Shown: one piece after another, positions 1 to 64,000 of the stretch
Numbering within the stretch: position 1 is the stretch's first letter
Layout of the letters: each line of letters begins with the position of its first letter
DNA from: Hemileia vastatrix
Lineage: Eukaryota > Basidiomycota > Pucciniomycetes > Pucciniales > Zaghouaniaceae
Assembly (NCBI GenBank): GCA_030280995.1
Contig: JASXTE010000001.1
Location: forward strand, 24,941,106-25,005,105
Direction: 5' to 3'
Length of the DNA stretch: 64,000 nt
Notes under the pieces: generated by a model
What the model was told of the DNA's origin: nothing
The model's database searches: none
The model's input: only the letters and a program-made list of their open reading frames with translations
Made by a program: the position numbers and the translations under genes

Positions 1-560
1 TTTGAGAATATAATGATATCATCAATATAAACCATAAGCCATCCTTCAATTATCTCTTTATGGAATGTGTTATCCATAACTTTTTGAAAAACTGAAGGGG
101 AATTTTTAGGGGCAATTGGCATCCTATTATACTTATAAATACCCATATGAGTAGCAATCATCATAAAAGTCTGAGAATTCTTCTCAACAGGTACCTGTTG
201 ATATCCCTTATTACCATCCAAACAGCTGATATATTTAGCACCTTGTAGGGTAGCATGTATAGATCTAATTCTGGGTAAAGGATAGATATCATCAACAGTA
301 TAAGTGTTCAATGCTCTTTAATCACCACATAACCTGGATTTATCTTTCTCATAAGAGATTAGGACAGGTGAGATAACACAATGTTTAGGTGTTTCAACTA
401 CTTTTTCAATAATATTCATTTTTAAAGGGTAGAGATATTGTCTTCAATATCCTTTCTCTTTGTGATAAAAGCTGGATAAGGCTTCTTCTTTAAAGTAGGT
501 GGTATTTCTGTCAATGGAAAAAATAATTAAAGCTTTATTTCTTCTTTTACCAATCCTCAT
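1..560 (-). pseudogene. reverse transcriptase, family A copy 1 (partial)
   Basis: Minus-strand translation gives Ty3/gypsy reverse transcriptase: DDIYPLPRI, then CLDGNKGYQQVPVEKNSQ (finger/palm with the first catalytic Asp), MGIYKYNRMP, PSVFQKVMDNTFH, and the catalytic YIDDII box near base 20. The domain runs off the left edge. A stop interrupts the CGDYRALNT motif near 318-320 and the frame is further broken upstream (about 420-560). Closest relative in the window is the reverse transcriptase at 33491-34696. RNA-templated DNA synthesis is the family role; this copy cannot encode it. Confidence 0.9.
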
Positions 561-658
561 ACATGTGATCTATGAGCAAAGGCCATAGGAAATGATTTGA
601 TCAATTTAATTATGGAATCTCTATCCTCACCAGAAAGTTGTTCTCAAAAAGAAGAATT

Positions 659-1129
659 TTAAATTTCAGACACAAGGGCAGGCATTTCTTTTGTAGATCT
701 CCCTTTATATTGAACTACAGCATGACATGTGTTCAACCCTGGTGTTAATAATTTCTTGGGGGAGGAAATTTTAAATTTTCTCTTCCCATTCATCCCCATT
801 GTGAAGCATTGGTTTGAAGGATCTAATATTATGCCATATTTGGTTAAAATGTCATTTCCCACAATGAACCAACTACTCAAGTTATCATTTTGCATGAAAA
901 CAAAATCACATATAGCTCTTACAAAACCATGGTTATATTTTAAAAATACTTTGGCTTTGTATTTACCAATAAGTGACAAAACTGAGCCATAACCTCTCCA
1001 ATTCTCAGAAATGATAGGCATAAGTTTTGATTTATAATCTTTGTCCACTGAAGCAAGTGCTTTTTCAGATACTACACTTCCTCCAGCTCCAGAATCTAAG
1101 ACAACCTCAATGTTATTTCCATTGATCAA
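659..1129 (-). pseudogene. retropepsin-like aspartic protease domain, family A copy 1
   Basis: A 156-codon open stretch holds the single-domain aspartic protease of the gypsy polyprotein. The active-site loop is VVLDSGAGGSVVS near its start; the second half has FIVGNDILTKYGI, the hydrophobic-hydrophobic-Gly element of retropepsins, followed by a NGKRKFKI basic linker. It should cleave Gag-Pol. The frame ends in a stop before reverse transcriptase, whereas in the family B element at 17494-20043 protease and reverse transcriptase are one frame. The matching domain at 34693-35214 has the same active site. Confidence 0.85.
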
Positions 1130-1164
1130 GACTGGTCCCTTGAGAGGGGCAATAATAATTGAGC

Positions 1165-2060
1165 TGTCCTAAAGGTTTTTTATGATCTCAGCATCCTCTA
1201 CTGTAGATAAATAAGTATTCTCAATATCAATATTATTTAAATAATGAATATCCTCTTCCAGAATTAATATTTCCTGGTGAGATTCATATGAGATTTTGCT
1301 GGCACAATCACTTGAAGTTTTATCCCGTGCTATTGTGTCATCAGCATTTTCCTCTGATTGCTCAACAAGATTTTTTTTCTTTTCACAAACATGGCCTTTC
1401 TGCAAAGGCTTACTTCATTTGAAGCAAATATCTGTTGCTTACTATTTGGGTGCAACAGGGGCAGAAGGTTTACCAATCTTTTCCAGAGGTTTTCGTTGGT
1501 AATTGGAGGTTTTCTCCAATGAAGTTCTAGAAATGAATCTTCTAGCCTCATACTTTTTTTAAGAAGGATCTCATCGCAAGTATTAATGAAAGAAGAAGTT
1601 TCCCTTTAGAACTCAGTCCTAGCAACTATTAAGTCTCTCAGAGACATAGGTAATTTCTAGAGGATCCTGTCCTTCCATAACTCAAACTCTATATCTGGAT
1701 CCATTGCCTTCAAGATTTCCACAAGTTTAATCAAGAACTCAATAGTTTTTTCAGTAGAAGAGCTATATCTGGTTTCTTCATATTGCCTTTGTTGAGCTAA
1801 TCTAAACTTGGAGCCACCAAATTGTGCTTTAATCAATTTCTTCCAATCTTCCCATGAGTAGTCATTCCTATGCAAGAGAACAGATTCATACCACATTAGG
1901 GCTACATTGGTAAATAAAGAAATTAACTTAGACACAATTTTTTCATCTGGTATTTTGTAAGAATTTTTCAAGTTATCAATTCTGCAAATGAATTGCTGAA
2001 AATCTGAAGAAGAATCACCATCAAATGTTGGATACTGGTCAAGTTTTGGCCAATTCTTTT
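1165..2060 (-). pseudogene. Gag capsid and zinc-knuckle region, family A copy 1
   Basis: The best-preserved block (1657-1971) encodes the retrotransposon Gag fold: ALMWYESVL, YSWEDWKKLIKAQFG, KFRLAQQRQYEETRY, ILKAMDPDIEFELWKDRIL. Downstream (about 1380-1430) is the remnant of a zinc knuckle ending in QKGHVC, with its second Cys lost; an acidic linker leads into the protease. Stops and frame changes divide the region into at least three pieces. The equivalent intact frame is in the first half of the 849-aa ORF at 17494-20043. The domain would assemble virus-like particles and bind element RNA. Confidence 0.8.
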
Positions 2061-2337
2061 AATTTGAAGGAGTCTTCTTAGTATTAGCTTTTTTCTGAGT
2101 AAGAAGAAGCTGCAACTTCTCCAATTGTGCAGTAATCTCATTTTTTAATCCTTCTGTTGAAGATCCTGGTGCATCATCAATTTTTGATGGAAACTCAGTG
2201 GTATCAACAGGCATTTCTGAATCTAATTTTACTTTAGATGAACTAGAAACAGGTAACCTTGGAGCATCCTATACCATATGTTCCTTCAAAGAAATGTTAG
2301 AATATTTTTGATCATTAAACAATGAGTTTAATTTCTC

Positions 2338-3619
2338 TTAAATGGTTATTAGTCTGGTTTTCACTCTTGGAAGACTAGATAAACTCTCATTTATTGTTGC
2401 AAAAGATAACTGGTTTTTATTTTGAAAAGAGGAATAATGATCACTCAATCTTTTCAGGTTTATCTTATCTACCTCTAGCTCCTGGAAACAGGCAGACACA
2501 GTATCTTTTAGTTTAGACAAATTTATTTTGATATTTTGCCATAAAGCAACCTTCTTTTCTTGAGTTACTTTGTAATGAAACAGATTATCAGAAACTCTCT
2601 GTAACTCACTCCTCAATGCTTGATAACCCTGTTCAGTTAAAAAACTATTATATTTCTGAGTTTATTGCATGTTGTTCATGATATGATTATTTTTAGCAAT
2701 ATAATCTCTCAAATATTCATCATTAATTTTTGCTGCATCTGGAGTGTTCCTCAATAAAGAAACAGAGTAACTTTCCAGATTCTAAAAAACTCAGGCTCAA
2801 GTGTTTCATCAATAATAGCCATATCAGGATTTATCATTGAAGTAGCAATTAAAACTAAAGGATTAGATACATTATAATATTGAGTGATTTGTCTACTCTT
2901 ATCAGCCTCTACTGGTTTCACAGTTTCATCTCTTCTTCCAGAATTACCTGAAGGAACTGAATCAGCAACAAGTAATGGTACTTAAGATTCAATAGAGGGG
3001 CTTACCAAGGTTTGGGAAAGATCTGAATATTTTTTTTCTTTTTCTGCCTCCTTAATGAGGGTGAGGATGTGTGGGGTTGAATTTACTGGGTCTTGATGGA
3101 CCTACCTGGGGCATTTGTGGCTGCTGATGTTGATACAGATAATCCCACTGGGTGTTTAACCAATCCCACTTCCACTTTGATACTTGTACCTTTTCTGGTT
3201 GCTGGGGAGCCAATGGTGGAAGATCCCTGGGGGGAGGAGGTCTCCTCTTCTCTTGAAGAAAGGCTTCTATTTTTCTTACCTTTTCTTCTAGTGAGTCTGT
3301 TCTTGCTCTCAGTCTTAAGTTCTCTGTCCTCAGTTCCTTTATTTGGGTGGAGAGATTCTTTACTTGCTGAGGTAAAGGCATTTTTTTTATTTTGAAGCCT
3401 TTGGGAAGTCCTTCTAGGGGGTTGATTGAAGGATTTTGTTCCTGAGCATTTGTCTCCACTAGTATTTCCACTTCCTCCATTTCCACATCCTGATTGGTCC
3501 AATAATTGATTAATTTGAGCCAATTTTGTAATCAAGGGAGAACTTACAGAAGTAGCTTCATCATAATCAATCAGATCCAATTCCTCTTCATGGGTAGCAG
3601 AAACACCTTGATCAGTCAT
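2338..3619 (-). pseudogene. upstream Gag-like ORF (ORF1), family A copy 1
   Basis: Start codon at 3619 opens a 178-codon frame (MTDQGVSATHEEE) with a Leu/Ile-rich segment LITKLAQINQLLDQ and a basic Arg/Ser-rich tail. The frame stops at 3083 and resumes in pieces to 2338, where a coiled-coil segment ends in LPRVKTRLI. That end matches the end of the intact 389-aa ORF1 of family B (20043-21212). The function of this rust gypsy ORF1 is unknown; position and basic, coiled-coil nature suggest a nucleic-acid-binding or Gag accessory protein. Confidence 0.6.
3052..3486 (-). CDS. overlapping alternative-frame ORF inside gypsy ORF1 (copy 1)
   Basis: A 144-codon frame starting at 3486 overlaps ORF1 in another frame. 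It reads GFKIKKMPLPQQV, then a heptad-like segment NLSTQIKELRTENLRLRAR, a Pro-rich stretch and SKWKWDWLNTQW near the end. The family B element has an ORF in the same relative frame (20666-21187) with the same order: basic start, coiled coil, KWKWDWFHQQW. Keeping a Trp-rich motif and a coiled coil in a second frame of two diverged elements suggests a real overlapping gene, but shared ancestry at the nucleotide level could also explain it. Confidence 0.45.
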   Translation of the reverse strand: MEMEEVEILVETNAQEQNPSINPLEGLPKGFKIKKMPLPQQVKNLSTQIKELRTENLRLRARTDSLEEKVRKIEAFLQEKRRPPPPRDLPPLAPQQPEKVQVSKWKWDWLNTQWDYLYQHQQPQMPQVGPSRPSKFNPTHPHPH

Positions 3620-3718
3620 TTTTTAAATTTAACTTGAACTGAGGGAAGGAAATATTAAGATGTATTAGTTTTATTTTTGCTTTTAAAAGAAAAATAAGAA
3701 AAAAAATTTAAAAATCTT

Positions 3719-4360
3719 CAGGACAAAAATCAACTGGAATAATAATCACAATTTTTATTAATTCAAAATAATTTTATAACCAGGATTAAAAGAAATCAAC
3801 TGAAGAAACAAAATTTATTTTTTAATCAATAAATTAAATTTTGATAATTATCAGGATTAAAACCAACTGAAGGATATTTAATTACCAGGACTTGATGTCA
3901 ACTGAAATAATTTTAATATAATTTATTTTATTAATTTATTTTATTGTCAGGAAAATTTGACAACTGGAAAAACAATCACTACGCAATATAGGGGGTGGAC
4001 TTGCTAGCAAGTCCTCAACCTGAACTCAGATGGAACTCAGATGGAACTCAGACTGAACTCATACTGAACCCATACTGAACTCTACTTGAACACCCACCTA
4101 AAACTGTTCTTCTGAGTGGTGTTCATTCCTGATTGTATGGCTCCTTTATCAATAGCTCAATGTGTGTTCAATCTATGGTGAGTTTGGGTCCAAGGTTGCG
4201 GACTTGCTAGCAAGTCCGCCCCCCATATTGTGTGGTGAATATTATTTTAATTTATCAGGACAAAGTCAACTGAAAAAAATATAATATAATAATAATAAAA
4301 TATTTTATATTACTTCTAGGACTAAGAACACTATAGTTCTATCCTTTTCAACTAGGAAAA
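3719..4360 (-). repeat. array of CAGGA...TCAACTG stem-loop units in the gypsy leader
   Basis: At least six short units of the form CAG-GA(n)-loop-(n)TC-AA-CTG occur at 3719, 3781, 3852, 3886, 3948 and 4256, with a variant beginning CTAGGAC near 4318. Each folds as a hairpin with outer CAG/CTG pairs, an inner stem and a 2-nt bulge. Inner stems differ but stay paired (GAC/GTC, GATT/AATC). The MITE at 3977-4237 sits inside the array. The same array occurs in the element at 30713-36983. Confidence 0.7.
3977..4237 (+). mobile_element. CACTA-like MITE, 261 bp
   Basis: Non-autonomous element with terminal inverted repeats starting CACTACGCAATATAGGGGG and ending in the complement (CCCCCCATATTGTGTGGTG), each followed by the palindrome GGACTTGCTAGCAAGTCC. 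It is flanked by the 3-bp direct repeat AAT. CACTA-type ends with 3-bp target duplications indicate the CMC/EnSpm superfamily. It has no coding capacity. Near-identical copies lie at 11347-11607 and 56717-56969. Confidence 0.85.
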
Positions 4361-4703
4361 AAAATTCCATATTACCAGACACCTCCCCCTGTAAAATGAG
4401 TGAATTAATGCCACTTACAGAGTGCTGAGTAAAAGGAAATATGTAGAGTATGAAGAGTGCAAAGTGACCCACGAATAGTAATCAATATAATTACCACGAA
4501 TATATGTGACTATAGTCAATATATAAACTTATTTTTTGGAGCACGGTTCCATTCCCAGTTGCAGTAAAAAGTAAGTCACATGGCTGATGACATTCGTCGT
4601 CTTTGTCGTATACTTGTCCTATTTTCACCTCTTTGTCAATGGTCCCTCGGTTGCTGGCTTCAAGATATCGATGCACCGTTGACTATTCGGAAAGGGCCTC
4701 TGT

Positions 4704-5440
4704 TGTCAAGGGGTCTTTCAAGTCTAGAAGGTTTTTAACAGTGGTCAAATGGCAGTGAGAAGGGGCTTTTTGGATCTCAAGATTGGGGTACATATTTCCT
4801 TATCTTTTTGATTATTTACTCAATATTAAGAGGTAAGAATAAAAATTATTATTATAATTAATGGATTAGAATTATGTGAATGTAAATACTAAAGCAATAA
4901 TAAATAGTAATAATGATTTTAGTAAAGTAAATATTTTTGCAGTATGAGTAAGTAATGGAATGATAAAAAAACAACCAAAAGAGAGGCCTTATATAGGCAA
5001 AGGAGAGACACAGCACAGCAATAAAATTCTAAAAACAGTTGTATGAGAGAGAGAGAAAAGAAATATTCCAGAAAGAGTATTTTCAAATAATAAAGTTGTT
5101 CTAAATGGAAGGTGTCAGAAAGGTGTATTTACTGTATATGACAGCAATAAATTAATGTATTTAAAATTTACTGTAAATTTCAATTTTAAATAAGTAATTT
5201 AATTTTTTTTAGATAGTTAATTTTTATTTTATTTTAGTATTAATTTCTATTTCTTTTAAACTGTCATTGAGCACAGTGTTAGAAAATAGGAATATAAGGG
5301 ACATTTTAATATTAATTTTAATTATTTGCTAACTTTACCATTTTTTAATTAGTTAATTTGTTATAGGTAAATTTAATGTAAATTATAATTAATTAAATAA
5401 TTAATTATTTTACTTGGTAAGTCTAGCAGCCTGGCTGACA
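4704..5440 (-). repeat. 5' LTR of family A gypsy copy 1
   Basis: On the plus strand the repeat starts TGTCAAGGGG and ends GCCTGGCTGACA, giving TG...CA ends. It matches the LTRs at 30713-31500, 36186-36983 and, in opposite orientation, 23085-23887. Read on the element strand, the CCTATATAAGGCCTC segment near 4985-5000 is a good TATA box; the same position in the other LTRs reads CCTATAAAAG or CCTATAAAGG. The adjacent internal bases (about 4681-4703) would be the primer binding site and resemble those of copy 3 (GAGGCC, TCCGAAT). Confidence 0.88.
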
Positions 5441-5658
5441 CTTCCAATGTATGTATATATCCACAGCGTACAATTCAATTTTGCACTACAAGTATTATTT
5501 TTGGAAAGCAACGTGGCATTGCACTCAAATTGGACCATTATGTGTTTGCATCATGTCCCAAAAGGAGGGTGGGGAAAGGCAAAAAGTTGTAATATTTTTT
5601 TGCATTTCCACAAAGCTTTCTTGATCCAGTTGTATCCCCTTTAGGGGTATCTTACTAG
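5441..5658 (+). repeat. fragment of a TIR element; empty-site copy
   Basis: Bases 5488-5658 match 23889-24013 joined directly to 24440-24475. The other copy is split by a 426-bp insertion; this one is the uninterrupted version. The right end is cut by the copia LTR at 5659, within CTTACTAG. No coding potential was seen. Confidence 0.75.
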
Positions 5659-5779
5659 TGTTATGTACCTAGGCACATATGTACTTAACTACCACGTGAC
5701 TCATGTATATATACTTTAGAGAGCGTGTCTAACTAAATCTGATTCTTTTTGGAGTAACATTACTGACACACTCACTACA
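5659..5779 (+). repeat. probable 5' LTR of the copia element
   Basis: A short segment beginning TGTTATGTACC and ending CTCACTACA immediately precedes GGTTATGGGACC, a position fitting a primer binding site, and lies about 220 bp before the copia Gag start. It interrupts the repeat at 5441-5658. Length (~121 bp) is short but within the range of fungal copia LTRs. No second LTR is available because the 3' end was lost, so the call is inference. Confidence 0.5.
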
Positions 5780-6002
5780 GGTTATGGGACCCTCTTGCGC
5801 TTGTCATTAAACTCTTTTATGCGCTCACTTCCGAATTCCAAATCCCGTCCGGCATTCTGCCCGACGTTAAACTTTTTTTGTGGCATTACACCAAGGTGGC
5901 CAAAAAAAAATTTATTTCCCCCTTATTTTCCCCCCATCAATTCACCAATTCGACAGTTTCCCCCCCAACCCTTTGCCTTAATTCAACGAGGCAATTAGTT
6001 TT

Positions 6003-9000
6003 ATGTCAACCACCCCAGTTGATACTCCTAGTCAACCTCACACCAGATCCAGAACTTGCCAATCATCACTCTCATCTGATATTTCTCATCACACAACTCC
6101 CACTCCCGCTCTTTGCACTACCACCTCCCCCATCAATTTCAACTCGAACCCTCACAACACACCTCCCCATCTTAACCCAATGCCTTCCCGCAAAACTTGT
6201 CCCACCCATCCCCTTACACTTGATGAAATCAAGCGATGGCGCAAGGAACTTAGAGGCATAGCCAAAGCCATGGTTGGCATTGCCAAACTTATGGCTGATG
6301 GTTCCAATTTCCACAATTGGGACTGGCAGATAAAGGTCGTAATGTCAAATCATCTCGGATTGTCCTCGTATGCTACTGAAGATGTTAATCGATTGACAAA
6401 CAATTTTTTCAAAAATCTGGCCTGGAACATCATATCCAACACAGTAGATGTTTCTCTTCAATGACTCCTATTACCTGACATTACATGTCAATCGGCCTAT
6501 CTTGTTCTCTTTAAAAAATTTAACCGGGCCACTCATACGTCGCACCTTTCTTATTTCAAAAACCTTAAGTCAATACCTCTTCAAAGCTTCATCTCAACTG
6601 CTAAACATTGTGCAAAGATTGATGAAATTATTGATTTTATTATACGAACTTGTTTTCTTTTTTCAAACGACTCATTCAGGGGCATAATGAAGCTAGTGCT
6701 ACTTCCACAATCAGTAGCTGAAATGTTGGCAGACATTAGTAGAGCCATTGAATCTAAAGGCGAATTACTTAACATGACGCCCGACGATTACTTCAATGAA
6801 CTCTTGATTGCTTAAAATAATATTTCCCTTCTTAAACAATCAAACGATTCATCCAACATCTCTCATCTATCTCTTAACTCCTTCAAAGCAAGAGATGATT
6901 GTCAACGTCAAAATGACTCATATCAACCACAAAACGCACAATGTCGATGCTTTGATTGCAATTCAGCAAAACATATGCAACCTGATTGTCCTTATAACCC
7001 AAGATCATCTTTTTTCTGCCCCAACCTAAAAATGTATTTTGATTTACAACAAAAAATTAATGAGTTGAATAAATCCACCAAGTTTATCAATGATGGAAAA
7101 GGGAAAGTTAAAGTGAGGATGGCGGATGTAGAGGATAAAGTAATTGAAGTGGACACTAATTCAATGGAGGCACTATCAACTGCCATAAATCATCTGGATC
7201 TCAAAAGCTTTGAATGGCAAAAAGAAACGTCACTTTCTGGTAATGAGGCTATTTTGGACTCTGGTGTGACACATCATGTTACTGGAGATGTGAGTATTCT
7301 ATAAAACTTTAAACCCCTCCCAAAACATATTCCAGTTAAAGTGGCAACTAATGGTCCACAATCCTTCATCACGGGTACCGGGGATATCAAACTTGTAGGA
7401 ATAGGATGCTCTGTCCTTCTGAAAGACGTTTTCTTTTGCCCACAAGCTAGGACAACTTTAATTTCTCTTTTTGATCTTTTCATTTCCGGAATGGTTTTCT
7501 CCATGTCCTCAGAGAAGGAATTTGTACTTACACATGATGGTACTGAGATATTCTATGGTAATATTGATACTGATGGGAGAAGGTGGATTGTAAATACTAT
7601 CAGAAGTGAAAGTTCCCCTGCTGATTCCTGGAATGCAAATGTTATTTCAAATAATCTTATTTCTGCACCAAATTCTCAATCCTCAATCTCAATTTCTACT
7701 GTTTTTATTGATGACGTAAACTCAGCATCTAATCACAGACCATATGCTGCTCCTGGATCATTGATGGACTGGAATAGACAATTAGGCCACACAAGTGATT
7801 GAATACTCAAAAAACTAATTAAATTAAACCTTGGCTCCGGTCTACCATCTGAATTTCCAAAAGGAAAGATTGATTGTGCAGATTGTGCTATTGCAAAAAG
7901 TGTCAGAAAAACGACAGCTCAACATGAAATTGCACCAGAATCTTTAATGTTGCTTATTGTTGGTGATTTAATAGGTCCAATAAAAGATGCCACTATCAAT
8001 GGTGGGTACAAATGGGCAGCCTTGTTTAGAGACTCATTTTCCACTTATGGAAAAGTTTTCCTTTTAAAAAATAAAAGTGATGCTATTGAAGCTTTCAAAA
8101 CTTTTCATGATAAAATTGCAAATGTTACCCAAAAAAGATTAATAGCTCTTAGAACTGATGGTGGTGAACTTCATAGCAATGCGATGAAAACTTACCTTAA
8201 TTCAATAGGTGCTGTTCATGAAGTCACTATGCCATACCATGCTGAACAAAATGGTACTGCTGAAAGATTCAATCGAACTGTTGGGGATATTGCTCGAACA
8301 TCTCTACTTGCCAGTGGTTTACCAAAAAGTTTCTGGGGTTTAGCTTACAAATGGGCATCTTTTGTTCATAATCGTATTCCAAACAGCAAGATAACTCAAT
8401 CAACACCACTAGAAATTGTCTATTGCACTCGACCGAATTTCAATAATATGAGAACTTTTGGTGAAACGGCTTTTGTTCATGTTCATAAAGAAATAAGAAC
8501 TAAACTGGATAATTGTGCACTAGAATGTAAAGTTGTTGGCTATTCTCAAAACAACTATGGTTGGTTATTCTGGCATGAAGGATCAGGAAGACTATTTGAA
8601 TCAGCTATGGCTAGTTTTTCTACTGGCAATCCTGAAACTCATGAAGCAGCAAATAAAGCTCCTGTCACCTCACCTTAAAAGGGATCTTTACAATCAATTC
8701 TCAACTCACTAACTCTTGGTGACTTTACTGCTGAAAAGACCATCAATGAACAAGATATATCCATTGAAGCAATGCAAATCTCTACTGCACGCTCACCAAT
8801 TCCAGTTCCCAACACTTTTAATCAAGCCATGAAATCTTCTGAAGTTAATGAATGGAAGTCCGCTTGTGATGTCGAAATGGAAAACATGTCACGACTTAAA
8901 GTCTGGTCTGAAGTAACACTCCCTCAGAATGCTGTTCCACTTAAAGTTAAATGGGTTTTTGAAATCAAACAATCTCAAACAGGCATACCAGTAAGATTCA

Positions 9001-10071
9001 AAGCCAGATTTGTTGCCAAAGGCTTCAAACAACATGAAGGTATTGATTTCAAAGAAACATTTGCTCCAACAGCAACATTTGCATCTCAACAAATCCTCTT
9101 GACTCTAGCAGCAATGTATGGGTGGAAAGTATGATCTTTTGATGTTACAGCTGCTTATCTTCACAGTGATATAGAAGAGGATCTTTGGATTGAACCACCA
9201 CCTGGAATGAATCTAACAAGACCAGGCAATGTTCTCAAACTCCACAAAGCCTTATACAGTACCAGACAAGCTGCTTGATGCTGGTGGCTACACATTGCTG
9301 ACAAACTCAAGTCTCTTGGTTTCAGTGCTAGTCAATATGATTTGAGCCTATATATCCTAAAAGAAGATTTATCAACTGGAATTGTGTGGTTACATGTGGA
9401 TGATGGAATTGTGACAGGTAATAGTGATGAAGTTTTGATGAAATTGGAAAAGGGACTGAATGGGGGGCTGGAAGTCAAGTGGTTAGAAGGTTTGGATGGG
9501 ATTGTAGGTATGAAGGTAAACAGGGTGGAAAAAGGTTTTGAATTAGACTGTCATAGGTTGATTGACAAAGTTTTGGCTGATCATAACCCTGGTAGTCTGA
9601 AGTGTAAAACACCTCTTCCAATGGATGCTAAACTTGATTCTGCCAAACCTGAAGAGACTGGAGTCAAAAGCAATCAATACCTTTCAATAATAGGTAGTCT
9701 GAACTACATTGCTATTTCTACTTGACCTGATCTTTCATTTGCAGTTAACTTCTTAGCTAGGTTCTCTCCAAAACCATTAGATCGCCACTGGTCAGCTCTA
9801 TCTCATTTTCTCAGATATCTTCAAGCAACCAAAGAACTGAAACTTCGCCTGTACCCTGACAAATCTTCAGCACCCACCTTGACAGCATATTCTGATGCAT
9901 CTTGGGGAGGTGAATGGGCAAGATCAACAAGTGGACACATTTTGTATTTGAATGGATGTCCTATATTATGGTCTTCAAAACGTCAAACTACAGTTGCTGA
10001 TTCTACTTGTTTTGCTGAATGCATAGCTATGTATCTGGCAACAAAGGACACCATCTGGATTCGTAACCTAC
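6003..10071 (+). pseudogene. copia Gag-Pol polyprotein, eight nonsense codons and no frameshift
   Basis: A single frame from ATG at 6003 covers the whole polyprotein. Gag (FHNWDWQIKVVM) is followed by a CCHC knuckle CFDCNSAKHMQPDC (~6950), protease AILDSGVTHHVTG (~7255), GAG-pre-integrase LGHTSD with CADC, integrase with GDLIGP, TDGGE and NGTAERFNRT (D, D, E), reverse transcriptase with RFKARFVAKGFKQ and LHVDDG, and RNase H with YSDASWGG and CFAECIAM. Stops lie at 6462, 6813, 7302, 7800, 8676, 9132, 9276 and 9723; five are TGA, mostly where family members have Arg. I found no frame break, so decay is by substitution. Truncated at the gypsy junction. Confidence 0.92.
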
Positions 10072-11249
10072 TGTCAGTATAGTCTAGTATATAAGTATGA
10101 TATAACAGTGTTTATTTATGGTCCTACTACTTATTGATAAATGATTTAGTGATTAAACCTCAGGGGAAGACTAATAAAATAGTTATACTCAAATAAAACT
10201 CACAATACTTGGATTTAAATGCATGCTAGTGGTGGAAAATAGATGAATAAAGTATAGTTATAGCTTATATAAAGATAAAACTAATTTATAGTGGCTTTAA
10301 TAATATATATCTAAAGGTTAATAATTGTATAGTAGTGTTTGTTAGAGTTGTAGTAATTGAATGATGATAAATAACCGTCAAAATCCCTCCTTACTTATAC
10401 CCAAATCCACTGGAGTGCACAGACCTTCAATCCAGATGATGTCACTGCTATCCCTGTCAATTACAGCACTTTGAGGGCCCATCACCTCCCCATGGCGTCC
10501 ACTTCAAGCAGTTTCAACACCCAGACCTCAAGTAAGGACCCTCCATCACTATTAATAATAACACAGATCTATACCATAAATAGAAAATCCAGATAAAAGC
10601 GGATACCATAAAGAAACAGGTAAAATAAACAGCCAAAAAGAGATTTAATGAAACCAAAAGCATATAAAGGAAACAAATAAAATTTCCAAGCCCCCAATAA
10701 CATCCCCAAGCATCCACATTAACCCAGAAATATCCTTCGAACCCATAAATCCGTGAATAACCATCCAAGGAAGTAATTTAAGTTGTCCAAACTGGGTGTA
10801 TGCGCCTGATATAGGTGTCTATGCTTCTGTAGGTGTTGTGAGTCCACTGATTTTGTCCATATGACCTAAAATAAGCAGAAAAACAAAGGTTATAGGCTAT
10901 TAAGGGGCTAAAACCCACTTATATACCTAAATATACATAATATACTGCATATTTCACTGAATATGAGATTTATGTATATATATAAGCTTATGTATGTCAA
11001 TAATTACTTCATATCACTTAAGATAAGTATATTATGACTCCATTAAAACCTTAATAAGTATTATTAGGCTATGGATAAGCTATTTAAACTACTATAAGTT
11101 GTATAATAGAATAATAATTATATATATATATAATATAATAATATATATTATTATTTTAACCTTATTTTTAAGATATAAGCTTAATTTACTTAAGGTTATC
11201 TTATTTTAAGCATAATAAATACTCAGTCCTAGGTATATCTAGGCTGACA
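10072..11249 (-). repeat. 3' LTR of family B gypsy
   Basis: Starts TGTCAGTATAGTC and ends TCTAGGCTGACA on the plus strand. It is nearly the same as 21723-22899, with scattered substitutions and a slightly more divergent patch around 10270-10340. It is followed by CTCCCTCACCCC plus an A run, which on the element strand is the purine-rich polypurine tract just before the LTR. An 84-codon minus-strand ORF (10514-10768) is open in both LTRs. Confidence 0.92.
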
Positions 11250-11285
11250 CTCCCTCACCCCAAAAAAAAAACAATAAAAAAAAAG
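11250..11285 (-). promoter_or_regulatory. polypurine tract of family B gypsy
   Basis: On the element strand this reads a long T run followed by GGGGTGAGGGAG directly against the LTR start TGTCAG. It should prime plus-strand synthesis. The same arrangement, AGAGTGAGGGAG, precedes the LTRs at 23085 and 31500. Confidence 0.7.
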
Positions 11286-11346
11286 TTAAGACATTTTAAT
11301 TAAAACTAAGGAGTGAATTAAAAAATAAAAAATATATTTTATAATA

Positions 11347-11607
11347 CACTACGCAATATAGGGGGTGGACTTGCTAGAAAGTCCCCAACCTGAACTCAGG
11401 CACAACTCAGATGGAACTCAGACTGAACTCATACTGAACTCATATTGAACTCTACTTGAAGACCCACCTAAAACTGTTCTGCTGAGTGGTGTTTATCCCT
11501 GATTGTATGGTTCCTTTGTCAATAGCTCAATGTGTGTTCAATCTGTGGTGAACTTGAGTCCAAGGTTGCGGACTTGCTAACAAGTCCGCCCCCCATATTG
11601 CGTGGTG
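11347..11607 (+). mobile_element. CACTA-like MITE, 261 bp
   Basis: Same family, orientation and length as the element at 3977-4237, with TIRs starting CACTACGCAATATAGGGGG. It is flanked by the direct repeat ATA on both sides. It lies just downstream of the family B pol reading frame, between the stop and the polypurine tract. Confidence 0.86.
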
Positions 11608-11630
11608 ATACATATACTGAATAAACAGTA

Positions 11631-13571
11631 TTATTTTGATTTAAATTTTTTCAAGAGATTTTTAAGATCAGAGATTTCATTTTCTGGAAGCCACTGGTCA
11701 TATTCACTTGATTTATTTTTAAATCTTAATTGATACTCAACTCCCTTTTCTTTTGTAAGGTGTCTCTTTTTAAGTATCTTTTCTATTTCTGCCTTTTCAA
11801 CTATTTCTTCAGGTTGCTGTTTATGCCTTCCTGATCTTCTTGGAAACAGAGCAGTATCATTAGAATGGTATGGTTTTATAAGAGAAATAGGAAATACTGG
11901 ATGTTTTCTATCATATGGTGCATATATAATAACCTCAACAGCATTATTACCAACCATCTTTTTAACTACAAATGTTCCAATGAATGGATCTTTCAATTTA
12001 ACATTACCATTTAAATTGAAATGTAGTGTTGAAATAAGGACTTCATAACCCTCTTTGAACATTTGTTCTTTATGGGCTTTATCCCATCTTTTCTTTTCAT
12101 ACTCAAACGCCTTATTTATAGATTCTTGAGCATGTTTTCTGCATAATTCTTGCATCTGAGGAAATGATTTAGTACCTGGATGGATATCCAATCTAGGTAA
12201 CTTATTAAGAGTTTTAGCAGGGGTATTAGGTACATAACCCAACCATAACTCAAATGGCTTCTTGCCAGTGACAGAATGGACTGTACTATTGTATACAAAT
12301 TCTAAACCTGGGATAAGGGTTACCCAATCATGCGTGAATTTGTCATTGTCTTTAAAATTAAGACCAAAAGCACAATATCTTCTTATCATATCTTCTAAGG
12401 TTTTTATCATTCTTTCTGCTAGCCCATAAGTTTGTGGATGGTGTGCTGTAGAAAGTTTTAATTGACACCCTGAAACATCCATAAGTGACGTCCAGAACTC
12501 AGAAGTAAATTTAGGATCTCTGTCAGAAACTATTGCTTTGGGGAAACCTGCTATATTTAACATTTGTGTCCACCATAAAAAAGCTAAGTCCTTTGCAGAA
12601 ACCTCTTTGTGGGTAGGAATAAATTTACACATCTTTTAAATCTATCTACAATTACCCAGCAGGAGTTATAACTCTTATGCCCTGCTATTGGCAAACCTGT
12701 TACAAAGTCCATGTTAATTATTTCCCATGGAGCTTTTGGTTGCTCAATTTGTTGTAATAAACCAGCTCTTTTGCCTGTTAATCTTTTAGATTTTTGGCAA
12801 GAATCACATGTTTCAACATATTTCTGAACATCCTCAGACATGTTAATCCACCAAGATGTGTTTTTTACTCTGGTTAATGTTTTATGGTAGTCAAAATGAC
12901 CTGCTAATATATCATCATGACATATACTTAACATTAACTCCTTCATTGAAGGGGGAATAACAATTACATTACTTAATTTTTTCCTGTAATATATAAAACC
13001 ATCCTCAATGGAAAATTTTCCTTTTTCTAATGCCTCTTTATACTTATTTGGTAATGTTTTTATTAAAACATTCATTGAAGCATTAGATAGATCATTTAAT
13101 ATTGTAGTGAGTTTACTCAAGTCAGGATCTGAATTATAATTATCAAGAATTGATTGCATAAATTCATCCTCAAGATCTACAATATAAATGCCATAAATGT
13201 TAATAATCTCTGACTCAGGAACATAAGCAGGATTATCATCATTATTAGGCAGAGGTACTCTAGATAACAGATCTACATTAGAGTGCAAGGTTCCTGCTCT
13301 ATGTTTAATAGTCATCCGTCCTCTGTATTCTTGTACAGCTAATTGCCATCTAAACATGTGTCTATTAGGAGTTTTCATGTTTAAGAGTGACTTAACTGCA
13401 CTACAGTCAGTGATTAACTCAAATTTTTGGTCTTCAAGGTAATAATGTAGCTTCTCAAGAGCCCATACTACTGCCAAAGATTCAAGTTGAGTAGCACCAT
13501 ATTTCAATTCACTACTTCTCAGAGTACGTGAAATATAGCAGATTACTACTTCTGACATTTTCCCTTCAATA
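11631..13571 (-). pseudogene. RNase H and integrase of family B gypsy Pol
   Basis: Continuation of Pol after the nested insertion. From 13560 leftwards it reads the RNase H part (ISRTLRSSELKYGATQLE, LITDCSAVKSLL, DLLSR), the zinc-binding integrase N-terminus (H-H from GHFDYHKT, then ETCDSCQKSKR), and the integrase core with NMDFVTGLP, IVSDRDPKF and AERMIKTLEDM (D, D, E). A chromodomain-like tail follows (YQLRFKNKSSEYDQWLPENEI). A one-base frame change lies near 12633 between VDRFKR and CKFIPTH. The integrase core is otherwise open for 333 codons. Confidence 0.9.
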
Positions 13572-14819
13572 GAGGGTGTCAGTTCTGGCAAATCTGCACT
13601 TAACTTAAGTGCGGATTTCAAACCAAATCAGCACTTAAATTTTGCAAAAAAGTCACTTATTTCAAAAAAGGGTGTCAGTTATGACCTCAAATCAGCAATT
13701 TTTTCCCGTTTTTTTTCACAACCACATTTTGGCCACAAAACATCCCTTCCTTTCTTACCCCATCCCTGTCACATGTGACACACTGACCTTCCTTGCTACC
13801 TACCCATCAATCCTTGGCACACACCCCTTCCTGACATTTTCAATATTTTGACCAGGCATGTTTACATTCTTTTTTACTTATTTCTTCTACTTCCTTATTT
13901 TTTTTCTATGGGTGTCAGTTCTGACCTCAAATCAGCACTTTTTTCGTGATTTTTTTTTCAAAACCACATGCTGGCCACATCATCCCTTTCTTTCCCATAC
14001 CATTTTGTACTCTCCAAATTTCCTCTTTGTGTACTTCATTCACTTGGGTTGGTATTTTGATTTGTTGCATATTCATTTTTTTTGGAATTTATGGTGAAAT
14101 TTTTTTTTTTTGGATGGCTCATCGGTTTTCTTTCACCAGCTCAACATGAAATCACATATTTTCTGAAATCGCATATTTTGTCAGTGATTTTTTTTTCATT
14201 CATCCCTCATATCCTTTTCCTATTCTCCTCCAACATCCCTCAAACAATTTGGTTTCATTCATTTTGTCATCTCATCTCTCCAGGTAAGTCACTTTATTCT
14301 TTTTTTTGATTTTTTGATTACTAATTATAATTTTTTTTGTTTTTTTCTGTTTATTTTATTTTTTTTATCTAAATTTTTTTTGTAAGTGGTTATTTTGGAT
14401 TTCAATGGTATAATTAACCTTTTTTTTCTCTCCCTCTTTACTTTTTTTTTTAGCTCCATCACCCTACTCTTCATCCCTCCTTGGCATGGTCATTATCCCC
14501 CCTTTCCCTTATTTCACTTTTTTTTGGCTCCATTTCATTGAAACACATACATTGCACATTCTTTATGCATTTCACTTACTCCATATTCAATTTCCCCACA
14601 ATTCCAACATCAATCTTTCTCACTCTATTTTTCCTACTTTTCAATCAAGGTAAGTTTCATCTCCTTTTTTTCATGCCTATATGATATCTCATTCCTTTTA
14701 TGAAAAGTTCATACTTAAATATATGTATGACTCTCATCTGGATAACAGTGAACTTATAAAACTCCTTTTGATCTCATCTTCATTACCACTTTTCAAGTTT
14801 TTGTAAAAGTTTGAAAATC

Positions 14820-15150
14820 AGACTCGGAATTAGGGTTAGTTTTATTCAAATCTAATGTTCTTTTTACTAAAGATTCTCCTGCAGGCTACCTTTCATTTCC
14901 CACAAACAGATTTGAATTTGATTCAGTGGTTGCTGAGATATTGACTGTTAAAGTTGAGCCTTTTTTTTCCCAATTTAAATTTTTATTTCATTTTTTTATG
15001 TAACAAATTAGGGTTAGGTTTATTTAAATCACATGTCCTTTAACTGAAGATTCTACTCAAGCATATAATTCATTTCCCTCAAACAGGTTTGAATTAGGTT
15101 CAGTGGTTGCTGAGATTTTGACCTTTGAAGTTGAGCCTTTTTTCCAAATT
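14820..15150 (+). repeat. imperfect tandem duplication of ~180 bp
   Basis: The block from about 14826 (TTAGGGTTAGTTTTATTCAAAT, then an AGATTCT segment, an ACAGATTTGAATT segment, GGTTGCTGAGATATTGAC, GTTGAGCC) recurs from about 15006 with the same landmarks in the same order. It precedes the oxygenase exon. The sequence carries no recognisable product. Confidence 0.6.
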
Positions 15151-15246
15151 TCACTTGTCTTACTTCACATTTTTATATTGCATATTTAGAGGATAAGGAT
15201 TCTGAAACTCTTATATGATTATTATCTAGGCATTTCAATTATATAG

Positions 15247-15875
15247 GCATATATTCGTTGCTCAAGAATATCACTAAAGCTCAAAAAGATGAAGATTTTT
15301 GCTTATGGGACACTCTACCTTCCTTTAACTCTTTTCTTGCTCTTTGACTCAAAAATCACTGTAATAAAGCATTTGAAAAAAATCATGAACTTGCAACCAA
15401 AGTTGGAATACCGAATTGGTGTGACTCCAAATAGGAAGATATCAGCCACAAATATCTTTTATTTTCTAATGTTATTATCACTCATTCTGGATTTCACAAT
15501 AAAATTCACACCGATACCAAGGACACCAATTTTCTTACTTTTGGTATATTCTCATATATCAAACCGATTACTGGCCAACCAATACCATCTCCAGCTAAAA
15601 TAAAATGACATGGTTTATATTTTCCAGACCACCGGTGCATCATTGATTTTGGTTTGGGAAATGGTATCATTGAAACTATTTGGAATTCTTCTAAGGATAA
15701 TCATCAAACGACCAAAGCTCCTCCTGGTTTGGAATCCTGTCAAGATTTAACACATTTTGGTTGCTCATTTAAAATCAGTCATAAGTTGATTCAAAGAATC
15801 AATAAGGTAATGAAAGAAAGTAAAGTTAATCGATTTAAAAAAACTTTATTTAGATCCAAAAAGTATGGGGATTAG
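15247..15875 (+). pseudogene. Tet-like 2OG-Fe(II) dioxygenase, C-terminal exon (copy 1)
   Basis: After an ATATAG acceptor the frame reads the catalytic domain of the fungal Tet-like (TET/JBP-related) oxygenases. It has FHNKIHTDTKDTNFLTFGIF with the HxD iron motif, a DFG...IETIWNSS strand, KDNHQTTKAPPGLE with the distal iron-binding His, and LTHFGCSFKISHKLIQRI. The family oxidises 5-methylpyrimidines or related bases in DNA, using Fe(II) and 2-oxoglutarate. Stops at 15345 (TGA), 15432 (TAG) and 15606 (TGA) disable this copy, though the iron ligands remain. The upstream exon present at 41243-41580 in copy 2 is absent here. Assignment to this fold rests on motif order only. Confidence 0.72.
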
Positions 15876-16380
15876 AGTTGTCATCAAAAATTTAATATTT
15901 TTTTGTAAATTTTTAATAAATATTTTTTATGTATCAATTTCCTCAACTAAAGTAATGGGCCCACGACCTTGTGTTGTATAAATGGTAATCATGATAACAT
16001 TTATTTGTTTCATGGGGTTCCTCTAGCCTATACCTGTGGAAAGTCCCAAACTTTTGTTTCTAGACTTGCTCTGCATTTTGGCTTGAGGGATTGTCATTAC
16101 TTTAAACTAGGGAAAGTGATATATATTAGATATTTATTTAATAATTTACGTAATTATATTAAATTTAGATGACTTCCACCACTTACTTCAATAAAATGCA
16201 GGGGGGGGTATTGCCAAATTTTCAAATCTGACATGTGAAATTGATGACTTAGAAAAATTTTGGTGATATCCACCCCTTGCTTCAATAAAATTCAGGGGAG
16301 AGTATTGCCAATTTTTTAAAACAGATATAGAATTTTTTTGACTTGTAAATATTTTGGTGAAAAATGTTTGACGAGAATGT
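15876..16380 (+). repeat. conserved 3' flank of the oxygenase gene with minisatellite
   Basis: Bases 15950-16175 match, almost base for base, the reverse complements of 40270-40470 and 63530-63735. They contain a 67-codon frame (SQTFVSRLALHFGLRD), but identity is at nucleotide level, so coding is not shown. From 16190 two units of a ~105-bp repeat follow (GGGGG, TATTGCCAA, TTTTGGTGATATCCACCCC, TTGCTTCAATAAAAT). The array ends where transposase sequence starts. Confidence 0.65.
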
Positions 16381-17011
16381 GAAAGTAATTGTTTCCACCT
16401 TGAGCAGGTTTCTGGCTCAAAGGAATAGAAGTACCATCAACAAAACCAATACATCCTGGGAAGCCCTCTGCTTGCATAACCTGAGATGATTCAAGTCGCT
16501 CTTCTTTTGTTGGCCAGGTGAGAAGTTGAGATTACAAGGAGTTGATGGCGGTGATACATTGTTTGGTATAAGTGTTAACTGAACCATACCCTAAATCAAA
16601 GACATTTTCTAAATGTTTCAAAGCGGCTCCATTACCATTTGAACCCAAATGACATAGTGTGATGGCCAATTGAATTGAGGGATGTTGTTGTTCTTTTTTA
16701 GAATTATTGTGAAATATGGGATGATCCTGAATAAGCTCAAGCAATTTAAGGAAACATTCCTGAGAAGTCCTGAACAGCTGTCTAAAACTGGGTGTAGATA
16801 GTTTAAGAAGTGTTTGGATGGTGTACTTGGGGGTATGAAGTACTTGAGGCTTTCTGGGAAGAAGGTAATGTTTTGTGGCCATTTTTGATAAAAAGACAAA
16901 ATCTTCTTCTAGATCAGAATCAGAATCGGAATCAGAGTCCAAGAGCAGTTCAAGAGCCATGAAAGTCATTGCTTTATGTAATTTATCACGATTTGAAAGT
17001 GAGGAAGGCAT
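16380..17011 (-). pseudogene. Harbinger-like DDE transposase, N-terminal half (copy 1)
   Basis: Minus-strand frame with an acidic Asp/Ser run (DSDSDSDSDLEED), LSTPSFRQLFRTSQECFLKLLELI, DHPIFHNNS, LCHLGSNGNGAALKHLENVFDLGYGSV (helix-turn-helix region) and, after a stop at 16532, EGFPGCIGFVDGTSIPLSQKP, which carries the first catalytic Asp. The protein stops matching at NNYF, where the oxygenase 3' repeat begins. Homologous to 43197-44459. Probable start MPSSLSNRD at 17011; a downstream Met at 16969 is also possible. Confidence 0.8.
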
Positions 17012-17282
17012 AACTCTTATATGATATGATATGAAGATGTAAGTGATGTACAATGTTTTGAGTTATGAAGTTTTATGCTGCAGAGTTCTGCGTATGAATA
17101 GGATGATGCTGACAAATCAGTGAAATGGGACTTGATGGTGAAATCAGCACTTTTGGTTTAGAAAGTGCAGATTTGAGTGAAATAAGTGACTTATTTCATT
17201 TTGAAATCCACCAGTATTGGGGCTAGTGTGTTTTGGAAATCCGCACTTATTTAAGTGCGGATTCGCCAGAACTGACACCCCC

Positions 17283-17493
17283 TAATAAGTTGTTTTTGAT
17301 GCAAAGCAGCACCCAGACCAATAACACTTGCATCTGTATATAATACAAAAGGTAATTGGAAATCTGGTAATCCCAAGATAGGAGCTGTCATTAAACATTC
17401 TTTCAACTTATCAAAAGCCTGCTGTCTTTCATTATTCCAAATGAAAGCTTCTGATTTCTTTATCAGTGTGGTCAATGGTGCAGCAATTGATTG
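17283..17493 (-). pseudogene. RNase H start of family B Pol, cut by transposon
   Basis: In frame with the upstream Pol after one stop codon. It encodes the connection into RNase H: AFIWNNERQQAFDKLKECL, then LPFVLYTDASVIGLGAALHQ with the first catalytic Asp. The frame then enters the right TIR of the Harbinger-like element. RNase H resumes at 13571, so the insertion splits the domain. Confidence 0.88.
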
Positions 17494-20043
17494 TTAGTTT
17501 TTTATATATTGTCTATAATAACCACACATTCCAAGAAAAGATTGTACATCCTTTACATTTTGAGGAATGCCAATATTCTTTATTACAGCCACTTTATTTT
17601 GGTCTACACATATTTGTAAGCCAGATACAATATGACCAAGCACTTTTAAAGATTCAAACCCAAATTTACATTTTTTCAATGCAAGGGTCATTTTTATTTC
17701 ATCCATTTTTTGAAATAATTTCCTTAAATGGATTAAGTGTTCATCATAAGTTTTAGAGAACACTATGATGTCATCAATATATAACATTAACCATCCTTCA
17801 ATCATTTCATTATGGAATGTTATATCCATTAACTTCTGAAATACTGATGGAGCATTTTTTGGTCCAAATGGCATTCTGACATATTTATAAATTCCCATGT
17901 GTGTTGTTATCAACAAAAAGTTCTGTGAATTCTTTTCAACAGGAATTTGATGGTACCCTTTATTCCCATCTAGGCAACTTATATATTTAGCACCTTTAAG
18001 GGTAGCATGTATAGAGGCAATCCTTGGCAAGGGATAAATATCATCTACTGTAAATGTATTTAATTCTCTATAATCACCACAAAGTCTTGCTTTATCTTGT
18101 TCATAAGAAATTAGCACTGGTGATATTACACAATATTTTGGTGTAGTTTCAACCTTCTCAAGAATGTTCATTTTTAATAACATCTTAATATTATCCTCTA
18201 TGTCTTTCCTCTTCATTGGTGAAGCAAGGTATGGTTTCTTTTTAAGACTAGCAGGAATATTATCCATATCACAGGTTAAACTAATCTTCATTTCATGATT
18301 TTTTACAAGGCCAAGTTCATTTGTACCATGTGCAAAAGCCATTGGAAATGCTTTAATTAATTCCAAAATATTATTTTTCTCAGCTTTACTTATCTGAGTG
18401 CCAAATGATGCTTTTGAAATTTTTGTTTCCAGAAGTTCCATCTCATTGGATTCTCTTCCTTTACACAGGGAATTTGTTACTGACTCAATGTGTAAGACTG
18501 TGTTAAAAGAATTTATTTTAAATTTCCTTTTACCATTCATGCCAGTTGTAAAATTGTTATTAGCAGGGTCTAATTTCACACCAAATTTAGTCAGAATATC
18601 ATTTCCAATGATAAAACAGTTACTACAGTTAGTATTATCCATTACTACAAAGTCACAAGCTACCCTTACATAACCATGTTGATGTTTAAAAAAAACAGCA
18701 GCTTTGTATTTACCAATGGGGTGTAGCACTGATCCAAAACCTCTCCAATTTTTATTTTGAAGTGGTTCAAGCTCAAACTTATATTCACTATCAATTTTCT
18801 GTAATGTATTAGTGGAAACAACAGAACGAGCAGCTTCTGTGTCCAGTACTATATTAACATTTTCACCAGAAATGATAGCTGGAACTGTGATAGGTGTCAT
18901 TCTAAAGTTATCAGCTTGTATATCCTTAATGATTTCAGCATCCTCAAAATTCATTAAAGATTCATTTGAGTCCATATTTAATATTGGATTTTCAAAGATG
19001 GACAAATCATCTTCCATCATACAGACTTCATTTTCATCACTATATGAGATATTGCTGTCATAATCACTTGATTCTTTACTTTTTTCAGTTTCAGTTTCAG
19101 ATTCACGTTGATTTTCAACAGTATTTATGTTTATCTCACATTTGTGACCTTTGACCCAAGGTTTGTTACACTTATAACAAGTATTTGTTTCATACTTCTT
19201 AGGTACTACAGGTGCAGTAGGTTTTTTCTGCTTCTCCTGAAGTGTTTTTGAATTCTGAGTTTTTACAGGTTCAACATTTTGTTTATAAGTGGAATACCTT
19301 GATTCATACTTATGGTTTAATAATATTTCATTGCAAATATTAATAAAGTCAGAATATTCAGTAACATTTAATGTTCTAGCTACAACAATGTCTCTGACAG
19401 ATATAGGTAATTTATATATTATCTTATCTTTCCATAAGTTAAAATCCATATGAGGCTCAATGGCTTTTAATATTTTGTTTAAATTCATTAAAAATACCAT
19501 AGTTTTGTCACCATTCAACGGATTATACCTAGTCTTCTCATAAAGTCTCTGCTTAGTAAGCCTGAATTTAGAACCTTCAAATTGTTTTTCAATAAGTTGT
19601 TTCCATTCAGCCCAAGAGTAATCTTTACCCTCACTCAAGACAGCTTCAAACCATAATAAAGCAACATCCTTAAATAAAGAAGTTAATTTTGATGTTATCT
19701 CTTCATCTGGTAACTTATATGAGAATTTCAAGTTGTCAATTCTTTGAATAAAATGTTGCCAATTAGAGCTGGCTTCCCCATCATAAGTTGGGTACTGATC
19801 TATCTTAGGCCAGTTTTTCTGATTGGATTTTATCTCACTAATCTTAGGTAAATTCAACAACTCATTCACTTTTGATAAATGGTCTTGTATTTCTTCCTGT
19901 ACGGATTTGTGACTTACATTTTCAGATTTGACACTACCACCAGATGGTTTTAATTGTGGTGGTATAGGGAAGGAATGAGATTCACTTTTGCCAATGAAAG
20001 GATTATTATTATATTGATTATACTTATGATTATCCTGGTTCAT
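17494..20043 (-). CDS. family B gypsy Gag-protease-reverse transcriptase, 849 codons open
   Basis: Longest open frame in the window. Domain order: Gag capsid (residues ~65-240; WFEAVLSEGKDYSWAEW, KFRLTKQRLYEKTRY), zinc knuckle CYKCNKPWVKGHKC (~295), acidic linker, protease (~400-520) and reverse transcriptase (~610-840; CLDGNKGYHQIPVEKNSQ, YVRMPFGPKNAPSVFQ, MLYIDDII). The protease loop reads VLDTEAARSVVS, so the expected Gly after Asp-Ser/Thr is Glu, probably inactivating. A stop at the 3' end (YIKN then TAA) precedes a short RNase H piece (17283-17475; FVLYTDASVIGLGAALHQ) before the Harbinger insertion. Its ATG overlaps the stop of ORF1 as TAATG. Confidence 0.93.
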   Translation of the reverse strand: MNQDNHKYNQYNNNPFIGKSESHSFPIPPQLKPSGGSVKSENVSHKSVQEEIQDHLSKVNELLNLPKISEIKSNQKNWPKIDQYPTYDGEASSNWQHFIQRIDNLKFSYKLPDEEITSKLTSLFKDVALLWFEAVLSEGKDYSWAEWKQLIEKQFEGSKFRLTKQRLYEKTRYNPLNGDKTMVFLMNLNKILKAIEPHMDFNLWKDKIIYKLPISVRDIVVARTLNVTEYSDFINICNEILLNHKYESRYSTYKQNVEPVKTQNSKTLQEKQKKPTAPVVPKKYETNTCYKCNKPWVKGHKCEININTVENQRESETETEKSKESSDYDSNISYSDENEVCMMEDDLSIFENPILNMDSNESLMNFEDAEIIKDIQADNFRMTPITVPAIISGENVNIVLDTEAARSVVSTNTLQKIDSEYKFELEPLQNKNWRGFGSVLHPIGKYKAAVFFKHQHGYVRVACDFVVMDNTNCSNCFIIGNDILTKFGVKLDPANNNFTTGMNGKRKFKINSFNTVLHIESVTNSLCKGRESNEMELLETKISKASFGTQISKAEKNNILELIKAFPMAFAHGTNELGLVKNHEMKISLTCDMDNIPASLKKKPYLASPMKRKDIEDNIKMLLKMNILEKVETTPKYCVISPVLISYEQDKARLCGDYRELNTFTVDDIYPLPRIASIHATLKGAKYISCLDGNKGYHQIPVEKNSQNFLLITTHMGIYKYVRMPFGPKNAPSVFQKLMDITFHNEMIEGWLMLYIDDIIVFSKTYDEHLIHLRKLFQKMDEIKMTLALKKCKFGFESLKVLGHIVSGLQICVDQNKVAVIKNIGIPQNVKDVQSFLGMCGYYRQYIKN

Positions 20044-21212
20044 TAGTAGATTGGCAGTTTCAATCTCACTTTAGTTAATCTTTGTAGCAACTCAGAGACA
20101 CTTTGATTTGTCTGGGCAAAAGATAAATTTGTTCTTGATTCAGTTTTCAATAAATGTGTTTCATATAATTTTTCTAACTCACAGAATTTGTTTGAAAGTT
20201 CATTATATTTATTACTCAATGAATCATATTTAAGAGTTAGAGACAAATTTTCTTTCTCTAATTCTTTGTTACGTGTTGCTAATTGAGAAATTTTTAATGT
20301 CAAGGATGAAATTGTATCACTAGTGAGCTTAACTGTCTGTTCCTCACAATCAGTCATTCTATTCCATAATTCTGAAACAATTCTATGGACAGTTGTATTA
20401 TTGTTAAAATATTCCATGTCTTCCCTTTCAATTCTCTCACTCTCCTGTGAACTTCTCATCTCACTAGTAGGTGGTTGCAACTGAGGGTTAACTGTATTAT
20501 CATTGTAAATAGTACTGTTATTGTGGAAAAAAGACAATTCAGGTGTATCTACTCTAAATAATAAATTTCTTAAATCCTCCTCTATTTTTTGCACAGATTT
20601 AACATCAATAGAATTACCTATATTGTAATTATCAGTATTATGTTCAATCTGAGAGGGTAATCTACTTACCATGGGATGGTTTCCAGTCCTGATTTTTGGC
20701 GCTTTTTTCCTTTGTAAGGGTGAGCTGAGGAAGTCAGATGAGGTGGTGGATCCCTGTTGCAACTGTGGCTTGTCCACTGTTGATGAAACCAGTCCCATTT
20801 CCATTTGTCTACCAGGATTTTCTCCTGGGAGTGAGTTGACCCGCCTTGGATAGGGGGTTGCTGATTTGACTGACTGGGATGGCCTCCCTTTAACTCTGCC
20901 AATGCCTGATTCATCTGCTGAAACCCTACCTTGCAATTGTTTTGCAACTGCTCTACCTCTTTGAACATGAGTGATTTTGATTCCTCCAACTTCAGAACCT
21001 GTTTGGCCAGGTGGGACAGTTGATCCTGAAGAGGAGGAGATGTCTTTTTTATAGTTATCTTTTTTAAGAGGGCGTCCTTTTCCTCTATACTCATGCTTTC
21101 TGCCTGGGGGTATTGTTGACCCTCCATGGTGATGTCCTGGAAAGTTTTTGTTAGCTTTAGACCTGGTATTATAAGCAGGCTTTTCACTTACACTGTCCTT
21201 AGGAGCACTCAT
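20043..21212 (-). CDS. family B gypsy ORF1, 389 aa
   Basis: Open frame from MSAPKDSVS at 21212 to a TAA that overlaps the ATG of Gag-Pol (TAATG). The N-terminal ~180 residues are basic and Gly/Ser/Pro-rich (NTRSKANK, GRKHEYRGKGRPLKKD). A middle acidic linker is followed by a long predicted coiled coil (~residues 285-370; SLTLKISQLATRNKELEKE, YNELSNKFCELEKLYE) and a basic C-terminus. No family is recognised with confidence. The separate frame before Gag-Pol and basic-plus-coiled-coil make-up suggest an RNA-binding or Gag accessory protein. The matching but broken ORF in family A is at 2338-3619. Confidence 0.75.
   Translation of the reverse strand: MSAPKDSVSEKPAYNTRSKANKNFPGHHHGGSTIPPGRKHEYRGKGRPLKKDNYKKDISSSSGSTVPPGQTGSEVGGIKITHVQRGRAVAKQLQGRVSADESGIGRVKGRPSQSVKSATPYPRRVNSLPGENPGRQMEMGLVSSTVDKPQLQQGSTTSSDFLSSPLQRKKAPKIRTGNHPMVSRLPSQIEHNTDNYNIGNSIDVKSVQKIEEDLRNLLFRVDTPELSFFHNNSTIYNDNTVNPQLQPPTSEMRSSQESERIEREDMEYFNNNTTVHRIVSELWNRMTDCEEQTVKLTSDTISSLTLKISQLATRNKELEKENLSLTLKYDSLSNKYNELSNKFCELEKLYETHLLKTESRTNLSFAQTNQSVSELLQRLTKVRLKLPIY
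20666..21187 (-). CDS. overlapping alternative-frame ORF inside ORF1 (family B)
   Basis: 173 codons in a different frame from ORF1. The likely start is MEGQQYPQAESMSIEEKD. It has KKITIKKTSPPLQDQL, a coiled coil HLAKQVLKLEESKSLMFKE, QMNQALAEL, a Gln/Pro-rich stretch and DKWKWDWFHQQW. The family A ORF at 3052-3486 lies in the same relative frame with the same layout. Whether it is translated, and how (leaky scanning or frameshifting), cannot be told from sequence. Confidence 0.45.
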   Translation of the reverse strand: MKSLLIIPGLKLTKTFQDITMEGQQYPQAESMSIEEKDALLKKITIKKTSPPLQDQLSHLAKQVLKLEESKSLMFKEVEQLQNNCKVGFQQMNQALAELKGGHPSQSNQQPPIQGGSTHSQEKILVDKWKWDWFHQQWTSHSCNRDPPPHLTSSAHPYKGKKRQKSGLETIPW

Positions 21213-21722
21213 ATTGTTAAGAATGACAATATTTTACGTCTACAGAAAGGAAAAACTCTATGGAATTAGTAGACAAAAGATATTAGCAATGTTATTACTA
21301 ATAAAAAAGCAATGGAGCTTACCCTGAATTTATATCTTTATTTATTTAAATAAATTATAAGAAAAATTTGAAAAAATCTGTTAAAAATATAATAATAAGT
21401 TCAACTAGACCTTTATAAGGGTGAATAAGTAGCTTACCAAGCTTTAACCAAATACCAATTTAATTGGGTTTTATATTGGTGTCCAAATACCAAGTGAAAT
21501 TGGGTTTATATTGGGTACAGTTACTACTGTAAATACCTAATTTTTATGATAAAAAATTAGTACAATTATTTTAAGGATTCTTTTCCACAATCACTGAGTT
21601 ATGATGACCCACTAATATGCAGCAGACCCAAATATTTGGTTATTTTGAGCTGTACTAAAGTAAAAATCACGTCCCAAGGCTTATACTAAATAATAAGAAA
21701 AATATAAGGAAAGACCCCCAAT
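21213..21722 (-). other. 5' leader of family B gypsy
   Basis: About 510 bp of AT-rich leader between ORF1 and the 5' LTR, with no ORF. A partial repeat around 21460-21515 has two copies of CAAATACCAA...AAATTGGGTT. The bases adjoining the LTR read, on the element strand, TTGGGGGTCTTTCC and would be the primer binding site. The CAGGA/CTG stem-loops of family A are absent here. Confidence 0.6.
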
Positions 21723-22899
21723 TGTCAGTATAGTCTAGTATATAAGTATGATATAACAGTGTTTATTTATGGTCCTACTACTTATTGATAAATGATTTAG
21801 TGATTAAACCTCAGGGGAAGACTAATAAAATAGTTATACTCAAATAAAACTCACAATACTTGGATTTAAATGCGTGCTAGTGTTGGAAAATAGATGAATA
21901 AAATATAGTTATAGCTTATATAAAGATAATATCAATTTATAATGGATTTATAATATATCTCTGAATGTTAATAATTTTATTGTAGTGGTTTTTGGAGTTG
22001 TAGTAATTGAATGATGATAAATAACCGTCAAAATCCCTTCTTACTTATACCCGAATCCACTGGAGTGCACAGACCTTCAATCCAGATGATGTCACTGCTA
22101 TCCCCGGCAATTACAGCACTGTGAGGGCCCATCACCTCCCCATGGCGTCCACTTCAAGCAGATTCAACACCCAGACCTCCAGTAAGGACCCTCCATCACT
22201 ATTAATAATAACACAGATCTATACCATAAATAGAAAATCCAGATAAAAGCGGATACCATAAAGAAACAGGTAAAATAAACAATCAAAAAGAGATTTAATG
22301 AAACCAAAAGCATATAAAGGAAACAAATAAAATGTCCAAGCCCCCAATGACATCCCCAAGCATCCACATTAACCCAGAAATGTCCTTCCAACCCATAAAT
22401 CCGTGAATAACCATCCAAGGAAGTAATTTAAGTTGTCCAAACTGGGTGTATGCGCCTGATATAGGTGTCTATGCTTCTGTAGGCGTTGTGAGTCCACTGA
22501 TTTCGTCCATATGACCTAAAATAAGCAGAAAAACAAAGGTTATAGGCTATTAAGGGGCTAAAACCCACTTATATACCTAAATATACACAATATACTGCAT
22601 ATTTCACTGAATATGAGATTTATGTATACATATAAGCTTATGTATGTCAATAATTACTTCATATCACTTAAGATAAGTATATTATGACTCCATTAACACC
22701 TTAATAAGTATTATTAGGCTATGGATAAGCTATTTAAACTACTATAAGTTGTATAATAGAATAATAATTATATATATATATAATATAGTAATATATATTA
22801 TTATTTTAACCTTATTTTTAAGATATAAGCTTAATTTACTTAAGGTTATCTTATTTTAAGCATAATAAATACTCAGTCCTAGGGATATCTAGGCTGACA
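21723..22899 (-). repeat. 5' LTR of family B gypsy
   Basis: Same ends and length as 10072-11249 (TGTCAGTATAGTC to TCTAGGCTGACA). The 84-codon minus-strand ORF is also open here (22164-22418) with a few conservative replacements. The LTR abuts plus-strand gypsy coding sequence at 22900. Confidence 0.92.
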
Positions 22900-23084
22900 A
22901 AATGACAGAATAGTTACTGCTGAAAAGGGTACAGAATACTTATTGAGATTCAAGAATAAATCTTCTGAATATGATTCTTGGATACCTGGGAAGGAAATAT
23001 CTAATCTTTCTACTCTGATAAAGAAATATAAAAATGAAAAAATCTTAGCATTTTTTTTATTGTTTTTTTTTTAGAGTGAGGGAG
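22900..23084 (+). pseudogene. Pol C-terminus of a plus-strand family A gypsy
   Basis: The frame from 22901 reads NDRIVTAEKGTEYLL, RFKNKSSEYDSWIPGKEIS and ends at TAG 23072-23074. This is the chromodomain-like end of integrase seen at the 3' end of the element at 30713-36983. A T run and AGAGTGAGGGAG (polypurine tract) follow, then the LTR. The rest of the element to the left is replaced by the family B gypsy. Confidence 0.85.
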
Positions 23085-23887
23085 TGTCAGACAGGCTACT
23101 AGACTTACCCAGTAAAATAATTAATTATCTTACTGAGATGAAGCCACACCTTTTAATCCTTATTAATAATTAATTATTTACAAACTACTTATGTATTACT
23201 TACAACTAACTAGCTAAGTACAATAAGTAATGTAAATAATTAATAAGAAATAAGTAACTGTCACATACATTTTTACTCCCAAACACCGTGCTCAATAATG
23301 CAGATGAGAGGAAATAAAATTAGTATTAAAAAATATAAAAATATAAAAAGAAGAAACCTTTTCAAATTCCTTTATTTAGATTTTGTTGAATCAATATTTT
23401 AAATCAAATGTTCTTGCACTAAATGTGATGGACCAAGGGATTCAGATTTTTATTTCAAATAAAATAATACTTTTTATTTACGCACTATTTAGTATAACTC
23501 TTATTATTTCACATACACTCCTTATTTAGCTTCTTTTTTCTCACACCCTTGTATTAGGTGGTGTTAACTCCATATTTTATTTCTCATATCTTTGCCTATA
23601 AAGGCCCTCTCTTTTTGTACTTTTCAGGACATTCCTTTTTACTTACAATTTTTACAAACCAATACTACTATTAAATTTATTAATATTTATTACTGACTTA
23701 GTACTTACATCTCGTAATTCTGAATCAATAATTATAATAATAATTAAAAATCTTACCTCTAATCATTGAGTAATAAATCTTAAAAACTATAAGAGAAATA
23801 CGTACATTATTTTGAGTCCTTTAAATCCATTGTTGCCATCCTTGGAATACCTTGAAATTCTTCTAGACATTAAAATCCACCTTGACA
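23085..23887 (+). repeat. 3' LTR of plus-strand family A gypsy (copy 4)
   Basis: Starts TGTCAGACAGGC after the polypurine tract and ends CCACCTTGACA. It is the reverse complement of the family A LTR type. It has a TATA motif CCTATAAAGGCCCTC at about 23597-23612 and the conserved block ACCGTGCTCAATAATG. It abuts a TIR-element fragment at 23888. Confidence 0.85.
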
Positions 23888-24496
23888 ACAAGTATTATTT
23901 TTGGAAAGCAACGTGGCATTGCACTCAAATTGGACCATTATGTGTTCGTATCATGTCCCAAAAGGAGGGTGGGGAAAGGCAAAAAGTTGTAATTTTTTTT
24001 GCATTTCCACAAACACTGCGCACCAAGTAAGATATCCCCGAGGGGGATATTTAGTCCGAGTTGGGGATATTTTAGTAAGGGACATAAGCTAAGAAAGATA
24101 AATGTAAGAAAAGTAAGCGCAAGAAAAATAAGTGCAAGAAAAGTAAGTGTAAGAAAAATCATTTGCGATCATGAGAATTTTTTTTTCCTAAAAAAATTGT
24201 AAAAAAACAGAAAAAAATAAAAAAATGAAATAAAAATATTTTTTTGAAAAAAAAAAAAATATAGAAAACAAAATTTTCCATGGTTGCAAGATATTTTTCT
24301 TACACCTTTTTTTTGAACTATATTTTATTTTTGAGCATATTTTTCTTACACATATTTTTCTATCCTTATGTCCCTCCCTACAATATCCCCAACTCGAGCT
24401 GGATATCCCCATCAGGGATATCTTACTTGGTGCGTAGTGAAAGCTTTCTTGATCCAGTTGTATCCCCTTGAGGGGTATCTTACTAGGTGCACAGTG
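23888..24496 (+). repeat. TIR-element fragment interrupted by a second TIR element
   Basis: Matches 5488-5658 on both sides of the nested insertion. The right end reads GTATCTTACTAGGTGCACAGTG, which resembles the end of the nested element (TATCTTACTTGGTGCGTAGTG). Host and guest therefore appear to be related CACTA-like families. The left end is truncated by the LTR at 23887. Confidence 0.7.
24014..24439 (+). mobile_element. CACTA-like non-autonomous element, 426 bp, with empty site
   Basis: Long terminal inverted repeats (~95 bp), starting CACTGCGCACCAAGTAAGAT on the left and its complement ending CTTGGTGCGTAGTG on the right. Flanked by AAA on both sides. The paralogous locus at 5.6 kb reads CCACAAAGCTTTC with one AAA, so the insertion and its 3-bp duplication are shown directly. 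The middle is low-complexity A/T with no ORF. Confidence 0.88.
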
Positions 24497-24711
24497 TTCT
24501 GTATGATTTTTGTCATGGTGATGAAAAATTTCTCAACTTTTTTTTCCGCACTATTAAAAAAACAATTATATATATATATATATTTTAAAATATACGCCAC
24601 CCAACCTAGGATATACCGATTGGGTATATTTCACCCTTTGGGCTTAGTGAATACAGCCAAGTCATAAACGCTTGCGGAAATTTTGAAGAAAAAATTAAAG
24701 TTGTTCTGACC

Positions 24712-24788
24712 AAAAAATGATTTGCCTATTCAAAAGGGTCGGGGATAAGTTGGGGGTAATTTCCTTTTGAATAGGCAAATCATTTTTT
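24712..24788 (+). repeat. perfect 24-bp inverted repeat with 29-bp G-rich loop
   Basis: Arm AAAAAATGATTTGCCTATTC plus AAAA (24712-24735) is exactly complementary to 24765-24788. The loop contains GGGTCGGGGATAAGTTGGGGG. It lies about 1 kb upstream of the host gene. Confidence 0.85.
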
Positions 24789-25147
24789 CGCGGGCGAAAC
24801 TTTTATTTTATTTTATTTTTTTGCGAAAAAAAAAAAAAGATGCGCAAGCTTTTGTGACTTGGTTGTATGCTTACAAGCGTCAAGCTAAACCCCTTCACGT
24901 AAATCATTTCAATTCAGTTCAGTCTCGTTATATTTACAATCGTCCGTTAAATTAACATATTTTAGTCCAGTAATGCCAAGAAACGAGGCAGGGTTAACAT
25001 TTAATCATGAATTTAAAAAGAAGAGAGTTTCCGACATTATCGGCATTCAAATTTCTCTTCCTATTTTTCCAATTATTTAATTTTGAACCTTTGTTCTCTA
25101 AGAAAAAAAACCAAATTCCGATTGTAAAGCAGCTCTTCAAACGCGTG

Positions 25148-25184
<37 letters not shown>

Positions 25185-25768
25185 GTATAGCCATATTGGA
25201 AACGCTTGGTGCAATTTTGCAAAAAAAATGCAAAGCTTTTGGACAGATCAATTGACATTTGACAGGATATTTAGCTTGCATTCACCAAAAATTTGTCACT
25301 TTTACTGTCAAATGTCAATCATTCTGTCTAACATTTTTTTGATTTTTCTTGCATAGATGCACCAGCCATTAACGATATGGCTGTACATACATACATACAT
25401 ACACTTTCTCTTTATTCATTCATTCATTTATTTATTTTTTATTTGCGAGCAGATGGAGGCCCCATGATTGGGATTGTACAATTTTTTTTTTAAAAAAAAT
25501 GCCTTATCGCCGCCGGTCAGATTTATTTATTTTGGGAAGGGAGGGGGGCTCAACGTGCTACATGCCAATCACGTTCTTTATATTGCTTTGTTCAACACTT
25601 TTTTTTTGTTTAATGTTTGAGACTAATGATGACAGCGGAAAAGCCGTGAAATGGAATTAGAGAAAAGAAAGGGAAATAGACAACAGAAAGGGCCAAGATG
25701 AGTGTTGGGATGATTGAGAGCGTTTGGGTGAATTAGAGAGCAAGTTGGCTTGGGAGATTTGTGCAGAA
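24789..25768 (+). other. host-gene upstream region
   Basis: No TE protein is recognisable. It holds a (CA)16 run at 25150-25181, (CATA) and (CATT) short tandem repeats at 25385-25430, poly-T tracts, and from about 25630 a purine-rich leader. CpG is more frequent here than in the flanking transposons. The promoter of the gene at 25769 should lie here, but no core element is clear. Confidence 0.5.
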
Positions 25769-27755
25769 ATGGAAGACAACCAGCTGATTATGCAAGCAGA
25801 TAAGAAAAGCCGGCCACATGCAAAGTGGAGGTGTTTGGATGGCAAGGTATGCATATCGGCCACGCGCACATTGCATACGCATCATTCTTATTCATTATCA
25901 CTCGCTTTTAAATGTCGCCCTTTTGGCGTTTTTCCCACGTCGTCGATGTCTTCTCTTCCTCCCAACAACCACCCCATCCCTCACTCCCAAGCCATGGAGC
26001 GCATCGGAAGGTGGAAGGCTCGTCCAAAGTCTAAAATCATCTCGTTTGTTCTTTTCTGCTACTTTATATATATATATATATCCTCTCTTCTGACTATTCA
26101 CTTCTTTCTTCTCTAATCAGTCTCACCATTGATCAGGAGCGTCAGGCACTCGAGGTGGTTGGCTCTCTGCTTTCTCCATGCTCACTCACTGATCTCTTAT
26201 CCTTTGCGCAGCTCATCAATGCTCTCGGTAGCCTAAAAAAAATCTCCCTTCCTCCCGGTCTTCCTCATTGGTCTCCTCCCAAGATGATCAGTGTCATCTC
26301 CGGAAAGAGGCCTGCCCCGTCTCAGGAGGCTCTTGACTCCACCTCCATTCAGAGGGAGTATATCCCCCGGCCTCCAAAACGCGCCAAGGTGGCAAATCCT
26401 GAGGATTCTCATTCGCGCTTGTAAGTGGTGTCTCATTGTTTTTGATGTCTTTTTTTTCTTCTTTCTGAACTCTACATTCTTTTAGATCTGTACCAATGAG
26501 TGCAGCTCCCACAACATCCCTTCCCAATCCTACCGTCCCTGCTGGTAATGAAAAGCCACAGCCACCAGGAGTCAAAGCTTCCCAACCCAGGGAATCTACT
26601 TCTCTCCCTCCTACTACCTCGGTCGGCACATCGACCTTTAACTCTCCTGATCTCGCCCATCCTCCAGTGAAAACCTCTGCCACTACTCCTAACAGTTCTG
26701 CTTCAGAACAAATGGTTATTCACTTGGATGGACTGGCTCCCCCCTGCTATTCCCCTCGTGAAATTACTTCACTTTCCACAAAGTAAGTTTTTGCTTTTTT
26801 TCGGCCTTTATATCTATCGTCATCTGATTGATCCACCATGCTTTTGCATGTCTTGGTCATCCAGATACACTGAACGGGCCACAGAGTTAAAAAGACAGGC
26901 CGATCGCCGGAAACACCAGCTTCACCATGAGCTAAGCCTGGAGTCGCATCATAACTCTTCTCCGCCCCAACAAATGTCGGACAGTCACGCCAAAGCCAAC
27001 GAAGCCGCTGTGATTGAGCATACAGATGCCCTCCTGTTGTATGCTCAAAGCTTCATGTGCCACGATGTGAATGCTGGCAAAATTGTTGTCTCGAATTGGG
27101 TTTCTCTCCTTCCCTTCTTGGAATGCTCCAAGTCAGCCGCGCGTAAGGCTAAAATGGATTTTTCCTTTGCCTTATGGTTGGTTTTTTCTTCTTCCCCTAA
27201 TCATAATCTATATTCCTTTTGCGAAAATCGCTTACCAATTTCACTTTTTGCGCTGTTTGTTGTGTGTATAGCTGCGCTCTCGAGGGTCTGATCTTGATCC
27301 GTATCTGCGACCAGGAAAGAACAGAGCTTCTCCGGTCGCATTCATCTAACGACCCTGCTGAGAGTGCCAAGGTATTTAGAGACTTGCTTACCAAGCAGGA
27401 GCGGGGCAAGCATGCATGGCAGCAATCTCGGGATGTGCTCCGCCACATCTTCTTTAAGCCTGCCGCTCCGCTCCACACATCATCCGGTCGGCCCAACATT
27501 AACGCAAGCCAACTGCCGATGCTTCAAAGCTTATGCGGGAAAATGAAGCCCCGGACAGCCACATGCCCCAAGTTGCTGTCTGTCAATTCTCCATGGCGAT
27601 TTTGTTGGCCGCTGGATCCTAGTGACGAAGCGAGTCTGGCTGACCTTGTGGTCTTTGGCCGAGCTGGATTGGAAGAATGGGTTCTGGGTAGTGATTCGGA
27701 GTATACCATTGCTCCTTTTGCGGACTTGGTCGGCCTTGGCTTGGCATCCCCATAG
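25769..27755 (+). CDS. five-exon host gene, 484 aa; tentative AF4/FMR2-like C-terminal domain protein
   Basis: Exons 25769-25846, 26137-26420, 26486-26782, 26865-27176 and 27272-27755 join in frame to 485 codons including TAG. Donors are GTATGC, GTAAGT, GTAAGT and GTTGGT; all acceptors end in AG. The N-terminal ~220 residues are Ser/Pro/Thr-rich with an NLS-like PRPPKRAKV (~residue 105). From ~221 a helical region has YTERATELKRQADRRK, EHTDALLLYAQSF, WVSLLPFLE and CALEGLILIRICDQE. That order (LK..AD helix, DALL.F helix, later C..LL.LR helix) recalls the AF4/FMR2 C-terminal homology domain, whose fungal relatives work in the ELL elongation complex; this is weak motif similarity. It is GC- and CpG-rich compared with its surroundings and has no stops. 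The start is the first in-frame Met after an upstream stop at 25715; an upstream exon is possible. Confidence 0.75.
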
Positions 27756-27911
27756 CCACTTTTTATATACCCTCAAGAGTTGGATGGGGTGCGGGGCTCG
27801 ATAGAGGAGGGGGGGAAGGGAGGACATCAGATCATTATTCGACTTGTATTTTTTCAAAAAGTTTTTTAGTTTTTTTTTTTTTTCGTCTTGGATTGTTTTT
27901 TATTTGGATTC

Positions 27912-27917
27912 AATAAA
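27912..27917 (+). terminator. polyadenylation signal AATAAA
   Basis: AATAAA about 155 bp after the stop codon of the host gene, following a T-rich stretch. It is the best candidate poly(A) signal. Confidence 0.5.
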
Positions 27918-28584
27918 CGTTCAATACTCGGAAATCAAGATACACGGAAAAGATACCGAGGAATGCTTCCCATACCTTTCTCGATTGTACTATTTTTCAT
28001 TTCTTTTTCTCTTGACATTCTTAAACATGACCTTTTTTTCATCTTGTTTGATCTCTGATTCGTAAATTTATTGTTTAATGTTTACATATAACTTTTGAAT
28101 ATGATTTTTTTTCTCTTCAAGTTATTAATGTATTACTGCAGTTTTCTTCAGAATGATAATTACGTCTCATGAATTTTGAGGCTTGTCAGAAGTCACGATA
28201 GTGAGATAAAATATCTTTCAAAATTGTTGAGGAAAAAGGTTTGGCTAACAAAATAATTATTAGACAGCATTAAGTGAAGTAAAGGCGTGGGTTGATGATG
28301 GTGGAGAGAGAAGTGAAGACAAAAAGATGGGATGGTTTTTGGTCTCTTATATATTCTATGATTTCAAAATATATATTGTTGCCTCCCTTCCTCCCCGCCT
28401 CTTTTCATGATGAGTCAGTCCTTTATGTTGTGTTATTGATTGATATTGATGAGAATCAAATTTGTGAATGCTGAGTGATAAATGTGAAATCCATGAGGAG
28501 TGTTGAAGTTTGTTTGGATGTGTGTTTAAAAATTGTGTAGGTGCTTGTTTGTGTTTGTATATATTTATAGTTATATTTATCTAT
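27918..28584 (+). other. intergenic, no gene seen
   Basis: AT-rich sequence without recognisable protein, RNA or repeat structure. The short ORFs have no family features. Confidence 0.4.
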
Positions 28585-28815
28585 CTATATATATAAAATA
28601 GAACCAGTCTTTATATATAAATGAATTAGTACCCTAACTTCCTAAAAAAAAATAGCCAATTCGGCCGCTAACCTAACTGACCCCGGACTGATTCCACATT
28701 GAATACTTGGGGCTGCGCGTCGCTAGATGCATCAGCCCCCACCAGCCATTCTCATTTCACAACCACTCATTCCACTAAAAACCCATGCTGTGCATGGGTC
28801 ACGTATGCTTGTATG
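28585..28815 (+). mobile_element. possible non-autonomous Helitron-like element
   Basis: Left end reads TCTATATATATAAAATAGAA. The right part ends with the hairpin ACCCATGC-TGT-GCATGGGT (28779-28797), followed by TCACGTATGCTTG. A TC start, a terminal GC-rich hairpin and no TIR or target duplication are Helitron traits, but the expected CTRR end is not clean (CTTG). Its moderate GC differs from the flanks. Confidence 0.35.
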
Positions 28816-29161
28816 TATAGATTTGGGTATGTGTGTGTGTGTGTGTGTGTGTGTATGAAGGGATTGGTGTGAAAGTGGTGGAAAGGTAAAAAGTAATGAA
28901 TGCTTTTTTTTTTTTTTTTTTTTTTTTTGATGGTGGTGGTGGTGTTTGTTGTTGTTGTGATTTAGGTGGATATGGGATATGAATGAGTGTCACTGTTTTA
29001 TACTTGTGGATGATATAAAATGTTATCATGACTTGATTATTCCTAGTTCTTTTCAGCTTAGGTATATATATACCCAGGACTCTGAGTCAATTGAGTGTAT
29101 AAATTATGCTAGACACACATGTATTAGTAGGCATGTGGAGCACTTTTAAGTATATACAATA
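28816..29161 (+). repeat. microsatellite-rich spacer
   Basis: Contains a (GT)12 run around 28830-28854, a ~23-base T run at 28904-28928, and GGT/GTT triplets after it. No gene seen. Confidence 0.7.
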
Positions 29162-29935
29162 GGGGGTATTATCAAAGTTGACCAATCCACAATTAAATTA
29201 ATTGTGGATAAAAATCATTCTACCCCAATTATCTTTTGCAATTATTTTTGCTAATAATTGGGTTAGCGCACTCCCATCCTGTCTATTCATTTCTGTTCAA
29301 AACCCCTCCCCATCTCATTAGTTTTTTTTCTTCCCCTTTTCATCTTCAAATATCTCAACATTCCTCATTGTCATAGGGTCTTCTCAAAGGCAGGGCCCCC
29401 CAATGGTTCATCAAATTTCATTACTCCCTCTTTCCCCTGTTCAGCTGAGAAATCAAAGACGGTTCAACTAAAAAAAAGATGATCATCTCATACTTATCAA
29501 CTGGCTGAAAATAAAAACCAATTATGATTCTTGTTTTTGGTACTGAGAATGCCGCTAAAGTAGGACAGCCCCATTCATCAAAAGTCAATGAATATCTTTT
29601 AATGGACAACAAATTACAAAATAAGACAATAGGAAGGATTGATCTTTTGCCTAAACAGATGTCTGAATGCTTCAAGCACTATCAAGCCCAATACAAGACA
29701 GCTAAGACTCTTTCATCTTCCACTGGTTTTGGTATCAATGACATTGATATCAGTAAGGGAATCAAATCTATAGATGATAAGCTTGATTCTTTATTTCCTT
29801 ACTATTAAGAGATGAATTGTATATTTGGAGAGCAACCTGATGTTGATCCTGAAAATATGTTGGATGGAGAAGATGCTATCTTCAAACATGATGTTGTAAG
29901 AAATCATTTAACTAAATTTCTTCTAACTTCAATTT
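29162..29935 (+). mobile_element. truncated left end of Harbinger-like element (copy 0)
   Basis: Starts GGGGGTATTATCAA, then a palindrome CCACAATTAAATTAATTGTGG (29187-29207), then the ACCCCAATTATCTT and TAATAATTGGGTTA blocks shared with 37902 and 61226. The first exon of the Myb-like gene follows (29345-29900; KVNEYLLMDNKLQNKT, RIDLLPKQMSECFKHY, SSTGFGINDIDISKGI), with stops and frame breaks. Similarity stops near 29900, so only the left tenth of the element remains. Confidence 0.75.
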
Positions 29936-30712
29936 TGAGAGAGATGTAACCTCCACAAATCTTTTAAAGCTTGAAAAATATACAAGATTATATATTCATA
30001 CAATGAGAAGAAATATATATTCATAGAAAACTTTATTGATAAACATTTGATGAGATTATAAGTTTAATAATTTTTTTTCTTGAATAACTTTTTATAGTAT
30101 TGGGTGATTCCTCTATCAATTGATAGGTAAAAAAAATCCTATAAGCACATGTAAAATAAACTTTTAGTTCAATTTGTATAAGAATAGAATTTTTTTTAAA
30201 CAATGAAGAAAATAAATGATGATTCACAATTGTATGAATGTGCCCAATTATTTTGGTAGTGGGTTTTACTTATCTGAATATTCCTGCAAAAATTCTCGTA
30301 AGCCAAGCCACAATATTATTTTTATAAAGATCACTGGTGTTTCAATAAATGTTCAAGTTTCCCTCAAAGTGTGTTCAAAATAATTTTACTGTTTCTTCAT
30401 AATAGTTAAATTACTCCCTCAATGTATGCTCAACTGTATATGAATTCAGGTTCAAGGTTGCTGTCGGCCAGTTTGTCTAGAAGATGGTGAAAAAGGAAAG
30501 GAAGAAGAAGAAGGACAAGAAGAAGACTAAGGGAAAGAAGAAGATAGAAGAAAAAGACAGAAATTGGATGATAAAGTAATGGGACTAATAGACAAAAAAG
30601 ATGACAAGGGGTGTACGGTTTATACTAGTAAGTATTTTATTTTCTCTCTGCTCACTTAACAACTTTCAAATAGTTAAATATTCTTAAAGCAACCTATAAT
30701 ATTGAAAAGGGG
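29936..30712 (+). other. AT-rich spacer with decayed repeat
   Basis: No gene seen. Around 30310-30470 the sequence weakly resembles the inside of the CACTA-like MITE (CTCAATGTATGCTCAACTG, GTTCAAGGTTGC). A purine-only tract of AAG/GAA triplets runs from 30485 to 30600. Confidence 0.35.
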
Positions 30713-31500
30713 TCCTTTTGGGTCTAGAAGTTTTATTCGAGGTTATACAAGGATTTTTAGGGTTTTAATGGACTCCTAACAATAGGTACATATTTCTTAA
30801 TCAAATTGATTTGTTTACTCAAATAAAAGAGTTAGTTTTTAAATATTAAAATAAGTTATAGATTAGAATTACGCCATTGTAAGTACTAATTTTATAAAAT
30901 ATAGTAATAAGTAATTGTAATGTAAATGTAATAATAATGTAAGTAATGAAGGAATATTTTTGAAAGGTACAAATGTGAGGGTATTTTATAGGCAAACATG
31001 AGGGAATAAAAGATACAAAAATTGCAACATCTATTACAAGAGTGTGAGAAAGAAAATGACTAATAGGGGTTTATATATAATATAAAAGAAAAGATAGATT
31101 AATTGTATGTCAACAAGGCATTATGTTTATTAGTAATAAAGCATGATTTCCCTTGGAATGTCACAATTAATACAACATAATTTTTGCTAATTATATTGAC
31201 TTCATGGAAATTCAGATCTCTCAGTTAGGTAATATAATAATTTTAAGGTTTTTAAATTATAATTTTATTATTAAATCTTTATTCCCATTTAACTTCATTA
31301 TTGAGCACGGTGTTTGGGGAGTAAAAAATATATGGGACAGTTACTTACATTAATTATTTATACTACTTAATAAACTTAACTAGTTAGTTGTAAGTAATAC
31401 ATAAGTAAGAAATTAATTATTAGTAAGAAAAAGGGGTGTGGCTTCAACTCAGTAAAATAATTAATTAATTTACCGGGTAAGTCTAGTAGCCTGGCTGACA
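30713..31500 (-). repeat. 3' LTR of family A copy 3
   Basis: Begins TGAAAAGGGGTCC, where the other copies have TGTCAAGGGGTCC, and ends CTGGCTGACA. It is followed on the plus strand by CTCCCTCACTCT plus an A run, the polypurine tract of the element strand. Confidence 0.92.
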
Positions 31501-31529
31501 CTCCCTCACTCTAAAAAAAACAATAAAAA

Positions 31530-33124
31530 AAATGCTATGATTTTTTCTTTTTATACTTTTTTGGTAGAGTAGGAAGATTAGATATCTCTTTCCCAGGTAT
31601 CCAAGAATCATATTCAGATGATTTATTCTTGAATCTCAATAAGTATTCTTTACCCTTTTTAGCAGTGACTATTCTGTCATTTAGAATTTTTTCAATTTCT
31701 GCTGTTTCAGTGATCTCATTTGGGGTTTTCTTTGGTCTTCCCCTCCTTTTTGGAAATTAATCACTATTGGATATATAAGGTTTCAGAAGAGATATTGGAA
31801 GAACAGGATGTTTTCTGTCATATGGAGAATACAGAATAACCTCAACTGAAGTTTCTCCAATCATTCTTCTGACAACAAATGGACCAACAAATGGATCTTT
31901 CAATTTGTTATTACCTTGTAAATTGAAGTGGACTGTAGAAGTCAACACTTCATCACCCTTTTTAAAAGTGTATTCTCTATGGGATTTGTCCCATCTCTTC
32001 TTCTCATATTCAAATGATTTTTCGATACATTGCTGAGCATCATTTCTGCACAGTTGTTGCATTTGAAGAAAAGATTTTACACCAGGATGTATATCCAATT
32101 TAGGTATTTTGTTATTGAGAATTTGGGCAGGAGTGTTTGGAACATATCCAAGCCAGAGCTCAAAAGGCTTTCTTTGAGTAACAGAATGAACAGTGCTGTT
32201 ATAAGCAAATTCCAACCCAGGAAGTAAAGTAACCCAATCATGAGTGAATCTATCATTATCTTTATACTCAAGGCCAAAGGCACAATACCTTCTTATCATG
32301 TCCTCTAAAGTCTGAATCATTCTTTCAGCTAAGCCATCAGTCTGTGGATGATGGGCAGTAGAAAGTTTCAGATCACAACCACAAACATCCATCAGAGACA
32401 TCCGAAATTCAGAAGTAAATTTAGGGTCTCTGTCAGAGATTATGGCTTTAGGAAAACCAGCAGTATTAAACATATGAGACCACCATAAGAAAGCTAATTC
32501 TTTAGTGGAAACATCCTTGTGGGTAGGAATAAATTTACACATTTTAGTGAATCTGTCCACAATAACCCAACAAGAGTTATAACTATCGTTTCCAGCAATA
32601 GGTAATCCTGATACAAAATCCATGTTTATTACCTGCCATGGTGCATCAGGAGGTTCAATATGTTGCATTAATCCAGCTTTTTTACCAGTAAATCTTTTTG
32701 ATTTTTGGCAAGAATCACAAGATTCAACATATAATTTTGTGTCTTCAGACATATTAACCCACCAAGCAGTGTTCTTAATTCTGAACATTGTTTTTTCAAC
32801 ATCAAAATGTTCAGCTAATATGTCATCATGACAAATTTTCAAGATGATTTCTCTCAGAGAAGGAGGAATAACAATAACATTACTCAACTTCCTCCTATAA
32901 TATATATATCCTTCATCAATTGAATATTTACCTTTTTCCAAAGCCTTCTGGTACTTTGGTGGAAGGGTTTTAATTAATGCTTGTATTGAAGCATTCTTTG
33001 GATCATTTAATATGGTGCATAACTTTTTCAAGTCAGTGTCCTTATCATATGCATCCAGAATAAGCTGTAATAGCTCTTCCTCCATATCAACCACATATAT
33101 CCCATGAATATGAATAACTTCATC
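31530..33124 (-). pseudogene. integrase with chromodomain-like tail, family A copy 3
   Basis: Open for 445 codons (31757-33094). Zinc-binding H-H-C-C (EHFDVEKTMF and ESCDSCQKSKR), integrase core with NMDFVSGLP, IISDRDPKF and AERMIQTLEDM (D, D, E), then DPFVGPFVVRRM. After a stop at ~31757 the frame continues into YLLRFKNKSSEYDSWIPG, a chromodomain-like tail that could guide insertion to chromatin marks. A stop near 33122 separates it from RNase H in the same frame. Confidence 0.9.
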
Positions 33125-34696
33125 CTAAGGATCATAAGCAGGATTAGAGTCATCATTTAGTAAATGTAACCTTGATAACATATCCACATTTGAGTGAACA
33201 ATACCAGCCCTATGAATTATTGTCATTCTTCCTCTGTATTCTTGAACAGCCAACTGCCATCTGAAAATATGTCTTTTAGGTGTTTTCAAGTTTAAAAGGG
33301 ATTTAACTGCACTGCAGTCAGTGACAAGTTCAAATTTCTGGTCATCTAGGTAATAATGTAGCTTCTCTTGAGCCCACACTACAGCTAAACATTCCAATTG
33401 AGTAGCACCATATTTCAATTCACTATTTCTCAAGGTTCTTGAAATATAACAAATTACTACTTCTGAAACTTTATCATTTATCACTTGTTTTTAATGGAGG
33501 GCAGCACCAAGACCAATGAAACTGGCATCAGTGTACAAAACAAATGTTTGATTAAAGTCAGGTAAAGCAAGAATTGGTGCTGACATCAAACAGTGTTTCA
33601 TAGTGTCAAAGGCTCTTTGTCTTTCACTATTCCAGACAAAAGCAACATCCTTTCTATGTAATTGAGTAAAGGGTAAAGCTATGACTTGGTAATTTTTAAT
33701 ATACTGTCTATAGTATCCACACATTCCCAAAAAACTCTGGAGCTCTCTAACTGTAGTAGGAGCCTTCACCTGTTGTATGGCTGCCACTTTGTTTTGGTCA
33801 ACACATATCTGTAAGCCTGAAACAACATGACCAAGAACTTTTAAAGAATGGAAACCAAATTTACATTTCTTCAAAGCAAGTTTCATGTTTATTTCATCCA
33901 TTTTCTGGAACACTTTACACAGGTGGTTAAGATGATCCTCAAATGTTTTTGAGAATATAATGATATCATCAATATAAACCATCAGCCATCCTTCAATTAT
34001 CTCTTGATGGAATGTGTTATCCATGACTTTTTGGAAAACTGAAGGGGAATTTTTAGGGCCAAAAGGCATCCTAATATACTTATAAATACCCATATGAGTA
34101 GCAATCATCAGAAAGTTCTGAGAATTTTTCTCAACAGGTACCTGGTGATATCCCTTGTTACCATCCAAACAGCTGATATATTTAGCACCCTGTAAAGTAG
34201 CATGTATAGAGCTAATTCTAGGTAAAGGGTAGATATCATCAACAGTATAAGTATTTAGTGCTCTATAATCACCACATAACCTGGCTTTATCTTTCTCATA
34301 AGAAATTAGGACAGGTGAGATAACACAATATTTAGGTGTTTCAACTACCTTTTCAATAATATTCATTTTCAAAAGGGTAGAGATATTTTCTTCAATATCT
34401 TTTTTCTTTGTGGGGGAAGCAGGATAAGGCTTCTTTTTTAAACTGGGTGGTATATCAGTTAATGGACAAGACAATGAAAGTTTCATTTCTTCTTTAACTA
34501 ATCCCAGTTCATATGACCCATGAGCAAAGGCCATAGGAAAAGACTTTATCAAGTTAATGATGGAATCTTTATCCTCACCAGAAAGTTGTTCTCCAAAAGA
34601 GGCATTGTCAATTTCAGACATAAGGGCGTGCATCTCTTTTGTAGATCTTCCTTTATATTGAACCACAGAATTACATGTGTTCAATTCTGGTTTCAA
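33125..34696 (-). pseudogene. reverse transcriptase and RNase H, family A copy 3
   Basis: Reverse transcriptase (33491-34696) has DIPPSLKKKPYPASP, CGDYRALNTYTVDDIYPLPR, CLDGNKGYHQVPVEKNSQ, MPFGPKNSPSVFQKVMDNTF and VYIDDIIIFSK, then FVLYTDASFIGLGAALH. A TAA replaces the Gln codon of the ALHQKQ motif (near 33485). RNase H continues in the same frame (33125-33484; LVTDCSAVKSLLN, VDMLSRL). Both pieces are otherwise intact. Confidence 0.92.
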
Positions 34697-35420
34697 TAAT
34701 TTTTAGGGGAGGAAATCTTCAATTTTCTCTTCCCATTCATCCCCATTGTGAAACATTGGTTGGAAGGATCCAATTTTATGCCATACTTGGTTAAAATATC
34801 ATTCCCTACAATAAACCAATTGCTCAAGTTATCATTTTTCATGACAACAAAATCACAAATAGCTCTTACAAAACCATGGTTATATTTAAAAAACACTGTG
34901 GCTTTGTATTTACCGATGGGGGACAAAACAGAGCCATACCCTCTCCAATTTTCATAAATGATAGGCATCAGTTTTGATTTATAGTCTTGATCCACTGAAG
35001 CAAGTGCTCTTTCAGATACTACACTTCCTCCAGCTCCAGAATCCAGAACAACTTCAATGCTGGTTCTATTGATCAAGACTGGTGCTTTGAGAGGGGAAAT
35101 AAAAATTGAGCTATCCTCAATTCTCTTTATGATCTCAGCATCTTCAACTGTAGATAAATCATTATTATCAATATCAATAGTATTTAAATAATGGATATCC
35201 TCTTCCAGCATCAAGATTTCTTGTTGAGATTCATATGAAATATTGCTGGCACAATCACTTGAAGTATCATTCAGTGCTACTGTGTCATCAGCATGCTCCT
35301 CTGTTTGTTCTACAAGATTTATCTTGTCACAAACATGGCCCTTCTACCAAGGTTTGTTGCATACTTTTTAGGTGCAACAGGGGCAGAAGGCTTTCCAACC
35401 TTTTCCAGACAACTAAATAA
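34693..35420 (-). pseudogene. protease and zinc-knuckle remnant, family A copy 3
   Basis: Retropepsin domain with VVLDSGAGGSVVSERAL, ENWRGYGSVLSPIGKYKA and FIVGNDILTKYGIKLDP. It ends in NGKRKLKISSPKNY and a stop caused by a one-base shift relative to the reverse transcriptase frame. Upstream an acidic linker and part of a knuckle (about 35250-35400) remain before the gag deletion. Confidence 0.85.
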
Positions 35421-35453
35421 TAATTAATTTATTAATTTAAAATAATTTAAAAC

Positions 35454-35810
35454 CAGGATTATAAAATAATCAACTGAAGAAATAAATTAAAAATTTTTAT
35501 TAAAAATTTAAGATAATTATTTTCAGGATTTAAATCAACTAATTAACTACCAGGACTTAATGTCAACTGAAATAATTAAATATGAATTTTATTAATTAAA
35601 AAAATTTTTTTTATTGCATTATCAGGATTTAAATCAACTGATTAATTAACTACCAGGACTTAAAGTCAACTGGAATAATTAAATATGAATTTTTATTAAT
35701 TAAAAAATTTTTTTATTGTCAGGACAATTTGTCAACTGGAACAAATAAAATTTAATTTTATTATTACTTCTAGGACTAAGAAAAATTGCTCTATTATTGT
35801 CAACTAGGAA
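35454..35810 (-). repeat. stem-loop array in the leader of family A copy 3
   Basis: Units at 35454, 35524, 35551, 35633, 35664 and 35720, for example CAGGACTTAATGTCAACTG, CAGGACTTAAAGTCAACTG and CAGGACAATTTGTCAACTG, plus a CTAGGAC...CAACTAGG variant at 35770. Inner stems change together (GACTT/AAGTC, GACAA/TTGTC, GATTT/AAATC) while CAG/CTG stay fixed. The array survived the gag deletion. Confidence 0.72.
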
Positions 35811-36185
35811 AAATAATAAAAAAAAATATAATAAAAATTTTATTCCAAATTACCAGACACCTCCCCTTGTAAAATGAGCAAATTAATGCCACTTACAGAG
35901 TGCTGAGTAAAAGGAAATATGTAGCAAATGAAGAGTGCAAAGTGACCCACAAATAGTAATATCAATAATTACCACAATATATACAACATTTAGTCAATAT
36001 ATGAACCTAATTTTTGGAGTGCGGTTTGATTCCCGGTCAAAGCCAAAAAAATTTTGTCACGTGACGTATGACGTTCGTCATTTTCGTCGCTCTCTCGTCC
36101 TTACAGGTACTTGAATGCCAATGGTCCCTTCAATTTACGCCCTCAAATCACGATGAGCGGTTGATAATTCGGGAAGGCCTCCAAT

Positions 36186-36983
36186 TGTCAAGGGGTCCTT
36201 TTGGGTCTAGAACTTTTATTCGAGGTCATACAAGGATTTTTAGGGTTTTAATGGACTTTTAACAATAGGTACATATTTCTTAATCAAATTGATTTGTTTA
36301 CTCAAATAAAAGAGGTAGTTTTTAAATATTAAAATAAGTTATAGATTAGAATTACGCCATTGTAAGTACTAATGTTATAAAATATAGTAATAAGTAATTG
36401 TAATGTAAATTTAATAATAATGTAAGTAATGAAGGAATGTTTTTGAAAGGTACAAATGTGAGGGTCTTTTATAGGCAAACATGAGGGAATAAAAGATACA
36501 AAAATTGCAACATCTATTACAAGAGTGTGAGAAAGAAAATGATTAATAGTGGTTTATATATAATATAAAAGAAAAGATAGATTAATTGTACGTCAACAAG
36601 GCATTATGTTTATTAGTAATAAAGCATGATTTCCCTTGGAATGTCACAATTAATACAACATAATTTTTGTTAATTATATTGACTTCATGGAAATTCAGAT
36701 CTCTCAGTTAGGTGATATAATAATTTTAAGGTTTTTAAATTATAATTTTATTATTAAATCTTTATTCCCATTTAACTTCATTATTGAGCACGGTGTTTAG
36801 GGAGTAAAAAATATATGGGACAGTCACTTACATTAATTATTTATACTACTTAATATACTTAACTAGTTAGTTGTAAGTAATAAATAAGTAAGTAATTAAT
36901 TATTAGTAAGAAAAAGGGGCGTGGCTTCAACTCAGTAAAATAATTAATTATTTTACTGGGTAAGTCTACTAGCCTGGCTGACA
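36186..36983 (-). repeat. 5' LTR of family A copy 3
   Basis: TGTCAAGGGGTCC to CTGGCTGACA. TATA motif on the element strand, CCTATAAAAGACCCTC, at about 36460-36475. The adjoining internal bases on the element strand (TTGGAGGCCTTCCCGAA) are the candidate primer binding site. Confidence 0.92.
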
Positions 36984-37901
36984 AATATTGTACTTAATAT
37001 TGAAGAGGACTGACGTGCTACAATAGTTAATAAAATATAATGTATTATTTAAAAATAGGATGAGTAAGTAAGTGATGCGGCAAAAGAGGTTTACCAAAGG
37101 CCCTTTTATAGGCAATGGGACCTCTGAAGCGCTACAAATGAGTATATACAAAATAGTAATAAGATAAAACAAGAAGATAAAAGAAAATACTTGTAACATA
37201 GTAATTGAGTGAAAAATATACAAAACAATTAATCAAATCCCAATTAAGAAAATAATTTTCCCACAATAAATCCCCAAATCAGTTAATTAAAATAATGAGA
37301 AACTAAACAACCCTGTGACATAAGAAATATGGGGAAAAAAATTCAAAACAGGTATTACAATATGTTTTCAGAGTTTTTAAGTGAAACAAATAAATTTTTT
37401 TGATGCAAAAAAGTATGTAATCAATTTAATTCAGTATAAATCAAAATTAATTAATTGTTTTAACTATGTAATTGAAAAACTAGTTTAAATGAAACAAATA
37501 ATTAATTTAAATTGAGAATTTTAATACTATTTTATTAAATAAGTTTTTTAAATTATTTAATATATCATTGACACAATTAAGGGTCAAAAAAGCGCCACTA
37601 ATTATGTATAATAGTTTATATGAAAAGGTTTAGTTACATATTTAAATTAAATAATTAATGTAATTACAATATAAGATAATTAAAAGTATGTAATTATATT
37701 ATAAAATTGTAATTAATTAATTATTTATTAAATACATAAAAAATGTGTTCCTTTATATGGAATATGATAATTCAATTGATTTATACTTAATTTATATGAT
37801 AATAAAATTAATATAAAATTTATTTTACTTATTAAATAAAATATTTATATAATATATTATGTAATATAAATTTAATGTAAATACATAAGTTGCAAATATT
37901 A
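36984..37901 (-). repeat. remnant LTR, left part, split by the Harbinger-like element
   Basis: AT-rich segment without ORFs that carries the LTR-type TATA block (CCCTTTTATAGGCAA near 37110). Its probable other end is 44838-44910, which finishes GCCTGTCTGACA like the gypsy LTRs. The Harbinger-like element at 37902-44837 lies between the two parts. Confidence 0.55.
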
Positions 37902-38267
37902 GGGGGTATCAATGTTCAGGGATCCGCAATTAAATTAATTGCGGAAAATAATCTGCATACCCCAATTATCTTCCACAATAATTTTTTTTGCTAATAATTG
38001 GGTTATTAGACACTTTACGTGTCAATGTTCACCTCTTATCCGACATTTTTTTACTCAATTTTTCATAACCACATCTTGGACAACTTTCTGTCATAACCAC
38101 ATCTTGACCTACTTTCTGCCATAACCACATCTTGGACTACTCTCTAGATATGGCTTCTACCTTGATGCGCACTCACATTCTCATCCCATCCTGTCCATTC
38201 TATCCGCTCAGAACCCCTCACCATCTCATCTGCTTGTTTCTGCTCCTTTTCATCTTTATATTTTAAC

Positions 38268-39672
38268 ATGCCTTGTCTTTCTAGATCTTCTCAAAGGCAA
38301 CCATCACACAGTTGTTCTTCAAATCCTAATACTCCCTCTTTCCCCTGCTCAGCTGAGAAATCTAAGACCGTTCAATTAAAAAAATATGATCAACTCATTC
38401 TTATCAACTAGCTGAAAACCAAATATAACTATGATTATTGTTTTGGTACTGAGTATGCGACTAAAGTAGGACGGCCCCCAGCATCAAAAGTTAATGGCTA
38501 TCTTCTAATGGCAAATAAATTATGGAATAAGACCAAGGGAAGAATTGATCTTTTTCTTAAACAGATGTCTGAACGCTTCAAGCATTACCAAGCCAAATAC
38601 AAGAAGGCAAAGGCTCTTTCATCTTCCACTGGTTTTGGGGTTACTGACATTGATATAACTAAGGGCATCAAATCCATAGACAATAAACTTGAATCTTTAT
38701 GTCCTTACTTTAAAGAGAAGGATGCAATTTTTGGAGAGAGAGCTGATGTTAATCCTGTAAACATGTTGGATGGAGAAGATCCTATCTCCAAACATGATGT
38801 TAAAGCAAATATTTTCCCATCCTCCTCCTCCACTCAAGCCTCCCCTCATTTGAATGAGACCAATCTAGATAGCTTTTCTGTATATCCTATTGATGATTTA
38901 ACCCAACCAAATATAACTCAGGTCTGATTCTTTTTTATTTTATCTTTACAATTCTATTTTTTTATTTACTTATCTTTTTCTTATTTCTTAAAATGCTGAC
39001 AAACAAACCCAGGATCCTCAATCAACTGAGTCTGAAGGTAGTGACAATGATGAGGAGGAAAATATGACCTTGAAAAAGAAGCTTAGGGCTTCAAGTAGTC
39101 TAAATTTCCACTCCCAAAGAAGAAAAAAAAGTGATACTTCATCACAAACCCATTTTTTGTCTATGGAACAATTTTTAGAGAAAAGTGATGCTGGTAAGTG
39201 ATACCATACCTCTTATTGCTTTACTCCACTTTTCTTCTACTTTATATTAATTTTTATTATCACTCTAGAACAAGTGGAAATCGCTAAAGAGACTCTAAGC
39301 TTTGAAAGGAAGAAATACAAGCTCTCTTTAAGGAGGAATGATAGGCTACAAGATTTGGAAGAGAGGAAGTACAAGCTCTCTTTACGGAAGGATGATCAGG
39401 CCTAAGATTTGGAGGAGAGGAAGTATGAGCTCTCTTTATGGAAGGATGATTGGGCCCAAGATTTGGAGGAGAAGAAGTTTGAGTTAACTCTAAGTATTAA
39501 AAAATCAAAAAAAGAGGAGAAAACACTTGAAAATCAAAAACTTTTAGAGCAGATGAAATATAAGTTTGATCATGAAGAAAATTCCAAAAAGAAAGATTTC
39601 TTGATAGAATGTGTTAAAGCTAATAAATCTGTTGAGGAAACTGAACGTTTAAAGAAATTGTTGGATTACTAG
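38268..39672 (+). pseudogene. Myb/SANT-like DNA-binding protein with coiled coil (copy 2)
   Basis: Exon 1 (38268-38921) starts MPCLSRSSQRQ and has the helical domain LKTKYNYDYCFGTEYATKV, RPPASKVNGYLLMANKL, RIDLFLKQMSERFKHYQ and SSTGFGVTDIDITKGI, then IFGERADVNPVNMLDGEDP. Exon 2 is ~38992-39193 and exon 3 39269-39672, which encodes a highly charged coiled coil built from 18-residue repeats (KYELSL..DD..QDLEE). Damage: TAG at 38409 replacing the Trp of INWLKT, loss of the AG acceptor of intron 1 (AAAAT against AAAAG at 62300), and TAA near 39403. In Harbinger elements such a protein binds the ends and brings in the transposase; that role is inferred. Confidence 0.75.
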
Positions 39673-39829
39673 TTTGTTTTATTTCTCTTACACTTCAACT
39701 GTTCATATTTATTTGTGCATAAAATTTACAATAATTTCTTGTATTTCATTACTCTATTCATCATTACTTGAATTTTTGTATTTTAATGTTAAATATTCTT
39801 TTTTAAATAAAATTTTCATGTCTCCTTTG

Positions 39830-40265
39830 AAAATTTGACAATCCCCCACCCCTGGATTTTTTTGAAGTAAGGGGTGGGTATCACCAAAATTCTTTCATGT
39901 CATGAATCTTGAAAGTCTTATGTGAAACTTTAGCTTTACTACCCCCTGCATTTTACTGGTATCCCCAAAATTCTTACAAGTCAAGAATTTCACAAGTCTT
40001 ATAAGAAATTTTGGCAATACCCCCCCTGGATTTTATTGAAGTAAGGGACAGGTATCCCCAAAATTTTTTCACCAAAATATATACAAGTCAAAAATTTTAC
40101 ATGTTACATTTGAAAAGTTGGCAATACCCCCCCTACATTTTATTGAAGCAAGGGGTGGGTATCACCAAAATTTTTACAAGTCGTCAATTTTGAATGTCAG
40201 ATTTGAAAATTTGGCAATACCCCCCCCCCTGCATTTTATTGTAGTAAGGGGTTGAAGTCATCTAA
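39830..40265 (+). repeat. ~105-bp minisatellite between convergent Myb-like and oxygenase genes
   Basis: About four units with the landmarks CCCCC, ATTTTATTGAAGTAAGGGG, GGGTATCACCAAAATT, CAAGTC and GAAAATTTGGCAATAC. The same array is at 63110-63525 and, reversed and shorter, at 16190-16380. It lies where the two convergent transcripts would end. Confidence 0.8.
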
Positions 40266-40554
40266 ATTTAATATAATTACATAAATTATTAAATAAATAT
40301 CTAATATATATCAATTTCCCTAGTTTAAAGTAATGACAATTCCTCAAGCCAAAATGCAGATCAAATCTAGAAACAAAAGTTTAGGACTTTCCACAGGTAT
40401 AGGCTAGAGGAACCCCATGAAACAAATAAATGTTATCATGATTACCTGTTATACAACCAAAGGTTGTTGGCCCATTAATTTACTTGAGGAAATTGATATA
40501 TAAAAACTATTTATTAAAAATTTATGAAAAAATATAAAATTTTTGATGACAACT

Positions 40555-41885
40555 CTAATACCCATACTTTTTGGATCTAGATAAAGTTTTTTTAAATTGA
40601 TTAACTTTACCTTCTTTCTTTACCTTGTTGATTCTTTGAATCAACTTATGACTGATTTGAAATGAGAAACCGAAATGTGTGAAATATTGACAGTATTCCA
40701 AACCAGGAGGAGCTTTGTCCGTTTGATTATTATACTGAGAAGAATTCCAAATAGTTTCGATGATACAATTTCCCAAACCAAAATCAATGATGCACCGGTG
40801 GTCTGGAAAATATAAACCATGTCCTTTGATTTTAGCTGGAGATGGTATTGGTTGGCCAGTTATTGGATTGATATATGAGAATATACCAAAAGTAAGAAAA
40901 TTGGCATCATTCCTATCGATATGAATCCTATTGTGGAATCCAGAATGAGTGATAATAACATTAGAAAAAAAAATATATTTGTGGCTGATATATTCCCATT
41001 CAGAGTCACACCAATATGGTATTCCAACTTTGGTTGTAAGATCATGATTTTTTTCAAATGCTTTATTACAGAGCTTTTTGAGTCAAAGAGCAAGAAAAGA
41101 GTTAAAGGAAGGTAGAGTGTCCCATAAGCAAAAATCTTCATCTTTTTGAGCTTTGGTGATATTCTTGAGCAATGAATATATGCCTATATAATTGAAATAA
41201 GTGAAATGTTATTAAGAATGGAACAAAAATTATTAGACATACCAAGAGAATATCCTTTAACAAAACCAGGTCTCCAACCAAATCCAATCATGATACCACC
41301 CAATAAATTTGTATTCCTTATAGGTAACCAAACCGAAGCCATTTGATAAAGAGTTATGATAAGATCAGATAGTTGATTAAAAGATTCATCTTTTACACCA
41401 TTGAATGAATGAACTTCCAAAATGAATTGAGCCTTATAAGTATTACTGATAACTGCAACAGCTCAATCATCTCCAAATTCAGTTAGATATTTAATATCTT
41501 CTGGTAATTTTTTTGGATATTGATTTTTTTTATCTACTTTAGTTTTATGAAAAAAAATGTTTGGGATATGATGAAAAAAACGTTTGCAGAGAATTTTTTT
41601 TTTCAGATATCTTTTCTTCTGATGAGACTGATTATCTTTATTTTTTTTTGATGATTTAGAAGATGAATTTGTTTTTCAGATATCTTTTATTCTGAGGAGA
41701 CTGATTATCATTAAATTTTTTTGATGATTTAGAAGATGATTGTATTGAAGTTGATTTTGAAGAAGATGATAGAGATGATAAAGATGAAGATGATAAATAG
41801 GATAAAGATGAAGATGATAGAGAAGTAAGGGGTGAATCTTAAGAAGAAGACGTTTTTTTGATCTGAAAAAAAATTTGAATGTCAA
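40555..41885 (-). pseudogene. Tet-like 2OG-Fe(II) dioxygenase (copy 2)
   Basis: Exon 1 (to 41243) has a Ser-rich, low-complexity N-terminus, then KKLPEDIKYLTEFGDD, FILEVHSFNGVKDESFNQLS and GIMIGFGWRPGF. A 59-bp intron (GTATGT...ATATAG, 41184-41242) leads to exon 2 with ITHSGFHNRIHIDRNDANFL (HxD), TFGIFSYINPITGQPIPSP, GHGLYFPDHRCIIDFGLGN, IETIWNSS and THFGFSFQISHKLIQRI. Motif order is that of fungal Tet-like oxygenases, which act on methylated DNA bases. Here the distal iron ligand is lost (NNQTDKAPP against NHQTTKAPP), and TGA codons lie near 41465 and in FLAL. Leader exons may extend upstream towards 43.0 kb, where a CACCAGGTAAGT donor is shared with copy 1. Confidence 0.75.
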
Positions 41886-42374
41886 AAAAAAAAATCAACA
41901 AACTTAAAAAAAAAAAAACTCACCTAAAAATATCTTTTAAATTAAAATTTAAAGCAAAATCCTGTTTAAAAAAATTAAAAAAAAATTTTTTAAAACAAAA
42001 AAAAAAAAAAAAAAAAATTCTGTAAAAATTATTTCAAAAAAAAAATTCAAATGAAAACCTGAAGTTTGGTTATAAAAAACCTTCACAGAAAATCCTGACA
42101 AAAAAAAATGAAAATTAAAATTAAAAAAATAAAAAAATAAAAAAAAATCAGTCAAAGAAAAATCAAAACAAAATTTTTTTTTTTAAAAAAAATTTAAATT
42201 CAGTAAAATTATTTGGAAGAAAAATTAAAAATTAAAATCTAAACCTTTTTTATTTTTTAATTAACAGGGAAAGTCCTTAACAGAATGTAAAAGATTTTTT
42301 TTTCCTAAATTTCTGCCAAAAAAAAAAAATTACAAAAAACAAATTTTTAGTATGTTTTTTAGAAAGTAGGTAAC

Positions 42375-42848
42375 CCCTCTTTAGCTCCCATAAAAGTCCC
42401 CTTCCCCCCCTTTATTTCTCTGAAATCCCCTATAAAATCCCTCCCTCCTTTCCTCAAAACCCCCCTCAAATCCCCTCCTTGCCTGCCTCAAAATCCCCCT
42501 GAAACCCCCTCCTTATTTGCCTCAAAACCCTTCCAAACCCCCCCTTTACCCCTCTTTATATGTCCTGAACCCCCCCTTGTTCTTAACAAACAATTGATAG
42601 CAATTGTTTGCTAAGTAATTGAATTGTTAGTGTAGTGATTTGATTACTTAGCGAATGATCATTTGTTAAGAAGGAGGGGGGGGGAGGTAGAGGCGGATTA
42701 AGGGGTGTGGAAGGGGGAAAGGGGGTTATGAGGTACCTAAAGAGGGTAAAATAAGGGGGACTTGAGGAAGGTAAATAGAGGGGAGAAGGAGTGGCTTGAG
42801 GCAGGTAAAGAGAGAGGAAAAGGGGTGAAATGAGGCAGCTAAAGAGGG
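42375..42848 (+). repeat. foldback element, pyrimidine/purine arms
   Basis: Left arm starts CCCTCTTTAGCTCCC and is C/T-rich with repeated CCTC..AAACCCCC units; right arm ends GGCAGCTAAAGAGGG and is G/A-rich. The centre pairs CTTAACAAA (42582) with TTTGTTAAG (42662) and GCTAAGTAA with TTACTTAGC. No ORF. It sits between oxygenase and transposase genes of the Harbinger-like element and is absent from the chimeric copy. Confidence 0.7.
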
Positions 42849-43196
42849 TGAAGGAGAGAGAAAAAAAAGAAAAAAAAAGAGAAAAAATAGAAAAAAAAAC
42901 AAAATTAGTCTAACCTTGAAAATAAAAAAAAGAACTTACAAAAAAACAAAAAAAACAACAAAAAAAACAAAAAAAAGAAAAATAAAAAAAATTCATCATT
43001 AGCAAATAAAAAACAAGAAAAAAGATAAAAAAAGACTTACCTGGTGAGATGAGTTGAGAAGATAAAAGTAACCAAAATATTTGAGTGATGTTTGAGGAGA
43101 GGATGAAAAGGATATGAGTGATGAATGAAAACCAAAATACTAAACCAAGTGAATAAAGTACACAAAGAGGACATTTGGAGAGTACAAAACAATAAT

Positions 43197-44459
43197 TTAA
43201 AAGGGTGGTGAAGAGAAATGTTGGAGAGTAATAGGCATAATGACAGAGCATATGCCAGTTGAATGAATGTTTTGTGATTCAAGGGAGGGGATAGCCAGTG
43301 CTGTTTCAGGATCCTCTTCTTCATAAAGATCATTCCACTCATCCTTTAAATCAGCTAGGATATTGTGGAGTATAATGCAAGTCATGATCCAATTATTTGC
43401 AGTTTTGATCTCCATTTTTTTTTGAAATTGGATTCTGAGCTCCTGAAGACTAGAAAATTGTCCCTTTAAAATACCAATAGCATGTTTAATTCATACTCTT
43501 GATTGGGTAAAGTGATAATTAAAGGCATTTTTGGGGTCACTTTCTAAACTTGCACCACGGAAAGCAGGTATAATGTACTTTCCACTTGCATATGCTGAGT
43601 TTGCAAGGAGGTACTGAGATTTGTCAAAGTATGAGTCGGGGGTTTGAGAAATCCTCATTCTTTGGAAGACAGAAGAATCATGACATGAGCCAGGGCAGCC
43701 ACTATGAAAAGCAATAAATTTTTTATTGACATCACATACAAGTTGAATGGCAATAGAGTATCTAGAAAGAAGGTAAAAATTTAGTTTATGAAGGATGAGA
43801 AATTGGAGAAGATTTTGAAGAAACCTTTTTTTGCAATCAAAATAATGGTTGCCATCATGAGCAGGCTTTTGAATCAAAGGTATAGTTGTGCCATCAACAA
43901 ATACTACACAGCCAGGGAAACCTTCAGCTTGCATTACTTGAGAGGATTCAAGTCACTGTTCTGGAGTTGGCCAAGCAAGTGTTTGAGACTTGAGGAAAAG
44001 GATAGCAATCATACAGCTCTTGGTGTATAATATCATGGTGCCATATCCTATGTTAAAGAGATTATCCAAATGTCTTACAGCAGCACCGTTTCCATTTGAG
44101 CCAAAGAGACATAGTGCAACAGCAAGTTGGATGGCAGGATTATGCTGTTTGTTATGGGAATTGTTATGAAAGATAGGATGATCAGAGATGAGTTGATAAA
44201 GTTTGAAGAAAGAATTGGGAGAAGTTCTAAAAAGTTGGGTGAAGTTTAAATGAGGAATGTTGAGAATGGAGGCCAGATCATATTGGGGATCATGATAAAG
44301 ATTTGGCCCCCTGTTGATGATGTAATGCTTTTTGGAAAGAAAACACACATAAGCTAAATCATCTTCCAAATCAGAGTCAGATTTATAGTAAAGAACTAAA
44401 AGAAAACTAATAGCATTCATTGTTGAGTGAAGTAGCTTCCTAGTAGAGAGGTGTTTCAT
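43197..44459 (-). pseudogene. Harbinger-like DDE transposase (copy 2)
   Basis: Start MKHLSTRKLL at 44459. It has an acidic stretch KSDSDLEDD, NFTQLFRTSPNSFFKLYQLI, LCLFGSNGNGAAVRHLDNLF, EGFPGCVVFVDGTTIPLIQKP (first Asp), a 63-bp intron within CKKR/YSIAIQLVCD, CPGSCHDSSVF, LLANSAYASGKYIIPAF and IKHAIGILKGQF, ending near a conserved NWIMTCIILHN helix. The triad is degraded: the second Asp is Asn (AAC) and the Glu is Lys (AAA). TGA stops occur at about 43952 (copy 1 has CGA) and 43490. Inactive copy of a PIF/Harbinger DDE nuclease. Confidence 0.85.
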
Positions 44460-44837
44460 TGTTGCCGGTGGAAGGCTTATGTGATGAGGGAAGTGGGAAT
44501 TCGCCGCCAAATGTGCAGTTGGGGTGTGTAGATAGGAAAAAAAACTTAAGTGTTTTCCACCCAAATTAAGTAGCATAGAGTGAGGAAAGACTTAAGAATG
44601 GCATCAGCAATTATGAGTCATGTGACTTTCTTGTAAATCCATCATGGATGTGATGAGTTTGGGATCAGGAATTAGGAATGGAAATTGGGGTATAAGAAGC
44701 GGGATAATGCATTATTGTGGATTCCTTATCCACTAGCCCTGGTGCTAGTGGATAAGAATCTTCTGCAATTAATAATGTCAGATCCTGGGAAAAAAATTCC
44801 TGATCCCTAATTGCGTATCCCTGAATATTGATACCCC

Positions 44838-44910
44838 ATATTATGTCCTCTTTTAATTTCAATAAATTTGTATATATATTTAATGGGCTCCTGGAACAGC
44901 CTGTCTGACA
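44838..44910 (-). repeat. remnant LTR, right end
   Basis: Continues the LTR-like sequence broken at 37901 and ends GAACAGCCTGTCTGACA, the gypsy LTR terminus. It abuts a MITE fragment. Confidence 0.5.
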
Positions 44911-44953
44911 GTTGCGGACTTGCTAGTAAGTCCACCCACAATATTGTGTGGTG
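44911..44953 (+). mobile_element. CACTA-like MITE, right-end fragment
   Basis: Reads TTGCGGACTTGCTAGTAAG, then ACAATATTGTGTGGTG, the right terminus of the MITE family, followed by ATATAT. The left part is missing. Confidence 0.75.
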
Positions 44954-45380
44954 ATATATATATATATATATATAGGGTAGTATAAATCCAAAAGTGACTA
45001 CTTTTAGAGTTACTCAGAAAAGTGCTGAATTTCCTAATTCAAAAGCCTTTTTACATCTTAGGGTGTAAAAAATAATTAGATTCAAAGATAAAAGTTTGTA
45101 TTTTTCAGGAATTAACAATAAAAAGTTCTTGCCAAGGTTTGAGAAAGCAGCAGAAGTTCATGGGGCTACAGAATATGATATGGTACACCAAGTGTTATTT
45201 TTTGTAGAAGATAAATTTAAATATGGTTAAGAGGATTTGGAGGGTCATGAGACTTGGAAATGGCCAGAACTGAAGGTGCAGATGGTAAAAAGGTGGAATA
45301 AAATTATGGAGGAAACCAGGTTTACAATTCAGAATTTGGGTTCTTTAGAAAGAGAGCTCTATAATAATATGCTATAGACA
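44954..45380 (+). pseudogene. Gag fragment of a decayed gypsy element (family C)
   Basis: From about 45115 the plus strand reads FLPRFEKAAEVHGATEYDM, VHQVLFFVEDKFKYG, a stop, then EDLEGHETWKWPELKVQMV and RWNKIMEE: a Gag capsid with the conserved Trp-Lys-Trp block also seen at 50085 (YKKWDWIMLSKNM). Only ~270 bp are recognisable. Confidence 0.55.
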
Positions 45381-46520
45381 CAATTCATGATGGTTTAGTT
45401 CTCTTTTCTAAAAATAATTTAAAAATAATCACCTGCCACTCTAATTTGTAAAGACAGTGGTAGCAGGTATGTAAGTGTGTTGAGAGAAAAGAGAGCAGAA
45501 AGAATTTTATATAAAAGACTAAAGAATAAATATATTTTAATATAAGAAATCCTAATGATGGCTAGATCTATTCTCAGTCACTCCCACTTTTTAGAACTCT
45601 CTGTAATACTATCCTTACTGTAGTATTAAAATAACTCTGCAGAACTACTTCTGGCTATGTAAACCTGTTGTGCACAAAAAATTAAAATATATATGTTTCT
45701 TTTATCTCTAGTCTAATTATTCTCTATCTATCAATAATTTTCTACTTTTTTTACTTCATCTTTTCCTGTTCTTTTTAAAGAGGGGGGTTCTCTCTTATGT
45801 TTACTCTATATTATCAGCAACCTTCCCCTACTGGTTTTCCTACACAAGTTCAGCAATATTCTAAGTGTATCAAACGGTAAACTAATTTTCTCAGTATTAT
45901 AAGTACAGTGTTAGCATAAATTTTTTCTAATAGCATCTGAAACATATATACAAAATCAGCTATTAGCACCTTACACCACACCTATCTTTAAATACCCTAC
46001 ACTTCCTGAGATACCTAACTGAATGATAAGTACTGTACTGCCTTTGTTTCTTAATTAATCTTATTATCATTCAGCACTGCATATTTTCTCATTGTTAATT
46101 CATTTATTTTCCTAGTTCCATTTTTGATCATCCTTGTGAGGCTCTAGACTACTAGTGATAGATACCTGTGTACTACAATCTATGTACCATTGCACCTATC
46201 TTAGGGTATAACCTGTACCATCACTTGATGCTGCTTCCTAAATCTATATTATTCTTTTAGAGCTAACCATTTTTTTCCCAAGCACATTCTGTGCTCTTTT
46301 CCTATAGTCTAGTATGCTTTTTTTGAAAAATTCTACTTGCCATAGCATGTATATCCATATCATACTAAAAAATGTGTGCAAAGATTCTACTTTTTCTGCA
46401 CTTTGAAGACCTCCTTTTTGCACTTTTGTAACCATCCTTCATAGCAAATATTGTTGTGATTTCTATAAACTGAGTCATTTGCTCTGCTCCTTCAAGATGT
46501 GTACCACAGTGCTCTTGTTA
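45381..46520 (+). other. non-coding insertion or LTR-like spacer within the family C remnant
   Basis: No ORF with family features. AT-rich with pyrimidine runs. Because Gag-like sequence lies on both sides, this may be an inserted LTR or other repeat, but I could not define termini. Confidence 0.3.
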
Positions 46521-48036
46521 ATAAGGCTAAATATAAAGGGGGTTTTGGGATCCCAAATATTTTAAAAATTTCAGAGAAGAATTTTATCAAATAGTCAAGT
46601 ATTTGGTTAAAAATTAAGACTTCAGTGATGTTAATGTATTTTTACCTTGGTTTTGTGAGGCATTAGCAATTGAAGTAGATGACTAGTAAAAGAGGAGCCT
46701 AGATAATGAAGGAGAGTTGTTCAAGAAGTGATACAGGAATTATAAATATCCTGGATTAGAGGAAATAGAAAAGGCTGTAGAAGCTGTGATAAAGTTGCAC
46801 CAAGTTGAGTGTAGGGACTCAAGAGTATTTCAGGATGAGACAGAAGTAATTGAAGTGTCTTCAAAAGAGATTTTTTCTTCTTAATCTTTGAGGCAAAAAG
46901 CAAAGAAGGCATATAAAGTTCCAAAATTTTTGATAGAAAAACTTCTTGAGCTGAAGAAAAAGATAAATGAGGCAGATAAAGCAAAGGCATCTTTTAAGTC
47001 AAAATAATCTCCTCAAAATTTGGGTTTTTCTAGTATGGTTTGTTATTATTGTAATAAAGAACAGAACACTAGGATGCAGTGTAACATGCTTCAAAAAGAC
47101 AAAAAGATAGGGTGTTTTATGAATACAGAACTAAACTAATGTTGGAGGACGCAACTTGTGCTGTGTTTCAGTTTAAGGTCAAGGAAGATGCAGTTACAGC
47201 ACAACTTACTAGGGCTTTGTTGAAAATATTTGAAGCCAAAAACAAGAAAATGGTGCCTCCATTTATTTATAGACCAAGAAGGGTGGGTGCCAAATATTCA
47301 CATTCTGAGCACATTGAAGAAGTGGGGTATACCACTAGGGAGAATACACCTGTGCCACTTTAAGATGTGGAAACGGAAAAAGGATCAGCTGAGAAGATGG
47401 ACTATGATATGAATCAATGGGCTGAGGAACAGCCAATGATGAATAAACCTGAATAACTTAAACAAAGGGAAGTACCAGAAGATGAAATGCCATGAGAAAA
47501 ACACAAAACTCCTTAAAACCCTCCTGAAAGCCTAAAGTGGGTACAAAAACATGCAACCTAAGTGGAGGATGCAGTTTCCAGTTCATGTGAATGTTCCTAA
47601 GATGGGAAAAGATTTATTTACAGAATGTCTTAAGACAAAAGTTTCTTTTCCTTTAGGTGTACTTATGGTGGTAGCATCAGACATGGAAAATGGGTTAGTA
47701 GACAAGTGTCAAAATAAGATGATTACTGACTGCACAGAATTTGATGTTGCCGGTCAATTATATCAACCAGCTTCTGGATTACCCAAGGTACCTCATTATG
47801 CAGGAACTTAGGGGTATTTAACTTTTTCTATTAATGGTAAATATATTAGAGCCCTGGTAGATACTGGTTCTCAAATCAATGCAATTTCAGCAAATAATGC
47901 AGTGGAGCTAGGTCTTCCTGTAAAATATGGGAAAGGGATTGTAGCTGAGATTAGTAGAGAAAGGTTACCTTTTATAGGGGTAGCTGGGAATGTGAACAAT
48001 CAAGTTTCAGGAGTAGAGTGTGATCTGTAATCTTAC
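46521..48036 (+). pseudogene. Gag zinc knuckle and protease remnant, family C gypsy
   Basis: Fragments in several frames. A knuckle-like CYYCNKEQNTRMQC (~47038; His replaced by Asn), a Lys-rich linker, then from ~47840 a retropepsin ALVDTGSQINAISANNAVEL with its VDTGSQ active site, continuing to GNVNNQVSGVECDL where an LTR-like repeat begins (~48037). The same family is seen at 49752-52212. Stops and shifts throughout. Confidence 0.65.
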
Positions 48037-48720
48037 ATTATAGAAAGACTCCTACAGTCACCTTGCTGTAAGCAGAATCCTAGGGAGTTGGATTAACCTA
48101 AGAAAAACCCTGTCCCTTTAATTAAAATCTGAGTTCTCAATCATTTATGCTAATTTTTCTACTTGATAAGAAAATGAATTTTTGGAAAGTTATTTTTAAC
48201 AGGTTTAAGATAATAGAATTGGTGTTCTTAAGTTAATATAATGAAATACAACAAAAAATTGTTTCAGTGAAAAGTAATTTAAATGATTGAATTTATATGT
48301 TGTTATAAAGTTTTTATTTTTGTGAACAGATTTTATAAATAAGTCCCTGTAGTTAAGACTTTTTTAATGATACCCTTTATATGTATATTTATAAGTTGTT
48401 TAAAATATATGAAGTGTTATATAAAAAATTTTTATATTTATAAGGGTATTACAAAGTATAAAATGTGATATAAAATGATGGTTTTTATGTGTTTTAATCT
48501 CTTATGATGCTTTATGATTTTTATGAGATGCTCTTATCTTGAGTCTATAGCCTTTATATGCATAGTCTAGTCACAGGCCTCCTCTTCACTTCTGGAGCTT
48601 GTCCAGAGTTTTTCCAGAGATTTCCAGAGCTCCTACAGAGTTTGTCTGGAATTTTTCAGAGCCTTTACAGACTTCTTTTGCGGCAGTCTAAATTTTATTA
48701 CAGCACTAAAAGATGCTTTA
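48037..48720 (-). repeat. family C LTR, inverted copy
   Basis: Plus strand begins ATAGAAAGACTCCTACAG and is the degenerate reverse complement of 49128-49721 (shared landmarks TTGCTGTAAGCAGAATCC and GGAGCTTGTCCAGAG). Boundaries are approximate. Confidence 0.6.
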
Positions 48721-49127
48721 ATTATTTTTGGGTCATTTATTATGAATATTTAAAGCATTATTTAATATTAGAATAATTTTATTACAAAGAAAATGGTTGG
48801 TTTTATGGCAAAATTTGGTCCAATAACACATCAAGAGAAATTAATTAATTCACAGTCAAGCCACACTAGTATTGAATTAAAAATGAATGAAAATTATATT
48901 CAGGAGGCTCAAGAACCTTTGGAAGTTTTATGTGAATTTTCACTATTTTTCTTATATTTTTAAATTATTTTATTAATTTTTCTTTGATTTACCTAACTTT
49001 AATGACTTTTAGCTCAGTGAATAGGGATGCACAGGCTATAAAAATTGGAGGAAATTTTCTCCATATGTAGCTCTACTAACTCTGAATTTCAAAGATATAT
49101 ATTAAGGTTTAAAGTATCTAATTGAGT
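48721..49127 (+). other. spacer between inverted LTRs
   Basis: No gene or repeat recognised; AT-rich. Confidence 0.3.
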
Positions 49128-49721
49128 CTGGAAGTCTGTACAAGCTCAGGAAAGGTCCAGACAAAGGCGTACAAGCTCCAGAAGGGAAAAGGAGACACAT
49201 GACTAGAATATGCATATAAAGGCTGTAGAATTGAAATTAGACAATGGAATACAAAAACATACATCATCAGAGGAAATTACAATGCATAACAACCATAATT
49301 TTACATAAAATTTTACAATTTTTAATACCCTTATAAATATTACATTTTTACTTAACTCTTCATATATTTTACACAACAAATTTTTAATATATAATATAGG
49401 ATACCATTAGAAAATTTTTGATTTCAGAGACTCAAAATTAAAATCTTTTCACAAAAAAAAACTTTATAAAAACATATAAATTCAATCATTTAAAATACAT
49501 TTTCTTGTATTTCTTTATTTCAACATAAGAACACCAATTCTAACAAACCATTAAAAATAACTGGAAAACAACTAATTTTCTTATAAAGTAGAGATTTTAG
49601 CCTAGTTAATTGAGAAATCCTTATTTTACTTAAAGGGACAGGGTTTTATTTTGTTTATACAACTCCCTTGGATTCTGCTAACAGCAAGGCAATTGTAAGA
49701 GTCTTTCTACATTGGTGGTGC
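49128..49721 (+). repeat. family C 5' LTR
   Basis: Ends GTCTTTCTACA immediately before a tRNA-type primer binding site, so it is a 5' LTR in plus orientation. Its left boundary is set by similarity to the inverted copy and is approximate. Confidence 0.65.
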
Positions 49722-49725
49722 CCAA

Positions 49726-49748
49726 CATGGGGTTTGAATTTTCTGGAT
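49726..49748 (+). promoter_or_regulatory. primer binding site, tRNA-Lys type, CpG-decayed
   Basis: TGGTGCCCAACATGGGG then TTTGAA. The complement of the eukaryotic tRNA-Lys(CUU) 3' end is TGGCGCCCAACGTGGGG then CTCGAA. The differences are C-to-T or G-to-A and nearly all at CpG. It lies 4 bp after the LTR end. Confidence 0.65.
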
Positions 49749-49751
49749 TTT

Positions 49752-50960
49752 AAATGAGCTGAATTGATAATTTCACTCTCTTGGAATACAAGAGGCTCAC
49801 TTATTGGAAAATTATTTTAATGGTTTATCTTTTACTTGTGGGATGTTTTCTGCTCCTGGATCTGGTGTTTCTGGTGCTGGTGCTCCTGTTATGGAATCAG
49901 TTAGGATTTAAACCTGGGATGGGCCCAAGTTTATTGGGGAGGAAGTTAAATGGTTTTAAAGCTGGTATGAAGCTTCTGTTGCTGTTGATGGTGCTTATCA
50001 GTTGAACATGGTTAATAAAATCATGTTATTTATTTCAAACAGAGAAGTGGAAAAAGATATCATTGCTATGGATGGTTATAAAAAGTGGGATTGGATTATG
50101 TTGTCAAAAAATATGGTAGAAAGATGGGGATTTAGGTATTCTATAGTGGACTTGAATAATATTGTTAGTGTCTGGAAGGTAAAAGGTGATGTTGCTACAT
50201 TGGTAGATTATAAGAAACTCATAGGGCAATTCAACAAAGTGGTGGAATATTGGGTTTTGGTGGATGATATTTCACATGAAAATAAGGCTAAGGGTATTTT
50301 TGGTCTTCTTTAGTATGAATATTAGGATGTATGTGTTGAAGGAGTTATCTAGGAAAATTCTGATGAAGAATTCACCCATTGGAGAGCAGAAATTACCTAC
50401 TTTATCTGTTATCAGGGAGAATGTGGAGGAGTACCTCAAGCTTATGGTGCTGGAAAGCTTTCAGGAGTATTGCACTCAATATGTCAGCAAAATCAGTGAA
50501 TTATTAGTTAAAAATAATGATATTATGGTGAATTATCAAGAGGAAAAGAAACTTCAGATGGTACAGCCTATTTCTAAGGTTGAGGCAAATGTAGATAATA
50601 ATATGGTGGATCAGTTGGCTGACTTAACAAATCAGCTAAAACTTTTTGTTCAAGAGACTGAAAAGCTCACTAAGGCACCTGTTTCCTTATCCTCTACTTC
50701 TTCTTCTTATCTATCTAGGGGTTATGAGAGGAGAAATTATGGTTATAATGAAAACAATAAGCAATTTTCCGGGAATGGCAATGGAAATGGTGGTAATGGT
50801 TATAATTGTGGCAAAAGCTATAGAGGTAGATATGGAAAACTCAGGGTGAGCTCTTATTGTAATAGGAGGGGTGAAAGGGCTGGAAACTGTTTTTATCCAG
50901 ATAAGGACCTGAATTCTGGTAGAGAAAAATTTGATGGAAAGATTTTACAAGTTTCCTGAT
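49752..50960 (+). pseudogene. Gag of family C gypsy
   Basis: Reads through frame changes: SFTCGMFSAPGSGVSGAG, WDGPKFIGEEVKWF, SWYEASVAVDGAYQLNMVN, ISNREVEKDIIAMDGYKKWD, MLSKNMVERWGFRYSIVDL, then (new frame from ~50264) an alpha-helical segment, Gly/Asn-rich linker GNGNGGNGYN and a ruined knuckle YCNRRGERAGNC. Gag capsid and nucleocapsid region; at least two frameshifts. Confidence 0.7.
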
Positions 50961-51905
50961 TGATCTTTCAAATAGCCCAGTGAAAATCGGGCTCACTCTG
51001 ATTTAGCGAGAAGGAATATGATAGATGAAAAGATGACCTGGTTTGAATATATTTCTGTTGATGAAGATAATGGTAAAATTTGGAAAAGTAATGATGATAA
51101 TGATGGTGGAAAAATTGATAAGGGTAAAGAGAAGGAGTTCAGTAAGGCCACATTTTCAACTTCATTTGGTGGTTTGGAGTTTTGTTCAGTTTCTGGAGTA
51201 GATGGAAATTGTATGGAAGAGGAATTCAATGTGGATGCTTCTAGAAGGGCAGCTGCTACTAAAGCTAAGAGTAGCATTCATAGCCAATTAAGGGCTAAAC
51301 CAGGCAAGGAAGAACCAAAAAATATGTAGAAGAAATTTTTTTCAAAATATGAAATTTATAGAATTCAGAGGGGGATGGCGAATATGGGTCCTACTAGTTT
51401 TGGTAAATTTTATTTAAATGGGGAATCTATGCCTGTGTGGATGAATATTTGGATTCTGAGGAGGATGTACATTTAGCATCTCTCCCCAGACCATGTTTTA
51501 GTGGTCCCACTCCAGTAAAGTGAAGAGGACCAGTGATGGATCTGGATTGGTAAAAGATGTTGGTGAAAGGGTTGGATTTATCAATTCTGAAGATGTAGAA
51601 ATGGTTTTTTATGATAGAAATATGGGTCCTCAAGAGGTACCCTGAGCCAAGGTGAAAAAATCAAGGGTGTAATAAGAAAGGCCAGTAGTGACTGGTCAAG
51701 AGAATGTGATGAATTTTATTTTTGGTAGGGTGAATCAACTTCAGATTCCTCTATCTTTAGGTTAATTATTTAAATTTAGCCCAGCCCTTGCAGAGAAGAA
51801 AAAGAAGCATCTGACAAGGAGACAGGTAGCAGCTGGATAGGTTGAATATATGTGTGGAAATGTGGAGAAGTTTGGAGAGAATGTGGAAACTCATTTTTCT
51901 GCTCC

Positions 51906-52212
51906 TCTAAGATATTAAATTGTGACTTTAAATGGTAAATAGGTGAAGGCCCTGGTGGATTCTGGGTTTCATATTAATCTAATTTCTTTGGAGAAGGCTA
52001 CAAGTATTTTTCTGCCTATCAAGACTGGAAGTGGTGGAAACTTTAGAGGTATTGTAGGGCATTCTAATGAGCTGATGGGAAAAGCAGAGCATGTAACATT
52101 AGGTGTTGGTGGATCCTTTGGTAAGGTTAATTTTTATGTGGCTAGAGGGACTGTAAAAATGGTTCTTGGTTGTCCTTTTTTAATGGATTTTGAAGCAAAT
52201 ATTGGTGATTAA
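51906..52212 (+). pseudogene. retropepsin-like protease of family C gypsy
   Basis: 89 codons open: ALVDSGFHINLISLEKATSI (VDSG active site, with His where Ser/Ala is usual), FRGIVGHSNELMGKAEHVTL and ARGTVKMVLGCPFLMDFEAN (LGxPFL second element). In this position it would process Gag-Pol. The segment 51000-51900 before it is an acidic linker with stops. Confidence 0.75.
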
Positions 52213-53009
52213 TATGACATGGGTATAAGTTTGGAGATTACTGGGGATGATATTAAAAGGTTGCATATGCTTTTGGGAGACTAGGGATTGGGTAACCTCA
52301 ATGTGTCAGTGCTGTGTTTCAACCAAGAAGAGGAAAATTATAAGGTTAGCTTCTGGTGAATTTATTAAAGAAATTTATAAGGTAGATAAGCATTTTTTGG
52401 AGTAGTGAGATCTGATTTCTCTAATGTTGTAATATCTCCTCAAAAGGAGATCCCTGACTGAAGTAGGTCAGCTCACTTGAAGATAATTCAAGTGGATTCT
52501 TAATTATTTTCTGCTGATATTTCATTGGTTGGCAAATATGTGATTTATTTTTCAATATGTCTTTTATTTTTATCAAATGCTTCTATAAATTTCAGAAATG
52601 GTTCAAAAGGAAAGACAGGATGTATAGTGTTGCATAAAAATTGGAATCATAATTTGGTCAAAATGGTGGTTAGTAGTGAGGTTAATTCAGGGGGTTTAGT
52701 TTCTTGCCTCCAGAAAGAGGATAAACTGCAATTAACTCAAAAAAATAATCAAAAAAATCTTAATTTAATTCAGTCACAAAAAACAATTTGTTAAAATTTT
52801 GTTTCTGTCCTGCAGTAAGAGGTTAAACTACCAACTTTATTTACTGGGGATTCTATGGTGGAAAATTATGGTGAAAGTGATTGAGTTATTGGTGTAAAAT
52901 TAGATGATAAATAAAGGGGATAATAATTTTGAAAATAGTAATAAAAATTATGTTTCAAATTGTTTTGTTTCTGATTCTAATGATAAAGAAAATTTGTATT
53001 ACAATTTAT
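52213..53009 (+). other. decayed downstream region of family C gypsy
   Basis: Reverse transcriptase would be expected here, but I recognise none of its motifs; sequence is AT-rich with short unrelated ORFs. Probably heavily decayed or replaced. Confidence 0.35.
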
Positions 53010-53125
53010 CACCATGCAATATTTGGGGGGGACTTGCTAGCAAGCCCTCAACTTGAAGTCAGATGGAACTCAGACTGAAATTTTATGGAACTCTTACTGA
53101 AATGTGCTTGAAAACCAAATTGAAA
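53010..53125 (+). mobile_element. CACTA-like MITE, left-half fragment
   Basis: Starts CACCATGCAATATTTGGGG, then GACTTGCTAGCAAG, then CAGATGGAACTCAGACTGAA, the left half of the 261-bp MITE. The right half is missing. Confidence 0.75.
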
Positions 53126-53775
53126 TATTGTAAAAACCTAGAAAAATCTTTTTGGTATCATGATGAAAGTGAAATGAACTGATCTTAAATATTGAATGAA
53201 AAAAGTTTCAGTAATCATTCCAAACACTGTACACCTAGAGCACATAATTTTGACTCAATATTTTAAATTATAGTTCAAGATGGAGCTGAAAACTCATTTA
53301 AGAATTTCAATTTTTCAAGTGATATTTGTACTCTAATTTATTACTTATTTTAAATAGATTGAAAAATATTAAAAATCATATTTAAATATTTGATATTGTT
53401 TGAAAAAAATCACCACAATTTTCAAAACTATGCATTACAGAGAACTATTATAAATTGGATTTTTTTATTCATTTTATGATATTTTTCTGTCATGAAACAT
53501 TATTTTGAGTCAGGAAAATTGAAATTTAATATTTACTTGCTGAGTGGTATTCAGTATGTAAATGTAAATTGATAATTCATATATATAATGAAAATAATTT
53601 TGAATATTCATCCAAAAAAAATATGCATAAAAAATTTATATTGAATATGCATATTGAGAATTCATATTGAATATTTATATGCAATGAAATAATGAATATG
53701 CAAACACAAAATTAAATTTTGTATAATTATTAAAACTTATATTGAATAAAATATTAAAAAAAATTCATCATAAAT
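53126..53775 (+). other. AT-rich spacer
   Basis: No gene seen. Short repeated segments built on GAATATTCAT/ATGAATATGC occur at 53590-53700. Confidence 0.35.
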
Positions 53776-53850
53776 CACCACACAATATGGGGGACAGACT
53801 TGCTAGCAAGTCTGTAAACTTGAACCCAAACTCATATTTAAATGAACACA
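53776..53850 (-). mobile_element. CACTA-like MITE fragment, reverse orientation
   Basis: Starts CACCACACAATATGGGGG, then GACTTGCTAGCAAGTC and TTGAACCCAAACTCA, the reverse complement of the MITE right end. The other end is not present. Confidence 0.72.
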
Positions 53851-54295
53851 CATTGATGCAGTGATGAAAAAGCTATGAAAAGAAAATGAAGTTTCCTTGA
53901 ACACAAATTGAAGAAATTTTCAACATTTATTGAAGCATAGGTGATCAAAAGTGCAAAAAGTATTGAGGCTTGAATTACAGTAATATTTGAAGGAATATGA
54001 TTTTAAGTGAATCCCAAAACCAAGCCAGGCTTTCAGATGTATAAGATTTTGAAAGATTATTTTATTCTTTCATTCTTTTATAAAAATTTGACTTCTCATA
54101 TAAGTTTAACTTTAATATATTCTATAAATTTGAAAAGATAAATTGCCTATGAATATGTAAAAAAATAATCCAATACTACATGAAATTATTCATGAAAAAA
54201 AGTTATTGAATTTGTATTATTCATAAAATCTGTATTGTTAAAATTTGAAGAAATATATATATTTTCTTATTGTATCAATTTGCATTATTGAATAT

Positions 54296-54614
54296 AATCA
54301 AGCTTTAGAATATTTTTGGATGTTACAGGGCACCCTTAAAAATGACTCTAGAATTAAATGAGTTAATGGTATAATTTTAAAAAATTGATATATATACTAT
54401 ATTATTAAAAATAAAACCATTATATGGGTACTAATTTTTAAAAAATAACTTACCATTATCTACATAACATTAAAAAAATAATTGTCAAACTTTTATGAGA
54501 ATAACACATATGGCCAATAAACAGTTCACAATATTGATAAGTCTTTTTTTCTGTCTTTATACCATTTTTATTTCCATGTCTAACAATGTATTATATATCT
54601 ATATATATTTATGT
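54296..54614 (+). repeat. ~320-bp direct repeat, left copy
   Basis: From ATAATCAAGCTTTAGAATAT to TCTATATATATTTATGT, matching 57828-58148 with scattered differences. Contains AAAAATGACTCTAG and GAGAATAACACATA landmarks. Nature unknown. Confidence 0.75.
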
Positions 54615-54813
54615 AGGCAGGCACACACATCTGGGCAAAAGGTTGGGATGTATATGCAAAATATTGCATTTGAGAGATATGTTTTGATCCTCCTCTACCA
54701 CACACAACTTCATATAGAGGTACATGCAAATTGAGAAGTACAAAGAAATATAAAATTTATATAAATAAACTTAAAAGGACTAAATTAAAAAGAAATATAT
54801 TTAAAAAACACAC

Positions 54814-55991
54814 CTGGTTCCTCACCATCATTCATATCACCATCCAACTGATGCCATTCTGTGAAGGATATCCCTAATTGCCAGCCAACCTCACCATAAG
54901 GGAAAAGAAGTGGAAATTGCAATGGGGAAAAGCTATGATTTAATTAATATATCCTTTGAAGGGGGGCATCTCTTTGCGCCAGAATAATATTTCTAAAGCC
55001 TTGAAATTCCTCACCACTTACATGCATGATCAAAGCTACTTCATTGCAAGTAGGGTTGTTATAGCATCATAGGTCAACATTTGGGAGAGAGGTACTTTTG
55101 AGGCAGAGTTTTATAGGGGAGTTGGACTGAGCAATTTTTCCTTTAGCTTTATTGAACAATGCAACAAACAGATTTCATCTTTCTAACATTTCTTGCATAG
55201 ACATAACTGTAGGGAGGAGAACATTTCCATGCACATTTTCCACTTGTTGTAGGTCCTGCTGTAGAGGATCACACTGAGTAACATAAATTTGTAAAAATTT
55301 TGCATCACCATCTGTTGGTGGTAAGAGTGAGCCAATATGGTGAAGCAGTTCACCAAATATTTGGAGAGTAAGACACCCTTTGGTCCCCATGTTGAATTAT
55401 CAATTTTTGCACCAAGAGAAGTCATTTCCAAGGCATTATTATAATTTTGAATGTTTTTCCTGAAGTGATTGGCATCTGCAGAAATCATTTGCATTTGAAA
55501 GTAATAAAATATATAGTTAAAAGAAATAAAATTAGTTATTGGATACACAAGTGGAAAATAAGTATTAGCCAACCATGGTTCAAATCCTTCAAATAGTGTT
55601 TTAAATCTGTTGGTGGTTCAATTGTGATAGGTATGACAACCTTTCCTTAACTGCAGCAAGTAGAAAACCTTGGTTGCCTTATGGGTGATGCTTTAAGTTT
55701 ATCCTCCAACCAATGAGCTGCCCCAAAATAACCACAAATTACATCACATTTTTTCAAAGAGTGAGGCTGAGGATATGAGGGGGTCAGGGGCCTTCTTCCA
55801 AGTGTCAATGAAGCAATTTTCAAGGACCAAGCTGAATTAATCAAAGGCATTTCTGGAACTGGGGCATTGGATGCAAAGGGAAGTTGACAATGGCTATTGT
55901 GTTTATCTATTGCGCCTATCCCTTGAATTATGGTTTGCAAACCTGATTGTTCACAGGGTCTACTTTCTCTTGTAGTGCAAGATGGACCCAT
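54814..55991 (-). pseudogene. Helitron Rep/helicase protein, N-terminal region
   Basis: Minus-strand pieces in Helitron order: start MGPSCTTRES, CGYFGAAHWLEDKLKASPIR with RFSTCC (zinc-binding N-terminus), an intron region, HFRKNIQNYNNALEMTSLGA, QIFGELLHHIGSLLPPTDGD, KFLQIYVTQCDPLQQ, then CYNNPTCNEVALIMHVSGEE with FRNIILAQRDAPLQRI, and HSFSPLQFPLLFPYGEVGWQ before a GTGTGT donor at 54813. These match the conserved Helitron-like N-terminal domain preceding the HUH nuclease. The nuclease and helicase themselves are not present. Stops and frame shifts occur. Confidence 0.8.
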
Positions 55992-56439
55992 GATTAAAAC
56001 TACAAAGAAAGATACAAAAATCAGAGAATTGCTCACATCATCATTTCCCATATATATGGTGGGTTTCCCCCAAGACAATAAATGCAAGCTTATAAAAAAT
56101 GATACAATATTATATCTACACATATTAATTTACAAATTATATTATATACATTAAAAACTATCATGATCATATATACTATATCATAACATGAATTATCATT
56201 ATATATCTATAGAGATAAAAATATTATCATCTATGAAATATTGTATTTATACATAAAAAAATATTAGAAACATAAGAATTATCATATGTATTTTGATCAT
56301 AAATTTCAATTATTTTTCATAATTATTTTTATTATAGCTTATATTTATATATTATATTATAGCTTATATTATATATATATTATATAAATTATATATATAT
56401 TTAAAATTTGATGCTAATCTGATAAGTAGCCTTTTATTT
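55992..56439 (+). other. AT-rich spacer
   Basis: No gene seen; dominated by AT dinucleotide runs. Confidence 0.4.
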
Positions 56440-57300
56440 ATTGATATATATATGATGATGATGATTATGATTTTAATTTTTTAATTTATTGATATATATG
56501 ATGATGATGGGAATGTTTTAATTTATTGATATGATGATGGTAATGTTTTAATTTATTGATATGATGATGGTAATGTTTTAATTTATTGATATGATGATGG
56601 TAATGTTTTTAAATTATTGATAAGATGATGATGATGGTTATGTTTATATTGGTTGATTGATATGATGATGATGGTAATGTTTTAAATTAGTGCTGTTTTA
56701 ATTTATTGATATATATCACCACACAAATGTGGGGGGGGCCAACTTGCTAGCAAGTCTGCAACCTTGGACCCAAACTCACCACAGATTGAGCACAAATTGA
56801 GCTATTAATAAATGAACCATACAGTCAGGGATGAACACCACCCAGCAGAACAGTTTTAGGTGAGTGTTCAAGTAGAGTTCAGTCTGAATTCCATCTGAGT
56901 TCCATCTGAGTTCCATCTGAGTTCAGGTTGAGGACTTGCTAGAAAGTCCGTCCCCTATATTGCATAGTGTATGATGATGATGATGATGGGAATGTTTTAA
57001 TTTATTGATATGATGATGGTAATGCTTTAAGTTATTGATATGATGATGATGATGGTTATATTTTTATTGGTTGATTGTTATGATGATGATGGTAATGTTT
57101 TAAATTAGTTCTGTTTTAACTTATTGATATATATGATGATGATGATAATGAGAATGTTTTAATTTATTGATATGATGATGGTAATGATTTGATTTATAGA
57201 TATGAAGAAGGTAATGATTTAATTTATTAATATTATGATGATGATGGTAATGCTTTAATTTATTGATTGATATGTAAATGCTATGATTATGATGATGGTA
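56440..57300 (+). repeat. ~30-bp minisatellite (TTTATTGATATGATGATGG type)
   Basis: Many units of about 30 bp, AATTTATTGATATGATGATG followed by GTAATGTTTT, with variation in the number of GAT triplets. The array is split by a MITE (56717-56969). Its minus strand encodes His/Asn-rich peptide, which is a by-product of the repeat. Confidence 0.9.
56717..56969 (-). mobile_element. CACTA-like MITE, 253 bp, reverse orientation
   Basis: Same family as 3977-4237 but inverted: starts CACCACACAAATGTGGGG and ends CCTATATTGCATAGTG. It is flanked by TAT on both sides and inserted within the minisatellite, whose units continue on either side. An internal triplicated TTCCATCTGAG motif replaces a duplication in other copies. 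Confidence 0.88.
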
Positions 57301-57379
57301 AAGTTTGGGGAAGAGGGGGAAGGAGCAAGATGGATTAGAATAGAAAAATGCAAAATTACAAGAATAGGGCAGGGAGAAA

Positions 57380-57780
57380 AGTGTGGGTATGTGTGACATG
57401 AAGAAGTGGAGCTGGAGTTGGTGAGAAGGTGTAGGGGTGGAAGTTGGGTTAGAAAAAGAAAAAAGAAATAAAGAAAGAATGAAAACTTACCAGAGTTACC
57501 AAGGATGAGTGGAGGGGTGGGATGGAGATTTTGCAAGGGTGGAGGGGGGGGAAGCTGGGTTAGCAAAAAAAAAAAGAAAAGAAAACTTACCAGAGTGACT
57601 GAGGATGAGTGGAGGGTTGGGCTGGAGTTAGTTCAAGGGTGGGTGCAAGAGGATCAGAAAAGAAAAAAAAAGATCTTACCATGGTGGACCAAGGAGGAGG
57701 GGCGGTGGTATGTGGTATGTGGAGGGGTGGAGCTGGAATGGGTATAAGGACGGTGGGAGGAACTTATGTTAGCAGCTGAA
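57380..57780 (-). repeat. ~100-bp tandem repeats with repeated splice-donor-like sites
   Basis: Units at about 57485, 57587 and 57675 each have CTTACCA, then GATGAGTGGAGG and GGTGGGATGG-like purine-rich sequence, followed by an A-rich tract. On the minus strand each gives a CTGGTAAGTTTT donor-like site after a Pro/Ser-coding stretch. Confidence 0.6.
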
Positions 57781-57827
57781 TATTCCCTTTTTTACAAAGT
57801 TAGGGCACCATTTCTTTTATATATATA

Positions 57828-58148
57828 GATAATCAAGCTTTAGAATATTTGTGGAAGCTACACAGCACTCTTAAAAATGACTCTAGCATTAATTGAGTTA
57901 ATGGTATAAATTAAAAATTTTGATATATATGCTATATTATTAAAAGTAAAAGCATTAAATGGGTACTAATTTTTAAAAACTAACTTACCATTATCTACAT
58001 AACATTAAAAAAATGATTGTCAATTTTTTATGAGAATAACACATACGGCCAATAAACATTTCACAATACTGATAAGTATTCTTTTCTGTTTTCAGACCAT
58101 TTTTCTTTCCATGTCTAATAATGTATTATATATCTATATATATTTATG
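57828..58148 (+). repeat. ~320-bp direct repeat, right copy
   Basis: Second copy of 54296-54614, same orientation, 3.2 kb apart, with the Helitron remnant and minisatellite between them. Both end TCTATATATATTTATGT and then diverge. Confidence 0.75.
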
Positions 58149-58760
58149 TTTTTCACAATTTTCCTTCCAAATATCTTCCTCCACATCTTTCCTCATCCTG
58201 TACTCTTCTCCTCTCACATTGGCTCCTGCTCTTACATCTATATTTAGTTTTAAAACTCCTCTCTCCTCCTCACCCCTTGTTCCCCCTTTCTCCACACCTC
58301 TCCATCCTACCTCACCCCATATAACTATTTTTGCTCCCATTCCCACCCATTCTGACACCTCTCCATCCCTCTCCACCCCATTTCACTCTGAATCACTTAG
58401 TTTTCTCTCCTTACCACCCCTTTTACTCCATAAGGAGCAAGAGAGATGATTAGGAAAGAAAAAAGGAGGGAGTGAAAAGAAAGAGGGTTAGATTGAGGTG
58501 GTGGGGGTAAATGGTTGGGATGGGAAGTGAATATTTGAAAGGTAGAAGCAAGAGGGCTGGGATAGTGTAAGATAGGGATGGGGTGGGGTGGAGGGGTGGA
58601 GGGATAAATGAAGTGAATGGTGGGGTAGGGAGGACTTTGAAAGGGGTAAGGAGGTCTAAAACTTAAGACAATGATGCAGAAGATTATAGGAAAGGTACCA
58701 TAATGGTGATAAAAGGGGGAGGGGGAGAAATATGGGTGACAGAGGCTCAAAGGTGAAAAG
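58149..58760 (+). repeat. strand-asymmetric pyrimidine block followed by purine block
   Basis: 58149-58436 is almost all C/T with CTCC and CACC repeats; 58437-58760 is mostly G/A with GGGTGG repeats. The switch is near CTCCATAAGGAGC. This layout resembles the foldback at 42375-42848. ORFs across it are low-complexity Pro/Ser and not convincing. Confidence 0.5.
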
Positions 58761-61225
58761 AGGTTGTGGAAAAGGACAAGGGGCATCAAATGAGGTAGAA
58801 AAAATTGAAGGTGAAATCTATCTTTTGGCCAAAGAACAGAGTAGAACCTCTCTGTTTTCAGTACTCATTTTCTACAAACAAAAACAACATCTAAAAGTGG
58901 TTTATTTCTATTTGTGCCCCTGAATCCATACAGTATAATGGTTAATTTGATGTTTGTAATAAGTACTGAACATTAAAACTGAAAATTACAGGAATGTAAA
59001 AATTTCCCATTAAATATGTATTTTGATTTTTTACAAATCCTTTTACAGAACTCTTCTAAAAAAGTTAAATCAAATAGAAAATCAATAAAAATAGGTATAT
59101 TATTAAGACAAGTAGGGAAAAGGAAAAAAACCTATATTATAATTTTGAACTAACACTCTTTTTTAAATTTATTAAATGAACTTATTTAACTTTAAATTTA
59201 GTTCTGAATGTGTTTAGTGAGATTTATAATAGCTTTAAATTAAATTATTGAGTTCAAATAAAGGTTTACCATGAAACACATTGATATATTTAAACTTTTT
59301 ACTTGATTTCATGTTCTATGATTACTATACATATCAGAGAGATTACCTTCAATAGCTAGAAATTTAATAAAATGAAACATTTTAGCTTACTAAATATCTT
59401 TGCTATAATATATTAAGTAAAAGAACAAAATTTTTGAGTCCTTTATTTTACTATATTTTCTTCATTGCCATGATTATATACATTTTTGAAAAATTATATA
59501 TCTTGATTTTGGTGAAACTTAGATTGAACTCACAATGAGATCCTGTTTCCAATTTTGGTTCAAGCTAGGTTAAAATAAGAGAAAATTTTTAAATTTTTAA
59601 AAGTTTTATTAAATATTTTTAAATGTGAACATAAGCATATTTTTATATTAAAAATATTTAAATTAAATACTTTGAATTTCTGGAAATAAATACAAATGAT
59701 GAATAATTTTGAGAGAATAATTTATTGAAAATAGTTGTATGTTGATTTTCTAATATTATGAAATGACTATTTTCTCTTTATAAAAAATTAAGAAACTAAC
59801 CTAAAATAAATTTTATAAAACTATTCTATATAAAAAAGGTATCAGATATTCTGTTTAGATTCAAAATACATCAAAAAAAAATTTTTTTTAAGTAAAAATT
59901 ATATAGATCCTTCAGAACCTCATATTATTTTTTCTTTGATTGATATATATATTTTAAATGGAACCTTCATAGGATAAAAATGGTTGTTTTTTAAAAATTT
60001 AAGAAATATATTTTAAATATATATATATATATTTAAAAGCTCAAATTTCAAAATTTCTTTTCTCTTTTATATCTGTACTGAAGAGTTAAAATATCCCATA
60101 CTTAAAATAATTTTTATAAAAATATACTCATTCTAGTATTGTCTTTTAATAAGTCCAATTAAAATAAAACTAATAAATTCTTATTTTTAAATGAGATATT
60201 AATGGGATTGTATGTGATAGATTTTGAAATTGAATATCAGAGTCATATATTTTATACCTATTGGTGTGAGTATAATATATCTAATAAAGAATTGATAAAT
60301 ACTTAACCCATATATTTTATTAAAGAACTATATGTAAATTTTCAGTTGTGAATTACTTCTGTCAAAAAATCTTTTTCTATAGACTAAAAATGTGTACCTG
60401 CAACTTTTCCTTTAACTTATTTCTCATCAACATAGAATTGAAATAATTTTTCTATTCATTTAAAATATGTATTAATGTTTATTTTAATTAAAATATGATC
60501 CTATTAGCCCTAGCATTTTTATATGAGTATGAATAAGAATAACTATTGCTCCTTTTTTATATTATAATTATCATATATTAGTTTTTAAATGAAAAACTAA
60601 TATAATGATGAAAAAATACAACTTCTGCCTATTGAATTCAGATCTTGCACAACATAATAGTCTGAAATTCAACATGAAGCAAATTTTTTCACATGAGAAA
60701 AATTGTGAAAATCTATGGTTCTTATTCCCAGGTGGAGACATCAAATCTCCTGCCCTATAGCATGGAAGCACACTTAAGCATCAAAATTATAGTTTAGAGA
60801 AATTTATATTCTTTTGTCATGTTTTATGTTTAAAATCTTACATCTATTTTGAATTTTAATATTTCATATGAAAAATTCACTTATTAGAGATTAATACTTT
60901 CACCTCATGAGTTCACTCTACTAACTTAAAAGTTTTTGAAGTAATGGTGATAAACTACATCATGAAGTGTTCCAGAATCTCATATATGTATTACTTTTAC
61001 TAAATGATTATTAAAAAACTTCTTAGTGGTTAAGAAATATCTAGAACAAAAAAAAGAGCAAAAATTAACTTCATTTTAGATTTAATAATCTTCTTGCATT
61101 TAAAAAATTCAAAAACTGGATTAAAATCTACTATTGTAAGAGTTATACTTCTTTCCAGAAATATAATCAAAATATTCCTCAAATAATAGTGGTTATTATA
61201 AAAAATCTGTGAAAATATTTCATTA
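58761..61225 (+). other. AT-rich region with no gene seen
   Basis: About 2.4 kb, very AT-rich and nearly CpG-free, with no recognisable protein, RNA gene or defined repeat. Probably ancient decayed transposon DNA. Confidence 0.5.
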
Positions 61226-61565
61226 GGGGGTATCAATGTTGACCGATCCTCAATTAAATTAATTGCAGAAAATAACCTGCATACCCCAATTATCTTCCGC
61301 AATTATTTTTGCTAATAATTGGGTTATTAGACACTTTACGTGTCAATGTTCACCTCTTATCCGACATTTTTTACTCAATTTTCCATAACCACATCTTGGA
61401 CAACTTTCTGGATATCCCAGCCTTCTACCTTGCTGCGCACTTCCATTCTCATCCCATCCTGTTCATTCTATCCGCTCAGAATTTCTCCCCATTTCATCTA
61501 TTTGATTCTTCTCCTTTTCATCTCGCTATCTCATCTGCTTGTTTCTGCTCCTTTTCATCTTCATT

Positions 61566-62978
61566 TATAATAACATTCCTTGTCATCCTAGATCTTCTCA
61601 AAGGCAGCCATTACCCAGTTGTTCTTCAATTCCCACTACTTCCTCTTTCCCCCGCTCAGCTGAGAAATCAAAGACCGTTCAATTAAAAAAAGATGAACAT
61701 CTCATTCTTATCAACTGGCTGAAAACCAAATCTAACTGTGATTCTTGTTTTGGTACTGAGTATGCCACTAAAGTATGACGGCCCCCTGCATCAAAAGTTA
61801 ATGGCTATCTTCTAATGGCAAATGAATTACGCAATAAGACCAAGGGAAGGATTGATCTTTTGCCTAAACAGATGTCTGAATGCTTCAAGCATTACCGAGC
61901 AAAATACAAGAAGGCAAAGGCTCTTTCATCTTCCACTGGTTTTGGGATTACCAACAATGATATAACTAAGGGCATAAAATCCATAGACGATAAACTTGAT
62001 TCTTTATGTCCTTACTTTAAAGAGATGGATGCAATTTTTGGAGAGTGAGCTGATGTTAATCCTGTAAACATGTTGGATGGAGAAGATCCTATCTCCAAAC
62101 ATGATGTCGAAGCAAATCTTTTCCCATCCTCTTCCTCCACTCAAGCCTCCCCTCATTTGAATGAGACATATCTAAATAGCTTTTCTGTAGATCCTATAGG
62201 TGATTTAACCCAACCAAATCTAACTCAGGTCTGTTTCTTTTTTCTTTTATCTTATCAATTCTATTTTTTATTTACTTATCTTTTTCTTATTTCTTAAAAG
62301 GCTGATGAACAAACCCAGGATCCTCAATCAACTGAGTCTGAAGCTAGTGACAATGATGAGGAGGAAAATGCTACGTTGAACAAAAAGAGAAGGGCTTCAA
62401 CTAGTCTAAATTTCCTCTCCCAAAGAAGACAAAAAAGTGATACTTCATCACAAACACATTTTTCTTCTATGGAAAAGTTTTTAGAGAAACGAGATGCTGG
62501 TAAGTGATATCATACCTCTTATTACTTTACTCTGCTTTTCTTCTACTTTATGTTAATTTTTATTCTCACTCTAGAACAAGTGGAAATTTCTAAAGAGACT
62601 CTGAGCTTTGAAAATAAGAAATACGAGCTCTCTTTAAGGAGGGATGACAGAGTACAAGATTTGGAAGAGAGGAAGTATGAGCTCTCCTTACAGAAGGATG
62701 ATCGGATCCAAGATTTGGAGGAGAAGAAGTTTGAGCTCTCTTTACAGAAGGATGGTAGGGCCCAAGATTTGGAGGAGAAGAAGTTTGAGTTAACTCTTAG
62801 TATTGAAAAATCCAAAAATAAGGAAAAAACACTCGAGCATCAAAACTTAATGGAACAGATGAAGTATAAGCATGATCTCCAAGAAAGTTCTAAAAAGAAA
62901 GATTTCTTGATCAAATGCATTAAAGCAAACAAATCTGTTGAAGAAATAGAACGTTTAATGAAATTTTTTGTTGACTAG
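61566..62978 (+). pseudogene. Myb/SANT-like DNA-binding protein with coiled coil (copy 3)
   Basis: Exon 1 (~61566-62228): KTVQLKKDEHLILINWLKTK with the Trp kept, RPPASKVNGYLLMANELRNK, GRIDLLPKQMSECFKHYRAK, SSTGFGITNNDITKGIKSID and LCPYFKEMDAIFGE. Intron 62229-62300, exon 2 62301-62499 (acidic ASDNDEEEN, then basic), intron 62500-62574, exon 3 62575-62978 with three clear 18-residue coiled-coil repeats. Damage: the ATG of copy 2 is ATT here, TGA at 61776 (GGA in copy 2) and TGA at 62046. Splice sites are intact, so this copy gives the best gene model. Confidence 0.78.
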
Positions 62979-63109
62979 TTTCTTTTATTTCTTTCACACT
63001 TCATGTGTTCATATTTATTTGTACATAAATTTTACAATTATTTTCTGTATTTCTTGAAATATCGTATTTTCATGTTAAATATTCTTTTTTTAAATAAAAT
63101 TTTCAAGTC

Positions 63110-63525
63110 TCCTTTGAAAATTTGACAATCCCCCACCCCTGGATTTTTTTGAAGTAAGGGGTGGGTATCACAAAAATTCTTTCATGTCATGAATCTTGAA
63201 AGTTTTATATGAAAATTTGGCTTTACTACCCCCTGCATTTTACTGGTATCCCAAAAATTCTTACATGTCAAGAATTTCACAAGTCTTATAAGAAATTTTG
63301 GCACAACCCCCCATGGATTTTATTGAAGTAAGGGACGGGTATCACAAAAATATTTACAAGTCAAAAAAATTCTATATCTGTTTAAAAAAATTGGCAATAC
63401 TCTCCCCTGCATTTTATTGAAGCAAGGGGTGGGTATCACCAAAATTTTTCTAAGTCATCAATTTCACATGTCAGATTTGAAAATTTGGCAATACCCCCCC
63501 CTTCATTTTATTGAAGTAAGGGGTG
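63110..63525 (+). repeat. ~105-bp minisatellite (copy 3 of the element)
   Basis: Four units corresponding to those at 39830-40265, again between the 3' ends of the Myb-like and oxygenase genes. Confidence 0.8.
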
Positions 63526-63826
63526 GAAGTCATCTAAATTTAATATAATTACATAAATTATTAAATAAATATCTAATATATATCAATTTCCCTAGTTTAA
63601 AGTAATGACAATCCCTCAAGCCAAAATGCAGACCAAGTCGAGAAACAAAAGTTTGGGACTTTCCACAGGTATAGGCAAGAGGAACCCCATGAAACAAATA
63701 AATGTTATCATGATTACCTGTTATACAACACAAGGTCGATGGCTCATCACATTACTTGAGAAAATTGATATATAAAAAATATTTATTAAAAATTTATGAA
63801 AAAATATAAAATTTTTGATGACAACT

Positions 63827-64000
63827 CTAATCCCCATACTTTTTGGATCTAGATAAAGTTTTTTTAAATTGAATAACTTTACCTTCTTTCTTTACCTTAT
63901 TGATTCTTTGTATCAACTTATTACTGATTTGAAATGAGCAACCGAAATGAGTGAAATCTTGACAGGATTCCAAACCAGGAGGAGCTTTGGTCGTTTGATG
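63827..64000 (-). pseudogene. Tet-like 2OG-Fe(II) dioxygenase, C-terminal end (copy 3, partial)
   Basis: Minus strand from the window edge: HQTTKAPPGLESCQDFTHFG, CSFQIS, KLIQRINKVKKEGKV, LSRSKKYGD and stop at 63827. The distal iron-binding His (HQTT) is intact, unlike copy 2, and no stop interrupts the visible 57 codons. The rest of the gene, including the HxD motif, lies beyond the window, so whether this copy is intact is unknown. Confidence 0.72.

What the first reader, a model, noticed from the sequence alone, without database searches (positions are those of the whole stretch)
37902..44837. A Harbinger-like transposon that carries a Tet-like DNA dioxygenase between its two usual genes
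Seen: within one pair of inverted ends lie a Myb/SANT-like coiled-coil gene, a gene with fungal Tet-like oxygenase motifs (HxD, DFG..IETIW, NxQTxKAPPG, THFG.SFQIS), and a DDE transposase. Copy 3 (61226-64000) repeats the first two in the same order and copy 1 (13572-17282) pairs oxygenase with transposase. Known: Harbinger elements use a transposase plus a Myb-like partner; fungal TET/JBP-type genes have been linked mainly to another transposon class (KDZ). Inference: the oxygenase is element cargo that may oxidise methylated bases at the element's own DNA, to escape silencing or aid transposition.
Basis: partly seen in the sequence, partly recalled or inferred. Interest (0 to 1): 0.88.

Follow-up and report, generated by a model that had tools for sequence, protein, structure and literature searches.

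The report
Fungal jumping gene carrying Tet-like enzyme
The window holds a decayed fungal cut-and-paste transposon that carries a Tet-like gene, probably able to oxidise methylated DNA; this kind of element was described in 2025, but here the gene also moves between transposon families, and one chimera that received it has multiplied.

Summary
Observation confirmed. 37902-44838 is a TIR element flanked by TA, with a Myb-like gene, a Tet-like 2OG-Fe(II) oxygenase (PF20515, E 2e-20) and a DDE_Tnp_4 transposase, all broken by stops. The kind is published: TET+ PHISTA, Harbinger-related rust transposons (Kojima 2025, PMC12730594). The host is an unnamed 748 Mb genome; 19 of 28 transposase relatives are named Austropuccinia psidii, a rust. 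Two end sequences have 7,195 and 6,714 exact sites; 15 of 20 chosen stop-free oxygenase loci show all three genes.

Two points I did not find in print: (1) the oxygenase behaves as an exchangeable cassette: transposons about 90% alike carry oxygenases about 68% alike, and gene trees conflict; (2) window copy 1 is a chimera, family-B ends around an inverted family-A oxygenase gene, and has multiplied: each junction recurs full length at 97-99% in 39 other places (lists capped at 40).

C-to-T differences are about 12 times commoner at CpG than at other cytosines, fitting methylation of the elements. That the enzyme oxidises 5mC to escape silencing is inferred, untested.

The parts
37902..44838 (.). 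Whole element (window copy 2), family A, about 6.94 kb, TA on both sides
37902..37932 (+). Left terminal inverted repeat
44808..44838 (-). Right terminal inverted repeat
38260..39672 (+). Third gene: Myb/SANT-like segment then coiled coil; in-frame stops; limits approximate
   Evidence: relatives match Myb_DNA-bind_4 weakly
40558..41462 (-). Tet-like 2OG-Fe(II) oxygenase, coding pieces; core 40558-41082 holds HxD and distal His; one in-frame stop just upstream of the core
   Evidence: PF20515 E 2e-20
42980..43189 (-). Probable promoter and 5' untranslated exon of the oxygenase gene, ending in a GT donor (inferred from conservation)
   Evidence: 83.1% of 166 aligned sites alike in copy 1; matching stretch beside the transposase end in 12 of 12 sampled copies
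43200..44591 (-). DDE_Tnp_4 transposase with one probable intron; two in-frame stops
   Evidence: PF13359 E 9.3e-13
13572..17282 (.). Window copy 1: chimera with family-B ends, TA on both sides, inserted in a Gypsy pol gene
14008..16360 (+). Family-A oxygenase gene inside copy 1; three in-frame stops in the core
   Evidence: 95.1% collinear with L026 over 2356 columns; stops
16379..17062 (-). N-terminal half of a family-B transposase in copy 1
   Evidence: 96% to TP_B
61226..64000 (.). Window copy 3, family A, cut by the window end: third gene and the 3' part of the oxygenase
29162..29895 (+). Window copy 4: truncated left end with part of the third gene

Best explanation
Shown: a dead copy of a TET+ PHISTA-type DNA transposon (Harbinger-like DDE_Tnp_4 transposase, TA target duplication, Myb-like third protein, Tet-like oxygenase between them) in a rust-like genome with thousands of related ends and stop-free relatives; the oxygenase gene is exchanged between element families, and one chimera that received it has multiplied. 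Inferred: the transposase and Myb-like protein move the element; the oxygenase oxidises 5-methylcytosine at CpG on element DNA and so weakens silencing or aids transposition. A diffusible enzyme could serve other elements too, so the gene can be swapped, or ride in a chimera that lacks half the transposase.
For: PF20515 and DDE_Tnp_4 matches. HxD and distal His invariant in 11 of 11 proteins. All three genes in 15 of 20 chosen stop-free loci, and between both TIRs in 10 of 20. TA on both sides in 10 of 12 elements. Oxygenase present in 10 of 12 and 8 of 11 copies not chosen by it. Median dN/dS of the oxygenase between families 0.09-0.26. C-to-T differences 95 of 702 cells at CpG against 107 of 9,361 elsewhere. 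CG methylation of young transposons is reported for the wheat stem rust fungus (PMC8444563, abstract and one section read). Exchange and chimera.
Against: No activity is shown. The CpG decay means the oxygenase does not fully protect its carriers; CpG observed/expected is 0.19-0.40 in ten full-length elements, but 0.41 in another retroelement stretch. Cytosine methyltransferase search: 8 matches, all on four contigs that appear in none of the element lists, so the host's own enzyme was not located. dS between families is saturated and rows were chosen for few stops. Within families dN/dS is 0.34-1.35 and between window copies 0.52-1.54. Three of 11 end pairs form a young subfamily without oxygenase in the slot. 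Both structure models were unusable.
Confidence: 0.6

Rival explanations
1. The oxygenase is passive cargo: once captured it is copied and swapped by recombination or repair between repeats, with no present benefit to the element.
For: The chimera multiplied although its window copy has three stops in the oxygenase; a young end-A subfamily without oxygenase in the slot also multiplied; within-family dN/dS 0.34-1.35.
Against: Median dN/dS 0.09-0.26 between families and invariant Fe ligands; retained in most copies of two samples not chosen by it.
Confidence: 0.2
2. The oxygenase acts on another target (thymine, adenine, RNA, or a further modification of 5mC as in CMD1) and marks or protects element DNA or its ends rather than undoing methylation.
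For: PF20515 covers uncharacterised Tet-like proteins; PMC12730594 also leaves another activity open.
Against: CpG-specific decay points to methylated CpG as an available substrate.
Confidence: 0.15
3. No exchange took place: the oxygenase simply evolves faster in one lineage (A'), and the blocks of copy 1 are alike through selection.
For: The groups of the AU test were named after seeing the oxygenase identities; oxygenase dS is saturated.
Against: A against A': dS 0.24 (transposase, 4 pairs), 0.38 (third gene, 10 pairs), 2.3 (oxygenase, 16 pairs). In copy 1 non-coding parts are as alike as coding ones, the edges are sharp, and the junctions recur elsewhere.
Confidence: 0.05

Closest known systems
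TET+ PHISTA families (Harbinger in Repbase terms), Kojima 2025, PMC12730594 (parts 1-5 of 7 and legends read)
   Same: DDE transposase of Harbinger type, TA target duplication, a third protein, a Tet-like gene inside the TIRs, rust host (probable here).
   Different: Another genome, probably a host not surveyed there; third protein shows weak Myb/SANT matches where the paper says none has that domain; exchange of the oxygenase within these families and a multiplied chimera, which I did not see in the text read.
Canonical PIF/Harbinger transposons
   Same: DDE_Tnp_4-type transposase; Myb-like partner (weakly supported here).
   Different: Canonical elements make 3-bp duplications (PMC12730594); here TA. 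They carry no oxygenase (recalled).
KDZ elements (Kyakuja, Dileera, Zisupton) with TET/JBP genes
   Same: Carry a TET/JBP-type gene.
   Different: Other transposase and 7-8 bp duplications (PMC12730594); the transposase here matched DDE_Tnp_4, DDE_Tnp_1 and Plant_tran.
CcTET of Coprinopsis cinerea (AG type)
   Same: Tet-like fungal oxygenase, close to transposon-borne genes (PMC12730594).
   Different: Another type; activity on 5mC known there, not here. A profile search found no TET structure among PDB sequences.

Membership tests
TET+ PHISTA | Harbinger-type DDE transposase | tested here: met
   DDE_Tnp_4 E 9.3e-13 in the window and 3.2e-26 in L021
TET+ PHISTA | TA target duplication | tested here: met
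   TA on both sides in 10 of 12 elements, window copies 1 and 2 included; empty site of copy 1 in a Gypsy paralogue
TET+ PHISTA | TET/JBP-type gene inside the TIRs | tested here: met
   PF20515; 10 of 20 loci with both TIRs hold all three genes between them
TET+ PHISTA | Third protein without a Myb/SANT domain (as stated in PMC12730594) | tested here: inconclusive
   A third protein is present; 10 of 11 relatives match Myb_DNA-bind_4 below its cut-off; 0 PDB matches
TET+ PHISTA | Transposase falls in the PHISTA branch of the published tree | not tested
TET+ PHISTA | PU-type oxygenase with HxD and distal His | tested here: inconclusive
   Fe ligands invariant in 11 of 11; assignment to the PU type itself not tested
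TET+ PHISTA | Host in Pucciniales | tested here: inconclusive
   19 of 28 transposase relatives are named Austropuccinia psidii; the host has no name here
Canonical PIF/Harbinger | 3-bp target duplication | tested here: not met
   TA only
Canonical PIF/Harbinger | Myb/SANT partner protein | tested here: inconclusive
KDZ | KDZ transposase | tested here: not met
   Pfam matches are DDE_Tnp_4, DDE_Tnp_1 and Plant_tran
TET/JBP dioxygenase | Oxidation of 5-methylcytosine | not testable with these tools
   needs an assay

The most novel reading that the evidence does not exclude
The oxygenase gene is a mobile anti-silencing module in its own right: it is swapped between transposon families as a complete transcription unit, and a chimera that lost half the transposase but holds an oxygenase cassette has spread with another family's transposase, so that the oxygenase acts as a shared good for many elements.
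Probability: 0.25. Interest if true: 0.78.

Novelty: new variant of a known kind. Interest (0 to 1): 0.5.

Why it matters
If the enzyme works as inferred, these transposons carry their own means of erasing the host's silencing mark. One genome then offers a natural experiment: closely related backbones with different oxygenases, a young subfamily with none in the slot, and a chimera that multiplied with an oxygenase cassette but half a transposase. Comparing methylation and oxidised methylcytosine over these classes would make the open question of what transposon-borne TET genes do directly testable.

Tried and rejected
Structure models of a third-protein relative and an oxygenase relative had pLDDT 41.7 and 33.3; no fold search was made with them. 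PDB sequence searches gave 2, 1 and 0 weak or no matches, none useful. Paper searches gave nothing, only PMC12730594, or longer lists seen as titles and abstract starts. An older oxygenase transfer between families A and B was considered and dropped, since dS is saturated. A genome search with the family-A oxygenase DNA did not complete. Whether other chimera copies share a stop of copy 1 was not tested: that pattern search did not complete. No fetched locus spans a copy-1 junction with full length.
Full report
WHAT IS THERE. The stretch 37902-44838 is bounded by an inverted repeat of about 31 bp with TA on both sides. Inside lie, in order, a plus-strand gene with a Myb-like segment and a coiled coil, a minus-strand oxygenase gene and a minus-strand transposase gene. 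The oxygenase core matches PF20515 at E 2e-20 and the transposase DDE_Tnp_4 at E 9.3e-13. All three have in-frame stops. A probable promoter and untranslated exon of the oxygenase lies just beyond the transposase end (about 43189-42980): it is conserved in copy 1 (138 of 166 aligned sites), and a matching stretch follows the transposase in 12 of 12 sampled copies. The exon reading is inferred.

WHERE IT COMES FROM. Of 28 proteins related to the transposase, 19 are named Austropuccinia psidii, a rust; the top-ranked of these is 39% identical over 79% of the query, and two unnamed ones rank higher at 47 and 48%. The host is therefore probably a rust; the species is open. The oxygenase piece had 2 relatives and the third protein 1.

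HOW COMMON IT IS. Exact searches of two end sequences gave 7,195 (family A) and 6,714 (family B) sites, against 0 for reversed controls. The PF20515 search had 10,849 loose candidates; only the best 150 were scored, and all 150 passed the cut-off. From the rows without stops I picked 20 (I did not count those rows): 17 show a transposase match, 18 the third gene, and 15 of 20 all three within 9.5 kb (the output of 65 was cut, so the counts rest on 69; in two of the 15 the transposase match covers only about 30%). In 10 of 20 both TIRs were found, with all three genes. These loci were chosen for open frames and so overstate youth.

DOES THE OXYGENASE BELONG. Two samples were taken without regard to it. 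The 12 rows next after the window's own in the transposase search (40 scored of 4,101 candidates) were fetched: 10 of 12 have the family-A oxygenase in the same place; L033 lost its coding part by a deletion that keeps both sides; L035 is cut off and followed by Gypsy sequence. Among the first 100 family-A end sites listed on one contig there are 20 adjacent facing pairs under 20 kb; I read the oxygenase slot of the 11 that are 5.5-7.4 kb long: 8 of 11 have it, and the other 3 are 97.4-99.5% alike, a young subfamily. In these 11 only the slot was read.

SELECTION. Median dN/dS between families is 0.09-0.26 for the oxygenase, 0.10-0.30 for the transposase and 0.15-0.20 for the third gene where computable; oxygenase dS is 1.2-2.6, that is, saturated; 2 of 22, 5 of 17 and 5 of 20 rows were left out for frame or stops. 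Within families it is 0.34-1.35, and between window copies 0.52-1.54. HxD and the distal His are invariant in 11 of 11 proteins.

METHYLATION SIGNATURE. C-to-T differences from the majority letter occur in 48 of 296 cells at TCG, 23 of 163 at ACG, 10 of 92 at GCG and 14 of 151 at CCG (95 of 702 together), against 107 of 9,361 in all other contexts, the highest being GCA with 12 of 419. Cells are not independent events. This is what methylation-driven or RIP-like decay would leave. CpG observed/expected is 0.19-0.40 in ten full-length elements and 0.17 in window copy 2, 0.05-0.10 in three Gypsy genes but 0.41 in another retroelement stretch of the window, so no protective effect can be claimed. 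A search for cytosine methyltransferases gave 8 matches on contigs C74, C228, C350 and C561, which appear in none of the element lists; genes split by introns can be missed. CG methylation of young transposons is reported in the wheat stem rust fungus (PMC8444563: abstract and one section read).

CASSETTE EXCHANGE. L018, L025, L027 and L028 have a third gene 86-89% like family A and, where the transposase is held (L025, L028), one 90% like it, but an oxygenase only 67-73% like that of family A over 51-81% of the query. Trees of transposase and third gene unite them with family A at 100/100; the oxygenase tree rejects that clade (AU p 5.8e-5; the groups were named after seeing the identities). 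Median dS agrees: 0.24 and 0.38 against 2.3. Along the element, identity to L021 is about 90% in the transposase, 74-78% over the stretch of the third gene and 67-75% in patches across the oxygenase gene.

THE CHIMERA. Copy 1 (13572-17282) has family-B ends and the first half of a family-B transposase (96%), but its middle, 14008-16360, is a family-A oxygenase gene, 95.1% collinear with L026 and inverted relative to the B layout. It lies in a Gypsy pol gene; the joined flanks align across the site with a paralogous Gypsy stretch (76.6% over 521 columns). The right junction is found full length in 40 of 40 scored places, 39 of them elsewhere at 99%; the left one likewise, 39 elsewhere at 97% (1,272 and 2,681 loose candidates, which include one-sided matches). 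Two places appear in both lists, C194:22181765-22184486 and C34:2400953-2403674, each spanning 2,722 bases against 2,721 in the window. Of 34 adjacent facing family-B end pairs under 20 kb among the first 100 sites listed, 8 are 3.71-3.77 kb long; copy 1 is 3,711. That these are the chimera is inferred from length. So the chimera is a multiplied, non-autonomous family carrying an oxygenase cassette. In the window its oxygenase core has three in-frame stops, one of them shared with copy 2; whether other copies are open is unknown. Origin by interrupted gap repair with a switch of template is my inference.

COMPARISON WITH WHAT IS KNOWN. Kojima 2025 (PMC12730594; outline, parts 1-5 of 7, legends and found passages seen; no supplements) describes 15 TET+ Harbinger-type families with TA duplications and a third protein in five Puccinia species and A. 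psidii, names the lineage PHISTA, reports transfer of the gene between transposon superfamilies, and proposes escape from silencing. The finding is a member of this published kind as far as tested. The main text does not hold the words Hemileia, Uromyces or Phakopsora. I did not find exchange within these families or a multiplied oxygenase-bearing chimera in the text read or in eight paper searches, which cover open-licence papers only.

VERDICT. Observation right; interpretation largely right but published in kind; the exchange of the oxygenase gene and the multiplied chimera are the new parts. Function is inferred.

Noticed in passing
L044, L048, L051 (contig C2): Young subfamily (97.4-99.5% alike in the stretch read) with family-A ends about 6.0-6.2 kb apart and no oxygenase in the slot; tandem-repeat rich. 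The rest of these elements was not read.
   Followed up: partly
contig C2, 2714543 and 3865348: Facing family-A end pairs only 439-453 bp apart, of MITE size.
   Followed up: no
contigs C74, C228, C350, C561: The only cytosine methyltransferase (PF00145) matches of the genome search; contig sizes and nature not seen, possibly contaminants or split genes.
   Followed up: no
window 56468-57276: Family of eight 108-nt direct-repeat copies, mostly spaced by 30 nt.
   Followed up: no
window 39849-40250 and 63136-63501: Minisatellite-like copies of about 98 nt between the third gene and the oxygenase gene, partly kept beside the oxygenase in copy 1.
   Followed up: partly
window 11631-13621, 17494-21212, 31757-35214: Gypsy-type retrotransposon genes with very low CpG observed/expected, 0.05-0.10.
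   Followed up: partly
copies 1 and 2, oxygenase core: Copies 1 and 2 share an in-frame stop at the same oxygenase position: inherited or recurrent is open.
   Followed up: partly
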